Shown here in pieces: positions 1-46,582 of a stretch of 46,582 bases of DNA. The DNA comes from Polyangia bacterium (GTDB lineage: Bacteria > Myxococcota_A > Polyangia > Polyangiales > Sandaracinaceae): positions 1 to 46,582 of the forward strand of contig JAUHXR010000029.1 in NCBI GenBank assembly GCA_030426845.1, given 5' to 3'. The first letter of the stretch is position 1. Every line of letters begins with the position of its first letter. The position numbers were made by a program, and so were the translations under genes. Under the pieces are notes generated by a model that was not told the DNA's origin, ran no database searches, and saw only the letters and a program-made list of their open reading frames with translations.

Positions 1-333
1 GTCACCCGCCGCGGCCCCAGACGCGCCCCGACCACTGGCCTCGCCGCCGCCGACGACCGCGACCGTGCCATCAGCGCCGGCCTCGTCGGGCTGGTCGCCG
101 GCGGCGCGGCCGGCGGCCGTCGCCCCACCGCGCTCGGCGCCGCCATCGGCGCGCGCCGCGAGCGCCTCACCCCCCTCGCCCGCCTCGCCGCCCGTCGCGC
201 CGTCGGCCGCGCCAGCCACGGCCTCGGTCGACCCCGCCGCCCGCAGAACCAGCGCGCCGCGCCCCACCCAGCCGAGGCCGAAGCCGAGGACGAGCGCGGC
301 CAGCCCGACCGCGAAGATGCGTCGGTCCTTCAT
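1..333 (-). CDS. Membrane-anchored low-complexity protein, C-terminus beyond window
   Basis: The ATG at 333 overlaps the TGA of the upstream M16-like gene (ATGA), so translation is probably coupled. The frame stays open for 111 codons to base 1. The protein begins MKDRR and then has one hydrophobic segment (about residues 6-22, IFAVGLAALVLGFGLGW), which reads as an uncleaved N-terminal anchor. It continues as an Ala/Gly/Glu/Asp-rich, probably disordered linker with no recognisable domain in the visible part. The topology (short basic N-terminus, one membrane segment, long linker) suggests a periplasmic domain further on. It is the last visible gene of the gpmI-M16-M16 operon. Function is unknown. 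The call rests on the start overlap, the open frame and the strong G/C third-position bias. Confidence 0.7.
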   Translation of the reverse strand, partial: MKDRRIFAVGLAALVLGFGLGWVGRGALVLRAAGSTEAVAGAADGATGGEAGEGGEALAARADGGAERGGATAAGRAAGDQPDEAGADGTVAVVGGGEASGRGASGAAAGD

Positions 334-1909
334 CGGTCGAACATCTCGTTGACGGGCACCACGGTGATGCGCTCGCGCGGGATACCGAGCGGGTACGCGA
401 CGATCTGTCGGTCGTCCTCCTGGACGCGCGCGCTGACCTCGCTCTGGTAGGTCACCGGCGAGGCCGCCTCGGTCGCGATCGCCTCGGCGAGCCCCTCCGC
501 GTCCGAGGCCACCGCCGCGATCGAGAGCCGGCCCGGATCGAGGTGACGGCTCAGCGCGGCGTTGAGCTGCTCCACCGTGAGCTCGCGCCAGGCCGCGCGG
601 AGCCGCTCGAGGTACGGCGCGTCCACGCCGTAGAAGGCGTCGTCCATCGCGTAGCCGAGGCGACGGCTGGCCGTCTGGAGGTAGAGCGCGAAGTAGTTCT
701 CCGCGAACGTGCGCACGTGATCGAGCTGCGCCTGGGTCAGGCCCTCGGCCGCGAGGCGCCGCAGCTCGCGCACCGCGAGGCGGATGGCGAAGTGCGCGGT
801 CTCGGGTCGCAGCGGCCGCAGCCAGATGGAGAAGTACTGCTGGCGCCGCGCGTCGTTCGGGACGGGGAAGCGCGACCAGCCCTCCTGGGTGAAGTGCTCG
901 GCGTAGGCGTAGTCGCCGTAGTTGAGGCCGCGCTCGCCGCGGATCTCCTGCATGAGGCGCCCGACGAACTGCCGGTGCTGGCCGAGCCACGCGGTCGCGA
1001 GGAGCACCGCGGGGTAGTCGGGGTGATCGCGGGTGAGGTCGTAGGCGAAGCCCATCGAGACCGCGACCGCCCGCGCGTCCGGCTTGTGCACGATCAAGAC
1101 CCGCGGCGCGGTCACCTCCGGGGGCGCCGGCAGCTCCGCGCGGCCGAGGCACGCGTCGCCGGTGAGCCGCCCGACGTCGCGCTCGACCCGGGCCGCGAAG
1201 CCCTCGGGGACGTCGCCGGTGATGCCGATCGTGGCGCGCCCCGCGCAGAAGAGCTGCCCGCGGTGCGCCCGCGCGTCGTCCACGCGCACGCGGCGGAGCC
1301 CGGCCTCGGTGCCGACCGCCGGGTGACCGTAGGGGTGACCCTCGTAGAGCATCGCCTGGAGCGCCTGCTTGCCGAGCTCCTCGTCGCGCGCGCTGCGCAG
1401 GTCGACGGTGAGCGCGTTGAGCGCCTGGTCGCGCACCCGCGCGAAGTCCGCCTCGCCCATCCGCGGCCGCGTGAGCACGTCGCGGAGCAGCGGGTAGAAC
1501 TCCTCGAGGTGGTCGCGGTGGACCTGGCCGACGAACGCCGTCTCGTCGCGCGAGACGAACGCGCCGATCGAGGCCGCCATCGGGTAGAGCCGATCGCTGA
1601 GCTCGGCGTAGCTGAGCTCGCCCGCGCCGCCCTCGGCCATGAGCGTCGCCGTGAGCTGGGTGAGGCCCTCGCGGCCGGGCGCGTCCGCGGCCGAGCCGGC
1701 GTCGAAGGCGACGCGCAGGGTCACCACCGGCGACGCGTTGCGGTCCACGATCACGCGAGGCCCGTCCGCGAGCGGCTCGCGGCGGCGCGGCGCGTCGCCG
1801 GCCAGGGTGTGGTCCGCGCGATCCTCGAGCCGCGGGTACTCGCGCGGCGCGGGGCTCGCGCCGCCGCAGCTCGTGAGCGCGAGGAGCGCCCCGGCAACGA
1901 CCGCGCGCC

Positions 1910-1913
<4 letters not shown>
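330..1913 (-). CDS. M16-family peptidase-like lipoprotein, zinc site lost
   Basis: A protein of 527 aa from a GTG at 1913 that overlaps the TGA of the preceding M16 gene (GTGA). The N-terminus (RRAVVAGALLALTSCGG) is a lipoprotein signal with a Cys after LTS. The body has the M16 layout: a beta strand of the type VTLRVAFDAGSAADAPGREGL, then two halves. The position where active M16 enzymes carry HxxEH reads GLTQLTATLMAEGG, so the zinc ligands are absent. Bacterial M16B enzymes often work as a pair of one catalytic and one non-catalytic subunit, and the gene just upstream encodes the catalytic type. I infer that this is the inactive partner of an envelope-associated peptidase complex. Confidence 0.85.
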
Positions 1914-3336
<1,423 letters not shown>

Positions 3337-3340
<4 letters not shown>

Positions 3341-4989
3341 CGGACCTCCAGGAAGCCGGGGTCGTAGCCCTCCGGCGGGGCGAAGCCGAGCAGGAACAGG
3401 AGCGAGGCGGCGACGCTGGTGAGGCCGCGTGCGCCGCCGCCCGCGATCGCGAGCGAGGCCCCCGGCGCGTAGACGTGGCAGGGGACGGGGTTGAGGGTGT
3501 GGCTGGTCTTGGCCTTGAACGAGCCGTCCGGCTTGCGCTGCGGCTCGCCGGTCTTCTTGTCGAGCTCGTACATCAGGTCGGCGTTGCCGTGATCGGCGGT
3601 GACGAGCAGCGCGCCGTCGAGCCGACGGATGACGGGCAGGAGCCGTCCGAGGCACAGGTCCACGGCCTCGACCGCGAGGATCGCCGCGTCGCGCACCCCG
3701 GTGTGGCCGACCATGTCGCCGTTCGCGTAGTTGACGCGCGCGTGGCGGTGCCGGCCGGTCTCGAGCTCGTCGATGAGGCGGTCGGTGATCTCCGCCGCCT
3801 TCATCCAGGGGCGCTCCTCGAAGGGCCGCCGGTCGCTCTTGATCTCGACGTAGGTCTCGAGCCCCGGGGCGAAGGGATCGGTGCGGTTGCCGTTCCAGAA
3901 GTAGGTCACGTGGCCGTACTTCTGGGTCTCGCTGATCGCGAGCTGGCTGACCCCGCTCGCCGCGAGGTGCTCGCCGAGGCTGCCGTCGATCTTGGGGGGC
4001 TCGACGAGGAAGTGGCGCGGCAGGTGGAGGTCGCCGTCGTACTGCATCATCCCCGCGTAGAACACGTCGGGGCGTGGGCCACGGTCGAACGCGTCGAAGT
4101 CGTCCTCCTCGAACGCCCGCGTGATCTCGAGCGCGCGGTCGCCCCGGAAGTTGAAGAAGAGCACCGCCGCGCCGTCGCGGATCGGGCCGACCGGGCCGTC
4201 GTCGTCCGCGATCACGAAGCCGGGCAGGTCCTGGTCGATCTTGCCCGTGCGCTCGCGCAGGGTCTCGACCGCCTCGCGCAGGCTCCGGAAGCGCTCGCCC
4301 TCACCGCGCACGTGGAGCTGCCAGCCGCGCTCGACCATGTCCCAGTCGGCCTCGTAGCGGTCCATCGTCACGATCATCCGCCCGCCGCCCGACGCGACGC
4401 GGAAGTCGCGCTCGGCGCTCTCGTTGATCTCGGCGAGCACCCGCTCGAGCTGGTCGACGTACTCGAGCGCGCTGGTCTCGGGGACGTCGCGTCCGTCGAG
4501 GAGCGCGTGCACGCGGGCCTTCGAGACGCCCTCGTTCGCTGCGCGCCGCAGCAGCGCGAAGAGGTGATCGACGTGGCTGTGCACGTTGCCGTCGCTCAGG
4601 AGCCCGAGGAGGTGCAGCGGCTCGCCGCTCTCCTTCACCCGGGCGATCGCGCGGCGCCAGGCATCGCCCTCGAAGAGCGCGCCCGAGGCGATGGCCTGGC
4701 CGACGAGCTTCGCCCCCTGGTCGAACACGCGCCCCGCGCCGAGCGCGTTGTGGCCGACCTCGCTGTTGCCCATGTCATCGTCGCTCGGCAGCCCGACCGC
4801 GGTGCCGTGCGCGGTGAGCGCGAGGGTCGGCGCCTCTCGCGCGAGCCGGTCGAGGTGCGGGGTGCGCGCGAGCCACACCGCGTCGGACTCGTCCCGCCGC
4901 CCGATGCCGACGCCGTCCATCACGACGCAGACGACGGGCCCCTTCACGCCGGAGAACTGGGGGTGGGCTCGGAGCGAGAGGTCGGCCAT
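3337..4989 (-). CDS. gpmI: 2,3-bisphosphoglycerate-independent phosphoglycerate mutase
   Basis: 550 aa. This cytosolic glycolytic enzyme interconverts 3- and 2-phosphoglycerate using two Mn ions in an alkaline-phosphatase-type fold. Seen in the sequence: the N-terminal metal motif VVCVVMDGVGIG; the DDDMGNSEVGHNALGAGRV segment containing the catalytic Ser; the LLSDGNVHSH segment; FFNFRGDRA; and the C-terminal metal sites (ANGDMVGHTG, TADHGNAD, SHTLNPVPCHVY). Length is slightly above the usual ~510-515 aa. The start at MADLS is followed directly by the conserved domain. Its stop overlaps the start of the M16 peptidase gene, an unusual partner for a glycolytic gene and probably only an operon convenience. 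Confidence 0.97.
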
Positions 4990-5053
4990 CGCGCGCGGTT
5001 GTAGCAGCCCCCGCCTCGCGCCGCGACGCCCGGCGCGTCGGCTCCGCGAGGGC

Positions 5054-6148
5054 TCAACCCTCGGCCGGCCCCTCGCCGAGGTCGCGGCGGGCGGCGTAGA
5101 GCGCCTTCCAGGCCGCGCCCCCGGGGCCGCGCACACGCTGGGCGAGGTAGCGGCGGAGGCGCGCGAGGTCGTCGGGGTCCTTGGCCACCGCGCCCGCGAG
5201 GTGGGCGACCAGGTCGCCGGGGGTGGCCGGGCCGCTGCCCCCGAAGTGCGCGGCCACCCCGACCGCCTGCGCGACCGCGACGCACTCCGCGGTCGACATC
5301 GCGGCGCTCATCCGGTCGCTCGAGGCCCCACCCTCCGGGTCGCCCGCGCGCAGCTCGCGGAACACCGTGACGAGCACCTCGAGCACGTCGCCTGGCAACC
5401 CCTCGGGCACCCCGCTCCGCGCGAGCAGCCGCGTCGAGCGCTCCTCCACCAGCGCGAGCTCCTCGTCGAGGTCGGCGATCGGGAAGACCGTCTCGAAGTT
5501 GAAGCGCCGCTTGAGGGCCGCGCTCATCTCGTGCACCCCGCGGTCACGCGTGTTCGCGGTCGCGATCACGTTGAAGCCCTCCCGCGCGAAGAGCGTGCCG
5601 TCGTCGCCGAGCTCCGGGATCGCGAGCGCCCGCTCGCCGAGCACCGGCAGCAACGTATCTTGCACCTCGAGCGGGCACCGCGTGATCTCCTCGAAGCGCA
5701 CCACGCGGCCGGTGCGCATCCCGGTGTGGACCGGCCCCGGCACGAGCGCGCGCGGCGACGGCCCCTCGGCGACGAGGAGCGCGTAGTTCCACCCGTAGCG
5801 CACCTGGTCCTCGGTCGTCGCGGCCCCGCCCTGGATCGTGAGCGTGGAGCAGCCGCTGATGGCGGCCGCGAGCAGCTCACTCAGCCACGACTTGGCCACC
5901 CCGGGCTCGCCGATCAGGAGCAGCCCGCGCTCGGTCGCGAGCGTGACCATCGCCCGATCCACGAGGCTCGGCGGGGCGACGATCTTGCGGGAGATCGACC
6001 GCGAGGCGTCGCCGAGGACGAAGCGGCGCACCGCCGGCATCGACAGGCGCCACCCCGGCGGGCGGGGGCCCTCGTCGGACGCGGCCAGCCGCGCGAGCTC
6101 GTCGGCGTGCTCTACCTCGGCGGGCGGGCGCTGGATCGGCGCGCTCAT
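5054..6148 (-). CDS. MoxR-type AAA+ ATPase
   Basis: 364 aa. Walker A GEPGVAKS is at residues 80-87, a Walker B-like strand VVRFEEI at 149-155, sensor-1 VIATANT with Asn near 199, and the Arg-finger region KRRFNF near 213-218. Spacing and motifs fit the MoxR clade, whose members usually act as chaperones or remodellers with a vWA partner. Here the vWA partner (9830-10954) is on the opposite strand, beyond a double-FHA gene that starts 91 bp away in the divergent direction. A DUF5682 and a SWIM gene complete the set. gpmI follows 64 bp downstream on the same strand, so the two may share a transcript. The client protein is unknown. Confidence 0.93.
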   Translation of the reverse strand: MSAPIQRPPAEVEHADELARLAASDEGPRPPGWRLSMPAVRRFVLGDASRSISRKIVAPPSLVDRAMVTLATERGLLLIGEPGVAKSWLSELLAAAISGCSTLTIQGGAATTEDQVRYGWNYALLVAEGPSPRALVPGPVHTGMRTGRVVRFEEITRCPLEVQDTLLPVLGERALAIPELGDDGTLFAREGFNVIATANTRDRGVHEMSAALKRRFNFETVFPIADLDEELALVEERSTRLLARSGVPEGLPGDVLEVLVTVFRELRAGDPEGGASSDRMSAAMSTAECVAVAQAVGVAAHFGGSGPATPGDLVAHLAGAVAKDPDDLARLRRYLAQRVRGPGGAAWKALYAARRDLGEGPAEG

Positions 6149-6239
6149 CGGCGAACTCTACCAGCCGGCCAGGGAGAGAGCGCCGAGCTGGCGCGCCGGC
6201 GAGGGAAGCGCCCGCGCGGCCGCAGCGTAGGTTGCCTCG

Positions 6240-7241
6240 ATGCCCGAGACCCCCACCCCCCGGGACCCGCTCGGGACGCGGCCCAACGCGAACACCCTGC
6301 TTCCGTCCGCGTGGACGCCCCCCGCGCTCGACCACATCGAGGCCGGCCTCACGCTCGCGCTCCGCACCCTCCGCGAGGCCGCGGCCCCGCCCGACGTGCC
6401 GGGGGTCCACGTCTTCGCGGTGCGCGACGGGCGCATCGAGGGCCGGTTCCTCCGCGCGGGGGCGGAGGAGTACCTGGTGATCGGGCGGCACGAGCGCTGC
6501 GACCTGCGGCTCGCCGCCGACCCCGCGATCTCGCTCCGGCACCTCGTGGCGCGGGTGGTCACGCTCCGGGACGGGAGCGCCGCGCTGCGGCTCCTCGACC
6601 TCTCGACCCGCTGCCCGCTCGTGCTGAGCGACGGCACGCTCCAGCGCTCGCTCGTCGGCACGGGCCCCTTCGCGGTCGGCGTCGGCTCCTACGTGATCGG
6701 CGGGGTGCCCCACGACCTCGACCGCTACGTCCGCGGCCCCGCCCCGACGGGGACCCGCCCCGGCGGGCCCTACCGCACCGCGCCCCCCGTGGTCGAGCGC
6801 GCGAGCAGCGTCCCCGACCACGCGCTCGAGTCGCCGGCCGGCCAGCGGCGCTCGCGGATCACGCTCATGCCGAGCAGCCGGATGGTCACCAGCCTCTCCG
6901 GCCTCGCGGTCGACGCCTGCGCGCAGGTCACCCTCTCGCGAGCCAGCGGCGGGAGCGGAGCGGTCGTCCTCGACCGCGAGAGCCTGGAGCTCGGGGTGCT
7001 CGTCGGCCGCGCCGAGCGCTGCCTCGACGGCCTCCGCGCGCTGATGACCATGAGCATCTCGCGCGTGCACCTCATGCTCCTCGCGGACGGTGACCGCACC
7101 TTCGCGCTCGACGTGGCCTCCACGCAGGGCACCTACGAGCGCGGGCGGATGCGCCGCGCGGTGGAGCTCACGGGACGCACCTGCGCGCTGTCGCTCGGGC
7201 AGTACGACGCGGTGCAGCTGGTCTGGCGCGCGCTCGGGTGA
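6240..7241 (+). CDS. Protein with two FHA domains
   Basis: 333 aa from ATG at 6240. The first FHA domain covers about residues 70-150 (LVIGRHERCDLRL, then an SLRHLVARV strand). The second covers about 235-330 (GVLVGRAERCLDG, SISRVHLMLL, TQGTYERGR, SLGQYDAVQLVW). The GR.ERCD/L and SxxH elements are the classic phosphothreonine-binding loops. The linker between them is Pro/Gly/Ser-rich and contains several Thr and Ser. FHA proteins dock phosphorylated partners, so this gene could place the neighbouring MoxR-vWA machinery under Ser/Thr kinase control. It lies head-to-head with the MoxR gene and 216 bp upstream of the DUF5682 gene on the same strand. Confidence 0.9.
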   Translation: MPETPTPRDPLGTRPNANTLLPSAWTPPALDHIEAGLTLALRTLREAAAPPDVPGVHVFAVRDGRIEGRFLRAGAEEYLVIGRHERCDLRLAADPAISLRHLVARVVTLRDGSAALRLLDLSTRCPLVLSDGTLQRSLVGTGPFAVGVGSYVIGGVPHDLDRYVRGPAPTGTRPGGPYRTAPPVVERASSVPDHALESPAGQRRSRITLMPSSRMVTSLSGLAVDACAQVTLSRASGGSGAVVLDRESLELGVLVGRAERCLDGLRALMTMSISRVHLMLLADGDRTFALDVASTQGTYERGRMRRAVELTGRTCALSLGQYDAVQLVWRALG

Positions 7242-7292
7242 TCCGCGCACCGAGCGGATTGGCGTGCTGGATGATCGGCGCACCGAGCTGAT
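7240..7292. promoter_or_regulatory. Pair of 20-bp direct repeats ahead of the DUF5682 operon
   Basis: Two near-identical 20-mers, GATCCGCGCACCGAGCGGAT at 7240-7259 and GATCGGCGCACCGAGCTGAT at 7273-7292, share 18 of 20 bases and start 33 bp (about three helical turns) apart. Each has short inverted ends (ATCCG/CGGAT in the first, GATC/GATC across the second). A weaker GATCCGCGCGCAC copy follows at 7400. They occupy the only sizeable gap (7242-7457) between the FHA gene and the DUF5682-vWA-SWIM genes. An operator is plausible, but no regulator is identified. Confidence 0.35.
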
Positions 7293-7457
7293 CGAGGCGT
7301 TGGCTGCGGCTGCGCGGGCTCGGCCCTGCGCGCCTCGGGAGAGCGGGCACGGGCGCGGGCACGGGGAGCTCGGCGCCGCGCGCCTTGCTCACCTGGGCTG
7401 ATCCGCGCGCACGCGTGCCCGACCCCCGACGCCCGCGCTTGGCTGCAGCGACGGCCC

Positions 7458-9833
7458 GTGGTGTGCTGGCCCACGGTGGGTCGACTCCACGTCCTCGGCA
7501 TCCGGCACCACAGCCCGGCCTGCGCCCGGCTGGTGCGACGGGCGCTGTCCCGACACCGGCCGTCGATCGTGCTCGTCGAGGGTCCGGCCGACGCCAACGA
7601 CCGCGTGCCCGAGCTCGGCCTCGCCCACCGGCCGCCGATCGCGATCTTCAGCCACTGGACCGAAGGCCCCGGGGTGAGCGGCGCGAGCTGGACCCCCTTC
7701 GCCGACTTCTCCCCGGAGTGGGTCGCGATCCGCGGCGGGCTGCGGCGCGGCGCGGAGGTGCGCCTGATCGATCTGCCGAGCTGGGCGCTCCCGCCGGGGC
7801 CCTCGCGGCGACCGGGCGCACGCTACCTCGCCCGGCTCGCGCGCGAGCTGGGCGCAGACGGCTACGACGCGCTGTGGGACCACCTCTTCGAGCTCCCGCT
7901 CGCGCCCGACGCGCTCGAGGCGCGCCTCGCCCGCTTCTTCGAGGACCTCCGTCGCGCGGATGCCCACGACCAGCGCGCCCGCGAGGACGGCACCCGCGAG
8001 GACGGCGCCCGCGAGGACGCGACCGAGCCCACACCGCGCGCCCGCGAGGCCTTCATGGCCGGACACGTCGCGGCCGCGATGGCGCGCACCGACGGCCCGG
8101 TGCTCGTCGTGTGCGGCGGGCTCCACGCCCCGGCGTTGATCGACGCCTGGCGCGACCTGCCGGCCGAGCCACCCCCGCTCCCCGCCGGGCCGAGCGCGCG
8201 CGGGAGCTACCTCGTGCCGATCACGTTCGCCCAGCTGGATCGCGACGCGGGCTATCGCGCGGGCGTCCCGTCGCCCGGGTTCTACCAGGCGCTGTGGGAG
8301 CGCGGCCCCGAGGCGGCGGGCGACGCGATGCTCGCCGCGGTCATCGCGCGGCTGCGCGAGGGGCGGCGAGGCCCGAGCACCGCAGACCTCATCGCGGCCC
8401 GCGCGAGCGTCGAGCAGCTGCGGCGCATCCGAGGGCACGTCGCCTTGACGCGCGTGGATGTCCTCGACGGGGTCGCCTCGGCCGTCGTGACGAGGGCGCT
8501 CGACGCGCCGCTGCCCTGGACCGCGGCGCGCGCGGGCGCGGCGCCGACCGACCCCACGGTGCTCGCGATGCTCGACGCGCTGCGCGGCGATCGCGCGGGC
8601 CGCCTCGACCCGAGCACCCCGCGGCCGCCCCTGGTCGACGACGCCCACCGCCAGCTCGCGGCGCGCGACCTCGCGCTCGCCCATGGGCCGCACGAGGTCA
8701 CGCTCGATCTGCGCGCGCCCGCCGACCTCGAGACGAGCCGCGTGCTGCACAGGCTCCGCGTGCTGGAGATCCCGGGCGTCGCGCGTCGGCGCGGCCCCGA
8801 CGGACCGGCCGACGCGGCGGTGACCGAGCGGTGGGAGCTGTGGTCGACCCGCGAGACCGAGCGGCGGCTCGCCGAGGCGGCCGCGTGGGGCCCCGACCTC
8901 GCGCGCGCCGCGGCCGCCCGCCTCGCCCACGCGCTCGATGGCGAGGCGGCCCACCTCGAGGCCCTCGCCGGTCACCTGCTCGACGCGGCCCAGATCGGGA
9001 TCGACGCGCTCGACGAGGCCGCGCTGCGCCGCGCGGAGGGCGTCGCGCGCCGGGAGCCCAGGCTCGCTCGACTCGGCCGTGCGCTCGCCCGAACCCTCGC
9101 GCTCTTCCGGCACGACCGCCTGCTCGGCGCAGCCGGCTCCCCCGCGCTCGCCCGGCTCACGCGCGCGATGATCCGACGCGCGCTCTGGCTCGTCGAGGGG
9201 GCGCGCGGCGCGGAGGCACCGACCGATCGCGACGAGCTGCGCGCGCTGGTCGGGATCCGCGACGGGCTACGCGTCGGCCACGCGCTGGGGATCGCGCCCG
9301 AGGAGGTGATCGACGCGCTCGCCCGGGTAGCCCGCGAGCGGCGGTCGCCGCCGGGGCTGCGCGGCGGCGCGATCGGGCTGCTCTGGTCCGTCAACGCCAC
9401 CGACGACGCGGCCGACGACGCGGCCGACGACGTGGCCGTGGCCAACGACGTGGACGACGACGTGGCCGGCCTCGCCCTCGACGCGCTCGGCGCCGCCTCG
9501 CCGCGCACGATCGGCGAGCTGCTCGCCGGCCTCTTCGCCCTCGCGCGCGCCCGCGTCCTCGCCACGCCGGAGGTGATCGCCATCCTCGACCGTCAGCTCG
9601 CCGCGTGGCCGGAGGACGCGTGGCTCGCCGCGCTCCCCTCCCTGCGCCTCGCGTTCACGTACTTCCCGCCCCGCGAGCGCGACGCGATCGCCCGCGCGGT
9701 GAGCGGGCTCCACGGCCGCGCCGTCGCCCGCGAGCCGCTCCCCGCCGACGCGGCCACGATCGCGCGCGGCGAGGCGAGGGAGGCGCGCGTGGACGCCTGG
9801 GTCGCGCGCTACCACCTCGAGGGGCCCCGGTGA
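7458..9833 (+). CDS. DUF5682-family protein of a MoxR/vWA/SWIM cluster
   Basis: 791 aa from GTG at 7458; an alternative GTG at 7476 starts just before the first conserved strand RLHVLGIRHHSP. I recognise it as DUF5682-like by its opening, its size and its position beside vWA and SWIM genes. The N-terminal ~230 residues hold GIRHHSPACARLV, VLVEGPADAND, REAFMAGHV and VVCGGLHAPAL. This order of His, Glu, Arg/Glu and His motifs resembles the TraB/EreA/ChaN superfamily (inference). The rest looks alpha-helical. Two in-frame repeat expansions occur: three REDGx units at 7980-8024 and an Asp-rich stretch near 9402-9466. Its TGA overlaps the GTG of the vWA gene. Biochemical activity is unknown. Confidence 0.85.
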   Translation: MVCWPTVGRLHVLGIRHHSPACARLVRRALSRHRPSIVLVEGPADANDRVPELGLAHRPPIAIFSHWTEGPGVSGASWTPFADFSPEWVAIRGGLRRGAEVRLIDLPSWALPPGPSRRPGARYLARLARELGADGYDALWDHLFELPLAPDALEARLARFFEDLRRADAHDQRAREDGTREDGAREDATEPTPRAREAFMAGHVAAAMARTDGPVLVVCGGLHAPALIDAWRDLPAEPPPLPAGPSARGSYLVPITFAQLDRDAGYRAGVPSPGFYQALWERGPEAAGDAMLAAVIARLREGRRGPSTADLIAARASVEQLRRIRGHVALTRVDVLDGVASAVVTRALDAPLPWTAARAGAAPTDPTVLAMLDALRGDRAGRLDPSTPRPPLVDDAHRQLAARDLALAHGPHEVTLDLRAPADLETSRVLHRLRVLEIPGVARRRGPDGPADAAVTERWELWSTRETERRLAEAAAWGPDLARAAAARLAHALDGEAAHLEALAGHLLDAAQIGIDALDEAALRRAEGVARREPRLARLGRALARTLALFRHDRLLGAAGSPALARLTRAMIRRALWLVEGARGAEAPTDRDELRALVGIRDGLRVGHALGIAPEEVIDALARVARERRSPPGLRGGAIGLLWSVNATDDAADDAADDVAVANDVDDDVAGLALDALGAASPRTIGELLAGLFALARARVLATPEVIAILDRQLAAWPEDAWLAALPSLRLAFTYFPPRERDAIARAVSGLHGRAVAREPLPADAATIARGEAREARVDAWVARYHLEGPR
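7980..8024. repeat. 15-bp in-frame tandem repeat, 3 units
   Basis: Three consecutive CGCGAGGACGGCRCC-type units inside the DUF5682 gene encode REDGT, REDGA and REDAT. The unit length is divisible by three, so gain or loss keeps the reading frame. It sits in a poorly conserved loop just before the REAFMAGHV motif. Confidence 0.8.
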
Positions 9834-10954
9834 CCGATCCGATCGCGCGGTGGCGGCTCGTGCTCGGTGACGCCGCGAGCGGCGCGCTCGGCCCGTGCGA
9901 GACGGACCGCGCGCGCGACGAGGCGCTCGCGTTCCTCTACGACCGCGAGGAGGCCCCGCTCGACGCGGGCCGCCGCGGCGCGACGCCGACGGAGGGCGCG
10001 ACCGACGACCCGAGCCGGCTCGCCGCGCCGCGCTGGCTCGACGACGTGCACCGGCTCTTCCCGCGGGAGGCCGCGCTCCGCCTCGAGCGCGACGCGGTGG
10101 AGCGCTACGGCCTGCTCTCGCTGCTCGAGGACCCCGACGTCCTCGCGCGCGTCGAGCCGAGCCCGACCCTCCTGCGCGCGGTCCTGCGCACCAAACACCT
10201 GATGCGCCCCGAGCTGCTCGCGGCCGCGCGCGCGCTCACCGCGCGGGTGGTGGAGGAGCTCACGGCGCGGCTGCGCCCCGCGCTGCGCGACGCGCTGGCC
10301 GGGCCCCGCCGCGCCGGGGGCGCGCCGCGGCGGGTCGCGCGGAACCTCGACCTCAAGCGCACCGTCCTGACCAACCTGCGCGGGTACGACCCGGCGACCC
10401 GCCGCCTCGTGATCCGCCGCGCCCGCTTCGTCCGGCGCGCGCGCCGCCTCGGCGAGCGGTGGCAGCTCGTGATCCTCGTCGACCAGAGCGGGAGCATGCT
10501 CGGCTCGACCGTCCACGCGGCGGTCACCGCGGCGTGCCTGCACGGCCTCCCCGCGCTGCGCCGCCACCTCGTGACCTTCGACACCTCCGTGGTCGACCTG
10601 ACCGCGCACGTGGACGACCCGGTCGAGCTCTTGATGCGGGTCGCGCTCGGCGGCGGCACCGACATCGCCCAGGCGCTGCGCTACGGCGCGGGCCTCCTCG
10701 AAGATCCGCGGCGCGCGCTCGTCGTCCTGATCAGCGATCTCTACGAGGGCGGCGACCCCGGCCGGGTGGTGCGCCAGGTCGAGGCGCTCCGCGAGCGCGA
10801 GGCGCGAGTCCTCGTCTTGACCGCGCTCGACGAGGAGGCGACCCCGCGATTCGATCGGGACCTCGCGCGCGCGCTCGTCGACGCGGGGGCCGAGGTGGCG
10901 GCCATGACGCCGGCGCAGCTCACCACCCTCGTCGCCGAGGCGGTGGCGGGGTGA
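9830..10954 (+). CDS. vWA-domain protein (CoxE-like MoxR partner)
   Basis: 374 aa. The GTG start at 9830 overlaps the DUF5682 stop (GTGA). The N-terminal ~205 residues are helical and basic at the end ([16 protein letters not shown]). The vWA domain follows from about residue 212. Its metal-ion adhesion site is intact: DQSGSM at 218-223 (DxSxS), Thr in GGGTDIA near 277, and Asp in [11 protein letters not shown] helical N-terminus plus C-terminal vWA is the usual build of proteins that work with MoxR ATPases, presumably bridging the ATPase to its target through bound Mg. Its stop overlaps the GTG of the SWIM gene, so dosage of the three proteins is likely coupled. Confidence 0.93.
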
Positions 10955-12891
10955 CCGGTCAGGATCGCGAGGACCTGCGCGCGCTCGACGACGACGCGCT
11001 CGCCCGGCTCGCGAGCCCCGGGCTGGTCAAGCGCGCGCGGCGCGAGCGCGCCGAGGCGGAGGCGCGCGTGCGGGTCGAGGCCGGCGCGCTGATCGGCGAG
11101 GTGGGCGCGCACCGGGTGGTGGTGGCCGCCGGGGCGGGGCTCGAGGGCGCGACTTGCACCTGCGGCGCCCGGGCCCTCTGCCGGCACGCGCTGATCGCGG
11201 TGATGGCGCTCCGCGACGCGACGCGCGAGGCCCACGATCCGCCGGACGCCGATCCCGCCTCGGAGGCCGCAGCCCTGCCGCCCGCCGACGCGATCGAGCC
11301 GCGCGTCCTCCGCGAGCACCTCGGCACGCTCACGATGCGCCGCGCGGCCCGAGCCCGCGACGCCGGGCTCGTCGCGACCGTGAGGCGGACCGGCGGGCTG
11401 AGCGTGAGCCTGCCGGCGGCCACCGTGCGCTTCCTCGTGCCCGGCGACCTCGCCTACGCGCGGTGCGACTGCCGCGCCCGGCCGCCCTGCCTCCACCTCG
11501 CGCTCGCGACCTGGTCGCTGGAGGAGGCAAGGCGTATAGCCCCGGACGCGGGGTCGGTCGAGGTCGCCCTCGGCCCGCCGCCCACGGTCGCAGCCGGCGC
11601 GCTGGACGAGGCGCGGGCGCTCGCCGAAGAGCTCCTCCTCGGCGGCGCCGACCACGCGGGCCCCGAGCTCGCGGGGCGCTTCGGCCTGGCCCGGCGCGCG
11701 CTCGAGGACGCGGGCCTCCGCTGGCCGCTCGACGCCTGCGCGGAGCTCGAGCGTGCGCTGAGCGCCTACCACGCCCGCGGGGGCGAGCACCGCGTCGAGG
11801 CGGTCGGCGCGCTCCTCACCGAGCTCCACGCGCGGGGACGCGCAGCTCGCTCGACCGACGGCGCGATCCGGGAGGGAGCGCTCGGGGCGCGCGAGCCGGC
11901 CGAGACCGCGCTCGCCGAGCTCCGGCTCGTCAGCTTGGGCGCGCGGGTGCGGCGCGTGACCGACGAGGACGGCGACGCGCGGGCCGAGGTGGAGGTGTTC
12001 TTCGTGGACCCGGGCGCGCCCGGAGCGTTCGTCTTGCGGCGCGCGTGGCCGGTCTCGCCCGACGAGCGCGGGCCGCAGCTCGCGCGGCGCGCGGCGCTGC
12101 GCGGCGTCACCCTCGGCGCGCTCGCGGCCGGCCAGGTCGTCACCCGGATCGCCCGGCGGCGGGCCGACCGCGGCCTGGAGCTCGGTCCCGGCGCGCGCGG
12201 CGACACCTCGGTCACCCCCCAGCGCGGCGCGTGGGGGACGCTCCACCCCGGCCTCCTGCCGCCGAGCGTCGACGCGGCGCTCGCCGAGCTGCGCGCGCGC
12301 CCGCCGCGCCTCGTGCGGCCGCGCGTCCTGGCCGACGCGGTGCGGGTGATCGCGGTGCGCCGCGTGCGCGACCTCACCTACGACCCGGCGGAGCGCACCC
12401 TCACCGCCGAGCTCGAGGCCGAGTGCGGTGGACACGTCACCTTGACACTCGAGCGCAGGCCCGGTCGCGAAGAGGCGGCCCACGCGGCGGTGGACGCGCT
12501 CCGGCGCGAGCCGCGCTTCGTGAGCGGCGCCGTCCGCCGCGACGGGGCCGCGCTGACGCTCGACCCGCTCGCGATCGTGACCGATCGGGTGGTGGTGCTC
12601 GACCTCGAGCCCGCCGGCGACGCCCGGCTCCCGGCCCGCGCCGCGCCGCGCCCGGCCGATCCGATCGAGGCCGCGCTCCGCGACGCGCGGCGCGCGCTCG
12701 ACGACGCGGCCCACCACGGCCTCCGTCACCTGTCCCCCGCGTGGCGAGACGGCGCGGGCGCGATCGCCGACCGCCTCGCCGACCTCGGGCTGGCCACCAC
12801 CGCGGCCCGCCTCCGCGCGGTGGGCGCCGCCCGCTCCGCCGAGGCGTGGCTCGAGGCCTCGACCCGGATCCGGCTCGCCCTCGAGGCGTGA
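10951..12891 (+). CDS. Twin SWIM zinc-finger protein
   Basis: 646 aa from GTG at 10951, overlapping the vWA stop. Two complete SWIM motifs of identical spacing (CxCx5CxH) are present: C69/C71/C77/H79 in [13 protein letters not shown] and C172/C174/C180/H182 in [18 protein letters not shown] fingers are zinc modules linked to DNA or protein binding. The remaining ~460 residues are helical with some beta stretches, and I could not assign a fold. In other bacteria SWIM proteins sit in the same neighbourhood as DUF5682, vWA and MoxR genes (from memory), so it is probably a structural or targeting subunit of that assembly. The gene ends just before the 42-bp repeat array. Confidence 0.9.
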
Positions 12892-12923
12892 GCTCCGCTC
12901 GGCGGGGCCCGGCCCGGCGGTCT

Positions 12924-13113
12924 GCGCGGGGGTCTCGGCGCTCGCAAATCTGCTCCCGGCGCCTCGCGCGGGGGTCTCGGCGCTCGCAAATCTGCTCCCG
13001 GCGCCTCGGGCGGGGGTCTCGGCGCTCGCAAATCTGCTCCCGGCGCCCCGCGCGGGGGTCTCGGCGCTCGCAAATCTGCTCCCGACGCCCCGCGCGGGGG
13101 TCTCGGCGCTCGC
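12924..13113. repeat. 42-bp tandem repeat, about 4.5 units
   Basis: Units start at 12924, 12966, 13008, 13050 and 13092, exactly 42 bp apart. Each begins GCGCGGGGGTCTCGGCGCTC and carries the less GC-rich core GCAAATCTGCTCCCG. The last unit breaks off after CGCTCGC. Copies differ at only a few positions. There are no unique spacers, so it is a minisatellite and not a CRISPR array. It lies 32 bp after the SWIM stop, where it could affect transcript ends or bind a protein; neither is shown. Confidence 0.95.
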
Positions 13114-13502
13114 CGAGCGGGTCTGCCTCGGTCCAACCGAGCCTCTCGGCGACGCACCCGAGGCTTCGCGGCAGGCATCCCGAGCCTCGAGCGTCGCGCC
13201 CGACGGCCAGGAGAGTCGCGCCCGGGGCCTCCCCGCTCGGACCCCGCGGCCCGACGAGCGCGCCTTCGACTCGGGCGCGCGCGTCCTCGGCTCGAGGGAC
13301 TGGCGTCCCTCGCGAAGAGATTCACGCCCTTCGCTTCGAGCTTCACGCCCTCGGCTTCAGAGCTCGATGTTCCAACTCGGGTGCGTCGCCGAGTCGACCG
13401 GGTGCGTGGTCGGGAGCCGAGGGCGTGGGTTCCGCGAGGCCCGGGCGAGAGCTTCGGCGGGAGTGCAGCTCGTCGTGGACGTTGCGGGCGGAGTCGGAAC
13501 CC

Positions 13503-13622
<120 letters not shown>

Positions 13623-13693
13623 TCGGTCTCACTGGCCATGATCAAGCGAGCGCTCGGCTGCGTGGCTGGGTCAGGTCACGCGGGTCCCCGGGT

Positions 13694-13751
13694 GCGCCTT
13701 CGTCTGCGGAGCGCAAGCAAACTGCGGCTTGCGCACCGCAGACGAAGGCGC
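13694..13751. promoter_or_regulatory. 25-bp-arm inverted repeat just upstream of the four-helix-bundle gene
   Basis: Left arm 13694-13718 (GCGCCTTCGTCTGCGG, one mismatch, GCGCAAGC) pairs with right arm 13727-13751 across an 8-nt loop (AAACTGCG). Only one of 25 positions is unpaired. The structure ends 11 nt before the ATG at 13763, so in RNA it would sit against the ribosome-binding region. A terminator is less likely, because no U-run follows and a gene begins at once. Translational control of the gene, or a processing/recognition hairpin of a mobile element, are both possible. Confidence 0.75.
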
Positions 13752-13762
13752 GGGGGGACGGC

Positions 13763-14113
13763 ATGACCCAACCCTTCCACTCCACCGCGCTCTCGCTCTA
13801 CATGGAGGTCCTTCCGCGGCTCGCTGCCGCTGGTCGGACGATCCGGGGCGCGAGCCGCAATCTCTCCTCCCAACTGAATCGCGCCGCACAGTCGGTCGCC
13901 GCCAACCTCGCCGAGGCCGCCACGCCCTGTGCGGGAAACTCGCGGAGCCGACTGGAGACCGCCTACGGATCACTCCGCGAGGTGCGCACCCACCTGCGGG
14001 TGGCCTGCATCTACGGATACCTCGAAGCCGACGAGGCCGCGGCGATCGACGCCGTCCTCGACCGGGTCGGCGCGATGACCTGGCGGCGCATCCAGAAGCG
14101 GCAGCGACGATGA
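13763..14113 (+). CDS. Four-helix-bundle protein (S23/IVP family)
   Basis: 116 aa from ATG at 13763. The pattern [16 protein letters not shown], then [20 protein letters not shown], then [20 protein letters not shown], then [20 protein letters not shown] matches the S23-like four-helix-bundle family, first known from intervening sequences in 23S rRNA and related to the Avd proteins of diversity-generating retroelements. No rRNA or reverse transcriptase is nearby. Many codons end in A or T (CAA, GCT, AAT, GGA, TCA), unlike the surrounding genes, which points to separate ancestry. A strong hairpin precedes it, hexanucleotide arrays lie on both sides, and its TGA overlaps an ATG. Such proteins form pentamers that bind nucleic acid; a function here is unknown. 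Confidence 0.88.
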
Positions 14114-14391
14114 CCAAGCCCGCCGGGGCCGACCCGTCGACCCCGGCGCAAACACCAGCCTCGGGACGCCGAGCGCCACACGTGCACGTGCTCGTACACG
14201 TCCTCGTGGACGTGCACGTACTCTTGCTCGTCTACGAGCACAGCCGGAGCAGGAGCCGGAGCAGGAGCCGGAGCAGGAGCCGGAGCCGGGGCCGGAGCCG
14301 GAGCCGGAGCCGCCGTACGAACGCCACCTACCTTGTCGCGGACTCGCGCCCTCGAGCGACACCTGCGCGAGCCTCTCTCTCCCTCACATGA
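14110..14391 (+). CDS. Possible coupled RS-rich small protein
   Basis: The ATG at 14110 overlaps the stop of the four-helix-bundle gene (ATGA), the junction style used for real genes throughout this window. It would encode 93 aa: a Pro/Ala-rich start, a run of alternating His/Val/Leu (HVHVLVHVLVDVHVLLLVYEH split over 14178-14240), then an Arg-Ser repeat produced by the hexanucleotide array, and a short tail. The residue pattern follows from repetitive DNA, so the ORF may be accidental. The start overlap is the only positive evidence. No homologous family is recognised. Confidence 0.25.
   Translation: MTKPAGADPSTPAQTPASGRRAPHVHVLVHVLVDVHVLLLVYEHSRSRSRSRSRSRSRSRGRSRSRSRRTNATYLVADSRPRATPARASLSLT
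14178..14240. repeat. CACGTG-rich dyad segment preceding a hexamer array
   Basis: The segment is built from CACGTG, GTGCAC and CTCGT words and has a central dyad (CACGTCC, loop TCGT, GGACGTG). The words CACGTGCTCGT (14185-14195) and CTTGCTCG (14223-14230) recur in the same order at 21266-21276 and 21292-21299, where they also directly precede a hexanucleotide array. Confidence 0.7.
14242..14312. repeat. Imperfect hexanucleotide array (GAGCAG/GAGCCG)
   Basis: About twelve 6-bp units. The first part alternates GAGCCG and GAGCAG, and the end is GAGCCG only with one GGGCCG variant. It is a diverged relative of the perfect array at 13503-13622 and lies in the gap leading to a convergently oriented gene. 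Confidence 0.93.
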
Positions 14392-14478
14392 GGCCTCCGC
14401 CGGGTCAGCATGGCGTGGCTCGCGCGAAGCGCGGCCGCGACGTGCGTGCTCCTCACCAGAACCCCCGACCGCCACGTA

Positions 14479-14733
14479 CCCGAGGGGGTGGGCCGGCGCG
14501 GCACCGTCTGCGATCCCGATACGCGCACAACCCCGCCGGCTCGATCCGCTCCGCCCTCTCCGGCCCCGCCCGACGACTTGATGCGCGCGCGGTCCGAACA
14601 AGAACCCCTCCCGATATCGCGTTAACGCGTCCCCGGCCGACAACCGCCGCCCCGCCAGCATCCCGAAGAAACGCGCACCGCAACGCTCCCAATGTTCGGG
14701 CGCATCGGTGCAGCGCCGGCCCACCCCCTCGGG
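14479..14733. repeat. 28-bp inverted-repeat pair bounding 255 bp
   Basis: The 14479-14506 copy (CCCGAGGGGGTGGGCCGGCG, then CGGCACCG) is matched in inverse orientation at 14706-14733 with a single mismatch. The 199 bp between the arms carry no clear gene. The similarity stops sharply at both ends of the arms. It has the size of a small non-autonomous (MITE-like) element, but no flanking target duplication was seen. A long-range RNA stem is the alternative. Confidence 0.75.
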
Positions 14734-14770
14734 CCCTGGGAGACAAGCAGCAGGCCAAACAGACCCGCCG

Positions 14771-14824
14771 GAGCCGAAGCCGAAGCCGAAGCCGAAGCCG
14801 AAGCCGAAGCCGAAGCCGAAGCCG
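14771..14824. repeat. Hexanucleotide array (GAGCCG)(AAGCCG)x8
   Basis: Nine 6-bp units, 54 bp, ending 8 bp before the stop codon of the minus-strand membrane protein at 14833. The unit differs by one base from the arrays at 13503 and 14242. Confidence 0.95.
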
Positions 14825-14832
14825 GCCCATCC

Positions 14833-15786
14833 CTACGACGCAATCGGCGCCCGTCCCCAGCCCGCGCCGAGGCTGACCGGGATCACCGCGGCGATGGCGA
14901 GCGAGGCGGCGCAGGCGACGAAGAGGCTCGCAGGATCGGTGAAGTCGGACACGCCGTCGTCGAGCAGCCCCGTCCCGATCGCGAGCATGCTCGCTCCGAC
15001 CGCGAGCCCGACCGCGCCCTCGAGCACGATCGTGCCGCGACCCGAGAGGGGCCCGCGGTGGATCGCGACCGCGATCGCCACCACGACGAGGTGGGCGACC
15101 ATGAGCACCCCGACGATCACGAGCGCGATCAGATAGACGAACGGGGTCGTGACGATCTCCCATCCGATCGGGCGCCCCGCGTAGTGGGCCAGCGTGAAGA
15201 GGAGCGCGAGCCCGGGCGCCGCCATGAGGAGGTAGAGGAGGTTCGTGGCGATCGCGACCGGCGGCCGGCTGACCGCGTCGCGATCACGCGCCATGCGCCA
15301 GCGCGCGAGCCCGCCCGCCGCGAGCCCGAGGAGGACGCCGAGCGCTCCGCCGAGCGCGACCATCACGAGGGTGTCTCGCTCGAAGGCCGCGTCGAGCGAC
15401 GCGGGGCGCATCCCGAGGACGTCTTGCGCGATGTAGCCCCCGCCCCACGCGGCGCCGAGGAGCCCGCCGAGCGCCGCGTCGACCGCGAGCGGCGCGCGCT
15501 CGACCGCGCCGTGGACGAGCCACGAGCCCGTGCAGAGGAGGGCCGAGACGAGCCAGGCGCCCGGCGTGAGGACGACCCCGAAGAAGATCGTGAGCACGAA
15601 GCCCTCACCGTTGTGCCCCGGCGGGGCGAGGACGAGGCCCAGGACGAACGCCTCGAGGACCGCGACGAGGGTGGCGAGCGCGCCGTGGATCACCATCATC
15701 GGCAGGAGCGCGGAGCGGGGCGCCAGAGGGGTGCGCACGAGGCGGATCGTATCGCGTCCCGCCACGCCCGTGGCGTTTCGTCCCAC
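14833..15786 (-). CDS. Multi-pass membrane protein of unknown function
   Basis: 317 aa from GTG at 15786, or 301 aa from an in-frame GTG at 15738 (VRTPLAPRSALLPMM), which may be the better start because it leads straight into the first membrane segment. I count about eight hydrophobic segments, including VIHGALATLVAVLEAFVLGL, FVLTIFFGVVLTPGAWLVSA, LVMVALGGALGVLLGLAAGG, LLYLLMAAPGLALLFTL and VYLIALVIVGVLMVAHLVVV. Loops are short and there is no recognised catalytic motif. It is divergent from the lipoprotein gene at 15846. The 3' end abuts a hexanucleotide array. No family is recognised. Confidence 0.8.
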   Translation of the reverse strand: MGRNATGVAGRDTIRLVRTPLAPRSALLPMMVIHGALATLVAVLEAFVLGLVLAPPGHNGEGFVLTIFFGVVLTPGAWLVSALLCTGSWLVHGAVERAPLAVDAALGGLLGAAWGGGYIAQDVLGMRPASLDAAFERDTLVMVALGGALGVLLGLAAGGLARWRMARDRDAVSRPPVAIATNLLYLLMAAPGLALLFTLAHYAGRPIGWEIVTTPFVYLIALVIVGVLMVAHLVVVAIAVAIHRGPLSGRGTIVLEGAVGLAVGASMLAIGTGLLDDGVSDFTDPASLFVACAASLAIAAVIPVSLGAGWGRAPIAS

Positions 15787-15845
15787 GCGCGCGCGCTCCC
15801 GCCGCGCACGGACGCGGCGGCACCGGTCTTGATGAGGAGCTGGGC

Positions 15846-16427
15846 ATGACCTACCGCAACCCTCTCCTCCTCGGCGCCGCCCTGCTCGCGACCACCGCGT
15901 GCGGCAGCGAGCCCGCCACGGCTACCCCCCGCGCTTCCGCCTCGTCCGGCGCGTCCACGAGCGCCTCGGCGGCCGAGCCCCCGCCGCCGATGCCCGTGGC
16001 CGAGCTGCAGCGCGGCGCCGACTGGGTGCCGCACCTGCCCGCGCTCGACAACCCCTCGCTCACCGTCCGGGTGGAAGGCCCCGCCGCGATAGCCGAGGTC
16101 GACGCCGGCGCGGCGCCGTTCGAGACGCGCGTCCTCGTAACCAACACCGGCGACGAGGCCGCCGAGGTCGAGACGGCGCGCGTCCGCTTCGACGTCTGGG
16201 CGGCCGACGGTGACCGCGACCCGTGCGCGCTCCAGGGCGACCCTGGCCCCGCGCCGCTGCTCGAGCCCGGCGAGGCCCACGAGCTGCGCGTGATCGCGGT
16301 CTGCCCGTTCCCCGAGCCCGGCGACTACGAGGTCCGCACCTACGTGAGCTTCGCCGCGGAGGCGGTGGACACGAGCCTCGAGATCGAGCGGTACTACGCC
16401 GGCCGAGCCGAAGTCGCGGTCGACTGA
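15846..16427 (+). CDS. Secreted lipoprotein with Ig-like region
   Basis: 193 aa. The signal MTYRNPLLLGAALLATTACGS carries a lipobox-like TTAC, so Cys19 is likely lipidated. A Ser/Ala/Pro-rich linker (residues ~22-48) follows. Then comes a beta-rich region (LTVRVEGPAAIAEVDAG, FETRVLVTNTGDEAAEVETA, and an ending of the type GDYEVRTYVSFAAE) that reads like an Ig/CARDB-type fold. A Cys pair (DPCALQG and AVCPFP) could form a disulfide. Function is unknown. It is a single gene between a divergent membrane-protein gene and a convergent DUF4132-like gene. Confidence 0.8.
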   Translation: MTYRNPLLLGAALLATTACGSEPATATPRASASSGASTSASAAEPPPPMPVAELQRGADWVPHLPALDNPSLTVRVEGPAAIAEVDAGAAPFETRVLVTNTGDEAAEVETARVRFDVWAADGDRDPCALQGDPGPAPLLEPGEAHELRVIAVCPFPEPGDYEVRTYVSFAAEAVDTSLEIERYYAGRAEVAVD

Positions 16428-16609
16428 ACAGCGAGCGGAGACCGCATCGGTCCCGACCGAGCGATCGCAACCCACTTTGCCACCGCCCCGACCCCGCGCC
16501 TCGAGTGGACGACGCGCGCGGCCCAACGCGGGGGCGAGGGCGTGTGGCGCGTGGTCCCTGCCGGCTCGTGGGCGGGCAGGGGCACGTCTGCGGGGCCGAC
16601 GGGGGCCGC

Positions 16610-17209
16610 TCAGGCGGGGACCAACGAAGAGTCATACGCCACCTCGCTCCTCACCCGACGCGGGACCTCGGCGAGCGGGCGCCACGGCGGCTCGCCCGAC
16701 GCGCGCGACGTGAATCCGGCGTGGGTCACCCGCGTCTCGCCCCCGCGCGGGCCGATCCCCGGCGCGAGCGCCAGCACCCCGACCGGGTCGCCGGCGCCGA
16801 ACGCGCGCACCAGCCGAACGACCTGGAGCCGCTCGTCGGGCGCGCCGCGTCGCCAGCCGCGCGGCGCGAGGACCGCGTCGAGCGTGACCGCGTCGATCAG
16901 GCCGACCGCGAGGGGGAGCCGATCCCCGTCGGCCTCCAGCGCGGTCGGTCGCGCGAGCTGATCGAAGGGCGAGCGCAGCCGGCGCGCGGCGAAGTGATCC
17001 CCCCAGGCGCCGAGGACCTCGGGCCCCAGCTCGGCCGCGTGCGCCACGTACACCGCGCCCCGCGCCTCCGCCGGCGCGCCCGTCGCGTCGATCGGCCCCT
17101 CCTCCGCGACGCGAAACGTCACCTCCCCGACGCGGAGCACCACGCGCGCGAGCAGCGCGGGCGGCAGGGCGGCGAGGACGCGAGGGTCGAGCGGGCGCGC
17201 CTCCGCCAT
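16610..17209 (-). CDS. Small protein resembling part of DUF4132
   Basis: 199 aa from ATG at 17209; an in-frame GTG at 17269 would add 20 residues. The segment VLGAWGDHFAARRLRSPFDQ resembles the W...L......PF.Q stretch I recall from the large DUF4132 (MolR-like) proteins. The end (PLAEVPRRVRSEVAYD) also resembles their SEV..D terminal strand. DUF4132 proteins are usually far longer, so this would be a stand-alone C-terminal domain or a remnant. Codon use is normal for the region, which argues for a living gene. It is divergent from the PknK-like kinase. The assignment is tentative. Confidence 0.6.
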   Translation of the reverse strand: MAEARPLDPRVLAALPPALLARVVLRVGEVTFRVAEEGPIDATGAPAEARGAVYVAHAAELGPEVLGAWGDHFAARRLRSPFDQLARPTALEADGDRLPLAVGLIDAVTLDAVLAPRGWRRGAPDERLQVVRLVRAFGAGDPVGVLALAPGIGPRGGETRVTHAGFTSRASGEPPWRPLAEVPRRVRSEVAYDSSLVPA

Positions 17210-17348
17210 CGCGCGCTCGAGCCGGCGCACGTGACGCCGACGCTCGAATCCAGCTCCCCCTTCGTCCACGCCCCGGAGGATAAGCGCGCGGGGGAGGCCC
17301 CCGACACCCGAGCGCCCCGCGCGCCGGCTTCTGGCCCATACTCGGCCC

Positions 17349-20300
17349 GTGCGCGAAGGGGACACGATCGCCGAGCGGTTCTTCCTGCGCCGCGAGGCCG
17401 GGCGCGGCGGCATGGGGGTCGTCTACCGGGCCGACGACAAGGTGAGCGGCGGCGCGATCGCGCTGAAGCTCCTCCAGGGCCGCGACGCGGTGGACGCGGC
17501 GCGGTTCCAGCGCGAGGCCACGCTCCTGCGCGAGCTCGCGCACCCGCACGTCGTCGGCTACGTCGATCACGGGGTCACAGACGACGGCGATCTCTTCCTC
17601 GCGATGGAGTGGCTCGAGGGCCGGACGCTCTCCGATCGGATCGCGGAGGGGCCGCTCGCCGCCGACGAGGCGCTCAGCGTGATGCGTGGCGCGGCGGCCG
17701 GGCTCGGCGCGGCCCACGCGCGGGGCGTGATCCACCGCGACGTGAAACCCGCAAACCTGTTTCTGGTCGACGGCGATCCGACCCGCCTGAAGGTGCTCGA
17801 CTTCGGCCTCGCGCGCGGGGTCGGCGCGGGCCACACGCTGACCCAGACGGGGACGGTCATGGGCACGCCGTTCTACATGGCCCCGGAGCAGGCGAGCGCG
17901 TCCGCCCTCGTCGACGCGCGGGCCGACGTGTACGCGCTCGGCGCGGTGCTCTACCACGCGCTCGCCGGCCGGCCGCCGTTCCGCAGCGAGAGCCTGATGG
18001 CGGTGCTCGCGGCGATCCTCCTGGAGGACCCGGTCGACGTGCGCGAGCGCGCCCGCGCGCCCATGCCCGAGCCGCTCGCCGCGCTCTGCATGGAGCTCCT
18101 CCAGAAGTCGCGCGACGCGAGGCCGGCCGACGGCCGCGCGCTCCTCGCCCGCCTCGAGCGGCTCGAGCGCACCGTCGACCGCCCGAGCGCGTCACCGCCC
18201 GCGCTCACCGATCGTGAGCAGCGCGTGCAGTGCCTCGTCCTCGCCGAGGGCGCGGTCGGGGGGCCACGCCCGGCTCGGCTCGACCTCGCGGCCACCCTCC
18301 CGCCGGGCGCCGACGACGAGGCGGGGCGGCTGCGCGCCGCGGTGGAGGCGCGCGGCGGCGCGATCGAGGTGCTCGCCGACGGCTCGATCGTCGCGCGCGC
18401 CGCGCCGGATGGGACGCCGACCGATCAGGCGGTGCGCGCCGCCGGCTGCGCGCTCGCGATGCGCGAGGTCGCACCCCATATCCCCCTCGCGGTGGTCGCG
18501 GGGCGCGGCCAGCTCGGCGGGCCGGTGCCGGTCGGCGAGGTGATCGAGCGGGGGCTCGCGCTCCTCGCCGGTGACGCAGGCTCGCGCACGCTCCGCGGCG
18601 GCGCGCTCGGCGGCCCGCCGCCGCCGCCGGGTCCGCTGCCGATCCGCCTCGACGCCACGATGGCCGGCCTCGTCGAGGACCGCTTCGTCGTCGAGCGGGG
18701 CGCGGGCGGCGCGGAGCTCGGCCCGGAGCGCGCGAGCCCCACCACCTCGCGGCGGCTGCGCGGCGCGCCGAGCCCCTGCGTCGGCCGGCGCCGCGAGCTC
18801 GGGACGCTGACGGCGATCTACGACGAGTGCGCGGAGGAGCCGGTCGCGCGCGCGGTCGTGATCACCGCGGCCGCCGGGCTCGGCAAGACCCGCCTCCTCC
18901 ACGAGCTGCTCGACGCGCTCGAAGATCACGAGGAGGCGCCGCGGGTGTGGCGCGCGGGGGGCGATCCGGTCGCGGCCGGCTCGCCGTTCGGCCTGCTCGG
19001 CCAGCTCCTGCGCGCGTTCGCGTCGATCGCCGAGGGCGAGCCGCTCCCCGCGCGGCGCGACAAGCTCCTCGCCGCGGTCGGCGCCCGGGTGCAGGGCGAG
19101 CCGGGCCGGGTCCTCGCGGCGCGGCTCGGGGAGCTGTGCCGTGTACCGTTCGAGGCCACCGCGTCCATGCCCCCGGACGACCCGCGCCTCCGCGGCGACG
19201 CGATGCGTGACGCGTGGCTGTCGCTCCTCGACGCCGAGCTCGCGCGCGGCCCGCTCGTGATCGCGCTCGACGACCTCCAGTGGGGTGACCGGCCGTCCCT
19301 CGCCTACCTCGACGACGCGCTGCGCACCCTCGAGGACCGGCCGCTCTGCGTCATCGCGGCCGGCCGCCCCGAGATCGACGAGCGGCTCGAGGGGCTCTGG
19401 GCCGAGCGCGACGCGCTCTCGATGCGCCTCGCCCGGCTCCGCCCGCGCGCCGCCGAGCGCCTCGTGCGGCACGCCTTCGAGGGGATCGACGGCGACCTCG
19501 CGCGCGCCCTCGTCGAGCGGGCCGACGGCAACCCCTTCTTCCTCGAGGAGCTGATCCGCGCGGTCGCCGAGGGCGGGCCGCGCACCGAGCTGCCGACCAC
19601 CGTGCTCGGGATGGTCGAGGCGCGGCTCGGCGAGCTCGAGGGGCCGACCCGTCGGGTCCTCCGCGCGGCGAGCGTGTTCGGCCGGCTGTTCTGGCGCGGC
19701 GGCGTCGAGGCCCTCCTCGGGGGCGACGCGCGCGCGCCGGACGTGGACGAGCACCTCTCGGTCCTGCGGCGGCGCGAGCTCGTCGCGCGTCAAGATCCTT
19801 CTCGATTCGAGGGTGAGCCGCAGCTCGCGTTCAGGAACGAGCTGACGCGCGAGGCGGCCTACGCGACGCTCACCGACGACGACCGCGCGCTCGGCCACCG
19901 CCTCGCGGCACGCTGGCTCGAGGCGGCGGGGGAGCGCGACGCGGTGCGGCTCGCCGAGCACCACGCGCGCGGCGGCGACGACGCGGCGGCGGCGGGGTGG
20001 CTCGCGGTCGGCGCGGCCCAGGCGCTCGAGGGCGACGACCTCGAGGCCTGCGTCGCGCGCGGCGCGCGGGCGCTGGACGCGATCGACCCGGCGCAGGCGG
20101 GCGAGCTCCACGTCACCCTCGCCGACGCGCACCGCTGGCGAGGCGCCTACCCGGACGCGATGCGCCACGCCGCCCAGGCAGCCGAGGCGCTGCCCGAGGG
20201 GACGCGGCCGTGGTTCCGCGCGCTGGGCGTGCTCTTCGCGGCGGCGGGCCGGCTCGGGCGGCACGACGAGGCGGAGCGCTGGCGCGGGCGCGCGATGGAG

Positions 20301-21239
20301 GCGGTCGCGGCCGCCGGCGCCGACGCGGCCCAGGTGGTCGCGCTCTGCCGCGCCGCGACCCTCGCGCTCGCCCGGGGCGAGGCCGGGCGCTACGAGGCCA
20401 CGATGACGCGGGCCGAGGGCCTCGCCGGCGCCGGCGCCGCGCGCGACCCGCTGGCGCGCGCGTGGATCCGGACGCTGCGCGCGTCCGAGGCGCTGCGCGC
20501 GGGCGACGTCGGCGCGTTCGTGGACGGCACCGAGGAGGCGGCGGCGTCCTACGAGGCGGCCGGCGATCTGCGTGACGCGTGCAACCAGCGCGTGCGCCTC
20601 GGCAACGCCTACGTGGGCCTCGGCGACCCGGCGCGCGCGGAGGGCGAGCTTCGGCGCGCGCTCGCGTCGGCGTCGCGGATGGGCCTGTCGCTCGTCGAGG
20701 GCTACGCGCTCCAGAACCTCGGCCACGCGCTGCTCCGCCAGGGGCGCGCCCAGGAGGCGCGCGACGCGCTCGCGCGGGCGGTCGAGCGCGGGCAGCGCCT
20801 GGGCGACGCGATCCTCGAGGCGGGCTCGCTCCTCTACCTCGCGGAGTCGCGCGAGGCGACGCAGGCCGAGGCGGCGATCCGCGACGCGGCGCGGGCCGTC
20901 GCGCTGCTCGACGACGCGCCTGGCTTCCAGGTGGTCGCGCGGGCCTTCCTCGCGCGGGCCACCCTCGCGGCCGGCGACGTCCATGAGGCGTGCGCGCTCG
21001 CGGAGGCGTGCCGCCGCGAGCTCGACGGGCACGCGCTCGAGGAGGGCGAGGCGCTCGTCCACCTCGTCCACGCCGAGGCGCTCCTCGCCGCCGGCGCCCC
21101 CGACCGCGCCCGCGCCGCGGCTCGCGACGCCGTCGACCGCCTCGATGCCCGCGCCGCGCGGATCAGCGACCTCGGCTGGCGCGACGCGTTCCTGCACCGC
21201 GTCCCGACCCACGCCCGCCTCCGCGCCCTCGCAGCCTGA
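17349..21239 (+). CDS. PknK-like Ser/Thr kinase with AAA ATPase and TPR-type regions
   Basis: 1296 aa from GTG at 17349. The kinase domain spans about residues 8-270: Gly-loop GRGGMG (18-23), catalytic Lys40, HRDVKPAN (129-136), DFG (151-153) and APE (178-180). Residues ~290-430 resemble a degenerate class III cyclase domain without catalytic Asp residues (inference). An STAND/ORC-like ATPase follows, with Walker A AAAGLGKTR (~507-515) and Walker B LVIALDDLQW (~635). From about 860 onward the sequence is helical, TPR-like repeats. No membrane segment is seen, so it is probably a cytosolic sensor in which the repeats bind a signal and the NTPase gates the kinase. It could supply phospho-Thr for the double-FHA protein; that is inference. 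Confidence 0.93.
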   Translation: MREGDTIAERFFLRREAGRGGMGVVYRADDKVSGGAIALKLLQGRDAVDAARFQREATLLRELAHPHVVGYVDHGVTDDGDLFLAMEWLEGRTLSDRIAEGPLAADEALSVMRGAAAGLGAAHARGVIHRDVKPANLFLVDGDPTRLKVLDFGLARGVGAGHTLTQTGTVMGTPFYMAPEQASASALVDARADVYALGAVLYHALAGRPPFRSESLMAVLAAILLEDPVDVRERARAPMPEPLAALCMELLQKSRDARPADGRALLARLERLERTVDRPSASPPALTDREQRVQCLVLAEGAVGGPRPARLDLAATLPPGADDEAGRLRAAVEARGGAIEVLADGSIVARAAPDGTPTDQAVRAAGCALAMREVAPHIPLAVVAGRGQLGGPVPVGEVIERGLALLAGDAGSRTLRGGALGGPPPPPGPLPIRLDATMAGLVEDRFVVERGAGGAELGPERASPTTSRRLRGAPSPCVGRRRELGTLTAIYDECAEEPVARAVVITAAAGLGKTRLLHELLDALEDHEEAPRVWRAGGDPVAAGSPFGLLGQLLRAFASIAEGEPLPARRDKLLAAVGARVQGEPGRVLAARLGELCRVPFEATASMPPDDPRLRGDAMRDAWLSLLDAELARGPLVIALDDLQWGDRPSLAYLDDALRTLEDRPLCVIAAGRPEIDERLEGLWAERDALSMRLARLRPRAAERLVRHAFEGIDGDLARALVERADGNPFFLEELIRAVAEGGPRTELPTTVLGMVEARLGELEGPTRRVLRAASVFGRLFWRGGVEALLGGDARAPDVDEHLSVLRRRELVARQDPSRFEGEPQLAFRNELTREAAYATLTDDDRALGHRLAARWLEAAGERDAVRLAEHHARGGDDAAAAGWLAVGAAQALEGDDLEACVARGARALDAIDPAQAGELHVTLADAHRWRGAYPDAMRHAAQAAEALPEGTRPWFRALGVLFAAAGRLGRHDEAERWRGRAMEAVAAAGADAAQVVALCRAATLALARGEAGRYEATMTRAEGLAGAGAARDPLARAWIRTLRASEALRAGDVGAFVDGTEEAAASYEAAGDLRDACNQRVRLGNAYVGLGDPARAEGELRRALASASRMGLSLVEGYALQNLGHALLRQGRAQEARDALARAVERGQRLGDAILEAGSLLYLAESREATQAEAAIRDAARAVALLDDAPGFQVVARAFLARATLAAGDVHEACALAEACRRELDGHALEEGEALVHLVHAEALLAAGAPDRARAAARDAVDRLDARAARISDLGWRDAFLHRVPTHARLRALAA

Positions 21240-21265
21240 GCCCCCGCGCCGCTCCAACGTGCGTC

Positions 21266-21299
21266 CACGTGCTCGTGCATGCGCACGCAAACTTGCTCG
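21266..21299. repeat. CACGTGCTCGT...CTTGCTCG motif before a hexamer array
   Basis: The words CACGTGCTCGT (21266-21276) and CTTGCTCG (21292-21299) repeat the pair seen at 14185-14230 in the same order and again lead straight into a GC hexanucleotide array. The segment between contains GTGCATGCGCAC, a dyad. It sits between two convergent genes. Confidence 0.65.
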
Positions 21300-21346
21300 A
21301 CCCGGACCCGGACCCGGACCCGGACCCGGACCCGGACCCGGACCCG
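21299..21346. repeat. Perfect hexanucleotide array (GACCCG)x8
   Basis: Eight uninterrupted GACCCG units between the convergent kinase (ends 21239) and PilZ-Hsp70 (ends 21366) genes. The unit differs by one base from GAGCCG at 13503-13622. Confidence 0.96.
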
Positions 21347-21365
21347 ACCGAGCGACGCGGCGCGC

Positions 21366-23351
21366 TCAGCCCCGGCGGAACAGGCCAAGCAGCGAGCGAA
21401 AGATCCGACCGAGGGGGCTGACCGGTCGCGGCCGCTCCGGCGGCAGCTCCGGGCCCTCGTAGGGGCCGAGCGCGGCGAGGACCTCGCGGACGTCCCGCGC
21501 GCGGTCGAGCCGCACGGGCACGCGGGTGCGCGACTTGGCCTCGCGCGCGCTCACGTGCATCACGCCCTCGGCGTCGAGCCGCACCTCGAGCTCGTACTGC
21601 TGACTGCCAGCCGAGCCCGGCGGGATGTCCTCGATCACCACCGTGCCGAGGTACTCGTTCGCCGCCGCGTCTCCGCGCTCGCCCTGGAAGACCGGCAGCG
21701 CGTAGGTGGCCTGGTCGTCCTCGCGGGTCTCGATGAGGAACGTGCGCTCGGTCGGCACCCGCGTCTGGCGCGAGAGGAGGCGCAGGAACCGACGGCCCTC
21801 GCCCGCGATGCCGATGCTCAGCGGAAGCACGTCGATGAGCTTCACCGCGCCGCGCTCGAGCTCGATCTCGCGCGCGAGGAGCGCGGCGCCGATCGCGACC
21901 GCCTCGTCGGGGTTGATGCGTCGCGACGGGCGCCTCCCGAAGAACGCCTCGACCCGCTCCTGCACCACCGGCGCGCGCGTCATCCCGCCGACGAGCAGCA
22001 CCTCGTCGACGCTGGTCACCTCGATGTCGGAGGCGCCGAGCACCGCGCCGGTGATCTCGATCATCCGATCGAGGAGCGGCGCGACGAGCGCCTCGAGCCG
22101 CTCGCGGTCGACCTGGACCGACAGCTCGCGCCACTCGCCGCGCACCTCCGCGAACTGCGGCAGCGAGACCGCGAAGCGGCGCTGGACCGAGAGGCCGTGC
22201 TTCACGTCGGCCGCCGCCTCGCGGAGGCGCGCGAGCTGCTGAGCGTCGGGCTCGAGATCGACCCGCTCGGCGCGGCGGAACTCGTCCAGGAGATGGGCGG
22301 CGACGTGATCGTCGAAGTCGATCCCGCCGAGGAAGCAGTCGCCTCCGGTCGCGACGACCTCGAAGCGGTTGTCCTTCACGTCGACGACCGAGATGTCGAA
22401 GGTGCCGCCGCCGAGATCGAACACCGCGACGCGCGCCTCCTCGCGACGGTTGAAGCCGTAGGCGAGCGCGGCCGCGGTCGGCTCGCTGAGGATCCGGACC
22501 GACTCGAGGCCGGCGGCGAGGCCCGCGCGCCGCACGGCGTCGCGCTGCACCTCGTTGAAGTAGGCCGGGACCGTGACGACCGCCTGATCGATCCGGCGCT
22601 TGAGGTGCCGGCCCGCGACCTGGAGCACCTCGCCGAGGATGTGGCGCGCGACCTCCTCCATGCTGATCGTGCGGCCGTCGAGGCGCGCGCCGAAGCGCCC
22701 CTCGGCCGCCTCGACGATCGGGTAGGCGAAGAACGGCTGAAACTCCTCGGCCACCTCCGGTCGGTAGGCGCGGCCGATGAGCCGCTTGCTCCCGTACACC
22801 GTCTTGTCGGGGGCGAGCAGCATCCGCTTGGCCGCCGCGGCGCCCACGAGGATCTCCCCCGAGCCGTCGAGCGTGATCACCGACGGCACGGTGTTGCTGC
22901 CGTAGCGATCGGGGAGGATCGCGGGGCGGCCGTCCTCGACGATCGAGGCGCAGGTGTTGCTCGTCCCGAGGTCGACGCCGATCGTGGTGAGCGTCACCTC
23001 GGCCGTCGCCTTCTTCGCCTTCACCTCGGCCGCGCGCGGCGGGGCGAGCTGCTCGGCGCGCAGCGAGTCGAGGGTGTCGGCGCCGAGCTGGGTCGACAGC
23101 AGCTCGATGCCTACTCCGAGCCCCGCCTGCACCCAGACCACGCGGCCGCGGCCGCGCGCCAGCACCTCGTCGCTCTCGCCGAGCAGCTCGAAGCGGCACT
23201 CGGTCATCACCGGCGGCGGGTCGTCGCAGACGACGAACATCCCGCGCGCGCTCACGTCGCGGAGCTTCTCGGTGCGGAAGCCCTCGTGCCCCTCGAGCTC
23301 CCAGGTGATCCGGGCCGCGCTCGGTCGGGTGAGCTCGTCGTCGTCGCGCAC
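21366..23351 (-). CDS. PilZ-Hsp70 fusion protein (DnaK-like chaperone)
   Basis: 661 aa from GTG at 23351. Residues ~8-100 form a PilZ-type domain (DVSARG at 32-37 for the DxSxxG signature; R9 and R14 stand one residue wider than the usual RxxxR), closest to the Myxococcus PilZ subtype, so c-di-GMP binding is uncertain. From 124 an Hsp70 ATPase begins: GVDLGTSNTCASIV, VTVPAYFNEVQRDA, VRILSEPTAAALAYG, VFDLGGGTFDISVV, VLLVGGMTRAPVVQ. A substrate-binding beta region follows (LIDVLPLSIGIAG), but the helical lid appears short or absent. Known Hsp70s lack PilZ, so this looks like a signal- or location-controlled chaperone. The MepA-like gene is 77 bp upstream on the same strand. Confidence 0.93.
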   Translation of the reverse strand: MRDDDELTRPSAARITWELEGHEGFRTEKLRDVSARGMFVVCDDPPPVMTECRFELLGESDEVLARGRGRVVWVQAGLGVGIELLSTQLGADTLDSLRAEQLAPPRAAEVKAKKATAEVTLTTIGVDLGTSNTCASIVEDGRPAILPDRYGSNTVPSVITLDGSGEILVGAAAAKRMLLAPDKTVYGSKRLIGRAYRPEVAEEFQPFFAYPIVEAAEGRFGARLDGRTISMEEVARHILGEVLQVAGRHLKRRIDQAVVTVPAYFNEVQRDAVRRAGLAAGLESVRILSEPTAAALAYGFNRREEARVAVFDLGGGTFDISVVDVKDNRFEVVATGGDCFLGGIDFDDHVAAHLLDEFRRAERVDLEPDAQQLARLREAAADVKHGLSVQRRFAVSLPQFAEVRGEWRELSVQVDRERLEALVAPLLDRMIEITGAVLGASDIEVTSVDEVLLVGGMTRAPVVQERVEAFFGRRPSRRINPDEAVAIGAALLAREIELERGAVKLIDVLPLSIGIAGEGRRFLRLLSRQTRVPTERTFLIETREDDQATYALPVFQGERGDAAANEYLGTVVIEDIPPGSAGSQQYELEVRLDAEGVMHVSAREAKSRTRVPVRLDRARDVREVLAALGPYEGPELPPERPRPVSPLGRIFRSLLGLFRRG

Positions 23352-23428
23352 GCCTCATCGTACCGCGGGGCGCGCGGCGCTCCGCGATTTCCGGCCGCGC
23401 GGGCAGGAGCCACGCAGGGAGTGTCGCT

Positions 23429-24424
23429 TCAGTCCTGGCAGCGCGGGCGATCGTCGGCCGGGCAGAGGATGCGCACGTGGAGGTGGCTCCGGTGCGACGC
23501 GCTGCCGCTGCGCGGCTCGGTCATCGTCGCCACCCGGTCGAGGACGTCGTCGGAGGCGTCGAGGCGCCGCCCGGCCGCGAGGATCAGCTCGCGCAGGTCG
23601 GCGGCGACGAGCACCCACTGGATCGCCACCTCGTCCTCGAGGAGCGCGGCGAGGAAGCGGAAGGTGCGCGCCGCGTCGAGGCAGTAGGCCTGGCCGCGAT
23701 CTGCGCCGCAGCCCGAGGGCTCGGCGAGCTGGACGAAGCGCGCCGGCTCGCGCGGGGTGTTGTCGTCGTCGGTGACGAAGAGCCCGAGGTCGGCGTCGCG
23801 CCCGCTCTGGTGGCTCGAGTGCGGCGGCAGGCGGCCGCCCCCCGCGCGCGAGAGGGCGCCGACGAGGAGTCGCGGGCCCGCGTCGGCGCGTTGCAGCCGC
23901 GCCGCGCTCCGCGTGATCAAGCCGACGAGCTCCTCCGTCCCCCGCGCGTGGCCGGTCGGCATGAGCACGAGGTGCTCGGTGGGGGTGATCTCGGCGCCGC
24001 GCTCGAGGCGCCCGCGGTTGGCCCGGCCGATCGAGAGAGAGGCGGTGGACGCCGCCGGATCCGGCGCATCGAGGTGCGCGGCGGGCTGATTGGCCTCCCG
24101 TTCGGGGTCTCGCGCCGACGCGCGTCGTCGGGCGGCCCGTCGTCGGGCGGCCCGTCGTCGTGCGGCCCGTCGTCGTGCGGCCCGTCGTCGCGCAGCCCCG
24201 CGTCGACGAGCGGCCGCACGTTGCACCGCAGCACGCCGCGTCGCCGTGTCTCGCGTCGCCGTGTCTCGCGTCGCCGTGTCGCGCGTCGCCGTGTCTCGCG
24301 CCGCCGTGTCTCGCGTCGCCGTGTCTCGCGTCGCCGTGTCTCGAACCGGCGGAGCCTGCGCCGACGCGCCCGTTGCGATCGCGCCTAGCGCGGCGAGGAC
24401 GATCCCGAGGGAGAGGGCGCGCAC
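23429..24424 (-). CDS. MepA-like penicillin-insensitive murein endopeptidase with repeat linker
   Basis: 331 aa from GTG at 24424, chosen because it opens a good signal peptide (RALSLGIVLAALGAIATG, cut after ASAQ). Residues ~30-115 are a linker built from seven RDTAT-type units and five RRRAA-type units. The catalytic region has the MepA metal motifs HSSHQSGRDADLGLF and HRSHLHVR. MepA enzymes are periplasmic LAS-type zinc peptidases that cut DD and LD cross-links in peptidoglycan. Two Cys in GCGADRGQAYC and one in ILCPADDRPRCQD may form disulfides. The highly basic linker could bind peptidoglycan or teichoic-like anions. A divergent membrane-protein gene starts 25 bp away. Confidence 0.88.
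   Translation of the reverse strand: MRALSLGIVLAALGAIATGASAQAPPVRDTATRDTATRDTAARDTATRDTATRDTATRDTATRRAAVQRAAARRRGAARRRAARRRAARRRAARRRAARRRASARDPEREANQPAAHLDAPDPAASTASLSIGRANRGRLERGAEITPTEHLVLMPTGHARGTEELVGLITRSAARLQRADAGPRLLVGALSRAGGGRLPPHSSHQSGRDADLGLFVTDDDNTPREPARFVQLAEPSGCGADRGQAYCLDAARTFRFLAALLEDEVAIQWVLVAADLRELILAAGRRLDASDDVLDRVATMTEPRSGSASHRSHLHVRILCPADDRPRCQD
24123..24197. repeat. 15-bp in-frame tandem repeat, 5 units (RRRAA)
   Basis: Five contiguous 15-bp units of the type CGTCGTCGGGCGGCC inside the MepA-like gene. On the coding strand they encode Arg/Ala pentapeptides. Units differ at one or two bases. Confidence 0.93.
24240..24344. repeat. 15-bp in-frame tandem repeat, 7 units (RDTAT)
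   Basis: Seven units of GTCGCCGTGTCTCGC, directly after the signal-peptide region of the MepA-like gene, encode RDTAT on the minus strand, with one unit giving RDTAA. Near identity between units suggests recent expansion. Confidence 0.95.
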
Positions 24425-24449
24425 ACCTCGAAGTATGCTCGGTCGAGCA

Positions 24450-25370
24450 ATGGACCGCGAACAACCGAGCGGGAGCCCCGAAGGGAGCCTCGAGGACGGC
24501 ATCGACCGGGTCTGCGCGCGGTGCCGCCGCGGGCTGGGCGCGGGGGAGCGGTGCCCGAGGGCCGAGCCACCGCGCGCGCTGTCCCTCGTCGAGCCCACCG
24601 AGCGGGCCGCGCTGCGCGACCTCGCGTGGCAGACGGTCCCGAAGAGCCGCTGGCTCGGGACGAACTGGCGACTGGTCCTCGCGTTCGGCGGCGCGACGCT
24701 GACCGGCCTGCTCGCGGGCGGGCTCGCGCTCTTCTACACCGACCCCGGCGCCGCGCCGTGGGTCGCGATGGCGGGCGGCCTCGGTGGCCTCGTGATCGTC
24801 GGCGCGCTCGCGACGCGCCTGCCCCTGCCGGCGCGCTTCTACCACCGCGCCGCGGCCGGGGCCGACGGGGTCTGCGGCGACGCGTCGACCACAGGCGCCG
24901 TCACGGGCGCGCTCTCGCCGGGCCCGGGCGCGAGCGACGGCCCGCTCGTCGCCGGCCTCGCGATCGTCGCGGGGGAGCCGCGCGCGTCTACAGACTCTCA
25001 CGTTACCTTGCACCGCGCGCGCGCCCGGGCGCTCGTGATCGAGCTCGACGACGGCCGCCGGGTCCACGTGCCGGGCGGCCCGATCGAGCTCACCGGCGCG
25101 CCCGGGACGTTCGAGGCGATCGACGACGACGGCGCGCGCGCGCTCGTCGAGGCGATCGGCGGCGCCCCGTGGGCCGAGCAGGGCGAGGGTGACGAGGGCC
25201 CGGTCCCGGCGACCGCGGCGCGGCGTTGGTCGCTCGCCGCCGGGGCGCGGGTCGAGCTGCGCTCCCCGACCCGGGTGTCCCCCCGCGACGCGCACGGCGG
25301 GGCCTTCCGCACCGCGGCCAACCGCGACCTCGCCCCCGTCGGCGTGGTCCGCCTCCACGCCATCCCCTGA
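24450..25370 (+). CDS. Membrane protein with N-terminal Cys cluster
   Basis: 306 aa from ATG at 24450; an in-frame ATG at 24435 would add five residues. The N-terminus has VCARCRRGLGAGERCPR, a possible incomplete zinc ribbon. Two adjacent membrane segments follow (LVLAFGGATLTGLLAGGLAL and WVAMAGGLGGLVIVGALAT). A beta-rich C-terminal region comes next (ALVIELDDGRRVHVPGGPIEL, GTFEAIDDDG), which could be an FHA-like or SHOCT-free beta sandwich, but no signature is clear. It resembles membrane proteins annotated as hypothetical in myxobacteria. It is divergent from the MepA-like gene, with only 25 bp between the starts. Confidence 0.75.
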   Translation: MDREQPSGSPEGSLEDGIDRVCARCRRGLGAGERCPRAEPPRALSLVEPTERAALRDLAWQTVPKSRWLGTNWRLVLAFGGATLTGLLAGGLALFYTDPGAAPWVAMAGGLGGLVIVGALATRLPLPARFYHRAAAGADGVCGDASTTGAVTGALSPGPGASDGPLVAGLAIVAGEPRASTDSHVTLHRARARALVIELDDGRRVHVPGGPIELTGAPGTFEAIDDDGARALVEAIGGAPWAEQGEGDEGPVPATAARRWSLAAGARVELRSPTRVSPRDAHGGAFRTAANRDLAPVGVVRLHAIP

Positions 25371-25414
25371 CGCGCCCGCGCGTCCAGACGCGCCACCTCG
25401 CCGGACCGGCTCAA

Positions 25415-25428
25415 ATGGGCGCGCCCAT
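25415..25428. promoter_or_regulatory. Perfect 14-bp palindrome upstream of a secreted-protein gene
   Basis: ATGGGCGCGCCCAT lies 37 bp before the start at 25465 and is fully self-complementary. It could be an operator or a short structured element in the 94-bp gap. No regulator is known. Confidence 0.3.
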
Positions 25429-25464
25429 GAACGTGGGGCCTCGTCGAGGGAACCCACCCTCGAG

Positions 25465-26448
25465 ATGTCGCGCACGCACGCAGTACCCGCGCTCGCCTTC
25501 ACCCTCAGCACCCTGGCCGGCCTCGCGCTCAGCGCGAGCGTCACCCCGGCTCCCGCCGCCGCCCAGACCTACGCCTCGCCGGTCCGCTTCGGCATCGGCA
25601 TCGACTACGGCGGCCTCGCTGGCCGCGGCGACGGCGGCGCGGGCGGCCTGCGGCTCCAGCTCGGCGCGCGTGTCCACGAGCACGTCGCCCTCTACTGGCA
25701 GGGGCAGGCCCTCGCGGGGGCCTTCGTGAGCCCGGACGAGACGATCGCGGTCGGCCTCGGCTGGAACGCGGCGATGGTCGAGGCGAGCTACGGCATCTTC
25801 CAGGTCGCGGCCGGCCCGTCCTTCGACGCGAGCCTGCGCTGCGCGGTCGACGCAGGGCAGACCACCGCCGCCTCGGCGCTGGGTTGCGAGGCGTTCGCGG
25901 GGCCCGGGATCGCGTCGCGGGTCGGTGCGCGGTTGGGCGCGTTCGCGCTCTCCGGCGACCTCCACGTCAGCTTCTACGAGGCGGGTCCCGACGTCTGGGT
26001 GCTCTTCGGGATCGGCGTGCAGCTCGGCGACGAGGCGACCGAGCCGATGACCTTCGGGGTGGCCGACCGCGACGCGCCGTCGACCGACGCACCCAGCGAG
26101 GAGGCAGACGACGGCCTCGACGCGCTCGGCGTCCGGATCCAAGCGCCCCGCGCGGTGGCGACGGTGGAGTCGGTCGCGCTGCCCCGCCACGCCGGCCGCG
26201 CCCTCGACGCGCCGGAGGCCCTCCCGACGACTCCGTCCACGAGCGCCCCCACCCCCGAGCCCGCCGAACGCGCCGCACCCGAGGCGCCGGAGCGCGTGAT
26301 CGCGCCATCGACCCGCCGGTTCTCCGCGGGCGATGTCCGATCCCGGATCACCCCCGCCCGGCCGCGAGCGAGCGAGGCCGCGCCCGAGGTCGAGACCGAC
26401 GCCCTCGACTTCGCGGGGAGCGACGACCCCCTCGAGGGCCTCGACTGA
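25465..26448 (+). CDS. Secreted barrel-like protein with disordered tail
   Basis: 327 aa from ATG at 25465. The signal peptide is MSRTHAVPALAFTLSTLAGL with cleavage near PAAAQ. Residues ~35-190 alternate in the way of an outer-membrane beta barrel (VRFGIGIDYGGLAGRG, LRLQLGARVHEHVALYWQGQ, ETIAVGLGWNAAMVEASYG, FALSGDLHVSFYEAG, VWVLFGIGVQLG). Residues ~195-327 are acidic and Pro/Ala-rich, probably disordered, ending DDPLEGLD. No family is recognised. The tail could reach into the periplasm or be processed. In-frame sequence after its TGA encodes the zinc-finger-like ORF at 26461. Confidence 0.8.
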   Translation: MSRTHAVPALAFTLSTLAGLALSASVTPAPAAAQTYASPVRFGIGIDYGGLAGRGDGGAGGLRLQLGARVHEHVALYWQGQALAGAFVSPDETIAVGLGWNAAMVEASYGIFQVAAGPSFDASLRCAVDAGQTTAASALGCEAFAGPGIASRVGARLGAFALSGDLHVSFYEAGPDVWVLFGIGVQLGDEATEPMTFGVADRDAPSTDAPSEEADDGLDALGVRIQAPRAVATVESVALPRHAGRALDAPEALPTTPSTSAPTPEPAERAAPEAPERVIAPSTRRFSAGDVRSRITPARPRASEAAPEVETDALDFAGSDDPLEGLD

Positions 26449-26460
26449 GCGAAGCGAAAC

Positions 26461-26685
26461 CTGAAGTGCTCGTTCTGCGGAGGCTCCGCCGCGAGGGTTG
26501 GGCGCCTCATGGCCGGCGTCCCGGGTGGCGACCACGCCTACAGCGACCCCGAGCTCGCGCACCCCGAGCTCGCGCACGACGACTGGGAGTACGTCTCGTA
26601 CCACCGGGGCACCGCGCCTTTTCGAAGCGAGATCCGGCTGGTGGGCCTGCGGCTCGCGCTCGCGCAGACCGACTCCGACCCCTGA
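26461..26685 (+). CDS. Small ClpX-type zinc-finger-like ORF, CTG start
   Basis: The frame opens right after the TGA of the upstream gene and contains no ATG, GTG or TTG before the conserved part, so a CTG at 26461 or reinitiation must be assumed. It would give 74 aa; an ATG at 26509 would give 58 aa but lose the Cys residues. The N-terminus KCSFCGGSAARVGRLMAG closely matches the first half of the ClpX zinc-binding domain (CSFCGKS...V..LIAG), but the second CxxC is missing and DHAYSDPELAHPELAHDDWE follows instead. Third codon positions are about 90% G/C, which favours real coding. A 15-bp duplication (CCCGAGCTCGCGCAC) is present. It may be a decayed or specialised zinc finger. Confidence 0.45.
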   Translation: MKCSFCGGSAARVGRLMAGVPGGDHAYSDPELAHPELAHDDWEYVSYHRGTAPFRSEIRLVGLRLALAQTDSDP

Positions 26686-26705
26686 GCGTCGAGCGAGGCA
26701 CGAAT

Positions 26706-27011
26706 GTGGCGGAGCCTCCCATCAACTCGGCCCGCGCGCCGCCGTTCGACTCTCTCGTGATCGACGCGCTGGGACACGCTCGCCGCGGGATGGTCGCCGC
26801 CACCGACAAGCTCGCCGGCGCCGCGAGCGAGACCGCGCACGCGAGCGTCGAGGCGACCCGGTCCGTGACCGATCGCGTCACGCTCTCCGAGGAGGCGAGC
26901 CTGATCGGCGCGACCGTCGACCGCGTCGAGGCCGGCGCGTCGTTCTCCGCGAACGCCCGCGTCGCGGAGACCGCGGCCGAGATGCTGGACGAGCTCACGC
27001 GCGAGCGCTGA
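26706..27011 (+). CDS. Miniature flagellar-rod-like protein
   Basis: 101 aa from GTG at 26706. The N-terminal half (FDSLVIDALGHARRGMVAAT) and the C-terminal half (VEAGASFSANARVAETAAEM, then LDELTRER) resemble the two ends of flagellar basal-body rod proteins such as FlgC and FlgG. In those proteins the ends (SALDIAASGM... and ...EANAKVIQTADEML) form a coiled-coil pair around a large central domain. Here the centre is only ~30 residues. Flagellar genes are absent from this window. It is convergent with the lipoprotein gene ending at 27030. Homology is inferred from the pattern and could be chance. Confidence 0.6.
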   Translation: MAEPPINSARAPPFDSLVIDALGHARRGMVAATDKLAGAASETAHASVEATRSVTDRVTLSEEASLIGATVDRVEAGASFSANARVAETAAEMLDELTRER

Positions 27012-27029
27012 GCCCCTCGCTGCCCCCGC

Positions 27030-27656
27030 TCAGCGCGGGTCGTGGAAGGCGCGCAAGACCATCGAGGAGACGAGCGCCCCGTCGGGGCCGCGCACCTCGT
27101 GGCGCACCGGTGGCCCCGGGAGCGACCGCGCGAACCACGCGTGGGTGGTGGTGCCGTCTTCGCCCGCGACCTCGTAGTGGCGTGTCTCGAAGCGGCCGGC
27201 CGGCGTCTCGATCGTCGCGTCGGTGATCGTGGTCTGCGACGCCGGGTAGCTCGCGTGGTCACGCAGCGCGTCCCACGGAACGCTCACCGTGCGGGCCTCG
27301 CCGAGCGGCGCGCCGTCCGCGTCGGCCGCCGTCATCTCGAAGGTCGCGAGCCCCTCGGCGCCCTCGACGAAGGTGGTGCGCGAGTAGGTCACCGCGCCGT
27401 CGGCGTCGGTGTCCTCGAAGAGGCTGAAGCGTCCGGGCGCGCAGGCCGCCGCGATCTGCGCGCTGGTGTACGGGGTCGGCGCCATCGCGCCTTCGGGCTC
27501 GCTCATCGATTCCTCCGGGTGCGGCGCCTCGACCTCGGGTGCGGTCGCGCTCGCCCCGCCGCACGCGGTGAGCGCGACGAGCGCCAGGCTCAAGCCGGGG
27601 CTGCTCCACCGCGTGCGCGGACGCCCCCTCCGCGCGTTCGAACCGCGCGACGTCAC
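27030..27656 (-). CDS. Lipoprotein of unknown function
   Basis: 208 aa from GTG at 27656, overlapping the aconitase-family stop (GTGA). The N-terminus has a long basic leader, then a lipobox ending LVALTAC (Cys32). A region rich in acidic and Pro residues follows, then a beta-rich domain of ~150 residues (RFSLFEDTDADGAVTYSRTT, FEMTAADADGAPLGEARTV, RFETRHYEVAGEDGTTTHAW, and an RHEVRGPDGALVSSMVL end). This pattern resembles small calycin or lipocalin-like folds that follow ester-derived signal strands, but I cannot assign it. It is probably cotranscribed with the aconitase-family gene. Confidence 0.8.
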   Translation of the reverse strand: MTSRGSNARRGRPRTRWSSPGLSLALVALTACGGASATAPEVEAPHPEESMSEPEGAMAPTPYTSAQIAAACAPGRFSLFEDTDADGAVTYSRTTFVEGAEGLATFEMTAADADGAPLGEARTVSVPWDALRDHASYPASQTTITDATIETPAGRFETRHYEVAGEDGTTTHAWFARSLPGPPVRHEVRGPDGALVSSMVLRAFHDPR

Positions 27657-29629
27657 GCCGCGCTGGCGCTCTCGCCGAGCACGTCCTCGGGCCCGACCAC
27701 CCGCCCCGCGAGCGCGCTCGCGGCCACCGTGAGCGGCGAGGCGAGGTAGACCTGCCCCGGCCCGGAGCGCCCCGGGAAGTTTCGGTTGATCGCGCTCACG
27801 GAGACCTCGTCGCGCGTCGCGCTGTTGCCCGGGCCCGCGTTGATGCAGGCCCCGCAGGACGGGTTGATGAGCTCGACCCCGGCCTCCTCGAAGATCTTCA
27901 CGTAGCCGCGCTCCTCCGCGTAGCGGCGGATGTGCTGGCTGCCGAACTGGATGTAGCAGCGGACGCCGTCCTTGACCTTGAGCCCGCGCTCGAGCCCGCG
28001 GCGGAACACCGAGGCGTACATGTCCATGTCCGCCTTCTTGCCGCCGGTGCAGCTCCCGCCGTAGGCGATGTCGATCGCGACGTCGGCGTCGAGCGCGGTG
28101 AGCGCCACCCCGTTGCGCGGGTCACCAGGGGTCGCGACCATCACGGGGATCTCCCCGAGGTCGTACTCGAAGACCTCGAGGTACTCCGCGTCCGGGTCGC
28201 CGCGGACGATGCGCGCGCGGACCGCGTCCTTGTCGAGGCCGCGCATCGCGTGGAGGTACTCCACGACGACCTCGCCGGGCTCGATGATCCCGGTGAAGCC
28301 GCCCGCCTCGACCGCCATGTTCGTCAGCGTCGCTTGCTCGTCGAAAGGCATCGCGGCCACGCCCGGCCCCGCGAACTCGAGCACCTTGCCGATGCCCTTG
28401 CTCGTGCGGAAGAACGGCTGGCTCAGGATGAAGAGCATCACGTCCTTGGCGCTGACCCCCGGCTGGAGCGCGCCCGTGAGGACGAAGCGCACCGTCTCGG
28501 GGACCTTCACGCGGACGTCCTGCGTGTACCAGGAGTTGGCCATGTCGGTGCTGCCGACGCCGAACGCGAAGCATCCGAGCGCGCCCGCCATGCAGGTGTG
28601 GCTGTCGGTGCCGGTCACCACCTGGCCGGGCAGCGCGAGGTCTTCGATGACCGCGTTGTGGCAGATCGCCTCCGAGCCGCCCGCCTCGACCTCGCCGTAG
28701 AGCTTGAGGCCGTGCTTCTGCGCGAACTTCTCTTGCGTCACCGCGAGGCCGTCCGCGTGCTCGAGCAGGCCCATCGCACGCTTCTTGTCGTCCATCACGT
28801 CGCCGAGGAACGTGAGGTGGTCGCGGAACGTGAAGACCGACTCGGGCTTGGTCACCGTCGCGTCCGGGCCGAAGCCCTGGCGGAAGAGCGAGTCCGCCAT
28901 CGGCGTCACGTACTCGTGGCTGAAGCGGACGTCGGTCCGCACGAAGAGCGCGTCGCCGGGCTTGACCGCGTCGATCCCGAGCGTGCCCGCCTTGGCGTCA
29001 ACCACCGCGTGGGCCGCGATGATCTTCTCGACCATCGTCATCGGGCGCTTCCCGGTCGCCGGCAGCGCGGGGCTCACCTCCCCGGCCATGCGCGCCGTGT
29101 TGTAGGCGAAGAGGCCGCCCGCGCGGACGATGTCGGCGCTGATCGGATCGAGGCCCTCGGTGAACTCCTCGATCGGGATCTCCTCGCCGGCCGCGATCCG
29201 CGGCAGGAGCGAGAAGTCGGTCGAGGTGAGCAGGCCGATGTTCTGGCAGTTCTGCCCGTAGATCTTCTCGATGCTCTCGGCGATCACGAGCTGGATGCCC
29301 GCGGTCAGCTCCGAGTAGGGGGCGGTCTCGCGCGAGCTGCCGCAGCCCTTGCTCGTGCCGGAGACGATGACGTCGAAGCCGCCGCCCTTCAGCGTGTTGC
29401 GCTCGAAGTGGCCGCCGCGCAGGCCGACCATCGAGAACTCGCCGAGGGTCTCGTCGTAGTAGAAGCAGACCCAGCCCGGCGTGATCTCGTCGGTGCTGAT
29501 GTTGGAGATGAGCGCGCGACCCGGATCGAACGGGAGGTCCTCGCCGGCGAGCTGACGCTTGAGCAGCTCGGGGTCCTCGGTGAGGTAGAGGATGCGGCCG
29601 GAGAACTTGATCCGATCGGGTCGTGCCAT
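27653..29629 (-). CDS. Aconitase-family dehydratase, LeuD-LeuC fused in swapped order
   Basis: 658 aa from ATG at 29629. Residues ~1-170 are a swivel domain (GSSRE at 97-101 in SKGCGSSRETAPYSEL), as in LeuD. Residues ~200-640 are a catalytic LeuC/aconitase body with three likely 4Fe-4S Cys ligands: one in TGTDSHTCMAG near 343, two in NPSCGACINAG near 595. HGLKLYGEVEAGG, YGGSCTGGKKADMDMY and NRNFPGRSG are also conserved. In most bacteria LeuC and LeuD are separate genes, and in aconitase the swivel domain is C-terminal (AcnB has it before the iron-sulfur domain). The substrate could be 3-isopropylmalate or homoaconitate. Confidence 0.92.
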   Translation of the reverse strand: MARPDRIKFSGRILYLTEDPELLKRQLAGEDLPFDPGRALISNISTDEITPGWVCFYYDETLGEFSMVGLRGGHFERNTLKGGGFDVIVSGTSKGCGSSRETAPYSELTAGIQLVIAESIEKIYGQNCQNIGLLTSTDFSLLPRIAAGEEIPIEEFTEGLDPISADIVRAGGLFAYNTARMAGEVSPALPATGKRPMTMVEKIIAAHAVVDAKAGTLGIDAVKPGDALFVRTDVRFSHEYVTPMADSLFRQGFGPDATVTKPESVFTFRDHLTFLGDVMDDKKRAMGLLEHADGLAVTQEKFAQKHGLKLYGEVEAGGSEAICHNAVIEDLALPGQVVTGTDSHTCMAGALGCFAFGVGSTDMANSWYTQDVRVKVPETVRFVLTGALQPGVSAKDVMLFILSQPFFRTSKGIGKVLEFAGPGVAAMPFDEQATLTNMAVEAGGFTGIIEPGEVVVEYLHAMRGLDKDAVRARIVRGDPDAEYLEVFEYDLGEIPVMVATPGDPRNGVALTALDADVAIDIAYGGSCTGGKKADMDMYASVFRRGLERGLKVKDGVRCYIQFGSQHIRRYAEERGYVKIFEEAGVELINPSCGACINAGPGNSATRDEVSVSAINRNFPGRSGPGQVYLASPLTVAASALAGRVVGPEDVLGESASAA

Positions 29630-29689
29630 GCGCTTCTCTTTCCCATCCCCCAGGGTGTGAGTGAGCTGTAGCCTCCGGCGCCCCGGTCG

Positions 29690-29711
29690 CCAGTGTGCGT
29701 TCGCACACTGG
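29690..29711. promoter_or_regulatory. Perfect 22-bp palindrome between GH3 and aconitase-family genes
   Basis: CCAGTGTGCG (29690-29699), TT, CGCACACTGG (29702-29711): both arms match fully. It lies 17 bp after the GH3 stop and 61 bp before the aconitase-family start, both on the minus strand. No T-run follows on the minus side, so a rho-independent terminator is less likely than an operator, for example of a TetR- or GntR-type regulator. Confidence 0.5.
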
Positions 29712-29728
29712 TCCGCCCGCGCGCTGGC

Positions 29729-31909
29729 CTACTCGCTTGCGGAGAACGTCGCGGTGAGGGGCAGGTCCAGCGCGCTGGTGCCGACCGCCAGCTCGTAGTC
29801 GATCGCCTCGACGACCCACGCGCCCGCCGCCTCGTCGTAGATCGCGAGGTCGCGCGCCGGGAAACCGAGCGTCACGGTCGCGGTCTCGGCCGGCCCGAGC
29901 TCCACCTGGGCGAAGGCGCGCAGATCCCGCGGGGCCCGCTCGACCGCCGAGCCGATCGCGCGCGCGTAGGCCTGCACCGTAGCCCGCCCGGCCCGCGCGC
30001 CGGTGTTCACCACCTCGACCGTCGCCTCGACCGTGTCGTCCGGGCCGACGACGGGGCGCGCGAGCGCGAGGCTCCCGACGGTGAAGGTCGTGTAGCCGAG
30101 GCCGTAACCGAACGGATAGCGCGGCGCCGTCCCGTTCGCCTCGAGGTGCCGGTAGCCGTGGAGGTAGCCGTACGCGACGATGCTCGACGTGTTGTCGAAC
30201 GCGGGGAGGTCCGCCTCGCGCGCAGGCCAGCTGAAGGGCAAGCGCCCCGAGGGAGCGGCGTCGCCGAAGATCAGCTCCGCGATCGCGTGGCCGCCCTGCG
30301 CGCCCGGGTAGAACGCCATGAGGATCGCCTCGACGTCGTCGACGAAGTCCTCGACCAGGATCGCCGCGCCGCCCTCGAGCACCACGATCACGCGATCGTT
30401 GAGGCTGGCGACCTGCGCGATGAGCGCGCGCTCCGACGCCGGCAGCGCGAGGGTGTCGCGATCGCCGGCGCCGATCTCGCCCTCGCCCTCGTCGTCCTTG
30501 GTGAGGCCCGTCACCACGATCACCGCGCCCGCGGCCCGCACCGCCGCCTCGTTCGCGGGGGCCACCCGATCGCCGGGCAGGTGAGTCACGAGCGCGGGCG
30601 CGGCCGCCGCCTCGAGGCCCTCGAGCGCGGTCACCACCTCGGTCGGGGTCACGCTGCTCGAGCCGTCGTCGCCGATGTTCTCGACCGCGGCGTTGCGGCC
30701 GACCACCACCACCGCGCCGACGGTCGCGCGGTCGAGCGGCAGCGCGTCGCCGCCCCCCGGGAGCGCCGCGTTCTCGAGCAGCACCGCGCCCCGCCGCGCC
30801 GCCTCCCGCGCGAGCGCGAGGTGCGCCGGCGTCTCGCGCATGCCCGGCTCGTCGAGGGTGCGCGGGCGCGCGTCGAGGCCGTAGCAGAGCTGCGCGCGCG
30901 CGATGCGGCGGACCGCGTCGTCGAGGTCGTGCTCGGTGATCTCCCCCGCGAGCAGCGCGCGGCGCATGAAGCGGAAGTTGGCGTTCGACGGCATCTCGAG
31001 GTCGAGGCCCGCACGGACGGACTCGCCGTCGCCGTGGGTGCCGAGGATCCAGTCCGACTCGACGAAGCCCGCGAAGCCCCACTCGTCCTTGAGGATGTCG
31101 CGCAAGAGGTGCGGGTTGAGGTCGCAGTAGAGGCCGTTGACCCGGTTGTAGGCGCTCATCACCGACGCGACGTGGGCCTCCTGCACGACGCGCCGGAAGT
31201 GCGGCAGGTACACCTCGCGGAGGGTGCGCTCGTCGAGCTCGACGCTCACCGCGTGGCGCGTGTCCTCGATGCTGTTGGCCGCCAGGTGCTTGGCGCTCGC
31301 GAGCACGCCCTCGGCCTGGACGCCCTCGACGAAGGCCACCGCGAGCTCGGCCATGTGGTGCGGGTCCTCGGAGTAGGTCTCCTGGGCCCGGCCCCAGCGC
31401 GGGTGGCGGAGCACGTTGATCGTCGGGGCGAGCAGCACGTCGGCGCCGGCCGAGCGCGCCTCGATCGCGATCGCCGCGCCGACCCGCCGCTCGAGCTCCG
31501 GGTCCCAGGTCGCGCCGCGCATCATCGCCACCGGGAACGCGGTGCCGCGCTTGCCGCTGAACCGGCTGAGCCCGCGCGGGCCGTCGAGCATGTGGAGCCC
31601 GGGCAGCCCGCGCGCCCCGTCGCCCGGCACGCCCCAGGTTCCGTCCACCAGCTCGAGCCCCGCGCCGGCCATCAGGCGGACCTTCTCCTCGACGCTGAGC
31701 TCTCTGAGGATCGCGGTGATGCGCGCCTCGATCGCGTCGTCGTCCCCCGGGCAGTAGGCGCGGGTGGCCTCGGTCGGGGTGAAGGGCCGCGGCGTGTGAG
31801 GCGCGCCCGCGTCGGCCTCGGGCCCGGCTTCGGCTCCCGCGTCCGGGTCCGCGGGGGCGCCGCATCCGAGGAGGGCGAGGCCGATCAGCGCGGGGAGGCA
31901 GCGGCGCAT
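29729..31909 (-). CDS. GH3-family beta-glucosidase-like lipoprotein
   Basis: 726 aa from ATG at 31909; an in-frame GTG at 31918 is an alternative. The signal MRRCLPALIGLALLGCGAP has its lipobox at LLGC, so Cys16 is the likely lipidation site. A short acidic linker is followed by the GH3 barrel (LMAGAGLELVDGTWG, GLHMLDGPRGLS, AEGVLASAKHLAANS, the catalytic-Asp context GFVESDWILGTHG) and the C-terminal alpha/beta domain ending with a fibronectin-like strand region. The enzyme probably cleaves exo beta-glucosides or xylosides in the periplasm or at the cell surface. The substrate is unknown. It precedes a divergent small Cys-rich gene at 32004. Confidence 0.93.
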   Translation of the reverse strand: MRRCLPALIGLALLGCGAPADPDAGAEAGPEADAGAPHTPRPFTPTEATRAYCPGDDDAIEARITAILRELSVEEKVRLMAGAGLELVDGTWGVPGDGARGLPGLHMLDGPRGLSRFSGKRGTAFPVAMMRGATWDPELERRVGAAIAIEARSAGADVLLAPTINVLRHPRWGRAQETYSEDPHHMAELAVAFVEGVQAEGVLASAKHLAANSIEDTRHAVSVELDERTLREVYLPHFRRVVQEAHVASVMSAYNRVNGLYCDLNPHLLRDILKDEWGFAGFVESDWILGTHGDGESVRAGLDLEMPSNANFRFMRRALLAGEITEHDLDDAVRRIARAQLCYGLDARPRTLDEPGMRETPAHLALAREAARRGAVLLENAALPGGGDALPLDRATVGAVVVVGRNAAVENIGDDGSSSVTPTEVVTALEGLEAAAAPALVTHLPGDRVAPANEAAVRAAGAVIVVTGLTKDDEGEGEIGAGDRDTLALPASERALIAQVASLNDRVIVVLEGGAAILVEDFVDDVEAILMAFYPGAQGGHAIAELIFGDAAPSGRLPFSWPAREADLPAFDNTSSIVAYGYLHGYRHLEANGTAPRYPFGYGLGYTTFTVGSLALARPVVGPDDTVEATVEVVNTGARAGRATVQAYARAIGSAVERAPRDLRAFAQVELGPAETATVTLGFPARDLAIYDEAAGAWVVEAIDYELAVGTSALDLPLTATFSASE

Positions 31910-32003
31910 CCGCTCCACGGTAGCGCGGCTCGGGCCCGCCCGGCGCGAATCGTGGCGCGCGGGGTTCACGACGCGGCCGCCAAGTCGTTCATCGGGGAGA
32001 GAG

Positions 32004-32207
32004 ATGCAGCCCTCCTGCCCAAACGTCGAGCGGTGCGTGATCTACCCGAGGCTCAACGAAATGGGGCGCGAGGCGCTCCAGGAGTTCTACTGCCGCGGCA
32101 GCTTCGTGAGCTGCTCACGCTACGTGTCGGCGAAGCGGGGAGTGATCCCCCCCGAGGACCTGCTGCCGGACGGCCGCCGCCTCGGGACCGAGCGCAAGGC
32201 AGGCTGA
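32004..32207 (+). CDS. Small Cys-rich protein
   Basis: 67 aa from ATG at 32004, preceded by GGGGAGAGAG. The sequence has four Cys in a distinctive order: SCPNVERCVIYPRLNEMG, FYCRG and VSCSRYVSAKRG. It ends PPEDLLPDGRRLG. Similar short sequences occur in deltaproteobacteria (from memory), often with the C.NL..C...YC.G....CARY pattern, and are unassigned. Four Cys suggest a metal or iron-sulfur site. It has no signal peptide. Third-position G/C is high. Confidence 0.65.
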   Translation: MQPSCPNVERCVIYPRLNEMGREALQEFYCRGSFVSCSRYVSAKRGVIPPEDLLPDGRRLGTERKAG

Positions 32208-32324
32208 GCCCCTCGCGAGGCCGGCCTACGCGCGACCGGCCGGGCCCGGCGGGGGCCACGCGAGTCCGGGTGCGCGCGCTGGGTCGATGGGCTAGGTTCG
32301 CCTCTTCCACGCGAGGGGGAGACG

Positions 32325-34148
32325 ATGGCTCAGGACTTCACGATGCTCGGCCACATCGAGCGTCACGCCAAGGAGCGGCCCACCGCGCCGGCCCTGCACG
32401 ACCGGGCCGACGGCGGCGGCTGGGACGTCACCACCTGGGGCGAGTACTGGGAGGCGGCCCGCGCGATCGGCAAGGGCCTGATGGCGCTCGGGGTCGAGCC
32501 CGGCGGCTGCGTGGCGATCGTCGGCGCCAACCGCGCCGACTGGGTGAAGTGCCAGCACGGCATCAACGCGGCCGCGGCCATCCCGGCCCCGCTCTACGCG
32601 ACGCTGCTCCCCGAGCAGATGGCCTACATCGTCGAGAACGCGCAGGCGAAGGTCGGCATCTGCGACGACCAGGAGCAGCTCGGCAAGTTCCTCCACATCG
32701 CCGACCAGGACGGCTCGACCCTCGAGCACGTCGTCACGATGGACGACCTCGGCGCGAGCGATCCCCGCGTGATGACGCTCGCTCAGCTCATCGAGCGCGG
32801 CGAGTCGGTGAGCGACGCCGATCAGGACGCGCGCCTCGACGCGGTGGACAAGGACGACACCGCGCTCCTCATCTACACCTCGGGCACGACCGGCCTCCCC
32901 AAGGGCGCGATGCTCTCGCACGACGGCATCGCGTCGATCGGCGAGTCCGCGATCGAGCGCTACCCGTTCTTCCTCGATCACGAGCTGCGCTCGATCAGCT
33001 ACCTGCCGCTCTGCCACGCAGCCGAGCAGGGGTTCACCAACTTCGCGGGCGTCGTCTCGGGGGGCAAGATCTATTTCTGCCCCGACATGAAGCAGATCAA
33101 GGGCTACCTCACCGACGTGCACCCGCACTTCTTCATGGCGGTGCCCCGCGTCTGGGAGAAGTTCGAGGCCGCGCTCCGCGGCAAGATGGCCGAGGCGACC
33201 GGGCTCAAGGCGTGGCTCGCGGGCTGGGCCCGACGCACCGAGCTGGCCGGCTTCGAGGCCGAGATGAACGGCGGCGGCGGGCCGCTCCTCCGCGGGCTCG
33301 CGAACACGCTCATCATCAGCAAGATCAAGGGCGCGCTCGGCCTCGACCAGCTCAAGCTCGCGCTCAGCGGCGCGGCGCCGATCTCGCGCTCGACCCTCGA
33401 CTTCTTCGCGTCGATCGGCATCGCGATCCACGAGGGCTACGGGATGACCGAGACGACCGCCTTCGCGAGCGGTCAGCCGCACCGGCGGCCGCGCTTCGGC
33501 ACCATCGGCCTGCCGCTCGCAGCGAGCGAGGTGAAGATCGCCGAGGACGGCGAGATCATGCTGCGCGGGCGCAACATGGTGAAGGGCTACTTCCGCCTGC
33601 CCGAGAAGACCGCCGAGCTCTACGACGCGGACGGCTGGATGCACACCGGCGACCTCGGCGAGCTCGACGCGGACGGCTACATCAAGATCACGGGCCGCAA
33701 GAAGGACCTCATCATCACCGCGGGCGGCAAGAACGTCGCCCCGGCCGAGATGGAGGGCTACATCCAGGGCCTGCCCGGCGTCGGCCAGGCGGTCGTGGTG
33801 GGCGATCGGCAGCCGTACCTCAGCGCGCTCGTGGTGCTCGACCCGGAGGCGCTCCCCGAGCTCGAGCAGGCGAGCGGAGTCGCCGGCCTCAAGGACGTGC
33901 CGACCGCGGCCAAGCACCCCGAGGTGAAGAAGTTCCTCGAGGCGCGGGTGGAGTCGGACTGCAACGCGCGGGTCGCGCGCTACCAGACCATCAAGAAGAT
34001 CCACGTCCTCGACGGGGTCTTCTCGGTGGACACCGGCGAGCTGACGCCGACCCTCAAGGTCAAGCGCAACGTCGTCAACGACAAGTACGCGGACATCATC
34101 GACGCGCTCTACGCGCAGCCCAAGCCGGGCGCGCAGCCGCGCGCCTGA
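32325..34148 (+). CDS. Long-chain acyl-CoA synthetase (AMP-binding)
   Basis: 607 aa from ATG at 32325, with GAGGGGGAG a few bases upstream. The adenylation P-loop YTSGTTGLPKGAML is near residues 188-201. Then come LSGAAPISR, the A5 motif GYGMTETTAF, MHTGDLGELDADGYIKITGR (A7/A8), and the C-terminal Lys region GELTPTLKVKR. The size and the ending are typical of the FACL/FadD15-like long-chain ligases. It activates fatty acids as CoA esters for beta-oxidation or lipid synthesis. The gene stands alone, with short gaps on both sides. Confidence 0.93.
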   Translation: MAQDFTMLGHIERHAKERPTAPALHDRADGGGWDVTTWGEYWEAARAIGKGLMALGVEPGGCVAIVGANRADWVKCQHGINAAAAIPAPLYATLLPEQMAYIVENAQAKVGICDDQEQLGKFLHIADQDGSTLEHVVTMDDLGASDPRVMTLAQLIERGESVSDADQDARLDAVDKDDTALLIYTSGTTGLPKGAMLSHDGIASIGESAIERYPFFLDHELRSISYLPLCHAAEQGFTNFAGVVSGGKIYFCPDMKQIKGYLTDVHPHFFMAVPRVWEKFEAALRGKMAEATGLKAWLAGWARRTELAGFEAEMNGGGGPLLRGLANTLIISKIKGALGLDQLKLALSGAAPISRSTLDFFASIGIAIHEGYGMTETTAFASGQPHRRPRFGTIGLPLAASEVKIAEDGEIMLRGRNMVKGYFRLPEKTAELYDADGWMHTGDLGELDADGYIKITGRKKDLIITAGGKNVAPAEMEGYIQGLPGVGQAVVVGDRQPYLSALVVLDPEALPELEQASGVAGLKDVPTAAKHPEVKKFLEARVESDCNARVARYQTIKKIHVLDGVFSVDTGELTPTLKVKRNVVNDKYADIIDALYAQPKPGAQPRA

Positions 34149-34210
34149 CCGCGGCGCCTGACCGCGGCGCCGGAGCTCGCGGGGGCGGGCGGGGCGTCGT
34201 GCCCCGCGCC

Positions 34211-34510
34211 TCAGAGCTCCGGGTCGCGGATGCAGCGGGGAGGCCCGACGGTGCCGCCCGGGCAGGTCACCGCGTCGTCCGCGTCGCAGACCGCCGGCAT
34301 GCCGCCGGTCAGCCGCAGGCCCGAGGCGGTGTCCTCGTAGCGCGCCTCGTCGCCCGGCAGATCGCACACCGGATCCTCGTTCGAGTCGGGGCAGTAGACG
34401 GTCTGCCGCATCGTGATGTCGAGGGGCAGGCCGCAGTAGGGCTCGGCCGGACCGCAGGCCGAGAGGGCGAGCGCGAAGAGCCCGGCGGACGCGAGGACGG
34501 TGCGCGGCAT
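34211..34510 (-). CDS. Small Cys-rich lipoprotein
   Basis: 99 aa from ATG at 34510. The signal MPRTVLASAGLFALALSACGP carries a lipobox, so Cys19 is likely lipidated. The mature part has further Cys in pairs (YCGLPL, VYCPDS, PVCDLPG, AVCDADDAVTCPGG, PRCIRDPEL), which suggests disulfides in an exported protein. No family is recognised. It is convergent with the acyl-CoA ligase, and a short GACCGCGGCGCCT repeat fills the gap (34149-34175). Confidence 0.75.
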   Translation of the reverse strand: MPRTVLASAGLFALALSACGPAEPYCGLPLDITMRQTVYCPDSNEDPVCDLPGDEARYEDTASGLRLTGGMPAVCDADDAVTCPGGTVGPPRCIRDPEL

Positions 34511-34537
34511 CGTCGAGACGATAGCCGCGGGCGAGGC

Positions 34538-34879
34538 TCAGAGCATCTCGAGCGCGGCCCGAGCCCAGCCGGCGTCGACCCGACCGAGCATCGCGCGGGC
34601 GGTCTCGCCCACCGCGGGGATGTCGCTCCAGATCGCGCCCTCGAGGAAGCGCAGCTCCGCCTCGGGGTCGTCGCGGCCCTCGGCGCGCGCGCGGCAGTCC
34701 GCGCAGAAGAGCGCGATGGAGCTCATCGTCGGCGCCTGGTTCGGGTCCGCGTCGTAGGGCCGCAGGTCACCCTTGCCGCCGCACAGCTCGCAGCGCTGCT
34801 TCGCGCGGCGCGCGAGGTCCTTCCCGAGGAGCGAGATCTCCTGGAGCCGCGCCTCGTGCTTCGCCTTGCCCTTCGCCAT
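34538..34879 (-). CDS. PhnA-type zinc-ribbon protein
   Basis: 113 aa from ATG at 34879. The order KQRCELCGGKGDLRPY, then FCADCRA, then LEGAIWSDIPAVGETARAML corresponds to the small PhnA-domain proteins (CELCGS, ..C..C, W...PAV...A..ML), named for a phosphonate gene but of unproven function. The two CxxC pairs would bind zinc. The Lys-rich N-terminus (MAKGKAKHEARL) resembles nucleic-acid-binding tails. It is divergent from the SNF2 helicase, which starts 81 bp away, and its own stop sits 27 bp from the small lipoprotein start on the same strand. Confidence 0.8.
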   Translation of the reverse strand: MAKGKAKHEARLQEISLLGKDLARRAKQRCELCGGKGDLRPYDADPNQAPTMSSIALFCADCRARAEGRDDPEAELRFLEGAIWSDIPAVGETARAMLGRVDAGWARAALEML

Positions 34880-34960
34880 GCTCCGGTGCTGCCACGCCTG
34901 GACGCTCACGCAAGCGCGCGGGCCCGTTGCGTCGACCCCCCTAGCCTGACAGACCCCGAC

Positions 34961-37900
34961 GTGGCCGCCGTCTCCGAAGAGCTCTCCGCGATGAGCGGCG
35001 CCGACCGCGACGCGCTCGCGGTCCTCGCCCTGGCCTACGCGCCGGTGAGCCTCGGGGAGTGGACCCAGCTGCTGACTCGAGCCGACGTGCGCGCGAGCGC
35101 GGACACGATGGCTCGCCTGTGCGAGCGCGGGGTGCGCAAGGGCCTGCTCGAGGAGCGCGTCGGCCCGCGCCGGCGGCTCTACGCCACGACGCCCTCCCAG
35201 GCGCTGCAGCACCTCGCCGACGCGCGCGAGCGCGGGCGCCTCGAGTCGCTCGACCGCGCGGTGCGGCGCCACCGGGCCGCGGGCGGGGCGCGGCGCTACG
35301 CCGGCGGCGACGTCGGCTGGGAGGCGGCGGGCTCGGCGCTGCGGGTCGCGCTCGTGCGCGACGACGCGGAGGCGGCCCAGGCGGTGGTCGCGCAGGTGCC
35401 CCGGGGCCCGCGTGAGGATCGCGGCACGTGGCTCGCGCGCACCCTCGGCGTGGACCCGCCGAGCGCGCGCTGGTTCGCCCACCTCGGGCCGGAGGGGCCG
35501 CTCTACCTCGAGACGCTCCTGCACGGCGCGCGCGAGCTGCTGTGGCCGGTCGGCGAGGTCGCGCTGCAGCAGGCGCGCGCGAGCCTCTCCACCCGCGCCC
35601 TCGCCGCGTGGCACGACGCGATGCGGGGCCTCCCGGAGCGCGCGTTCGAGCTCGACGAGGCCCCCCCGCGCGATCGCTTCGAGGCGGCCCTCGCGGCGGC
35701 GTTCTGGGCCGGCCGCTACCCGCAGGCGCACCACATCGGCCTCGAGGCGATCGACGCGCTGAGCAAGCGCAGCCGGCGCGCGCACCTCTCGCCGACCGCG
35801 GCCACGCTGCACCGGCTGACCCGGGTGGTCATCGCGCGGGATCGGCCCAGCGAGTGGGAGGCGCTCCAGCGCGACCTCGACTCGGCGCCGCCGACGCGGG
35901 AGCACGCGAGCGCGCGCAAGGCGATGGAGATCATGCGCCGCACCGCGGCCGGGGGCGCGCCCGACGTCGGCGCCCTGCGTCACGCCGGCGGCGCGTTCGG
36001 CGCGCTCGCGGAGGACGGCTGGCTGAGCACCTTCGTGGTCGGTCTCGCGCACGGCTGGCTCGGGGTGGACGACCCGGACCGCGGCCTCGTCGAGGCCCTC
36101 GAGGCGTGGCGCGGGCGGGCGCGCGAGCACGGCTACGCGCCGGTCGCGGACGCGATCGCGGCCACCCTCACCGCGCTGCGCGGCGAGGAGCCGGCGGCCG
36201 ACTCGCTGGCCGGCGCCTACCGACCGCGCCAGCCGTGGGAGGTCGCGCTGGACGCGCTCGCCGCGATCGCGACCGAGGACGCCACGCCGACCGAGGCCCA
36301 GGACGAGGCGCGCCTCGCGTGGGAGCTCACGCTCCGCGAGGACGAGGTCGAGATCCGACCGCGCGTCCTCGAGGGCCGCCGGGCCCGAAGGGGTCGGCCG
36401 ATCGCGCTCACCCGGGTGCTCGACGGCGAGCTCGGGCCGCTCGGCGAGGCCGATCAGCGCGTGCTCGCCCACGTCGAGTACGAGGAGCCGACCTACTTCA
36501 GCCGGCGGCGGGGGCGAAACCCGGTGCTCGGGCCGACCGCGCTCCTCGGCCTCGTCGACCACCCCGCGGTGATGGAGCCGGACGGACGGCCGCTGGTGGT
36601 GACGCGCGGCGAGCCGGGGATCAGCGTGTCCTCCACCGCCGCGGGCCTCTCGATCGACGTGCGCCCCGAGGCGATGCGGCACGCGCCGATCGCGTGGGAG
36701 GAGCCGAGCCCCGGCCACCTCGTGGTCTACGAACGGACCCCCGCGATCACCGAGGTCGCGCGCGTGCTCGAGCGCGGGCGGGTCGAGATCCCCGAGCGCG
36801 GCCGCGACCGGCTCGGCGAGGTCCTGTCGCGCCTGGGCGAGCGCGTGCCGATCGACGCGGCGGGCGAGGTCCCGATCGAGGGCGAGGACCGCGCGTCCGA
36901 TCCGCGGCCGGTGGCCCTGCTCGAGTGGACCGGGACCCGCCTCGCGGTGCGCCTGCGGGTCGCGCCGCTCGGGCTCGACGGACCCAAGCCGCGCGCCGGC
37001 GAGGGGGAGTCCCAGCTCGCCTCGATCGTCCGCGGCGTCGCGATGCGGGCGCGCCGTGATCTGGCGGACGAGGTCGCGCGCCACGAGGCCCTCCTCGACG
37101 CGTGCCCCACCCTCGCGTCGCTCTCGAGCGAGCGCGGCGAGCGCCGGGCCGAGGGGCTCGACGCGGCGCTCGAGGTCCTGCTCGAGCTGTCGGCCGCGGG
37201 CGACGAGGTGGTCGTCGCGTGGCCGCGCGGGCCCCGGATCAGCGCGCCCTCGGTGCGCGACGAGGGCTCGCTCCGGGTGCGCGTCAGGAGCGTCAAGGAG
37301 TGGCTCCACGTCGACGCCTCGATCCCGATCGACGAGGGCCGGGTCCTCGGCTTCCGCGAGCTGCTCGACCTGCCGCGGCACGGGCGCTTCGTCGAGATCG
37401 AGCCCGGGCGCTTCGTCGCGATGACCCGCGAGCTCGCCCGCCGGGTGGAGGCGCTCGCGGGGCTCGGTCGCGCCAAGGGCGCGGCCCTCGAGGTCAGCCC
37501 CGCGCTGCTGCCGCTCATCGACGAGCTCACCGTGGGCTCGGAGGAGCGGGCCTTCGACGAGGCCTCGCAGACCCGCCTCGAGGAGCTGCTCTCGATCGGC
37601 ACGCGCGACTACCCGATCCCGCGCGCCTTCGCGGGGGAGCTGCGCGACTACCAGCGCGCGGGCTTCGTCTGGATGATGCGCCTCGCGGACGCGGGCCTCG
37701 GCGGCTGCCTCGCGGACGACATGGGCCTCGGCAAGACGGTCCAGACCCTCGCGCTCCTCGTCGCGCGCGGCGGCGAGGGCCCGGCGCTCGTCGTCGCGCC
37801 CGCGTCGGTGGCGAGCAACTGGATGGACGAGGCCCGACGCTTCGCGCCCACGCTCCGCTTCCACGCGTTCGGCGCGAGCGGGCGTGACGAGACGGTCCGC

Positions 37901-38989
37901 GAGCTCGGTCCACGCGACGTGCTCGTCTGCACCTACGGTCTCCTCGTCACCGAGGCCGAGCGGCTCCAGAATGTCGACTTCGACGCGGTGATCTTCGACG
38001 AGGCCCACTACCTCAAGAACGACCGCACCAAGCGCGCGCGCGCGGCTCACGGCCTGGGCGCGCGGGTCCGGCTCGGCCTCACCGGTACGCCGATGGAGAA
38101 CCACGTCGGCGAGCTGTGGAGCCTGATGCGCGCGACGGTCCCCGGCCTCCTCGGCACCAAGAAGCGCTTCGAGCAGCGCTTCGGCTCAGCCGGGGGGGAC
38201 CGCGAGCGCTCCCAGCACCTCAAGGCGCTGCTCCGGCCGTTCCTCCTGCGCCGCACCAAGTCCCAGGTCCTCGACGAGCTGCCGGAGCGCACCGAGATCA
38301 CCCTCAAGGTCACCCCGACCGCCGACGAGCGCGCGTTCTACGAGGCCCTCCGCCGCCGCGCGCTCGCGTCGCTCTCGCTCCCCGACGGCAGCTCTCGGAT
38401 GCACGTCCTCGCCGAGATCACGCGGCTGCGGCAGGCCGCGATCGATCCGCGCCTCGTCGACCCCGAGTCGGGCCCGCCCGGCGCCAAGCTCGACGCGCTC
38501 GTCGACCAGCTCCTCGCGCTGCGCGAGGAGGGCCACCGCGCGCTCGTGTTCAGCCAGTTCCTCGGGAGCCTCGCCCGCGTCGCCGGGCGCCTCGACGAGG
38601 CGGGGCTCAGCTACCTGACGCTCGAGGGATCGACGCCCGCGCCCGAGCGCGCGCGGCGTATCGCGCAGTTCCAGGAGGGCGAGACGGACGTCTTCGTGAT
38701 GAGCCTCAAGGCGGGCGGCGTCGGCGTGAACCTCACCGCCGCGGACTACGTCATCCACCTCGACCCGTGGTGGAACCCGGCGGTCGAGGACCAGGCCACG
38801 GGCCGCGCGCACCGCATCGGCCAGCGGCGCCCGGTCACCGTCTACCGCTTCGTGAGCGAGGGGACGATCGAGGAGAAGATCCTCGCGCTCCACCGCGACA
38901 AGCGCGCGCTCGCGGACGACCTGCTCGCGGGGATGGAGACCTCGCGCGCGCTCGACCTCGACACCCTCCGCGGCCTGCTCGACGCGTGA
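34961..38989 (+). CDS. SNF2-family DEAH helicase with long N-terminal region
   Basis: 1342 aa from GTG at 34961; an ATG at 34991 would shorten it by ten residues. The C-terminal ~500 residues are a complete SNF2 ATPase: motif I ADDMGLGKTVQ (~917-927), DEAH (~1013) in VIFDEAHYLKND, motif III LGLTGTPMEN, and the helicase C-terminal motifs VFVMSLKAGGVGVNL and QATGRAHRIGQ (~1274-1284). The ~850-residue N-terminal region, mostly helical, starts like a winged-helix segment (LTRADVRASADTMARLCERG). I see no SWIM motif in it. The gene is coupled by a 4-nt overlap to the sulfatase-fold lipoprotein. It may remodel DNA-bound complexes; the target is unknown. Confidence 0.92.
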   Translation: MAAVSEELSAMSGADRDALAVLALAYAPVSLGEWTQLLTRADVRASADTMARLCERGVRKGLLEERVGPRRRLYATTPSQALQHLADARERGRLESLDRAVRRHRAAGGARRYAGGDVGWEAAGSALRVALVRDDAEAAQAVVAQVPRGPREDRGTWLARTLGVDPPSARWFAHLGPEGPLYLETLLHGARELLWPVGEVALQQARASLSTRALAAWHDAMRGLPERAFELDEAPPRDRFEAALAAAFWAGRYPQAHHIGLEAIDALSKRSRRAHLSPTAATLHRLTRVVIARDRPSEWEALQRDLDSAPPTREHASARKAMEIMRRTAAGGAPDVGALRHAGGAFGALAEDGWLSTFVVGLAHGWLGVDDPDRGLVEALEAWRGRAREHGYAPVADAIAATLTALRGEEPAADSLAGAYRPRQPWEVALDALAAIATEDATPTEAQDEARLAWELTLREDEVEIRPRVLEGRRARRGRPIALTRVLDGELGPLGEADQRVLAHVEYEEPTYFSRRRGRNPVLGPTALLGLVDHPAVMEPDGRPLVVTRGEPGISVSSTAAGLSIDVRPEAMRHAPIAWEEPSPGHLVVYERTPAITEVARVLERGRVEIPERGRDRLGEVLSRLGERVPIDAAGEVPIEGEDRASDPRPVALLEWTGTRLAVRLRVAPLGLDGPKPRAGEGESQLASIVRGVAMRARRDLADEVARHEALLDACPTLASLSSERGERRAEGLDAALEVLLELSAAGDEVVVAWPRGPRISAPSVRDEGSLRVRVRSVKEWLHVDASIPIDEGRVLGFRELLDLPRHGRFVEIEPGRFVAMTRELARRVEALAGLGRAKGAALEVSPALLPLIDELTVGSEERAFDEASQTRLEELLSIGTRDYPIPRAFAGELRDYQRAGFVWMMRLADAGLGGCLADDMGLGKTVQTLALLVARGGEGPALVVAPASVASNWMDEARRFAPTLRFHAFGASGRDETVRELGPRDVLVCTYGLLVTEAERLQNVDFDAVIFDEAHYLKNDRTKRARAAHGLGARVRLGLTGTPMENHVGELWSLMRATVPGLLGTKKRFEQRFGSAGGDRERSQHLKALLRPFLLRRTKSQVLDELPERTEITLKVTPTADERAFYEALRRRALASLSLPDGSSRMHVLAEITRLRQAAIDPRLVDPESGPPGAKLDALVDQLLALREEGHRALVFSQFLGSLARVAGRLDEAGLSYLTLEGSTPAPERARRIAQFQEGETDVFVMSLKAGGVGVNLTAADYVIHLDPWWNPAVEDQATGRAHRIGQRRPVTVYRFVSEGTIEEKILALHRDKRALADDLLAGMETSRALDLDTLRGLLDA

Positions 38990-41310
38990 GCGCCAGGCAA
39001 CACGGCCTCCGCCGCACGGCCGCGCTCGTCGCGGCCGCGGTCGCGCTCACCCTGGCGAGCTGCGGCGAGGACGAGTCGTCGTCGACGACGCCCTCCGAGC
39101 CCCCGACCGGGACCGGCTCCGCTCCCTCCGCCGCGACGCCGTCGCCGGCCAGGCCGTCCGAGGCGCCGTCCGAAGCGCCGCCCGACGCGCGACCGCCCCG
39201 CGTGCGCCTCGCCCTCGCGGCCCACCTCGAGCGCGCGGAGCTGTTCCGCGGCGCGACGCGGGTGATGCAGCTCGGCGAGGCGGCCGGCCACCAGCACACC
39301 CTCGGCGGCTGGCGGACGCGCACCGGTGACACGGCGACCGAGGAGGGTGCGCGCGCGGCCGCGGTCGGCCACGTGACCGGCTTCTTCGTCGTGCCGATCG
39401 ACGCGCCGGGCCGATGCCGGGTCCGCCTGCGCGCGCGCGGCGTCGCCGACCGCCGGCTCGCGCTCTACCTCGACGATCACCCGATCGGCGACGTAACCGT
39501 GCCGACCGACGGAAGCTACGCCACGGTCGAGGCGCGGGTACCCGACGATCGCTGCGCCGCGGGCGAGCACGAGCTGCGCCTGCGCTCGCCGAGCACCGGC
39601 GCGGTGCCGGGCGTGGGCCGCGCGTCCGCGCTCGTCGACTGGATCACGATCGGCCCGGACGACGCGCCGCCGATCGAGGCGCCGATCGATCCCGCGGTCG
39701 ATGTCGACGGGCGTCCCGGCCTGCGGATCGCCGGCGGCTGGACGGTCGCCTATCCGCTCGAGGTGCCCGCGGGCGCGCGGCTGCGCGGTCACGTGGCGGG
39801 GGACGGCGCCCTGCGCGTGCGCGTCTCCTCGGACGGCCAGCCCGACGTCGACCTGGGCGTCACCCGAGCCGGCGCTTTCGACCTCGACCTCGCGGCTCAC
39901 GCCGGGCGCGTCGTGCGCCTCTCGCTCGTGGCCGAGGGCGCGGTGACGGTCGCCGACCCCGCGATCGTGACCCTCGACGGGCCCCGCGACGGAGCCGCGC
40001 CACGCGAGCGCCCGCGCCTGCGCAGCGCGATCTTCTACCTGACCGACACCCTGCGCGCCGACCACCTCACGGTCTACGCGCCCGACACTCGCGTCCAGAC
40101 GCCGAGCCTCACCGCGTGGTCGGCGGAGGCCGCGATCTTCGAGCGCGGGCACTCGCAAGAGAACTGGACGAAGCCGAGCTGCGCGACGCTCCTGAGCGGG
40201 CTCTACCCATGGGAGCACAACGCCACGAGCGAGGACGCGGTGGTGCCGGCGTCGGTCGAGCTGATCAGCGAGACCCTGCGCGCCCGCGGCTTCCGCACCG
40301 GCGCGTTCATCAGCAACGGCTTCGTCTCGGACCGCTTCGGCTTCGATCAGGGCTGGGGCACGTTCCACAACTACCTCCGCCTCGGCCGGCGCAACATGGC
40401 GCGCTACGTCGCGGAGGACGTCACCGCGTGGCTCGAGGAGCAGCCGCCCGGCGAGCCGTTCTTCCTCTACGTCCACACGATCGACCCGCACGTCCCCTAC
40501 ATCCCCCCCGACGAGGACCTCGCGCGCTACGACCCGGAGCCCTACGAGGGCGTGGTCGACTTCCGCGAGGACCGCGAGCTCCTCGAGAAGGTCAAGAGCG
40601 GGCGGATCTCGCTCGGCCCACGCGACCGCGCGCACCTCGAGGCGCTCTACGACGGCGAGGTGACCTACCACGACCGCTACTTCGGCGAGATGATGCGCGC
40701 GCTCGAAGCGCGCGGCCTCGCGGACGAGACCCTCGTGGTGTTCACCGCCGACCACGGCGAGGAGTTCTGGGACCACGACTCGGTGGGCCACGGCCACAGC
40801 GTGTTCGAGGAGCTGATCCGCGTGCCGCTCATCGTCCGCTGGCCCGGCCTGACGGACCCCGGCGCGCGGATCGACGAGGCGGTCGGCCTCGTCGACGTGG
40901 TCCCGACCGCGCTCGAGGCGCTCGGCGTCGAGCCCCCCGACGGGCTGAGCGGTCGCTCGCTCGCCCCGCTCCTCGCGGGCGAGACCGAGGACGCGCCGCG
41001 CGCCACGGTGACCGGCTTCATGAACGGCTGGCGGACAGTGGTGATCGGTCGGTACAAGCTCATCCAGCGCACCCCGGCCCGCTACATGGTTTACGATCTC
41101 GAGGAGGATCCGGGCGAGACCCGCGACCTCGCGGCCGAGCGCCCGATCACGGTGCGCTACCTGCGCGCGATGCTCGGCCTCACCCTCGCCGGCGCGAGCG
41201 GCGCCCACGAGGGCGAGCGCGCGCCGATCGACGACGAGCTGCGCCGCCAGCTCGAGGCCATCGGCTACGTGGGCGCCTCGCGCGCGCCGCAGGTCGAGGA
41301 CGATCCGTGA
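38986..41310 (+). CDS. Sulfatase-fold lipoprotein with Thr at the nucleophile position
   Basis: 774 aa from GTG at 38986, overlapping the helicase stop. The N-terminus has a lipobox ending TLASC, followed by a Ser/Pro/Ala linker. Residues ~70-340 are beta-rich and probably carbohydrate-binding. From ~345 a sulfatase domain follows: IFYLTDTLRADHLTVY with metal-binding Asp, then NWTKPSCATLLSG, where the position that is Cys or Ser in sulfatases is Thr395, as in phosphotransfer-type members of the superfamily. TADHGEEFWDHDSVGHGH supplies further metal ligands, and FMNGWRTVVIGRYKLI closes the domain. It therefore may act on phospho- or phosphoglyco-substrates at the cell surface and not on sulfate esters. 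Confidence 0.88.
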   Translation: MSARQHGLRRTAALVAAAVALTLASCGEDESSSTTPSEPPTGTGSAPSAATPSPARPSEAPSEAPPDARPPRVRLALAAHLERAELFRGATRVMQLGEAAGHQHTLGGWRTRTGDTATEEGARAAAVGHVTGFFVVPIDAPGRCRVRLRARGVADRRLALYLDDHPIGDVTVPTDGSYATVEARVPDDRCAAGEHELRLRSPSTGAVPGVGRASALVDWITIGPDDAPPIEAPIDPAVDVDGRPGLRIAGGWTVAYPLEVPAGARLRGHVAGDGALRVRVSSDGQPDVDLGVTRAGAFDLDLAAHAGRVVRLSLVAEGAVTVADPAIVTLDGPRDGAAPRERPRLRSAIFYLTDTLRADHLTVYAPDTRVQTPSLTAWSAEAAIFERGHSQENWTKPSCATLLSGLYPWEHNATSEDAVVPASVELISETLRARGFRTGAFISNGFVSDRFGFDQGWGTFHNYLRLGRRNMARYVAEDVTAWLEEQPPGEPFFLYVHTIDPHVPYIPPDEDLARYDPEPYEGVVDFREDRELLEKVKSGRISLGPRDRAHLEALYDGEVTYHDRYFGEMMRALEARGLADETLVVFTADHGEEFWDHDSVGHGHSVFEELIRVPLIVRWPGLTDPGARIDEAVGLVDVVPTALEALGVEPPDGLSGRSLAPLLAGETEDAPRATVTGFMNGWRTVVIGRYKLIQRTPARYMVYDLEEDPGETRDLAAERPITVRYLRAMLGLTLAGASGAHEGERAPIDDELRRQLEAIGYVGASRAPQVEDDP

Positions 41311-41465
41311 GGGCCGCGGTCTCTGTCCTCGCGGTCCCTGTCGCCGCAGCCTCTGTCGCCGCAGCCTCTGTCGCCGCGCTCACCCTCGCCGGCGGCGAGC
41401 CGGACGCTTGCCGCCCCGAAGACGGCCCCGCGACGGTGATGAATCAAGCTCTCAGTCGACGGTGA
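41307..41465 (+). CDS. Possible tiny secreted peptide
   Basis: A GTG at 41307 overlaps the sulfatase-fold stop (GTGA) and opens 52 codons: MRAAVSVLAVPVAAASVAAA, then SVAALTLAGGEPDAC, then RPEDG and a short tail. This has the form of a signal peptide plus a small mature peptide with one Cys. The core comes from a 15-bp repeat (GTCGCCGCAGCCTCT). Its last 14 bases overlap the end of glmS on the other strand. It might be real by the overlap rule of this genome, but could equally be chance. Confidence 0.35.
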   Translation: MRAAVSVLAVPVAAASVAAASVAALTLAGGEPDACRPEDGPATVMNQALSRR

Positions 41466-43830
41466 TCGACTTGCTGACGTTCTTGGGGACGTCGGGGTGC
41501 ACGCCGTGGTCACGGCAGCCGAGCGACTCGAGGTACTCCATCTTGCGCTCGCTCATCCGCAGGGCGAGCCGCTGGAGCGCGACCGACGCGGTGAAGGTCG
41601 CCATCAGGGTGTCGCCGGTCGCCGGCAGCGGGATGTAGACCGCGCGGTAGCCCGGGTTGTTCGCGGGCGGCTTGATCGCGGCCGCGCGGAGGCGCTCGTC
41701 CTCCTCGGCCACCACCACCGTGGTGGCGCCACGGATCTTGTGGGTGTTGAGCTGCGAGATCGTGAGGTCCACGTCGCGGCGCTCCGGCCCGGTGATGAAC
41801 ACGAGCGGGTAGTCCCGGTAGAGCGCGTCGAGCGAGTGGGTGAGCCCGTCGCGGACGTAGGCGGCCGGGTCCTCGGCGTCCGCGAGCCCGCGCGCGAGCC
41901 GCGCGAGGAGCGCCTCGACCTCCTGCGGCCCGAAGAGCGTGTTGAAGCCGAGGATCGTGTTGGGCCCGTGCTTGAACTCGGAGCCCTCGAAGCCCTCGGT
42001 GTGGTTGAGCACGACCTCGCGCACCTTGAGCGCGCCCTCCTTGGCCACCGCGAGCAGCCGGGTCGCGAGCAGGTGCATCGACGGCGCGAGGTAGAGCAGC
42101 CCCGCCGCCTCCTCGACCGCCTCGCGCGAGCCGTCGAGCGTCGCCTGGATGAGGCCGGGGATGTCCGGCGCGGGGCCGACGTCGCGCCCACGCGCCGCGC
42201 CGAGCGCGCGCGCCAACCCATAGAATACGCACAACTGATTGACGAAGCTCTTGGTCGCGGGGACCGCGATCTCGGGGCCGCAGCGGAGCGGCACCACCAC
42301 GTCGCTCTTCTCGTGCGCGAGGGTCGAGTTGAGGTTGTTCACCACCCCGATGAGCGGCACCTGGCGGCCGTCCGCGCGCACGCCGTTGATGACGTCGATG
42401 AGGTCCTTGGTCTCGCCGCTCTGGCTCACCGCGACGATGACGTCGCCATCCGCGATCGTCTTGGCGTACTGGCCGCGGAACTCGCCGGGCAAGAGCGGGA
42501 TGACCTCGACGCGCGCGAGCTCGGCGAAGAAGAGGCTCGCCGCCTTCGCCGCGTGGAAGCTCGTCCCGCAGCACACGCAGTAGATCCGGCGCCCGGCCGA
42601 CACCGCGTCGCTCATCGTGCGCACGCTCGCCTCGACCCCGCGGAGCAGCTCCTGCGCCTCGATCGACTCGACGTAGGCGTCGAGGCCGCGCACGAGCGCG
42701 GCGCGCGCGGGGCAGAGCGCCATCAGGTCCCCGAAGAACGCGCGCTCCTCCGAGACGAGCGGGTGGGCGAGGTCGAGCGCCTCGAGCGCCCGCCCCGCCT
42801 CGGTCGCCGCGATCGCCTCGCAGCCTGCCGTCAGCGCGTCGTCTGTGTACTGGGTCCGCAGCTCCTTGAGCTGGGCGTCGAGCGCCTCGCGCGCGCCGGC
42901 CGACCAGTCGCGGGCGATCGCGGCCACCCGCTGCGCGCCGGGCGTGCCGCCCTCGAACATGCGGAGCGCCTCGCGCGCGGTCTCGGGCTGGGCCGCGATC
43001 TCCTGCGCCATGAAGGTCGCGTGCTCCGGCGCGAGCGCGGTGTCCTCGACCCGCAGGCGCGAGCGGAGCGGCGTCCGCTCGAGCACGGTGCCCTCGGGCG
43101 TGCCGTCGATGACGCGCACCTCGTGGCCCTTGGCGTCGAACTGCACGTACTCGCCCTCCTTGAGGCCGACGAGGACGTGGGTGCGCTTGAGCACGCTCGA
43201 CAGATCGCTGCTCGCGATCGCGAAGGCGTCGCCGTGCTCGTCCTGGCCGACGCCGAAGTAGAGGCTCGAGCCGCGCTTGATCGCGCAGAGCCGGCGCGTG
43301 ACCGGGTCGACCACCACCGCCGCGAAGCTCCCCTCGAGCTGCCGTGAGGCGCGCACCACCGCCTGGCGCATCGCCGCGTCGCGGTCGTCCGTCTCCTCGA
43401 GGGCGGCCGCGAAGTAGTGCTCGACGAGGTGGACCACCATCTCGCCGTCGTTGTCGCTCTTCACCTCGTGGCCGCGCTCGGTGAGCCAGCCCTTGAGGTC
43501 GTCGCAGTTGGTCACGTTGCCGTTGTGCGCCCCGTAGAGGAACGTCTTGCAGCGGACCACGTGCGGCTGCGCGTTGGCGTCGTCGACCGCGCCGAAGGTC
43601 GCCCAGCGGACCTGCCCGCAGAAGACATCCCCCGCGAGGTCCACGATGCCGAGCGAGTGGATGAGCTGCGACGGCGCGCCCACCCCCTTCTTCAGGACGA
43701 CCTCGTCGCCCTGGATCACGGCTCCGGTGGAGTCGTAGCCCCGGTACTGCAGGGTCTCGAGCAGCTCGCCGGCGATCACCCCGAGGTCATCGCGCGGGCG
43801 CTCGTGAACCAACCCGATCACGCCGCACAT
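41452..43830 (-). CDS. glmS: Glutamine-fructose-6-phosphate aminotransferase, enlarged form
   Basis: 792 aa from ATG at 43830, against ~610 aa in Escherichia coli. The cytosolic enzyme makes glucosamine-6-phosphate for peptidoglycan and LPS. The N-terminal Ntn glutaminase is intact (Cys2 after Met removal, CGVIGLVH, YRGYDSTGA, VRWATFG, AHNGNVTN). The SIS sugar-isomerase domain has CCGTSFHAAKAA and SQSGETKDLIDVI, and the C-terminus ends VPKNVSKSITVD as in standard GlmS. Extra sequence lies between the glutaminase and the first SIS domain (about residues 270-400) and in the second SIS domain. The insertions are acidic and helical and may mediate regulation or assembly. Confidence 0.93.
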   Translation of the reverse strand: MCGVIGLVHERPRDDLGVIAGELLETLQYRGYDSTGAVIQGDEVVLKKGVGAPSQLIHSLGIVDLAGDVFCGQVRWATFGAVDDANAQPHVVRCKTFLYGAHNGNVTNCDDLKGWLTERGHEVKSDNDGEMVVHLVEHYFAAALEETDDRDAAMRQAVVRASRQLEGSFAAVVVDPVTRRLCAIKRGSSLYFGVGQDEHGDAFAIASSDLSSVLKRTHVLVGLKEGEYVQFDAKGHEVRVIDGTPEGTVLERTPLRSRLRVEDTALAPEHATFMAQEIAAQPETAREALRMFEGGTPGAQRVAAIARDWSAGAREALDAQLKELRTQYTDDALTAGCEAIAATEAGRALEALDLAHPLVSEERAFFGDLMALCPARAALVRGLDAYVESIEAQELLRGVEASVRTMSDAVSAGRRIYCVCCGTSFHAAKAASLFFAELARVEVIPLLPGEFRGQYAKTIADGDVIVAVSQSGETKDLIDVINGVRADGRQVPLIGVVNNLNSTLAHEKSDVVVPLRCGPEIAVPATKSFVNQLCVFYGLARALGAARGRDVGPAPDIPGLIQATLDGSREAVEEAAGLLYLAPSMHLLATRLLAVAKEGALKVREVVLNHTEGFEGSEFKHGPNTILGFNTLFGPQEVEALLARLARGLADAEDPAAYVRDGLTHSLDALYRDYPLVFITGPERRDVDLTISQLNTHKIRGATTVVVAEEDERLRAAAIKPPANNPGYRAVYIPLPATGDTLMATFTASVALQRLALRMSERKMEYLESLGCRDHGVHPDVPKNVSKSITVD

Positions 43831-43900
43831 CGACCGCGTTTACTGCCGGCCGGCGCTCCCGGCAAGGCGGTCCCTCACCCGCCGCGCTACCCTCCCGGCC

Positions 43901-44485
43901 ATGCGACCCGTCGGGCTCCTCTCGCTCTCGGCTCTCTCCTTCGCGATCGGCTGCGGCGCGCAGGCGCATCCGACCGGGCTGGTCGATCCCGAGCCGACGC
44001 GCGGCCCGCAGGTCTCGTTCGAGGAAGTCCTCACCGAGGCGCGCCGGCTCCACCCCGCGGCCGCGCCCGTGTACGTCGAGCGCCAGCGCCTCGACGGCGC
44101 CGTCCTCCTCGAAGTCGAGCTCGTCGAGGGCGGCCAGCGGGTGGAGCTGTTCTTCGACCCGGTCACCGGCGCGGTCGCGCGCGAGGGCGAGGAGGTCCGC
44201 GACCCCGGGCCCGCCGTGTCGCCGGAGGTCCTCGCGGCGGCCGAAGCGGACCCCGGCGCGCTCGCCCGCGGCCTCGCGCTGGCCCGTGAGCGCTTCGGGG
44301 GCGCGGAGCTCGTCCGGGTCGTCCTGACCTGGGACGGCGGCGCGCTCGCGGTGGACGTCGAGGCGCACGACGGCGGCGCGGCCCAGGCCGATCGGCTCGC
44401 GCTGCCGATCGCGCCGACCCCCGAGCTCGCCCCCGCGCCGCCGCGGGATCTCGAGGAGGAGGAGGAGGAGGAGCTGATCGAGTAG
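43901..44485 (+). CDS. Lipoprotein with PepSY-like region
   Basis: 194 aa from ATG at 43901. The signal MRPVGLLSLSALSFAIGCGA has a lipobox IGC (Cys18). Residues ~45-90 (VYVERQRLDGAVLLEVELVE, then VELFFDPVTGAVAREGEEV) follow the beta-alpha PepSY pattern with a DPVTG turn. The rest is Ala/Glu-rich and ends in a run of acidic residues (EEEEEEELIE). PepSY domains often inhibit peptidases or bind signals in the envelope, so a regulatory role is possible. It is divergent from glmS (70 bp) and followed 52 bp later by accC. Confidence 0.75.
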   Translation: MRPVGLLSLSALSFAIGCGAQAHPTGLVDPEPTRGPQVSFEEVLTEARRLHPAAAPVYVERQRLDGAVLLEVELVEGGQRVELFFDPVTGAVAREGEEVRDPGPAVSPEVLAAAEADPGALARGLALARERFGGAELVRVVLTWDGGALAVDVEAHDGGAAQADRLALPIAPTPELAPAPPRDLEEEEEEELIE

Positions 44486-44537
44486 CGCCTCGCATCGCGG
44501 GTCGCGGGCCCCGCCGAAGTGGGGCATCCTCCGGCGC

Positions 44538-46049
44538 ATGTTCGAGAAGGTGTTGGTCGCCAACCGCGGCGAGATCGCGGTCCGGGTCATGCGCACGCTC
44601 CGGGAGATGGGCATCCGCTCGGTCGCCGTCTACTCCGACGCCGACCGCGACGCGCTCCACGTGCGCTGCGCGGACGAGGCGGTCGCGATCGGCCCCGCGC
44701 CGAGCGCCGAGAGCTACCTCGTGGGCGAGCGGATCATCGCCGCCTGCAAGCAAACCGGCGCCCAGGCGGTCCACCCGGGGTACGGGTTCCTCAGCGAGAA
44801 CGCCGGGTTCGCCCGCGCCCTCGAGGCGGCTGGCATCAAGCTCATCGGGCCGCCGCCGAGCGCGATGGAGGCGATGGGCTACAAGACCGCCGCGCGCGAG
44901 AAGATGATCGCGGCCGGCGTCCCGGTCGTCCCCGGCGCGACGCTCGAGCGCATCGAGGACCTGCCGAAGATCGCGGCCGAGATCGGCTACCCCGTCATGC
45001 TCAAGGCGGCGGGCGGCGGGGGCGGCAAGGGCATGCGCTTCGTCGAGCGGCCCGAGGACGTGGTCTCGGCGTTCGAGCGCGCGCAGAGCGAGGCGCGCAA
45101 GGCGTTCGGTGACGACACCGTCTACATCGAGAAGGCGATCGTCGAGCCGCGCCACGTGGAGATCCAGGTGCTCGCGGACGAGCACGGCAGCTGCGTCCAC
45201 CTGTTCGAGCGCGACTGCTCGATCCAGCGCCGCCACCAGAAGGTGGTCGAGGAGACCCCCACGCCCGCGCCCGCGCGGACCGACGCGCTCATCGCGCAGA
45301 TGGGCGACGTCGCGGTGAAGGCCGCGCAGGCGGTCGGCTACCAGAGCGCCGGCACGGTCGAGTTCCTCATGGCGCCCGACGGCAGCTTCTACTTCCTCGA
45401 GATGAACACGCGCCTCCAGGTCGAGCACCCGATCACCGAGCTCATCACGGGGATCGACCTCGTGCGCGAGCAGGTGCGCGTCGCGGCCGGCGAGCCGCTC
45501 GGCTACACGCAGGACGACGTCGTGGCGCGCGGCCACGCGATCCAGTGCCGCATCTACGCCGAGGACCCGGCGACCGGCTTCCTGCCGAGCCCGGGGCGCA
45601 TCGAGGTCCTGCGCACGCCGAGCGGGCCGGGGGTCCGCGACGACTCGGGCGCCTACGAGGGCGCCGAGATCTCGAGCTTCTACGACCCGCTCGTCAGCAA
45701 GCTCTGCGTCTGGGCGCCCACCCGCCGCCAGGCGGTCGAGCGGATGCGCCGCGCGCTGAGCGAGTACGTGGCGCTCGGGATCCGCACCAACCTCCCGTTC
45801 CACATCGCGCTCATGCGCGAGCCCGACTTCGTCGAGGGTCGCTACGACACGAGCTTCATCGCGCACCACGAGGACGCGCTGCTCACGAGCGGCACGACCG
45901 GCGACGCGACGGAGGCGATGTTCCTCGGCGCCGCGATCGTGCAGGCGCTCCGCGAGGAGGAGTCGCGCCGACGCGCCCCCGCGACCGGCGCGCCCGCGGC
46001 CTCGAACGCGATGAGCCCCTGGCGCCTCGCCGCCCGCGCCAAGCTCTGA
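44538..46049 (+). CDS. accC: Biotin carboxylase subunit of acetyl-/propionyl-CoA carboxylase
   Basis: 503 aa from ATG at 44538. It ATP-dependently carboxylates biotin on its carrier protein for malonyl-CoA synthesis, or propionyl-CoA carboxylation. Seen: VANRGEIAVRVMRTLREMGI; the AVHPGYGFLSENA loop; the ATP-grasp stretch LKAAGGGGGKGM; catalytic ERDCSIQRRHQKVVEETP; and LEMNTRLQVEHPITELITG with the binding Arg and Glu. The length of ~500 fits a free AccC without a biotin carrier domain. The tail (SRRRAPATGAPAASNAMSPW) is an extra disordered extension. No accB or carboxyltransferase gene is in the window. Confidence 0.95.
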   Translation: MFEKVLVANRGEIAVRVMRTLREMGIRSVAVYSDADRDALHVRCADEAVAIGPAPSAESYLVGERIIAACKQTGAQAVHPGYGFLSENAGFARALEAAGIKLIGPPPSAMEAMGYKTAAREKMIAAGVPVVPGATLERIEDLPKIAAEIGYPVMLKAAGGGGGKGMRFVERPEDVVSAFERAQSEARKAFGDDTVYIEKAIVEPRHVEIQVLADEHGSCVHLFERDCSIQRRHQKVVEETPTPAPARTDALIAQMGDVAVKAAQAVGYQSAGTVEFLMAPDGSFYFLEMNTRLQVEHPITELITGIDLVREQVRVAAGEPLGYTQDDVVARGHAIQCRIYAEDPATGFLPSPGRIEVLRTPSGPGVRDDSGAYEGAEISSFYDPLVSKLCVWAPTRRQAVERMRRALSEYVALGIRTNLPFHIALMREPDFVEGRYDTSFIAHHEDALLTSGTTGDATEAMFLGAAIVQALREEESRRRAPATGAPAASNAMSPWRLAARAKL

Positions 46050-46100
46050 GCCGCTACAGGAGGGGGGAATTCACGCGCTGCCTTGGAGTATCCTCCTGGC

Positions 46101-46582
46101 ATGAGTCGAGACGTCGTCATCCCCCGTCACTCCCCCGAGCTGCCCGAGATCTGCGTCGCCACCGGCGCGACGACCGACGTGCAGTACTTCCAGGTGAAGC
46201 TCCAGTACACGCCGTTCTGGGCGCGCTTCCTCCTGGGCGCCATCGGCATGCTGCTCTTCTCGCAGAAGGCCGAGATCATGGTGCCGTTCACCCCAGAGGC
46301 CCACGCCAAGTGGAAGCGCTCGCAGTGGATACCCGCCGTGGTCATCATCGGCGGCGTCGTGCTCGGCTTCCTGCTCATGATGGCCGGCTCGAGCGGGGCC
46401 GCGATCGGGTTGCTCGCGATGATGGGCTCCATCATCGGCGGCCTCGTCTACGTGTTCGTCGTCACCAAGAACGCGGGCCCTCAGTGCAAGAGCATGGACG
46501 ACAGCAGCATCACGCTGAGCATCCCGAACGACGCCGCGGCCGACGCGATCGACTCGAGCGGCGTGCGCTCGGGCGCGCCCGC
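46101..46582 (+). CDS. Membrane protein, C-terminus beyond window
   Basis: Begins with ATG at 46101 (MSRDVVIPRHSPELPEICVA), 160 codons visible. A soluble start is followed by hydrophobic segments FWARFLLGAIGMLLFS, WIPAVVIIGGVVLGFLLMMAG and AAIGLLAMMGSIIGGLVYVF, so two to three membrane passes. The last visible stretch (CKSMDDSSITLSIPNDAA) looks like a cytosolic or periplasmic tail. The frame is open to the window end and the function is unknown. The 51-bp gap from accC suggests possible cotranscription. Confidence 0.75.
   Translation, partial: MSRDVVIPRHSPELPEICVATGATTDVQYFQVKLQYTPFWARFLLGAIGMLLFSQKAEIMVPFTPEAHAKWKRSQWIPAVVIIGGVVLGFLLMMAGSSGAAIGLLAMMGSIIGGLVYVFVVTKNAGPQCKSMDDSSITLSIPNDAAADAIDSSGVRSGAP

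What the first reader, a model, noticed from the sequence alone, without database searches (positions are those of the whole stretch)
5054..12891. Phospho-sensing MoxR / DUF5682 / vWA / twin-SWIM locus
A MoxR AAA+ ATPase, a DUF5682 protein, a vWA protein with intact metal site and a double-SWIM protein are clustered, and a double-FHA protein sits between the ATPase and the rest. The last three genes overlap by 4 nt. MoxR-vWA pairs are known AAA+ remodelling systems and DUF5682/SWIM partners recur in bacteria (from memory), but the biochemical role is not known to me. The FHA gene adds a phospho-threonine input, so this may be a kinase-gated AAA+ machine.
Basis: partly seen in the sequence, partly recalled or inferred. 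Interest (0 to 1): 0.78.

Follow-up and report, generated by a model that had tools for sequence, protein, structure and literature searches.

The report
Rearranged YehLMPQ operon beside FHA gene
This is a myxobacterium's copy of the uncharacterised yehLMPQ gene set that E. coli also carries; the signalling (FHA) gene in its middle is most likely a neighbour moved there by a local inversion, and the set's 'unknown' protein appears to carry an enzyme-type (TraB/TIKI) domain, which makes the set testable.

Summary
The five genes are at the stated coordinates and both 4-nt overlaps are confirmed. Four of them are a copy of E. coli yehL-yehM-yehP-yehQ (61/37/49/28% identity, near full length). The phospho-sensing idea is not supported. 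Where MoxR and DUF5682 were both seen in fetched relatives (64 and 79 loci), MoxR always lies directly upstream on the same strand; only the window has it inverted. G001 has iPGM-FHA-three genes-MoxR-DUF5682, so one inversion plus loss of three genes gives the window order. FHA and DUF5682 are linked in 2 of 29 genomes of the order that have both; FHA proteins occur in 5 of 74 and 0 of 80 yeh stretches. The commoner fifth partner is DUF4132 (YehI-like): 69 of 79 named loci, 10 of 67 in the order.

New here: the N-terminal domain of DUF5682/YehM looks like a TraB/TIKI-superfamily domain. The ten best VIA-aligned PDB chains (six distinct proteins) are all of that kind, hhalign to TraB/PrgY gives 97.8%, and H10/E34/R189/H216 are kept wherever covered. 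Preferred mechanism: a MoxR-VWA AAA+ pair that remodels or loads a TIKI-type hydrolase. The domain is well supported; the mechanism is inferred.

The parts
5054..6148 (-). MoxR AAA+ ATPase, YehL orthologue (364 aa), inverted relative to the relatives seen
   Evidence: Pfam AAA_5; 61% identity to E. coli YehL over 355 columns; orientation in relatives
6240..7241 (+). double-FHA protein (333 aa); most likely a neighbour, not part of the system
   Evidence: Pfam FHA; family of 39 aligned members, window included; synteny
7458..9833 (+). DUF5682 protein, YehM orthologue (791 aa from 7458; models use 7479)
   Evidence: Pfam PF18934; 37% identity to YehM over 764 columns
7479..8246 (+). TraB/TIKI-superfamily domain of the DUF5682 protein, H10 E34 D98 R189 E190 H216
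   Evidence: AlphaFold2 model ma812991f2a80, pLDDT 91.9; VIA-align rows 1-10; hhalign 97.8% to TraB/PrgY; residue census
8697..9776 (+). C-terminal mostly helical part, perhaps HEAT/ARM-like
   Evidence: model mf68337cb82f7 and VIA-align rows for residues 407-766; Z below the level at which the tool trusts helical repeats
9830..10954 (+). VWA (CoxE type) protein, YehP orthologue, metal site intact by eye
   Evidence: Pfam VWA_CoxE; 49% identity to YehP over 373 columns
10951..12891 (+). twin SWIM zinc-finger protein, YehQ orthologue
   Evidence: Pfam SWIM, two stretches; 28% identity to YehQ over 625 columns
16610..17413 (-). short DUF4132 protein, perhaps a remnant or short form of the YehI-type partner
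   Evidence: Pfam DUF4132 E 2.3e-9; one of two DUF4132 places in the genome; also past SWIM in G001 and G006
3337..4989 (-). iPGM gene, anchor that shows the rearrangement (not part of the system)

Best explanation
A YehLMPQ locus in a Sandaracinaceae-type myxobacterium. Core machine: YehL, a MoxR-type AAA+ ATPase (presumably a ring), works with YehP, a VWA adaptor, to remodel or activate YehM. YehM consists of a TraB/TIKI-superfamily, hydrolase-like domain followed by a long helical part that could grip a substrate or partner. YehQ, with two SWIM zinc sites, would bring the complex to its target, and a DUF4132 protein is a frequent fifth partner. In this lineage an inversion of the block between iPGM and yehM turned yehL round and left a free-standing double-FHA gene between yehL and yehM, so FHA is most likely a bystander. 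Shown: gene identities, conserved order, opposite orientation in relatives, TraB/TIKI-like fold (predicted) with the conserved residues. Inferred: the inversion event, ring and adaptor roles, hydrolase activity, direction of control, role of SWIM and DUF4132, FHA having no role.
For: YehLMPQ identity: blastp 61/37/49/28% near full length, operon in E. coli K-12. Conserved order: 64 of 64 and 79 of 79 loci with both genes. Inversion: G001 order M16-M16-iPGM-FHA-FA_hydroxylase-GNAT-AAA_16-MoxR-DUF5682 against window M16-M16-iPGM-MoxR(-)-FHA(+)-DUF5682, with the same anchors on both sides. FHA not a regular partner; the FHA profile found 30 of 30 of the strongest FHA places of this genome. TIKI: VIA-align rows 1-10 at Z 10.6 to 7.4, next row 5.9; best hit in the viral library a TraB protein, E 1.2e-4; hhalign 97.8% TraB/PrgY and 81.9% ChaN with motifs in register, controls MoxR, VWA, SWIM, FHA 0.1-0.9%; H10 in 70 of 70, E34 in 71 of 71, D98, R189 and H216 in 72 of 72 proteins that cover the place, of 76 examined. 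DUF4132: within 1.5 kb upstream of MoxR in 69 of 79 named loci.
Against: hhalign to the Ere family was only 2.7% and to GumN-type TraB 52.8%; with the narrower first profiles all but PrgY-type TraB were at the level of the controls. No sequence match to any solved structure and no Foldseek hit at E 0.001 or better in the PDB; only six of the ten VIA rows reach Z 8. The second Glu of the RRSP/Ere active site (two residues before the first His) is not there (I or V at position 8 in most members). No interaction or activity is shown. SWIM was found in only 16 of 74 order stretches and DUF4132 directly upstream in only 10 of 67 order loci with MoxR, so the full set is not universal. FHA and yeh are linked in two genera, and a kinase gene lies near both.
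Confidence: 0.55

Rival explanations
1. One reading: a kinase phosphorylates a partner, the double-FHA protein reads the phospho-threonine and so gates the MoxR-VWA machine.
For: FHA is next to MoxR, sharing a 91-bp divergent region; both FHA domains of the window protein keep the Arg, Ser and His of the phosphate pocket, and domain 2 is near canonical in the family; FHA is also near yeh in G001; a Ser/Thr kinase gene lies 4.5 kb downstream in the window and near yeh in G001.
Against: Close together in 2 of 29 genomes with both; FHA in 5 of 74 and 0 of 80 yeh stretches; kinases in 13 of 74 and 2 of 80 yeh stretches against 13 of 40 double-FHA stretches and 1 of 8 iPGM stretches (stretch lengths differ); arrangement explained by an inversion; the genome has 72 FHA-domain matches, so a chance neighbour is not remarkable; Asn of the pocket is Gln in domain 2 and absent in domain 1.
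Confidence: 0.08
2. The TIKI-like domain is not an enzyme but a cofactor-binding or structural platform (as haem-binding ChaN), and the MoxR-VWA pair matures some other enzyme or complex, as other MoxR-VWA pairs do.
For: ChaN is a close structural match (Z 10.0; hhalign 81.9%); MoxR proteins are described as chaperones for maturation of complexes (PMC3893208, passages).
Against: His, Glu and Arg that hydrolase members use are kept in every DUF5682 protein that covers them, which a mere platform would not need.
Confidence: 0.25
3. A conflict or defence system: a MoxR-VWA switch holding a TIKI effector in check.
For: MoxR-VWA ternary systems are proposed conflict systems (PMC7159879, passages); some TIKI-superfamily proteins act as effectors (PMC6254334, passages).
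Against: No PADLOC match at E 0.01 for any of the five proteins; no Pfam match above cut-off to the partners of the published ternary systems; the gene order is the same across the named loci.
Confidence: 0.15
4. The window order is an assembly error: the genome is in 538 contigs and the inverted block may be misjoined.
For: Every relative seen has the other orientation; fragmented genome.
Against: No long, well-matched inverted repeat joins the two junctions, and G001 also has FHA close by on the same contig. Reads were not available.
Confidence: 0.1

Closest known systems
Escherichia coli K-12 yehL-yehM-yehP-yehQ operon (NC_000913.3 2204596-2210944)
   Same: All four proteins are homologous near full length; M-P-Q order and direction; P/Q overlap of 4 nt; a DUF4132 gene (yehI) upstream in E. 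coli, a short DUF4132 gene downstream here
   Different: yehL inverted here, a double-FHA gene between yehL and yehM, and DUF4132 short, on the other side and opposite strand
MoxR-VWA AAA+ pairs (RavA-ViaA, NorQ and CoxD systems; YehL is one of seven MoxR subfamilies, PMC3893208, passages)
   Same: AAA+ of MoxR type in one cluster with a CoxE-type VWA gene
   Different: Partner set is DUF5682, SWIM and often DUF4132; I have no biochemical data
TraB/PrgY family and wider TIKI superfamily (ChaN, Ere, RRSP, HopBA1)
   Same: Predicted fold and the (G/P)-x-x-H ... E ... D ... R ... G-x-x-H signature in register
   Different: Fused to some 530 further, mostly helical residues, encoded with a MoxR-VWA pair; lacks the first Glu of RRSP/Ere
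MoxR-VWA ternary conflict systems (VMAP, iSTAND, FtsH, beta-propeller; PMC7159879, passages)
   Same: MoxR-VWA pair plus a third protein
   Different: No Pfam match above cut-off to those third components; that paper's main text does not contain DUF5682, YehL, SWIM or TraB

Membership tests
YehLMPQ gene set | orthologues of YehL, YehM, YehP and YehQ in one cluster | tested here: met
   blastp 61/37/49/28% near full length; Pfam
YehLMPQ gene set | yehL directly upstream of yehM on the same strand | tested here: not met
   MoxR on minus strand, FHA gene between; met in 64 of 64 and 79 of 79 relatives with both genes. This marks a rearranged member, not a different family
YehLMPQ gene set | YehI-type DUF4132 gene nearby (frequent, not universal) | tested here: inconclusive
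   short DUF4132 protein 3.7 kb downstream on the other strand; upstream of MoxR in 69 of 79 named and 10 of 67 order loci
MoxR-VWA AAA+ systems | MoxR AAA+ with ATPase motifs and a VWA partner with metal site | tested here: met
   Pfam; motifs by eye
MoxR-VWA AAA+ systems | physical interaction and ATPase stimulation | not testable with these tools
   needs protein work
TraB/TIKI superfamily (DUF5682 N-terminal domain) | TIKI fold | tested here: met
   on a predicted model: VIA-align rows 1-10 all of the superfamily, six distinct proteins, Z 10.6-7.4 (six rows at 8 or more), rmsd 3.3-4.8, next row 5.9; no Foldseek hit at E 0.001 in PDB; viral TraB E 1.2e-4
TraB/TIKI superfamily (DUF5682 N-terminal domain) | two G-x-x-H motifs, conserved Glu and basic residue | tested here: met
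   first Gly is Pro in some divergent members. The motif definition is partly recalled; His, Glu and basic residue are in PMC6254334
TraB/TIKI superfamily (DUF5682 N-terminal domain) | second catalytic Glu two residues before first His (RRSP type) | tested here: not met
   I or V, once A, at position 8-9 region, no Glu; the fetched TraB/PrgY proteins also lack it (GTAH), so this argues only against RRSP/Ere membership
TraB/TIKI superfamily (DUF5682 N-terminal domain) | hydrolase activity | not testable with these tools
   no assay
MoxR-VWA ternary conflict systems | VMAP, iSTAND, FtsH or beta-propeller component | tested here: not met
   no such Pfam match above cut-off in the five proteins; bpMoxR on MoxR 16.7 bits against cut-off 27
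phospho-threonine-reading FHA proteins | Arg, Ser, His and Asn of the phosphate pocket (recalled) | tested here: inconclusive
   Arg, Ser, His kept in both window domains; Asn is Gln in domain 2, absent in domain 1

The most novel reading that the evidence does not exclude
YehM/DUF5682 is an ATP-gated TIKI-superfamily hydrolase: a MoxR-VWA machine loads or opens a TraB-type active site that a helical arm and the SWIM and DUF4132 proteins present to a specific target. This would be a distinct type of regulated hydrolase spread from myxobacteria and actinobacteria to E. coli; in the Sandaracinaceae lineage the neighbouring FHA and kinase genes may even have been recruited to it.
Probability: 0.3. 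Interest if true: 0.78.

Novelty: new variant of a known kind. Interest (0 to 1): 0.5.

Why it matters
YehL is one of seven named MoxR subfamilies, yet I saw no functional study of its operon in the listings and the 25 shown of 650 (many of which match an author name). Assigning DUF5682 to the TraB/TIKI superfamily gives concrete residues to change and an activity to assay, in a set that E. coli K-12 also carries. It also shows how a single-genome neighbour can mislead: the FHA gene is most likely there through an inversion, while the more recurrent partner (DUF4132) lay outside the flagged interval.

Tried and rejected
Kinase as a conserved yeh partner: rejected (13 of 74 and 2 of 80 stretches). 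FHA tied to iPGM in general: rejected; in the 8 other iPGM stretches of the family no yeh gene or close FHA relative appeared (matches over 70 bits only), and the more distant FHA relatives of those genomes lie on other contigs or over 1.4 Mb away. A conserved neighbour of the double-FHA family: none shared by most of the 40 stretches; an STPK or PP2C gene in some. Viral relatives of FHA: none. Repeats at the inversion junctions: none convincing. Promoter and terminator patterns and Rfam: nothing. PADLOC: nothing at E 0.01. Sequence match of DUF5682 (profile) or SWIM (single protein) to solved structures: none. VWA gave only weak hits to phosphoribosyltransferases (E 0.39 and worse). Fold search with the whole DUF5682 model was filled by helical proteins, so the N-terminal domain was folded alone. 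First hhalign with narrow profiles: 46.9% to PrgY-type TraB, 2.9% to a mixed TraB set, 0.2% GumN-type, 0.8% Ere, with the MoxR control at 1.3%; the 97.8% came after widening both profiles. On the widened profiles the accepted relatives score each other 69.0% (PrgY-GumN), 39.4% (PrgY-ChaN) and 94.3% (GumN-ChaN).

Limits of the counts: the 74 order stretches were chosen from the match rows; not every row was fetched, and some are short contigs or remote DUF5682 paralogues, so absence there is weak. Four named loci (L143, L145, L148, L164) have the contig lengths of stretches also in the order set (L124, L031, L121, L032). The FHA profile check (30 of 30) used the strongest 30 of 72 places, some in the same gene. 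The Pfam-based genome search did not list the window's own FHA gene.
Full report
What is there. The last three overlap by 4 nt each. MoxR is divergent from FHA (91 bp between), and FHA ends 216 bp before DUF5682. Codon-position G+C supports the MoxR, FHA and DUF5682 frames. The window is one whole contig of a 9.4-Mb genome in 538 contigs.

What it is. E. coli K-12 carries yehL (MoxR), yehM, yehP (VWA) and yehQ (SWIM) in that order, with yehI (DUF4132) upstream. The window proteins match them at 61, 37, 49 and 28% identity near full length; the FHA protein has no meaningful match among them. In 74 fetched stretches of the order and 80 named loci from GTDB genomes, MoxR and DUF5682 are both seen in 64 and 79; in all of these MoxR lies directly upstream on the same strand. 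VWA is seen in 59 of 74 and 80 of 80, SWIM in 16 of 74 and 77 of 80. Most order stretches without SWIM hold a more divergent MoxR and DUF5682 (bit scores), so they may be a separate group.

The FHA gene. The double-FHA protein belongs to a real family of the order (matches in 52 of 183 genomes; 39 members aligned). Comparing by eye, 29 genomes match both this family and DUF5682. They lie close together only in the window genome and in G001. In the eight genomes whose matches lie on one chromosome-sized contig (G008, G079, G139, G156, G158, G173, G174, G175) the nearest pair is about 181 kb apart (G139); in fragmented genomes linkage across contig ends cannot be excluded. Profiles of the two FHA domains find FHA proteins in 5 of 74 order stretches (L034, which is G001, and L098, L107, L108, L130, each at least 2.7 kb from the yeh genes) and in 0 of 80 named loci; the same profiles find 30 of 30 of the strongest FHA places in the window's genome.

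Why it sits there. G001 has M16-M16-iPGM(-)-FHA(-)-fatty acid hydroxylase(-)-GNAT(+)-AAA_16(+)-MoxR(+)-DUF5682(+), and another contig, which begins inside DUF5682, goes on with VWA-SWIM-DUF4132(-)-kinase(+). The window has M16-M16-iPGM(-)-MoxR(-)-FHA(+)-DUF5682(+)-VWA-SWIM, then DUF4132(-) and the same kinase (62% identity). Turning round the stretch between iPGM and DUF5682, with loss of three genes, gives one from the other. Because the other relatives have the MoxR-DUF5682 order of G001, the window order is the derived one. In eight further genomes of the family iPGM has neither FHA nor yeh genes beside it. This reading is inference from synteny; a misassembly cannot be excluded.

FHA and yeh are neighbours in two genera; a kinase gene lies near both loci; the Arg, Ser and His of the FHA pocket are kept in both window domains. 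Against it, kinases are found in only 13 of 74 and 2 of 80 yeh stretches but in 13 of 40 double-FHA stretches (stretch lengths differ), and the genome holds 72 FHA-domain matches.

A more recurrent fifth partner. A DUF4132 protein (YehI-like; one examined has a WGR domain) lies within 1.5 kb upstream of MoxR in 69 of 79 named loci, on the same strand in 68, and in 10 of the 67 order loci with MoxR. It appears in 1 of 40 double-FHA stretches. The window has one of only two DUF4132 places in its genome 3.7 kb past SWIM, as a short form on the other strand; G001 and G006 also have it past SWIM.

DUF5682 is a TraB/TIKI-type protein. AlphaFold2 on 44 aligned sequences gave pLDDT 87.9; the N-terminal 256 residues alone gave 91.9. 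VIA-align of that domain puts ten chains on top, with Z 10.6 to 7.4, six of them at 8 or more; the next, a phosphatase, has 5.9. They are six distinct proteins: a ciliate complex IV subunit (8b6h, 8bqs, 7w5z; the dimer contains a TraB-family protein according to a figure legend in PMC10060162, and that it is this chain is my inference), ChaN 2g5g, HopBA1 5t09, a bacterial toxin 6a7h and 6a8j (its residue numbers fit RRSP of PMC6254334; my inference), 2qgm (titled succinoglycan biosynthesis protein; an Ere-like Bcr protein from recall) and EreC 6xcs and 6xcq. RRSP, HopBA1, Bcr135, ChaN and PMT are named as TIKI superfamily, and linked to Ere, in PMC6254334 (passages). Foldseek itself gave no PDB hit at E 0.001 but a viral TraB protein at 1.2e-4. 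As an independent test, hhalign of a widened DUF5682 profile gave 97.8% to TraB/PrgY over 189 columns, 81.9% to ChaN, 52.8% to GumN-type, 2.7% to Ere, and 0.1-0.9% to four control families; narrower first profiles had given 46.9% to PrgY-type TraB and control-level scores to the rest. The alignment pairs GIRHHS with GTAHIS, VEGP with VELD, IDLP with VDR, RE with RD and GGLH with GAxH. H10 is kept in 70 of 70 proteins covering it, E34 in 71 of 71, and D98, R189 and H216 in 72 of 72, out of 76 examined; R158, invariant in the closer set, is not. The C-terminal part is helical and looks HEAT/ARM-like, but at scores that the tool warns may mean only a common arrangement.

How it most likely works. 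MoxR ATPases act with VWA partners and are thought to mature or activate specific complexes (PMC3893208, passages). By analogy YehL and YehP would act on YehM, with YehQ and the DUF4132 protein giving target choice. That YehM is the client, that it hydrolyses something, and what the target is, are inference.

Literature. No paper in the library holds 'DUF5682'; 'SWIM zinc finger' with 'MoxR' gives none; two papers hold at least two of yehL, yehM, yehP, yehQ, one a genome report and one a strain collection (listing only). A search for any one of the four names matched 650 papers, of which I saw 25 listed, many apparently matching an author name. The main text of the large MoxR-VWA conflict-system paper PMC7159879 holds none of YehL, SWIM, TraB or DUF5682. 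Most subscription journals are not held, so novelty of the TIKI assignment is not proven; the superfamily paper of 2013 was not held.

Verdict.

Noticed in passing
16610-17413: Short DUF4132 protein on the minus strand; DUF4132 is the frequent upstream partner of yehL elsewhere (69 of 79 named loci).
   Followed up: partly
17349-21239: 1296-aa Ser/Thr kinase with AAA_16 and TPR regions, conserved near yeh in G001.
   Followed up: partly
330-4989: Two M16 peptidase genes and an iPGM gene in a row on the minus strand; the same M16-M16-iPGM order is seen in G001 and in 5 of 8 other family stretches.
   Followed up: partly
L038 (G000:C412): A second, very divergent DUF5682 protein in the same genome, frame 888 aa; its motif columns did not align.
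   Followed up: no
7240-7300: Two similar 20-mers, GATCCGCGCACCGAGCGGAT and GATCGGCGCACCGAGCTGAT, at and just after the FHA stop codon (read).
   Followed up: no
13400-13700: Low-complexity stretch read as a Glu-Pro or Gly-Ala repeat in two frames.
   Followed up: no
L099, L100: In G081 and G082 an iPGM gene lies 3.7 kb from a divergent yeh cluster as well; may be chance.
   Followed up: no

What the first reader, a model, noticed from the sequence alone, without database searches (positions are those of the whole stretch)
13694..13751. 25-bp-arm hairpin set against the start of a four-helix-bundle gene
One mismatch in 25 pairs and an 8-nt loop, ending 11 nt before the ATG. Such a stem would block or gate translation, or mark a processing site. 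S23 relatives are known from stem-bounded rRNA intervening sequences, so a protein-RNA hairpin unit is a plausible reading.
Basis: partly seen in the sequence, partly recalled or inferred. Interest (0 to 1): 0.62.

Follow-up and report, generated by a model that had tools for sequence, protein, structure and literature searches.

The report
Hairpin of a multicopy S23-gene element
The hairpin is real and belongs to a small DNA element, present in six copies in this bacterium, that carries a gene for an S23-type four-helix-bundle protein; relatives sit between arrays of 6-8-base repeats in many bacteria, which may show how S23 genes and such repeats spread.

Summary
Confirmed: 13694-13751 holds a 25-bp stem (one mismatch, 8-nt loop) ending 11 nt before the ATG of a PF05635/TIGR02436 gene (13763-14113). 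No shuffled window gave its equal. It is not a lone feature. Hairpin, gene and tail form a ~0.5-kb unit present in six dispersed copies in this genome (84-91% DNA identity). Mid-stem bases differ between copies with compensatory changes, and the proteins are under purifying selection (dN/dS 0.16). In other Myxococcota, related elements carry one gene, or two convergent ones, each led by a hairpin; in one genus and a neighbour the 3' arm holds the Shine-Dalgarno or start codon. Of 66 loci, 56 lie beside hexanucleotide arrays (1.3% of random points). Plasmid S23 genes in cyanobacteria, Gemmatimonadota and Azospirillum are likewise enclosed by heptamer or octamer arrays, usually inverted. One locus shows presence/absence between sister species. 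My reading: a mobile-type relative of the 23S rRNA intervening sequence, living outside rRNA, whose hairpin silences translation from read-through transcripts and is probably the protein's cis site. RT and Y1 transposase are each absent from several carrier genomes. Mobility, binding and gating are inferred. The S23/short-repeat link appears undescribed.

The parts
13489..13622 (.). left hexanucleotide array (CGGAGC/GAGCCG, 22 copies)
   Evidence: Tandem Repeats Finder; the same kind of array flanks the other copies
13623..13693 (+). conserved leader of the repeated element between array and hairpin
   Evidence: aligns in the copies C23, C225, C45, C261, C150 and C335
13694..13751 (+). hairpin: 25-bp stem, 8-nt loop; mid-stem covaries between copies
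13674..13768 (+). extended stem around the hairpin; pairs a G-rich possible ribosome-binding stretch (13752-13759) and part of the start codon
   Evidence: RNA fold; pair counts
13763..14113 (+). 116-aa S23/23S_rRNA_IVP-family four-helix-bundle protein
   Evidence: AlphaFold2 pLDDT 92.5; closest fold 2GSC, TM 0.83; dN/dS 0.16 among six copies
14114..14235 (+). conserved tail of the element, including a degenerate CACGTN hexamer stretch (14178-14231)
   Evidence: alignment of six copies; tandem repeats
14242..14312 (.). right hexanucleotide array (AGCCGG, 12 copies)

Best explanation
The hairpin is the 5' structural part of a small, dispersed, selfish-type element that encodes one S23/IVP-family four-helix-bundle protein (two convergent ones in many relatives, each with its own hairpin) and sits within short tandem-repeat arrays. 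Shown: a multicopy unit; a hairpin kept by compensatory change; a protein under purifying selection; recurrence in many Myxococcota; association with 6-mer arrays (7- or 8-mers elsewhere); presence/absence at a syntenic site. Inferred: the stem hides the ribosome-binding site or start codon in transcripts that read in from outside, so the protein is made only from transcripts starting inside the hairpin or after the stem is opened. Also inferred: the same structure is the cis site that the (probably pentameric) protein recognises when the element is copied or moved, with host enzymes supplying the catalysis.
For: Six copies with hairpin and gene. Five stem pairs changed on both sides among the copies, 0-1 of 500 shuffles as high on three of the measures; 13 such pairs in the gene-B hairpins of one genus. 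Upstream fold z below -4 for 48 of 97 S23 genes against 0 of 97 windows inside the genes. In the 34 strong hairpins of genus g9 and G035, 31 have the Shine-Dalgarno in or overlapping the 3' arm. In a second set of public contigs, found by similarity to the two-gene proteins, 50 of 63 scored starts have a hairpin (my count). dN/dS 0.05-0.16. Arrays beside 56 of 66 loci against 1.3% of random points. Sister species G050, G047 and G040 have adjoining convergent genes where G012 carries an insert of about 1 kb.
Against: No movement or expression was observed. Hairpins are weak or missing in several lineages (G006/G001, G030, G016, G002), so the hairpin is not universal. Wobble pairs are rare on the mRNA strand (2 G.U against about 13 independent A.C), which argues for a DNA-level or antisense role, or for arm-to-arm copying, rather than mRNA gating alone. 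In this window no classical Shine-Dalgarno sits inside the 25-bp stem; a G-rich stretch in the extended stem is the candidate. Copies within one genome differ by dS of about 0.33-0.64, so movement is not recent.
Confidence: 0.6

Rival explanations
1. Only the arrays move or recombine: the S23 unit is a passenger cassette exchanged between hexamer arrays by homologous recombination, and the hairpin is merely a regulatory leader of a host-useful protein.
For: Arrays exist without the S23 unit. At the L071 site G020 holds a different array-bounded insert. Strong purifying selection would also fit host benefit.
Against: Units of very different sequence carry the same arrangement in many lineages, and S23 genes also lie between unrelated neighbours in cyanobacterial plasmids, which looks like a moving gene.
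Confidence: 0.3
2. A retroelement moved by a reverse transcriptase in trans, with the S23 protein acting as Avd does in diversity-generating retroelements.
For: The predicted fold matches Avd (4DWL, TM about 0.8) and Avd in the DGR RNP (8UB7); the window genome has one RT.
Against: RVT_1 is absent from G011, G030, G035, G040, G047 and G050, all multicopy carriers.
Confidence: 0.08
3. A single-strand transposon moved by a Y1/HUH transposase in trans, with the hairpins as recognition ends, as for REPINs.
For: Hairpins at both ends in inverted orientation in the two-gene form; mismatch bias suggests a DNA or antisense role.
Against: No Y1_Tnp match in G000, G001, G006, G011, G012 or G043.
Confidence: 0.07
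4. The hairpin is a mutational by-product (arms kept identical by template switching) with no function.
For: Almost all stem pairs are Watson-Crick; in copy C261 a stem block looks like the complement of that in C225.
Against: Fixed distance to the start codon in distant lineages, Shine-Dalgarno in the arm, and no comparable hairpins inside the genes.
Confidence: 0.07

Closest known systems
Intervening sequences (IVS) of 23S rRNA with an S23 ORF (Coxiella, Leptospira; PMC4990558)
   Same: PF05635/S23 protein, small stem-forming element, possibly mobile; the Coxiella IVS has heptameric repeats just upstream of the S23 start codon.
   Different: Not in rRNA here; multicopy; the hairpin precedes the gene instead of enclosing it; hexamer arrays; often two convergent S23 genes.
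Avd of diversity-generating retroelements (4DWL, 8UB7)
   Same: Same fold (TM about 0.8).
   Different: No adjacent RT or template/variable repeats were found; RT absent from several carrier genomes.
Xcc0516 (2GSC) and BT_0352 (2RLD), solved S23-family proteins
   Same: Fold, TM 0.80-0.83; sequence match to 2GSC, E 2e-5.
   Different: Function unknown; their surroundings were not examined here.
IS10/IS200-type hairpins that block transposase translation from outside transcripts (own knowledge, not looked up)
   Same: A hairpin over the ribosome-binding site at the start of an element's gene.
   Different: The gene product here is not a known transposase.
Heptamer repeat arrays of cyanobacteria, Xanthomonas and Beggiatoaceae (PMC4692102, PMC4679880)
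   Same: Short tandem arrays of unknown origin; similar heptamer arrays lie within 250 bp of plasmid S23 genes.
   Different: Those papers do not mention S23 or four-helix-bundle proteins.

Membership tests
PF05635 / TIGR02436 (S23, four helix bundle protein) | score above the curated profile cut-off | tested here: met
   50.0 bits against 33.8; 50.1 against 24
PF05635 / TIGR02436 (S23, four helix bundle protein) | four-helix-bundle fold | tested here: met
   Predicted four helices, pLDDT 92.5; 2GSC TM 0.83
PF05635 / TIGR02436 (S23, four helix bundle protein) | homopentamer as in 2GSC | not tested
   Only a monomer was predicted
23S rRNA intervening sequence | located inside a 23S rRNA gene | tested here: not met
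   Intergenic between hexamer arrays in the window; no rRNA match around it in Rfam
23S rRNA intervening sequence | terminal complementary arms enclosing the ORF | tested here: not met
   The stem closes before the gene; in cyanobacterial plasmids inverted heptamer arrays do enclose the gene
23S rRNA intervening sequence | excision by RNase III | not testable with these tools
   Needs RNA data
Diversity-generating retroelement (Avd) | reverse transcriptase in the locus or genome | tested here: not met
   RVT_1 absent from six carrier genomes; one RT in the window genome, on another contig than any copy
IS200/IS605 or REPIN (Y1 transposase) | Y1_Tnp in the genome | tested here: not met
   No match in G000, G001, G006, G011, G012, G043
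Transposable element (general) | multicopy and dispersed | tested here: met
   Six copies on different contigs; many copies in relatives
Transposable element (general) | presence/absence at a syntenic site | tested here: met
   L071 site: insert in G012, adjoining convergent stop codons in G050, G047, G040; G020 holds a different array-bounded insert
Transposable element (general) | defined ends with target-site duplication | tested here: inconclusive
   TAG/CTAG on both sides at one site; ends hard to place inside repeats

The most novel reading that the evidence does not exclude
S23-family four-helix-bundle proteins are the agents behind the dispersed 6-8-nt tandem-repeat arrays of bacteria: they make, keep or use these arrays as homing sites, and S23 genes spread as transposase-free, RT-free cassettes bounded by hairpins or by inverted repeat arrays. 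The 23S rRNA intervening sequences would be the special case in rRNA.
Probability: 0.3. Interest if true: 0.92.

Novelty: new variant of a known kind. Interest (0 to 1): 0.72.

Why it matters
The function of S23 proteins, the way rRNA intervening sequences spread, and the origin of dispersed 6-8-nt repeat arrays are all open questions. A recurring unit of S23 gene, hairpin and short tandem array outside rRNA ties the three together and offers a protein-plus-DNA pair that can be tested in the laboratory. If the element moves without a transposase or reverse transcriptase, it would be a new way for a gene to spread.

Tried and rejected
Rfam: only sub-threshold microRNA models over the palindrome, taken as chance. 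RT in trans and Y1 transposase in trans: disfavoured by absence from carrier genomes. Pure target-site model for the arrays: weakened because at the L071 site the outgroups have no array at all. Pure array-by-product model: weakened because G020 has many arrays but no S23 match. Window protein in plasmids and phages: no match. A genome-contig scan with the window family alone found no relatives. One global alignment over the L070 site forced a misalignment across the insert; only its two ends were used. PADLOC: nothing meaningful. Four alignment or scan calls failed on input.

Full report
Observation. It scores 21 under the scoring used, against a best of 16 in 60 dinucleotide shuffles of the window; the fold z is -9.7. 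The stem continues downwards and pairs a G-rich stretch and part of the start codon. The gene product is PF05635/TIGR02436, predicted as a four-helix bundle (pLDDT 92.5) closest to Xcc0516 (2GSC, TM 0.83), then BT_0352 and Avd.

It is a multicopy unit. The window's own genome holds six copies at 84-91% DNA identity covering leader, hairpin, gene and tail; two contigs end inside the hairpin and probably form one of the six. Aligned, the copies share a leader of about 70 nt, the hairpin, the gene and a CACGT-rich tail. In the stem, five pairs are changed on both sides and 99.5% of cells stay paired; 0-1 of 500 shuffles reach the number of double changes or the covariation score. Among copies in one genome dN/dS is 0.05-0.16 with dS 0.33-0.64: old copies under selection on the protein.

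Relatives. Of 56 genomes of the same family or order, 24 have matches, many of them multicopy. In G012 (matching public record JAOTYL01, Myxococcales bacterium isolate 21_Jan_SF_Bin46) the element has two convergent S23 genes with a hairpin before each. Over 97 S23 genes, 48 upstream windows have z below -4 against 0 of 97 windows inside the genes. It depends on lineage: strong in G000, G012, G035, G040, G047, G050, G011 and part of G005/G008; weak in G006/G001, G030, G016 and G002. In the 34 strong hairpins of genus g9 and G035, 31 have the Shine-Dalgarno in or overlapping the 3' arm, and the 5' arm carries its complement, often at its start (CTCCTT). The gene-B hairpins of that genus have 13 doubly changed pairs. 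In a second set, public contigs found with the two-gene proteins, 50 of 63 scored starts have such a hairpin by my count; that set is biased to this subfamily.

Strand of action. In 39 distinct stems 979 pairs are Watson-Crick; the mismatches, merged by hand into independent events, are about 13 A.C against 2 G.U on the mRNA strand. Selection on an mRNA hairpin alone should favour G.U. So a DNA-level or antisense role, or arm-to-arm copying, must be kept open. The numbers are small.

Short tandem arrays. Period-6 arrays lie within 700 bp of 56 of 66 element loci with room on both sides, against 1.3% of random points in 400 kb of random DNA from four of the genomes. Units differ between genomes and between element subfamilies. 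Arrays also occur without the element, and G020 has arrays but no S23 match. In 56 Myxococcota groups with arrays on both sides, 41 are direct and 9 inverted.

Outside Myxococcota. As a control I took S23 genes from plasmids, mostly cyanobacterial. They lack the local hairpin, but 14 of 18 have a period 7 or 8 array within 250 bp, about half of them on both sides, against 8 of 109 control ORFs in the same plasmids. Where both sides could be compared the arrays are inverted in 8 of 11, so the gene sits in the loop of a long stem, for example in Nostoc edaphicum pNe_5 between two ribonucleotide-reductase genes. Two of the loci are not cyanobacterial: Gemmatirosa (octamers) and Azospirillum. The Coxiella IVS also has heptamers before its S23 start (PMC4990558).

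Mobility. At the L071 site, G050, G047 and G040 have two convergent genes with adjoining or overlapping stop codons; G012 has about 1 kb of array, S23 pair and array between them, with TAG on both sides; G020 has a different array-bounded insert at the same place. The L070 site also differs between G012 and G020. This is presence/absence, not observed movement, and one clean site. RVT_1 is absent from six multicopy carriers and Y1_Tnp from six genomes including G000 and G012. These are mostly MAGs, so absence is not proof.

Mechanism. Most likely, the hairpin silences the gene in transcripts entering from outside and serves as the cis site of the S23 protein, with host enzymes doing the chemistry. 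Gating I put near 0.5, a cis-site role near 0.4; that hairpin and gene form one conserved multicopy unit near 0.93.

Literature. Searches of the open-access library found no paper joining S23 or four-helix-bundle genes with short tandem arrays or describing these elements. Two repeat papers do not mention S23; one of them suggests that a repeat-binding protein might itself be the mobile element (PMC4679880). S23-family genes in cas loci were noted before (PMC3936711). Most subscription papers and all bioRxiv preprints are missing from that library.

Noticed in passing
L327, L325, L340 (cyanobacterial plasmids): S23 genes lie between cas6 and cas4 of type I-D loci and between cas10 and cmr3 of a type III-B locus, as if inserted into cas operons.
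   Followed up: partly
L070 436-609 and 1201-1383: Two further dispersed non-coding repeats of about 170-180 bp in G012 abut hexamer arrays, with many copies without the S23 genes.
   Followed up: partly
window 12913-13113: About five copies of a 42-bp tandem repeat upstream of the element.
   Followed up: no
window 14767-14824 and 21299-21346: Two more hexamer arrays (GCCGAA, GACCCG) in the window without an S23 gene directly beside them.
   Followed up: no
L037 (G000:C460): A seventh, divergent S23-family gene in the window's genome (31% identity), single copy.
   Followed up: no
L150 (G000:C520): The only RVT_1 reverse transcriptase found in the genome; its type was not determined.
   Followed up: no
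window 9895-12891: SWIM zinc-finger protein next to a VWA CoxE-like protein (7385-10954), upstream of the element.
   Followed up: no
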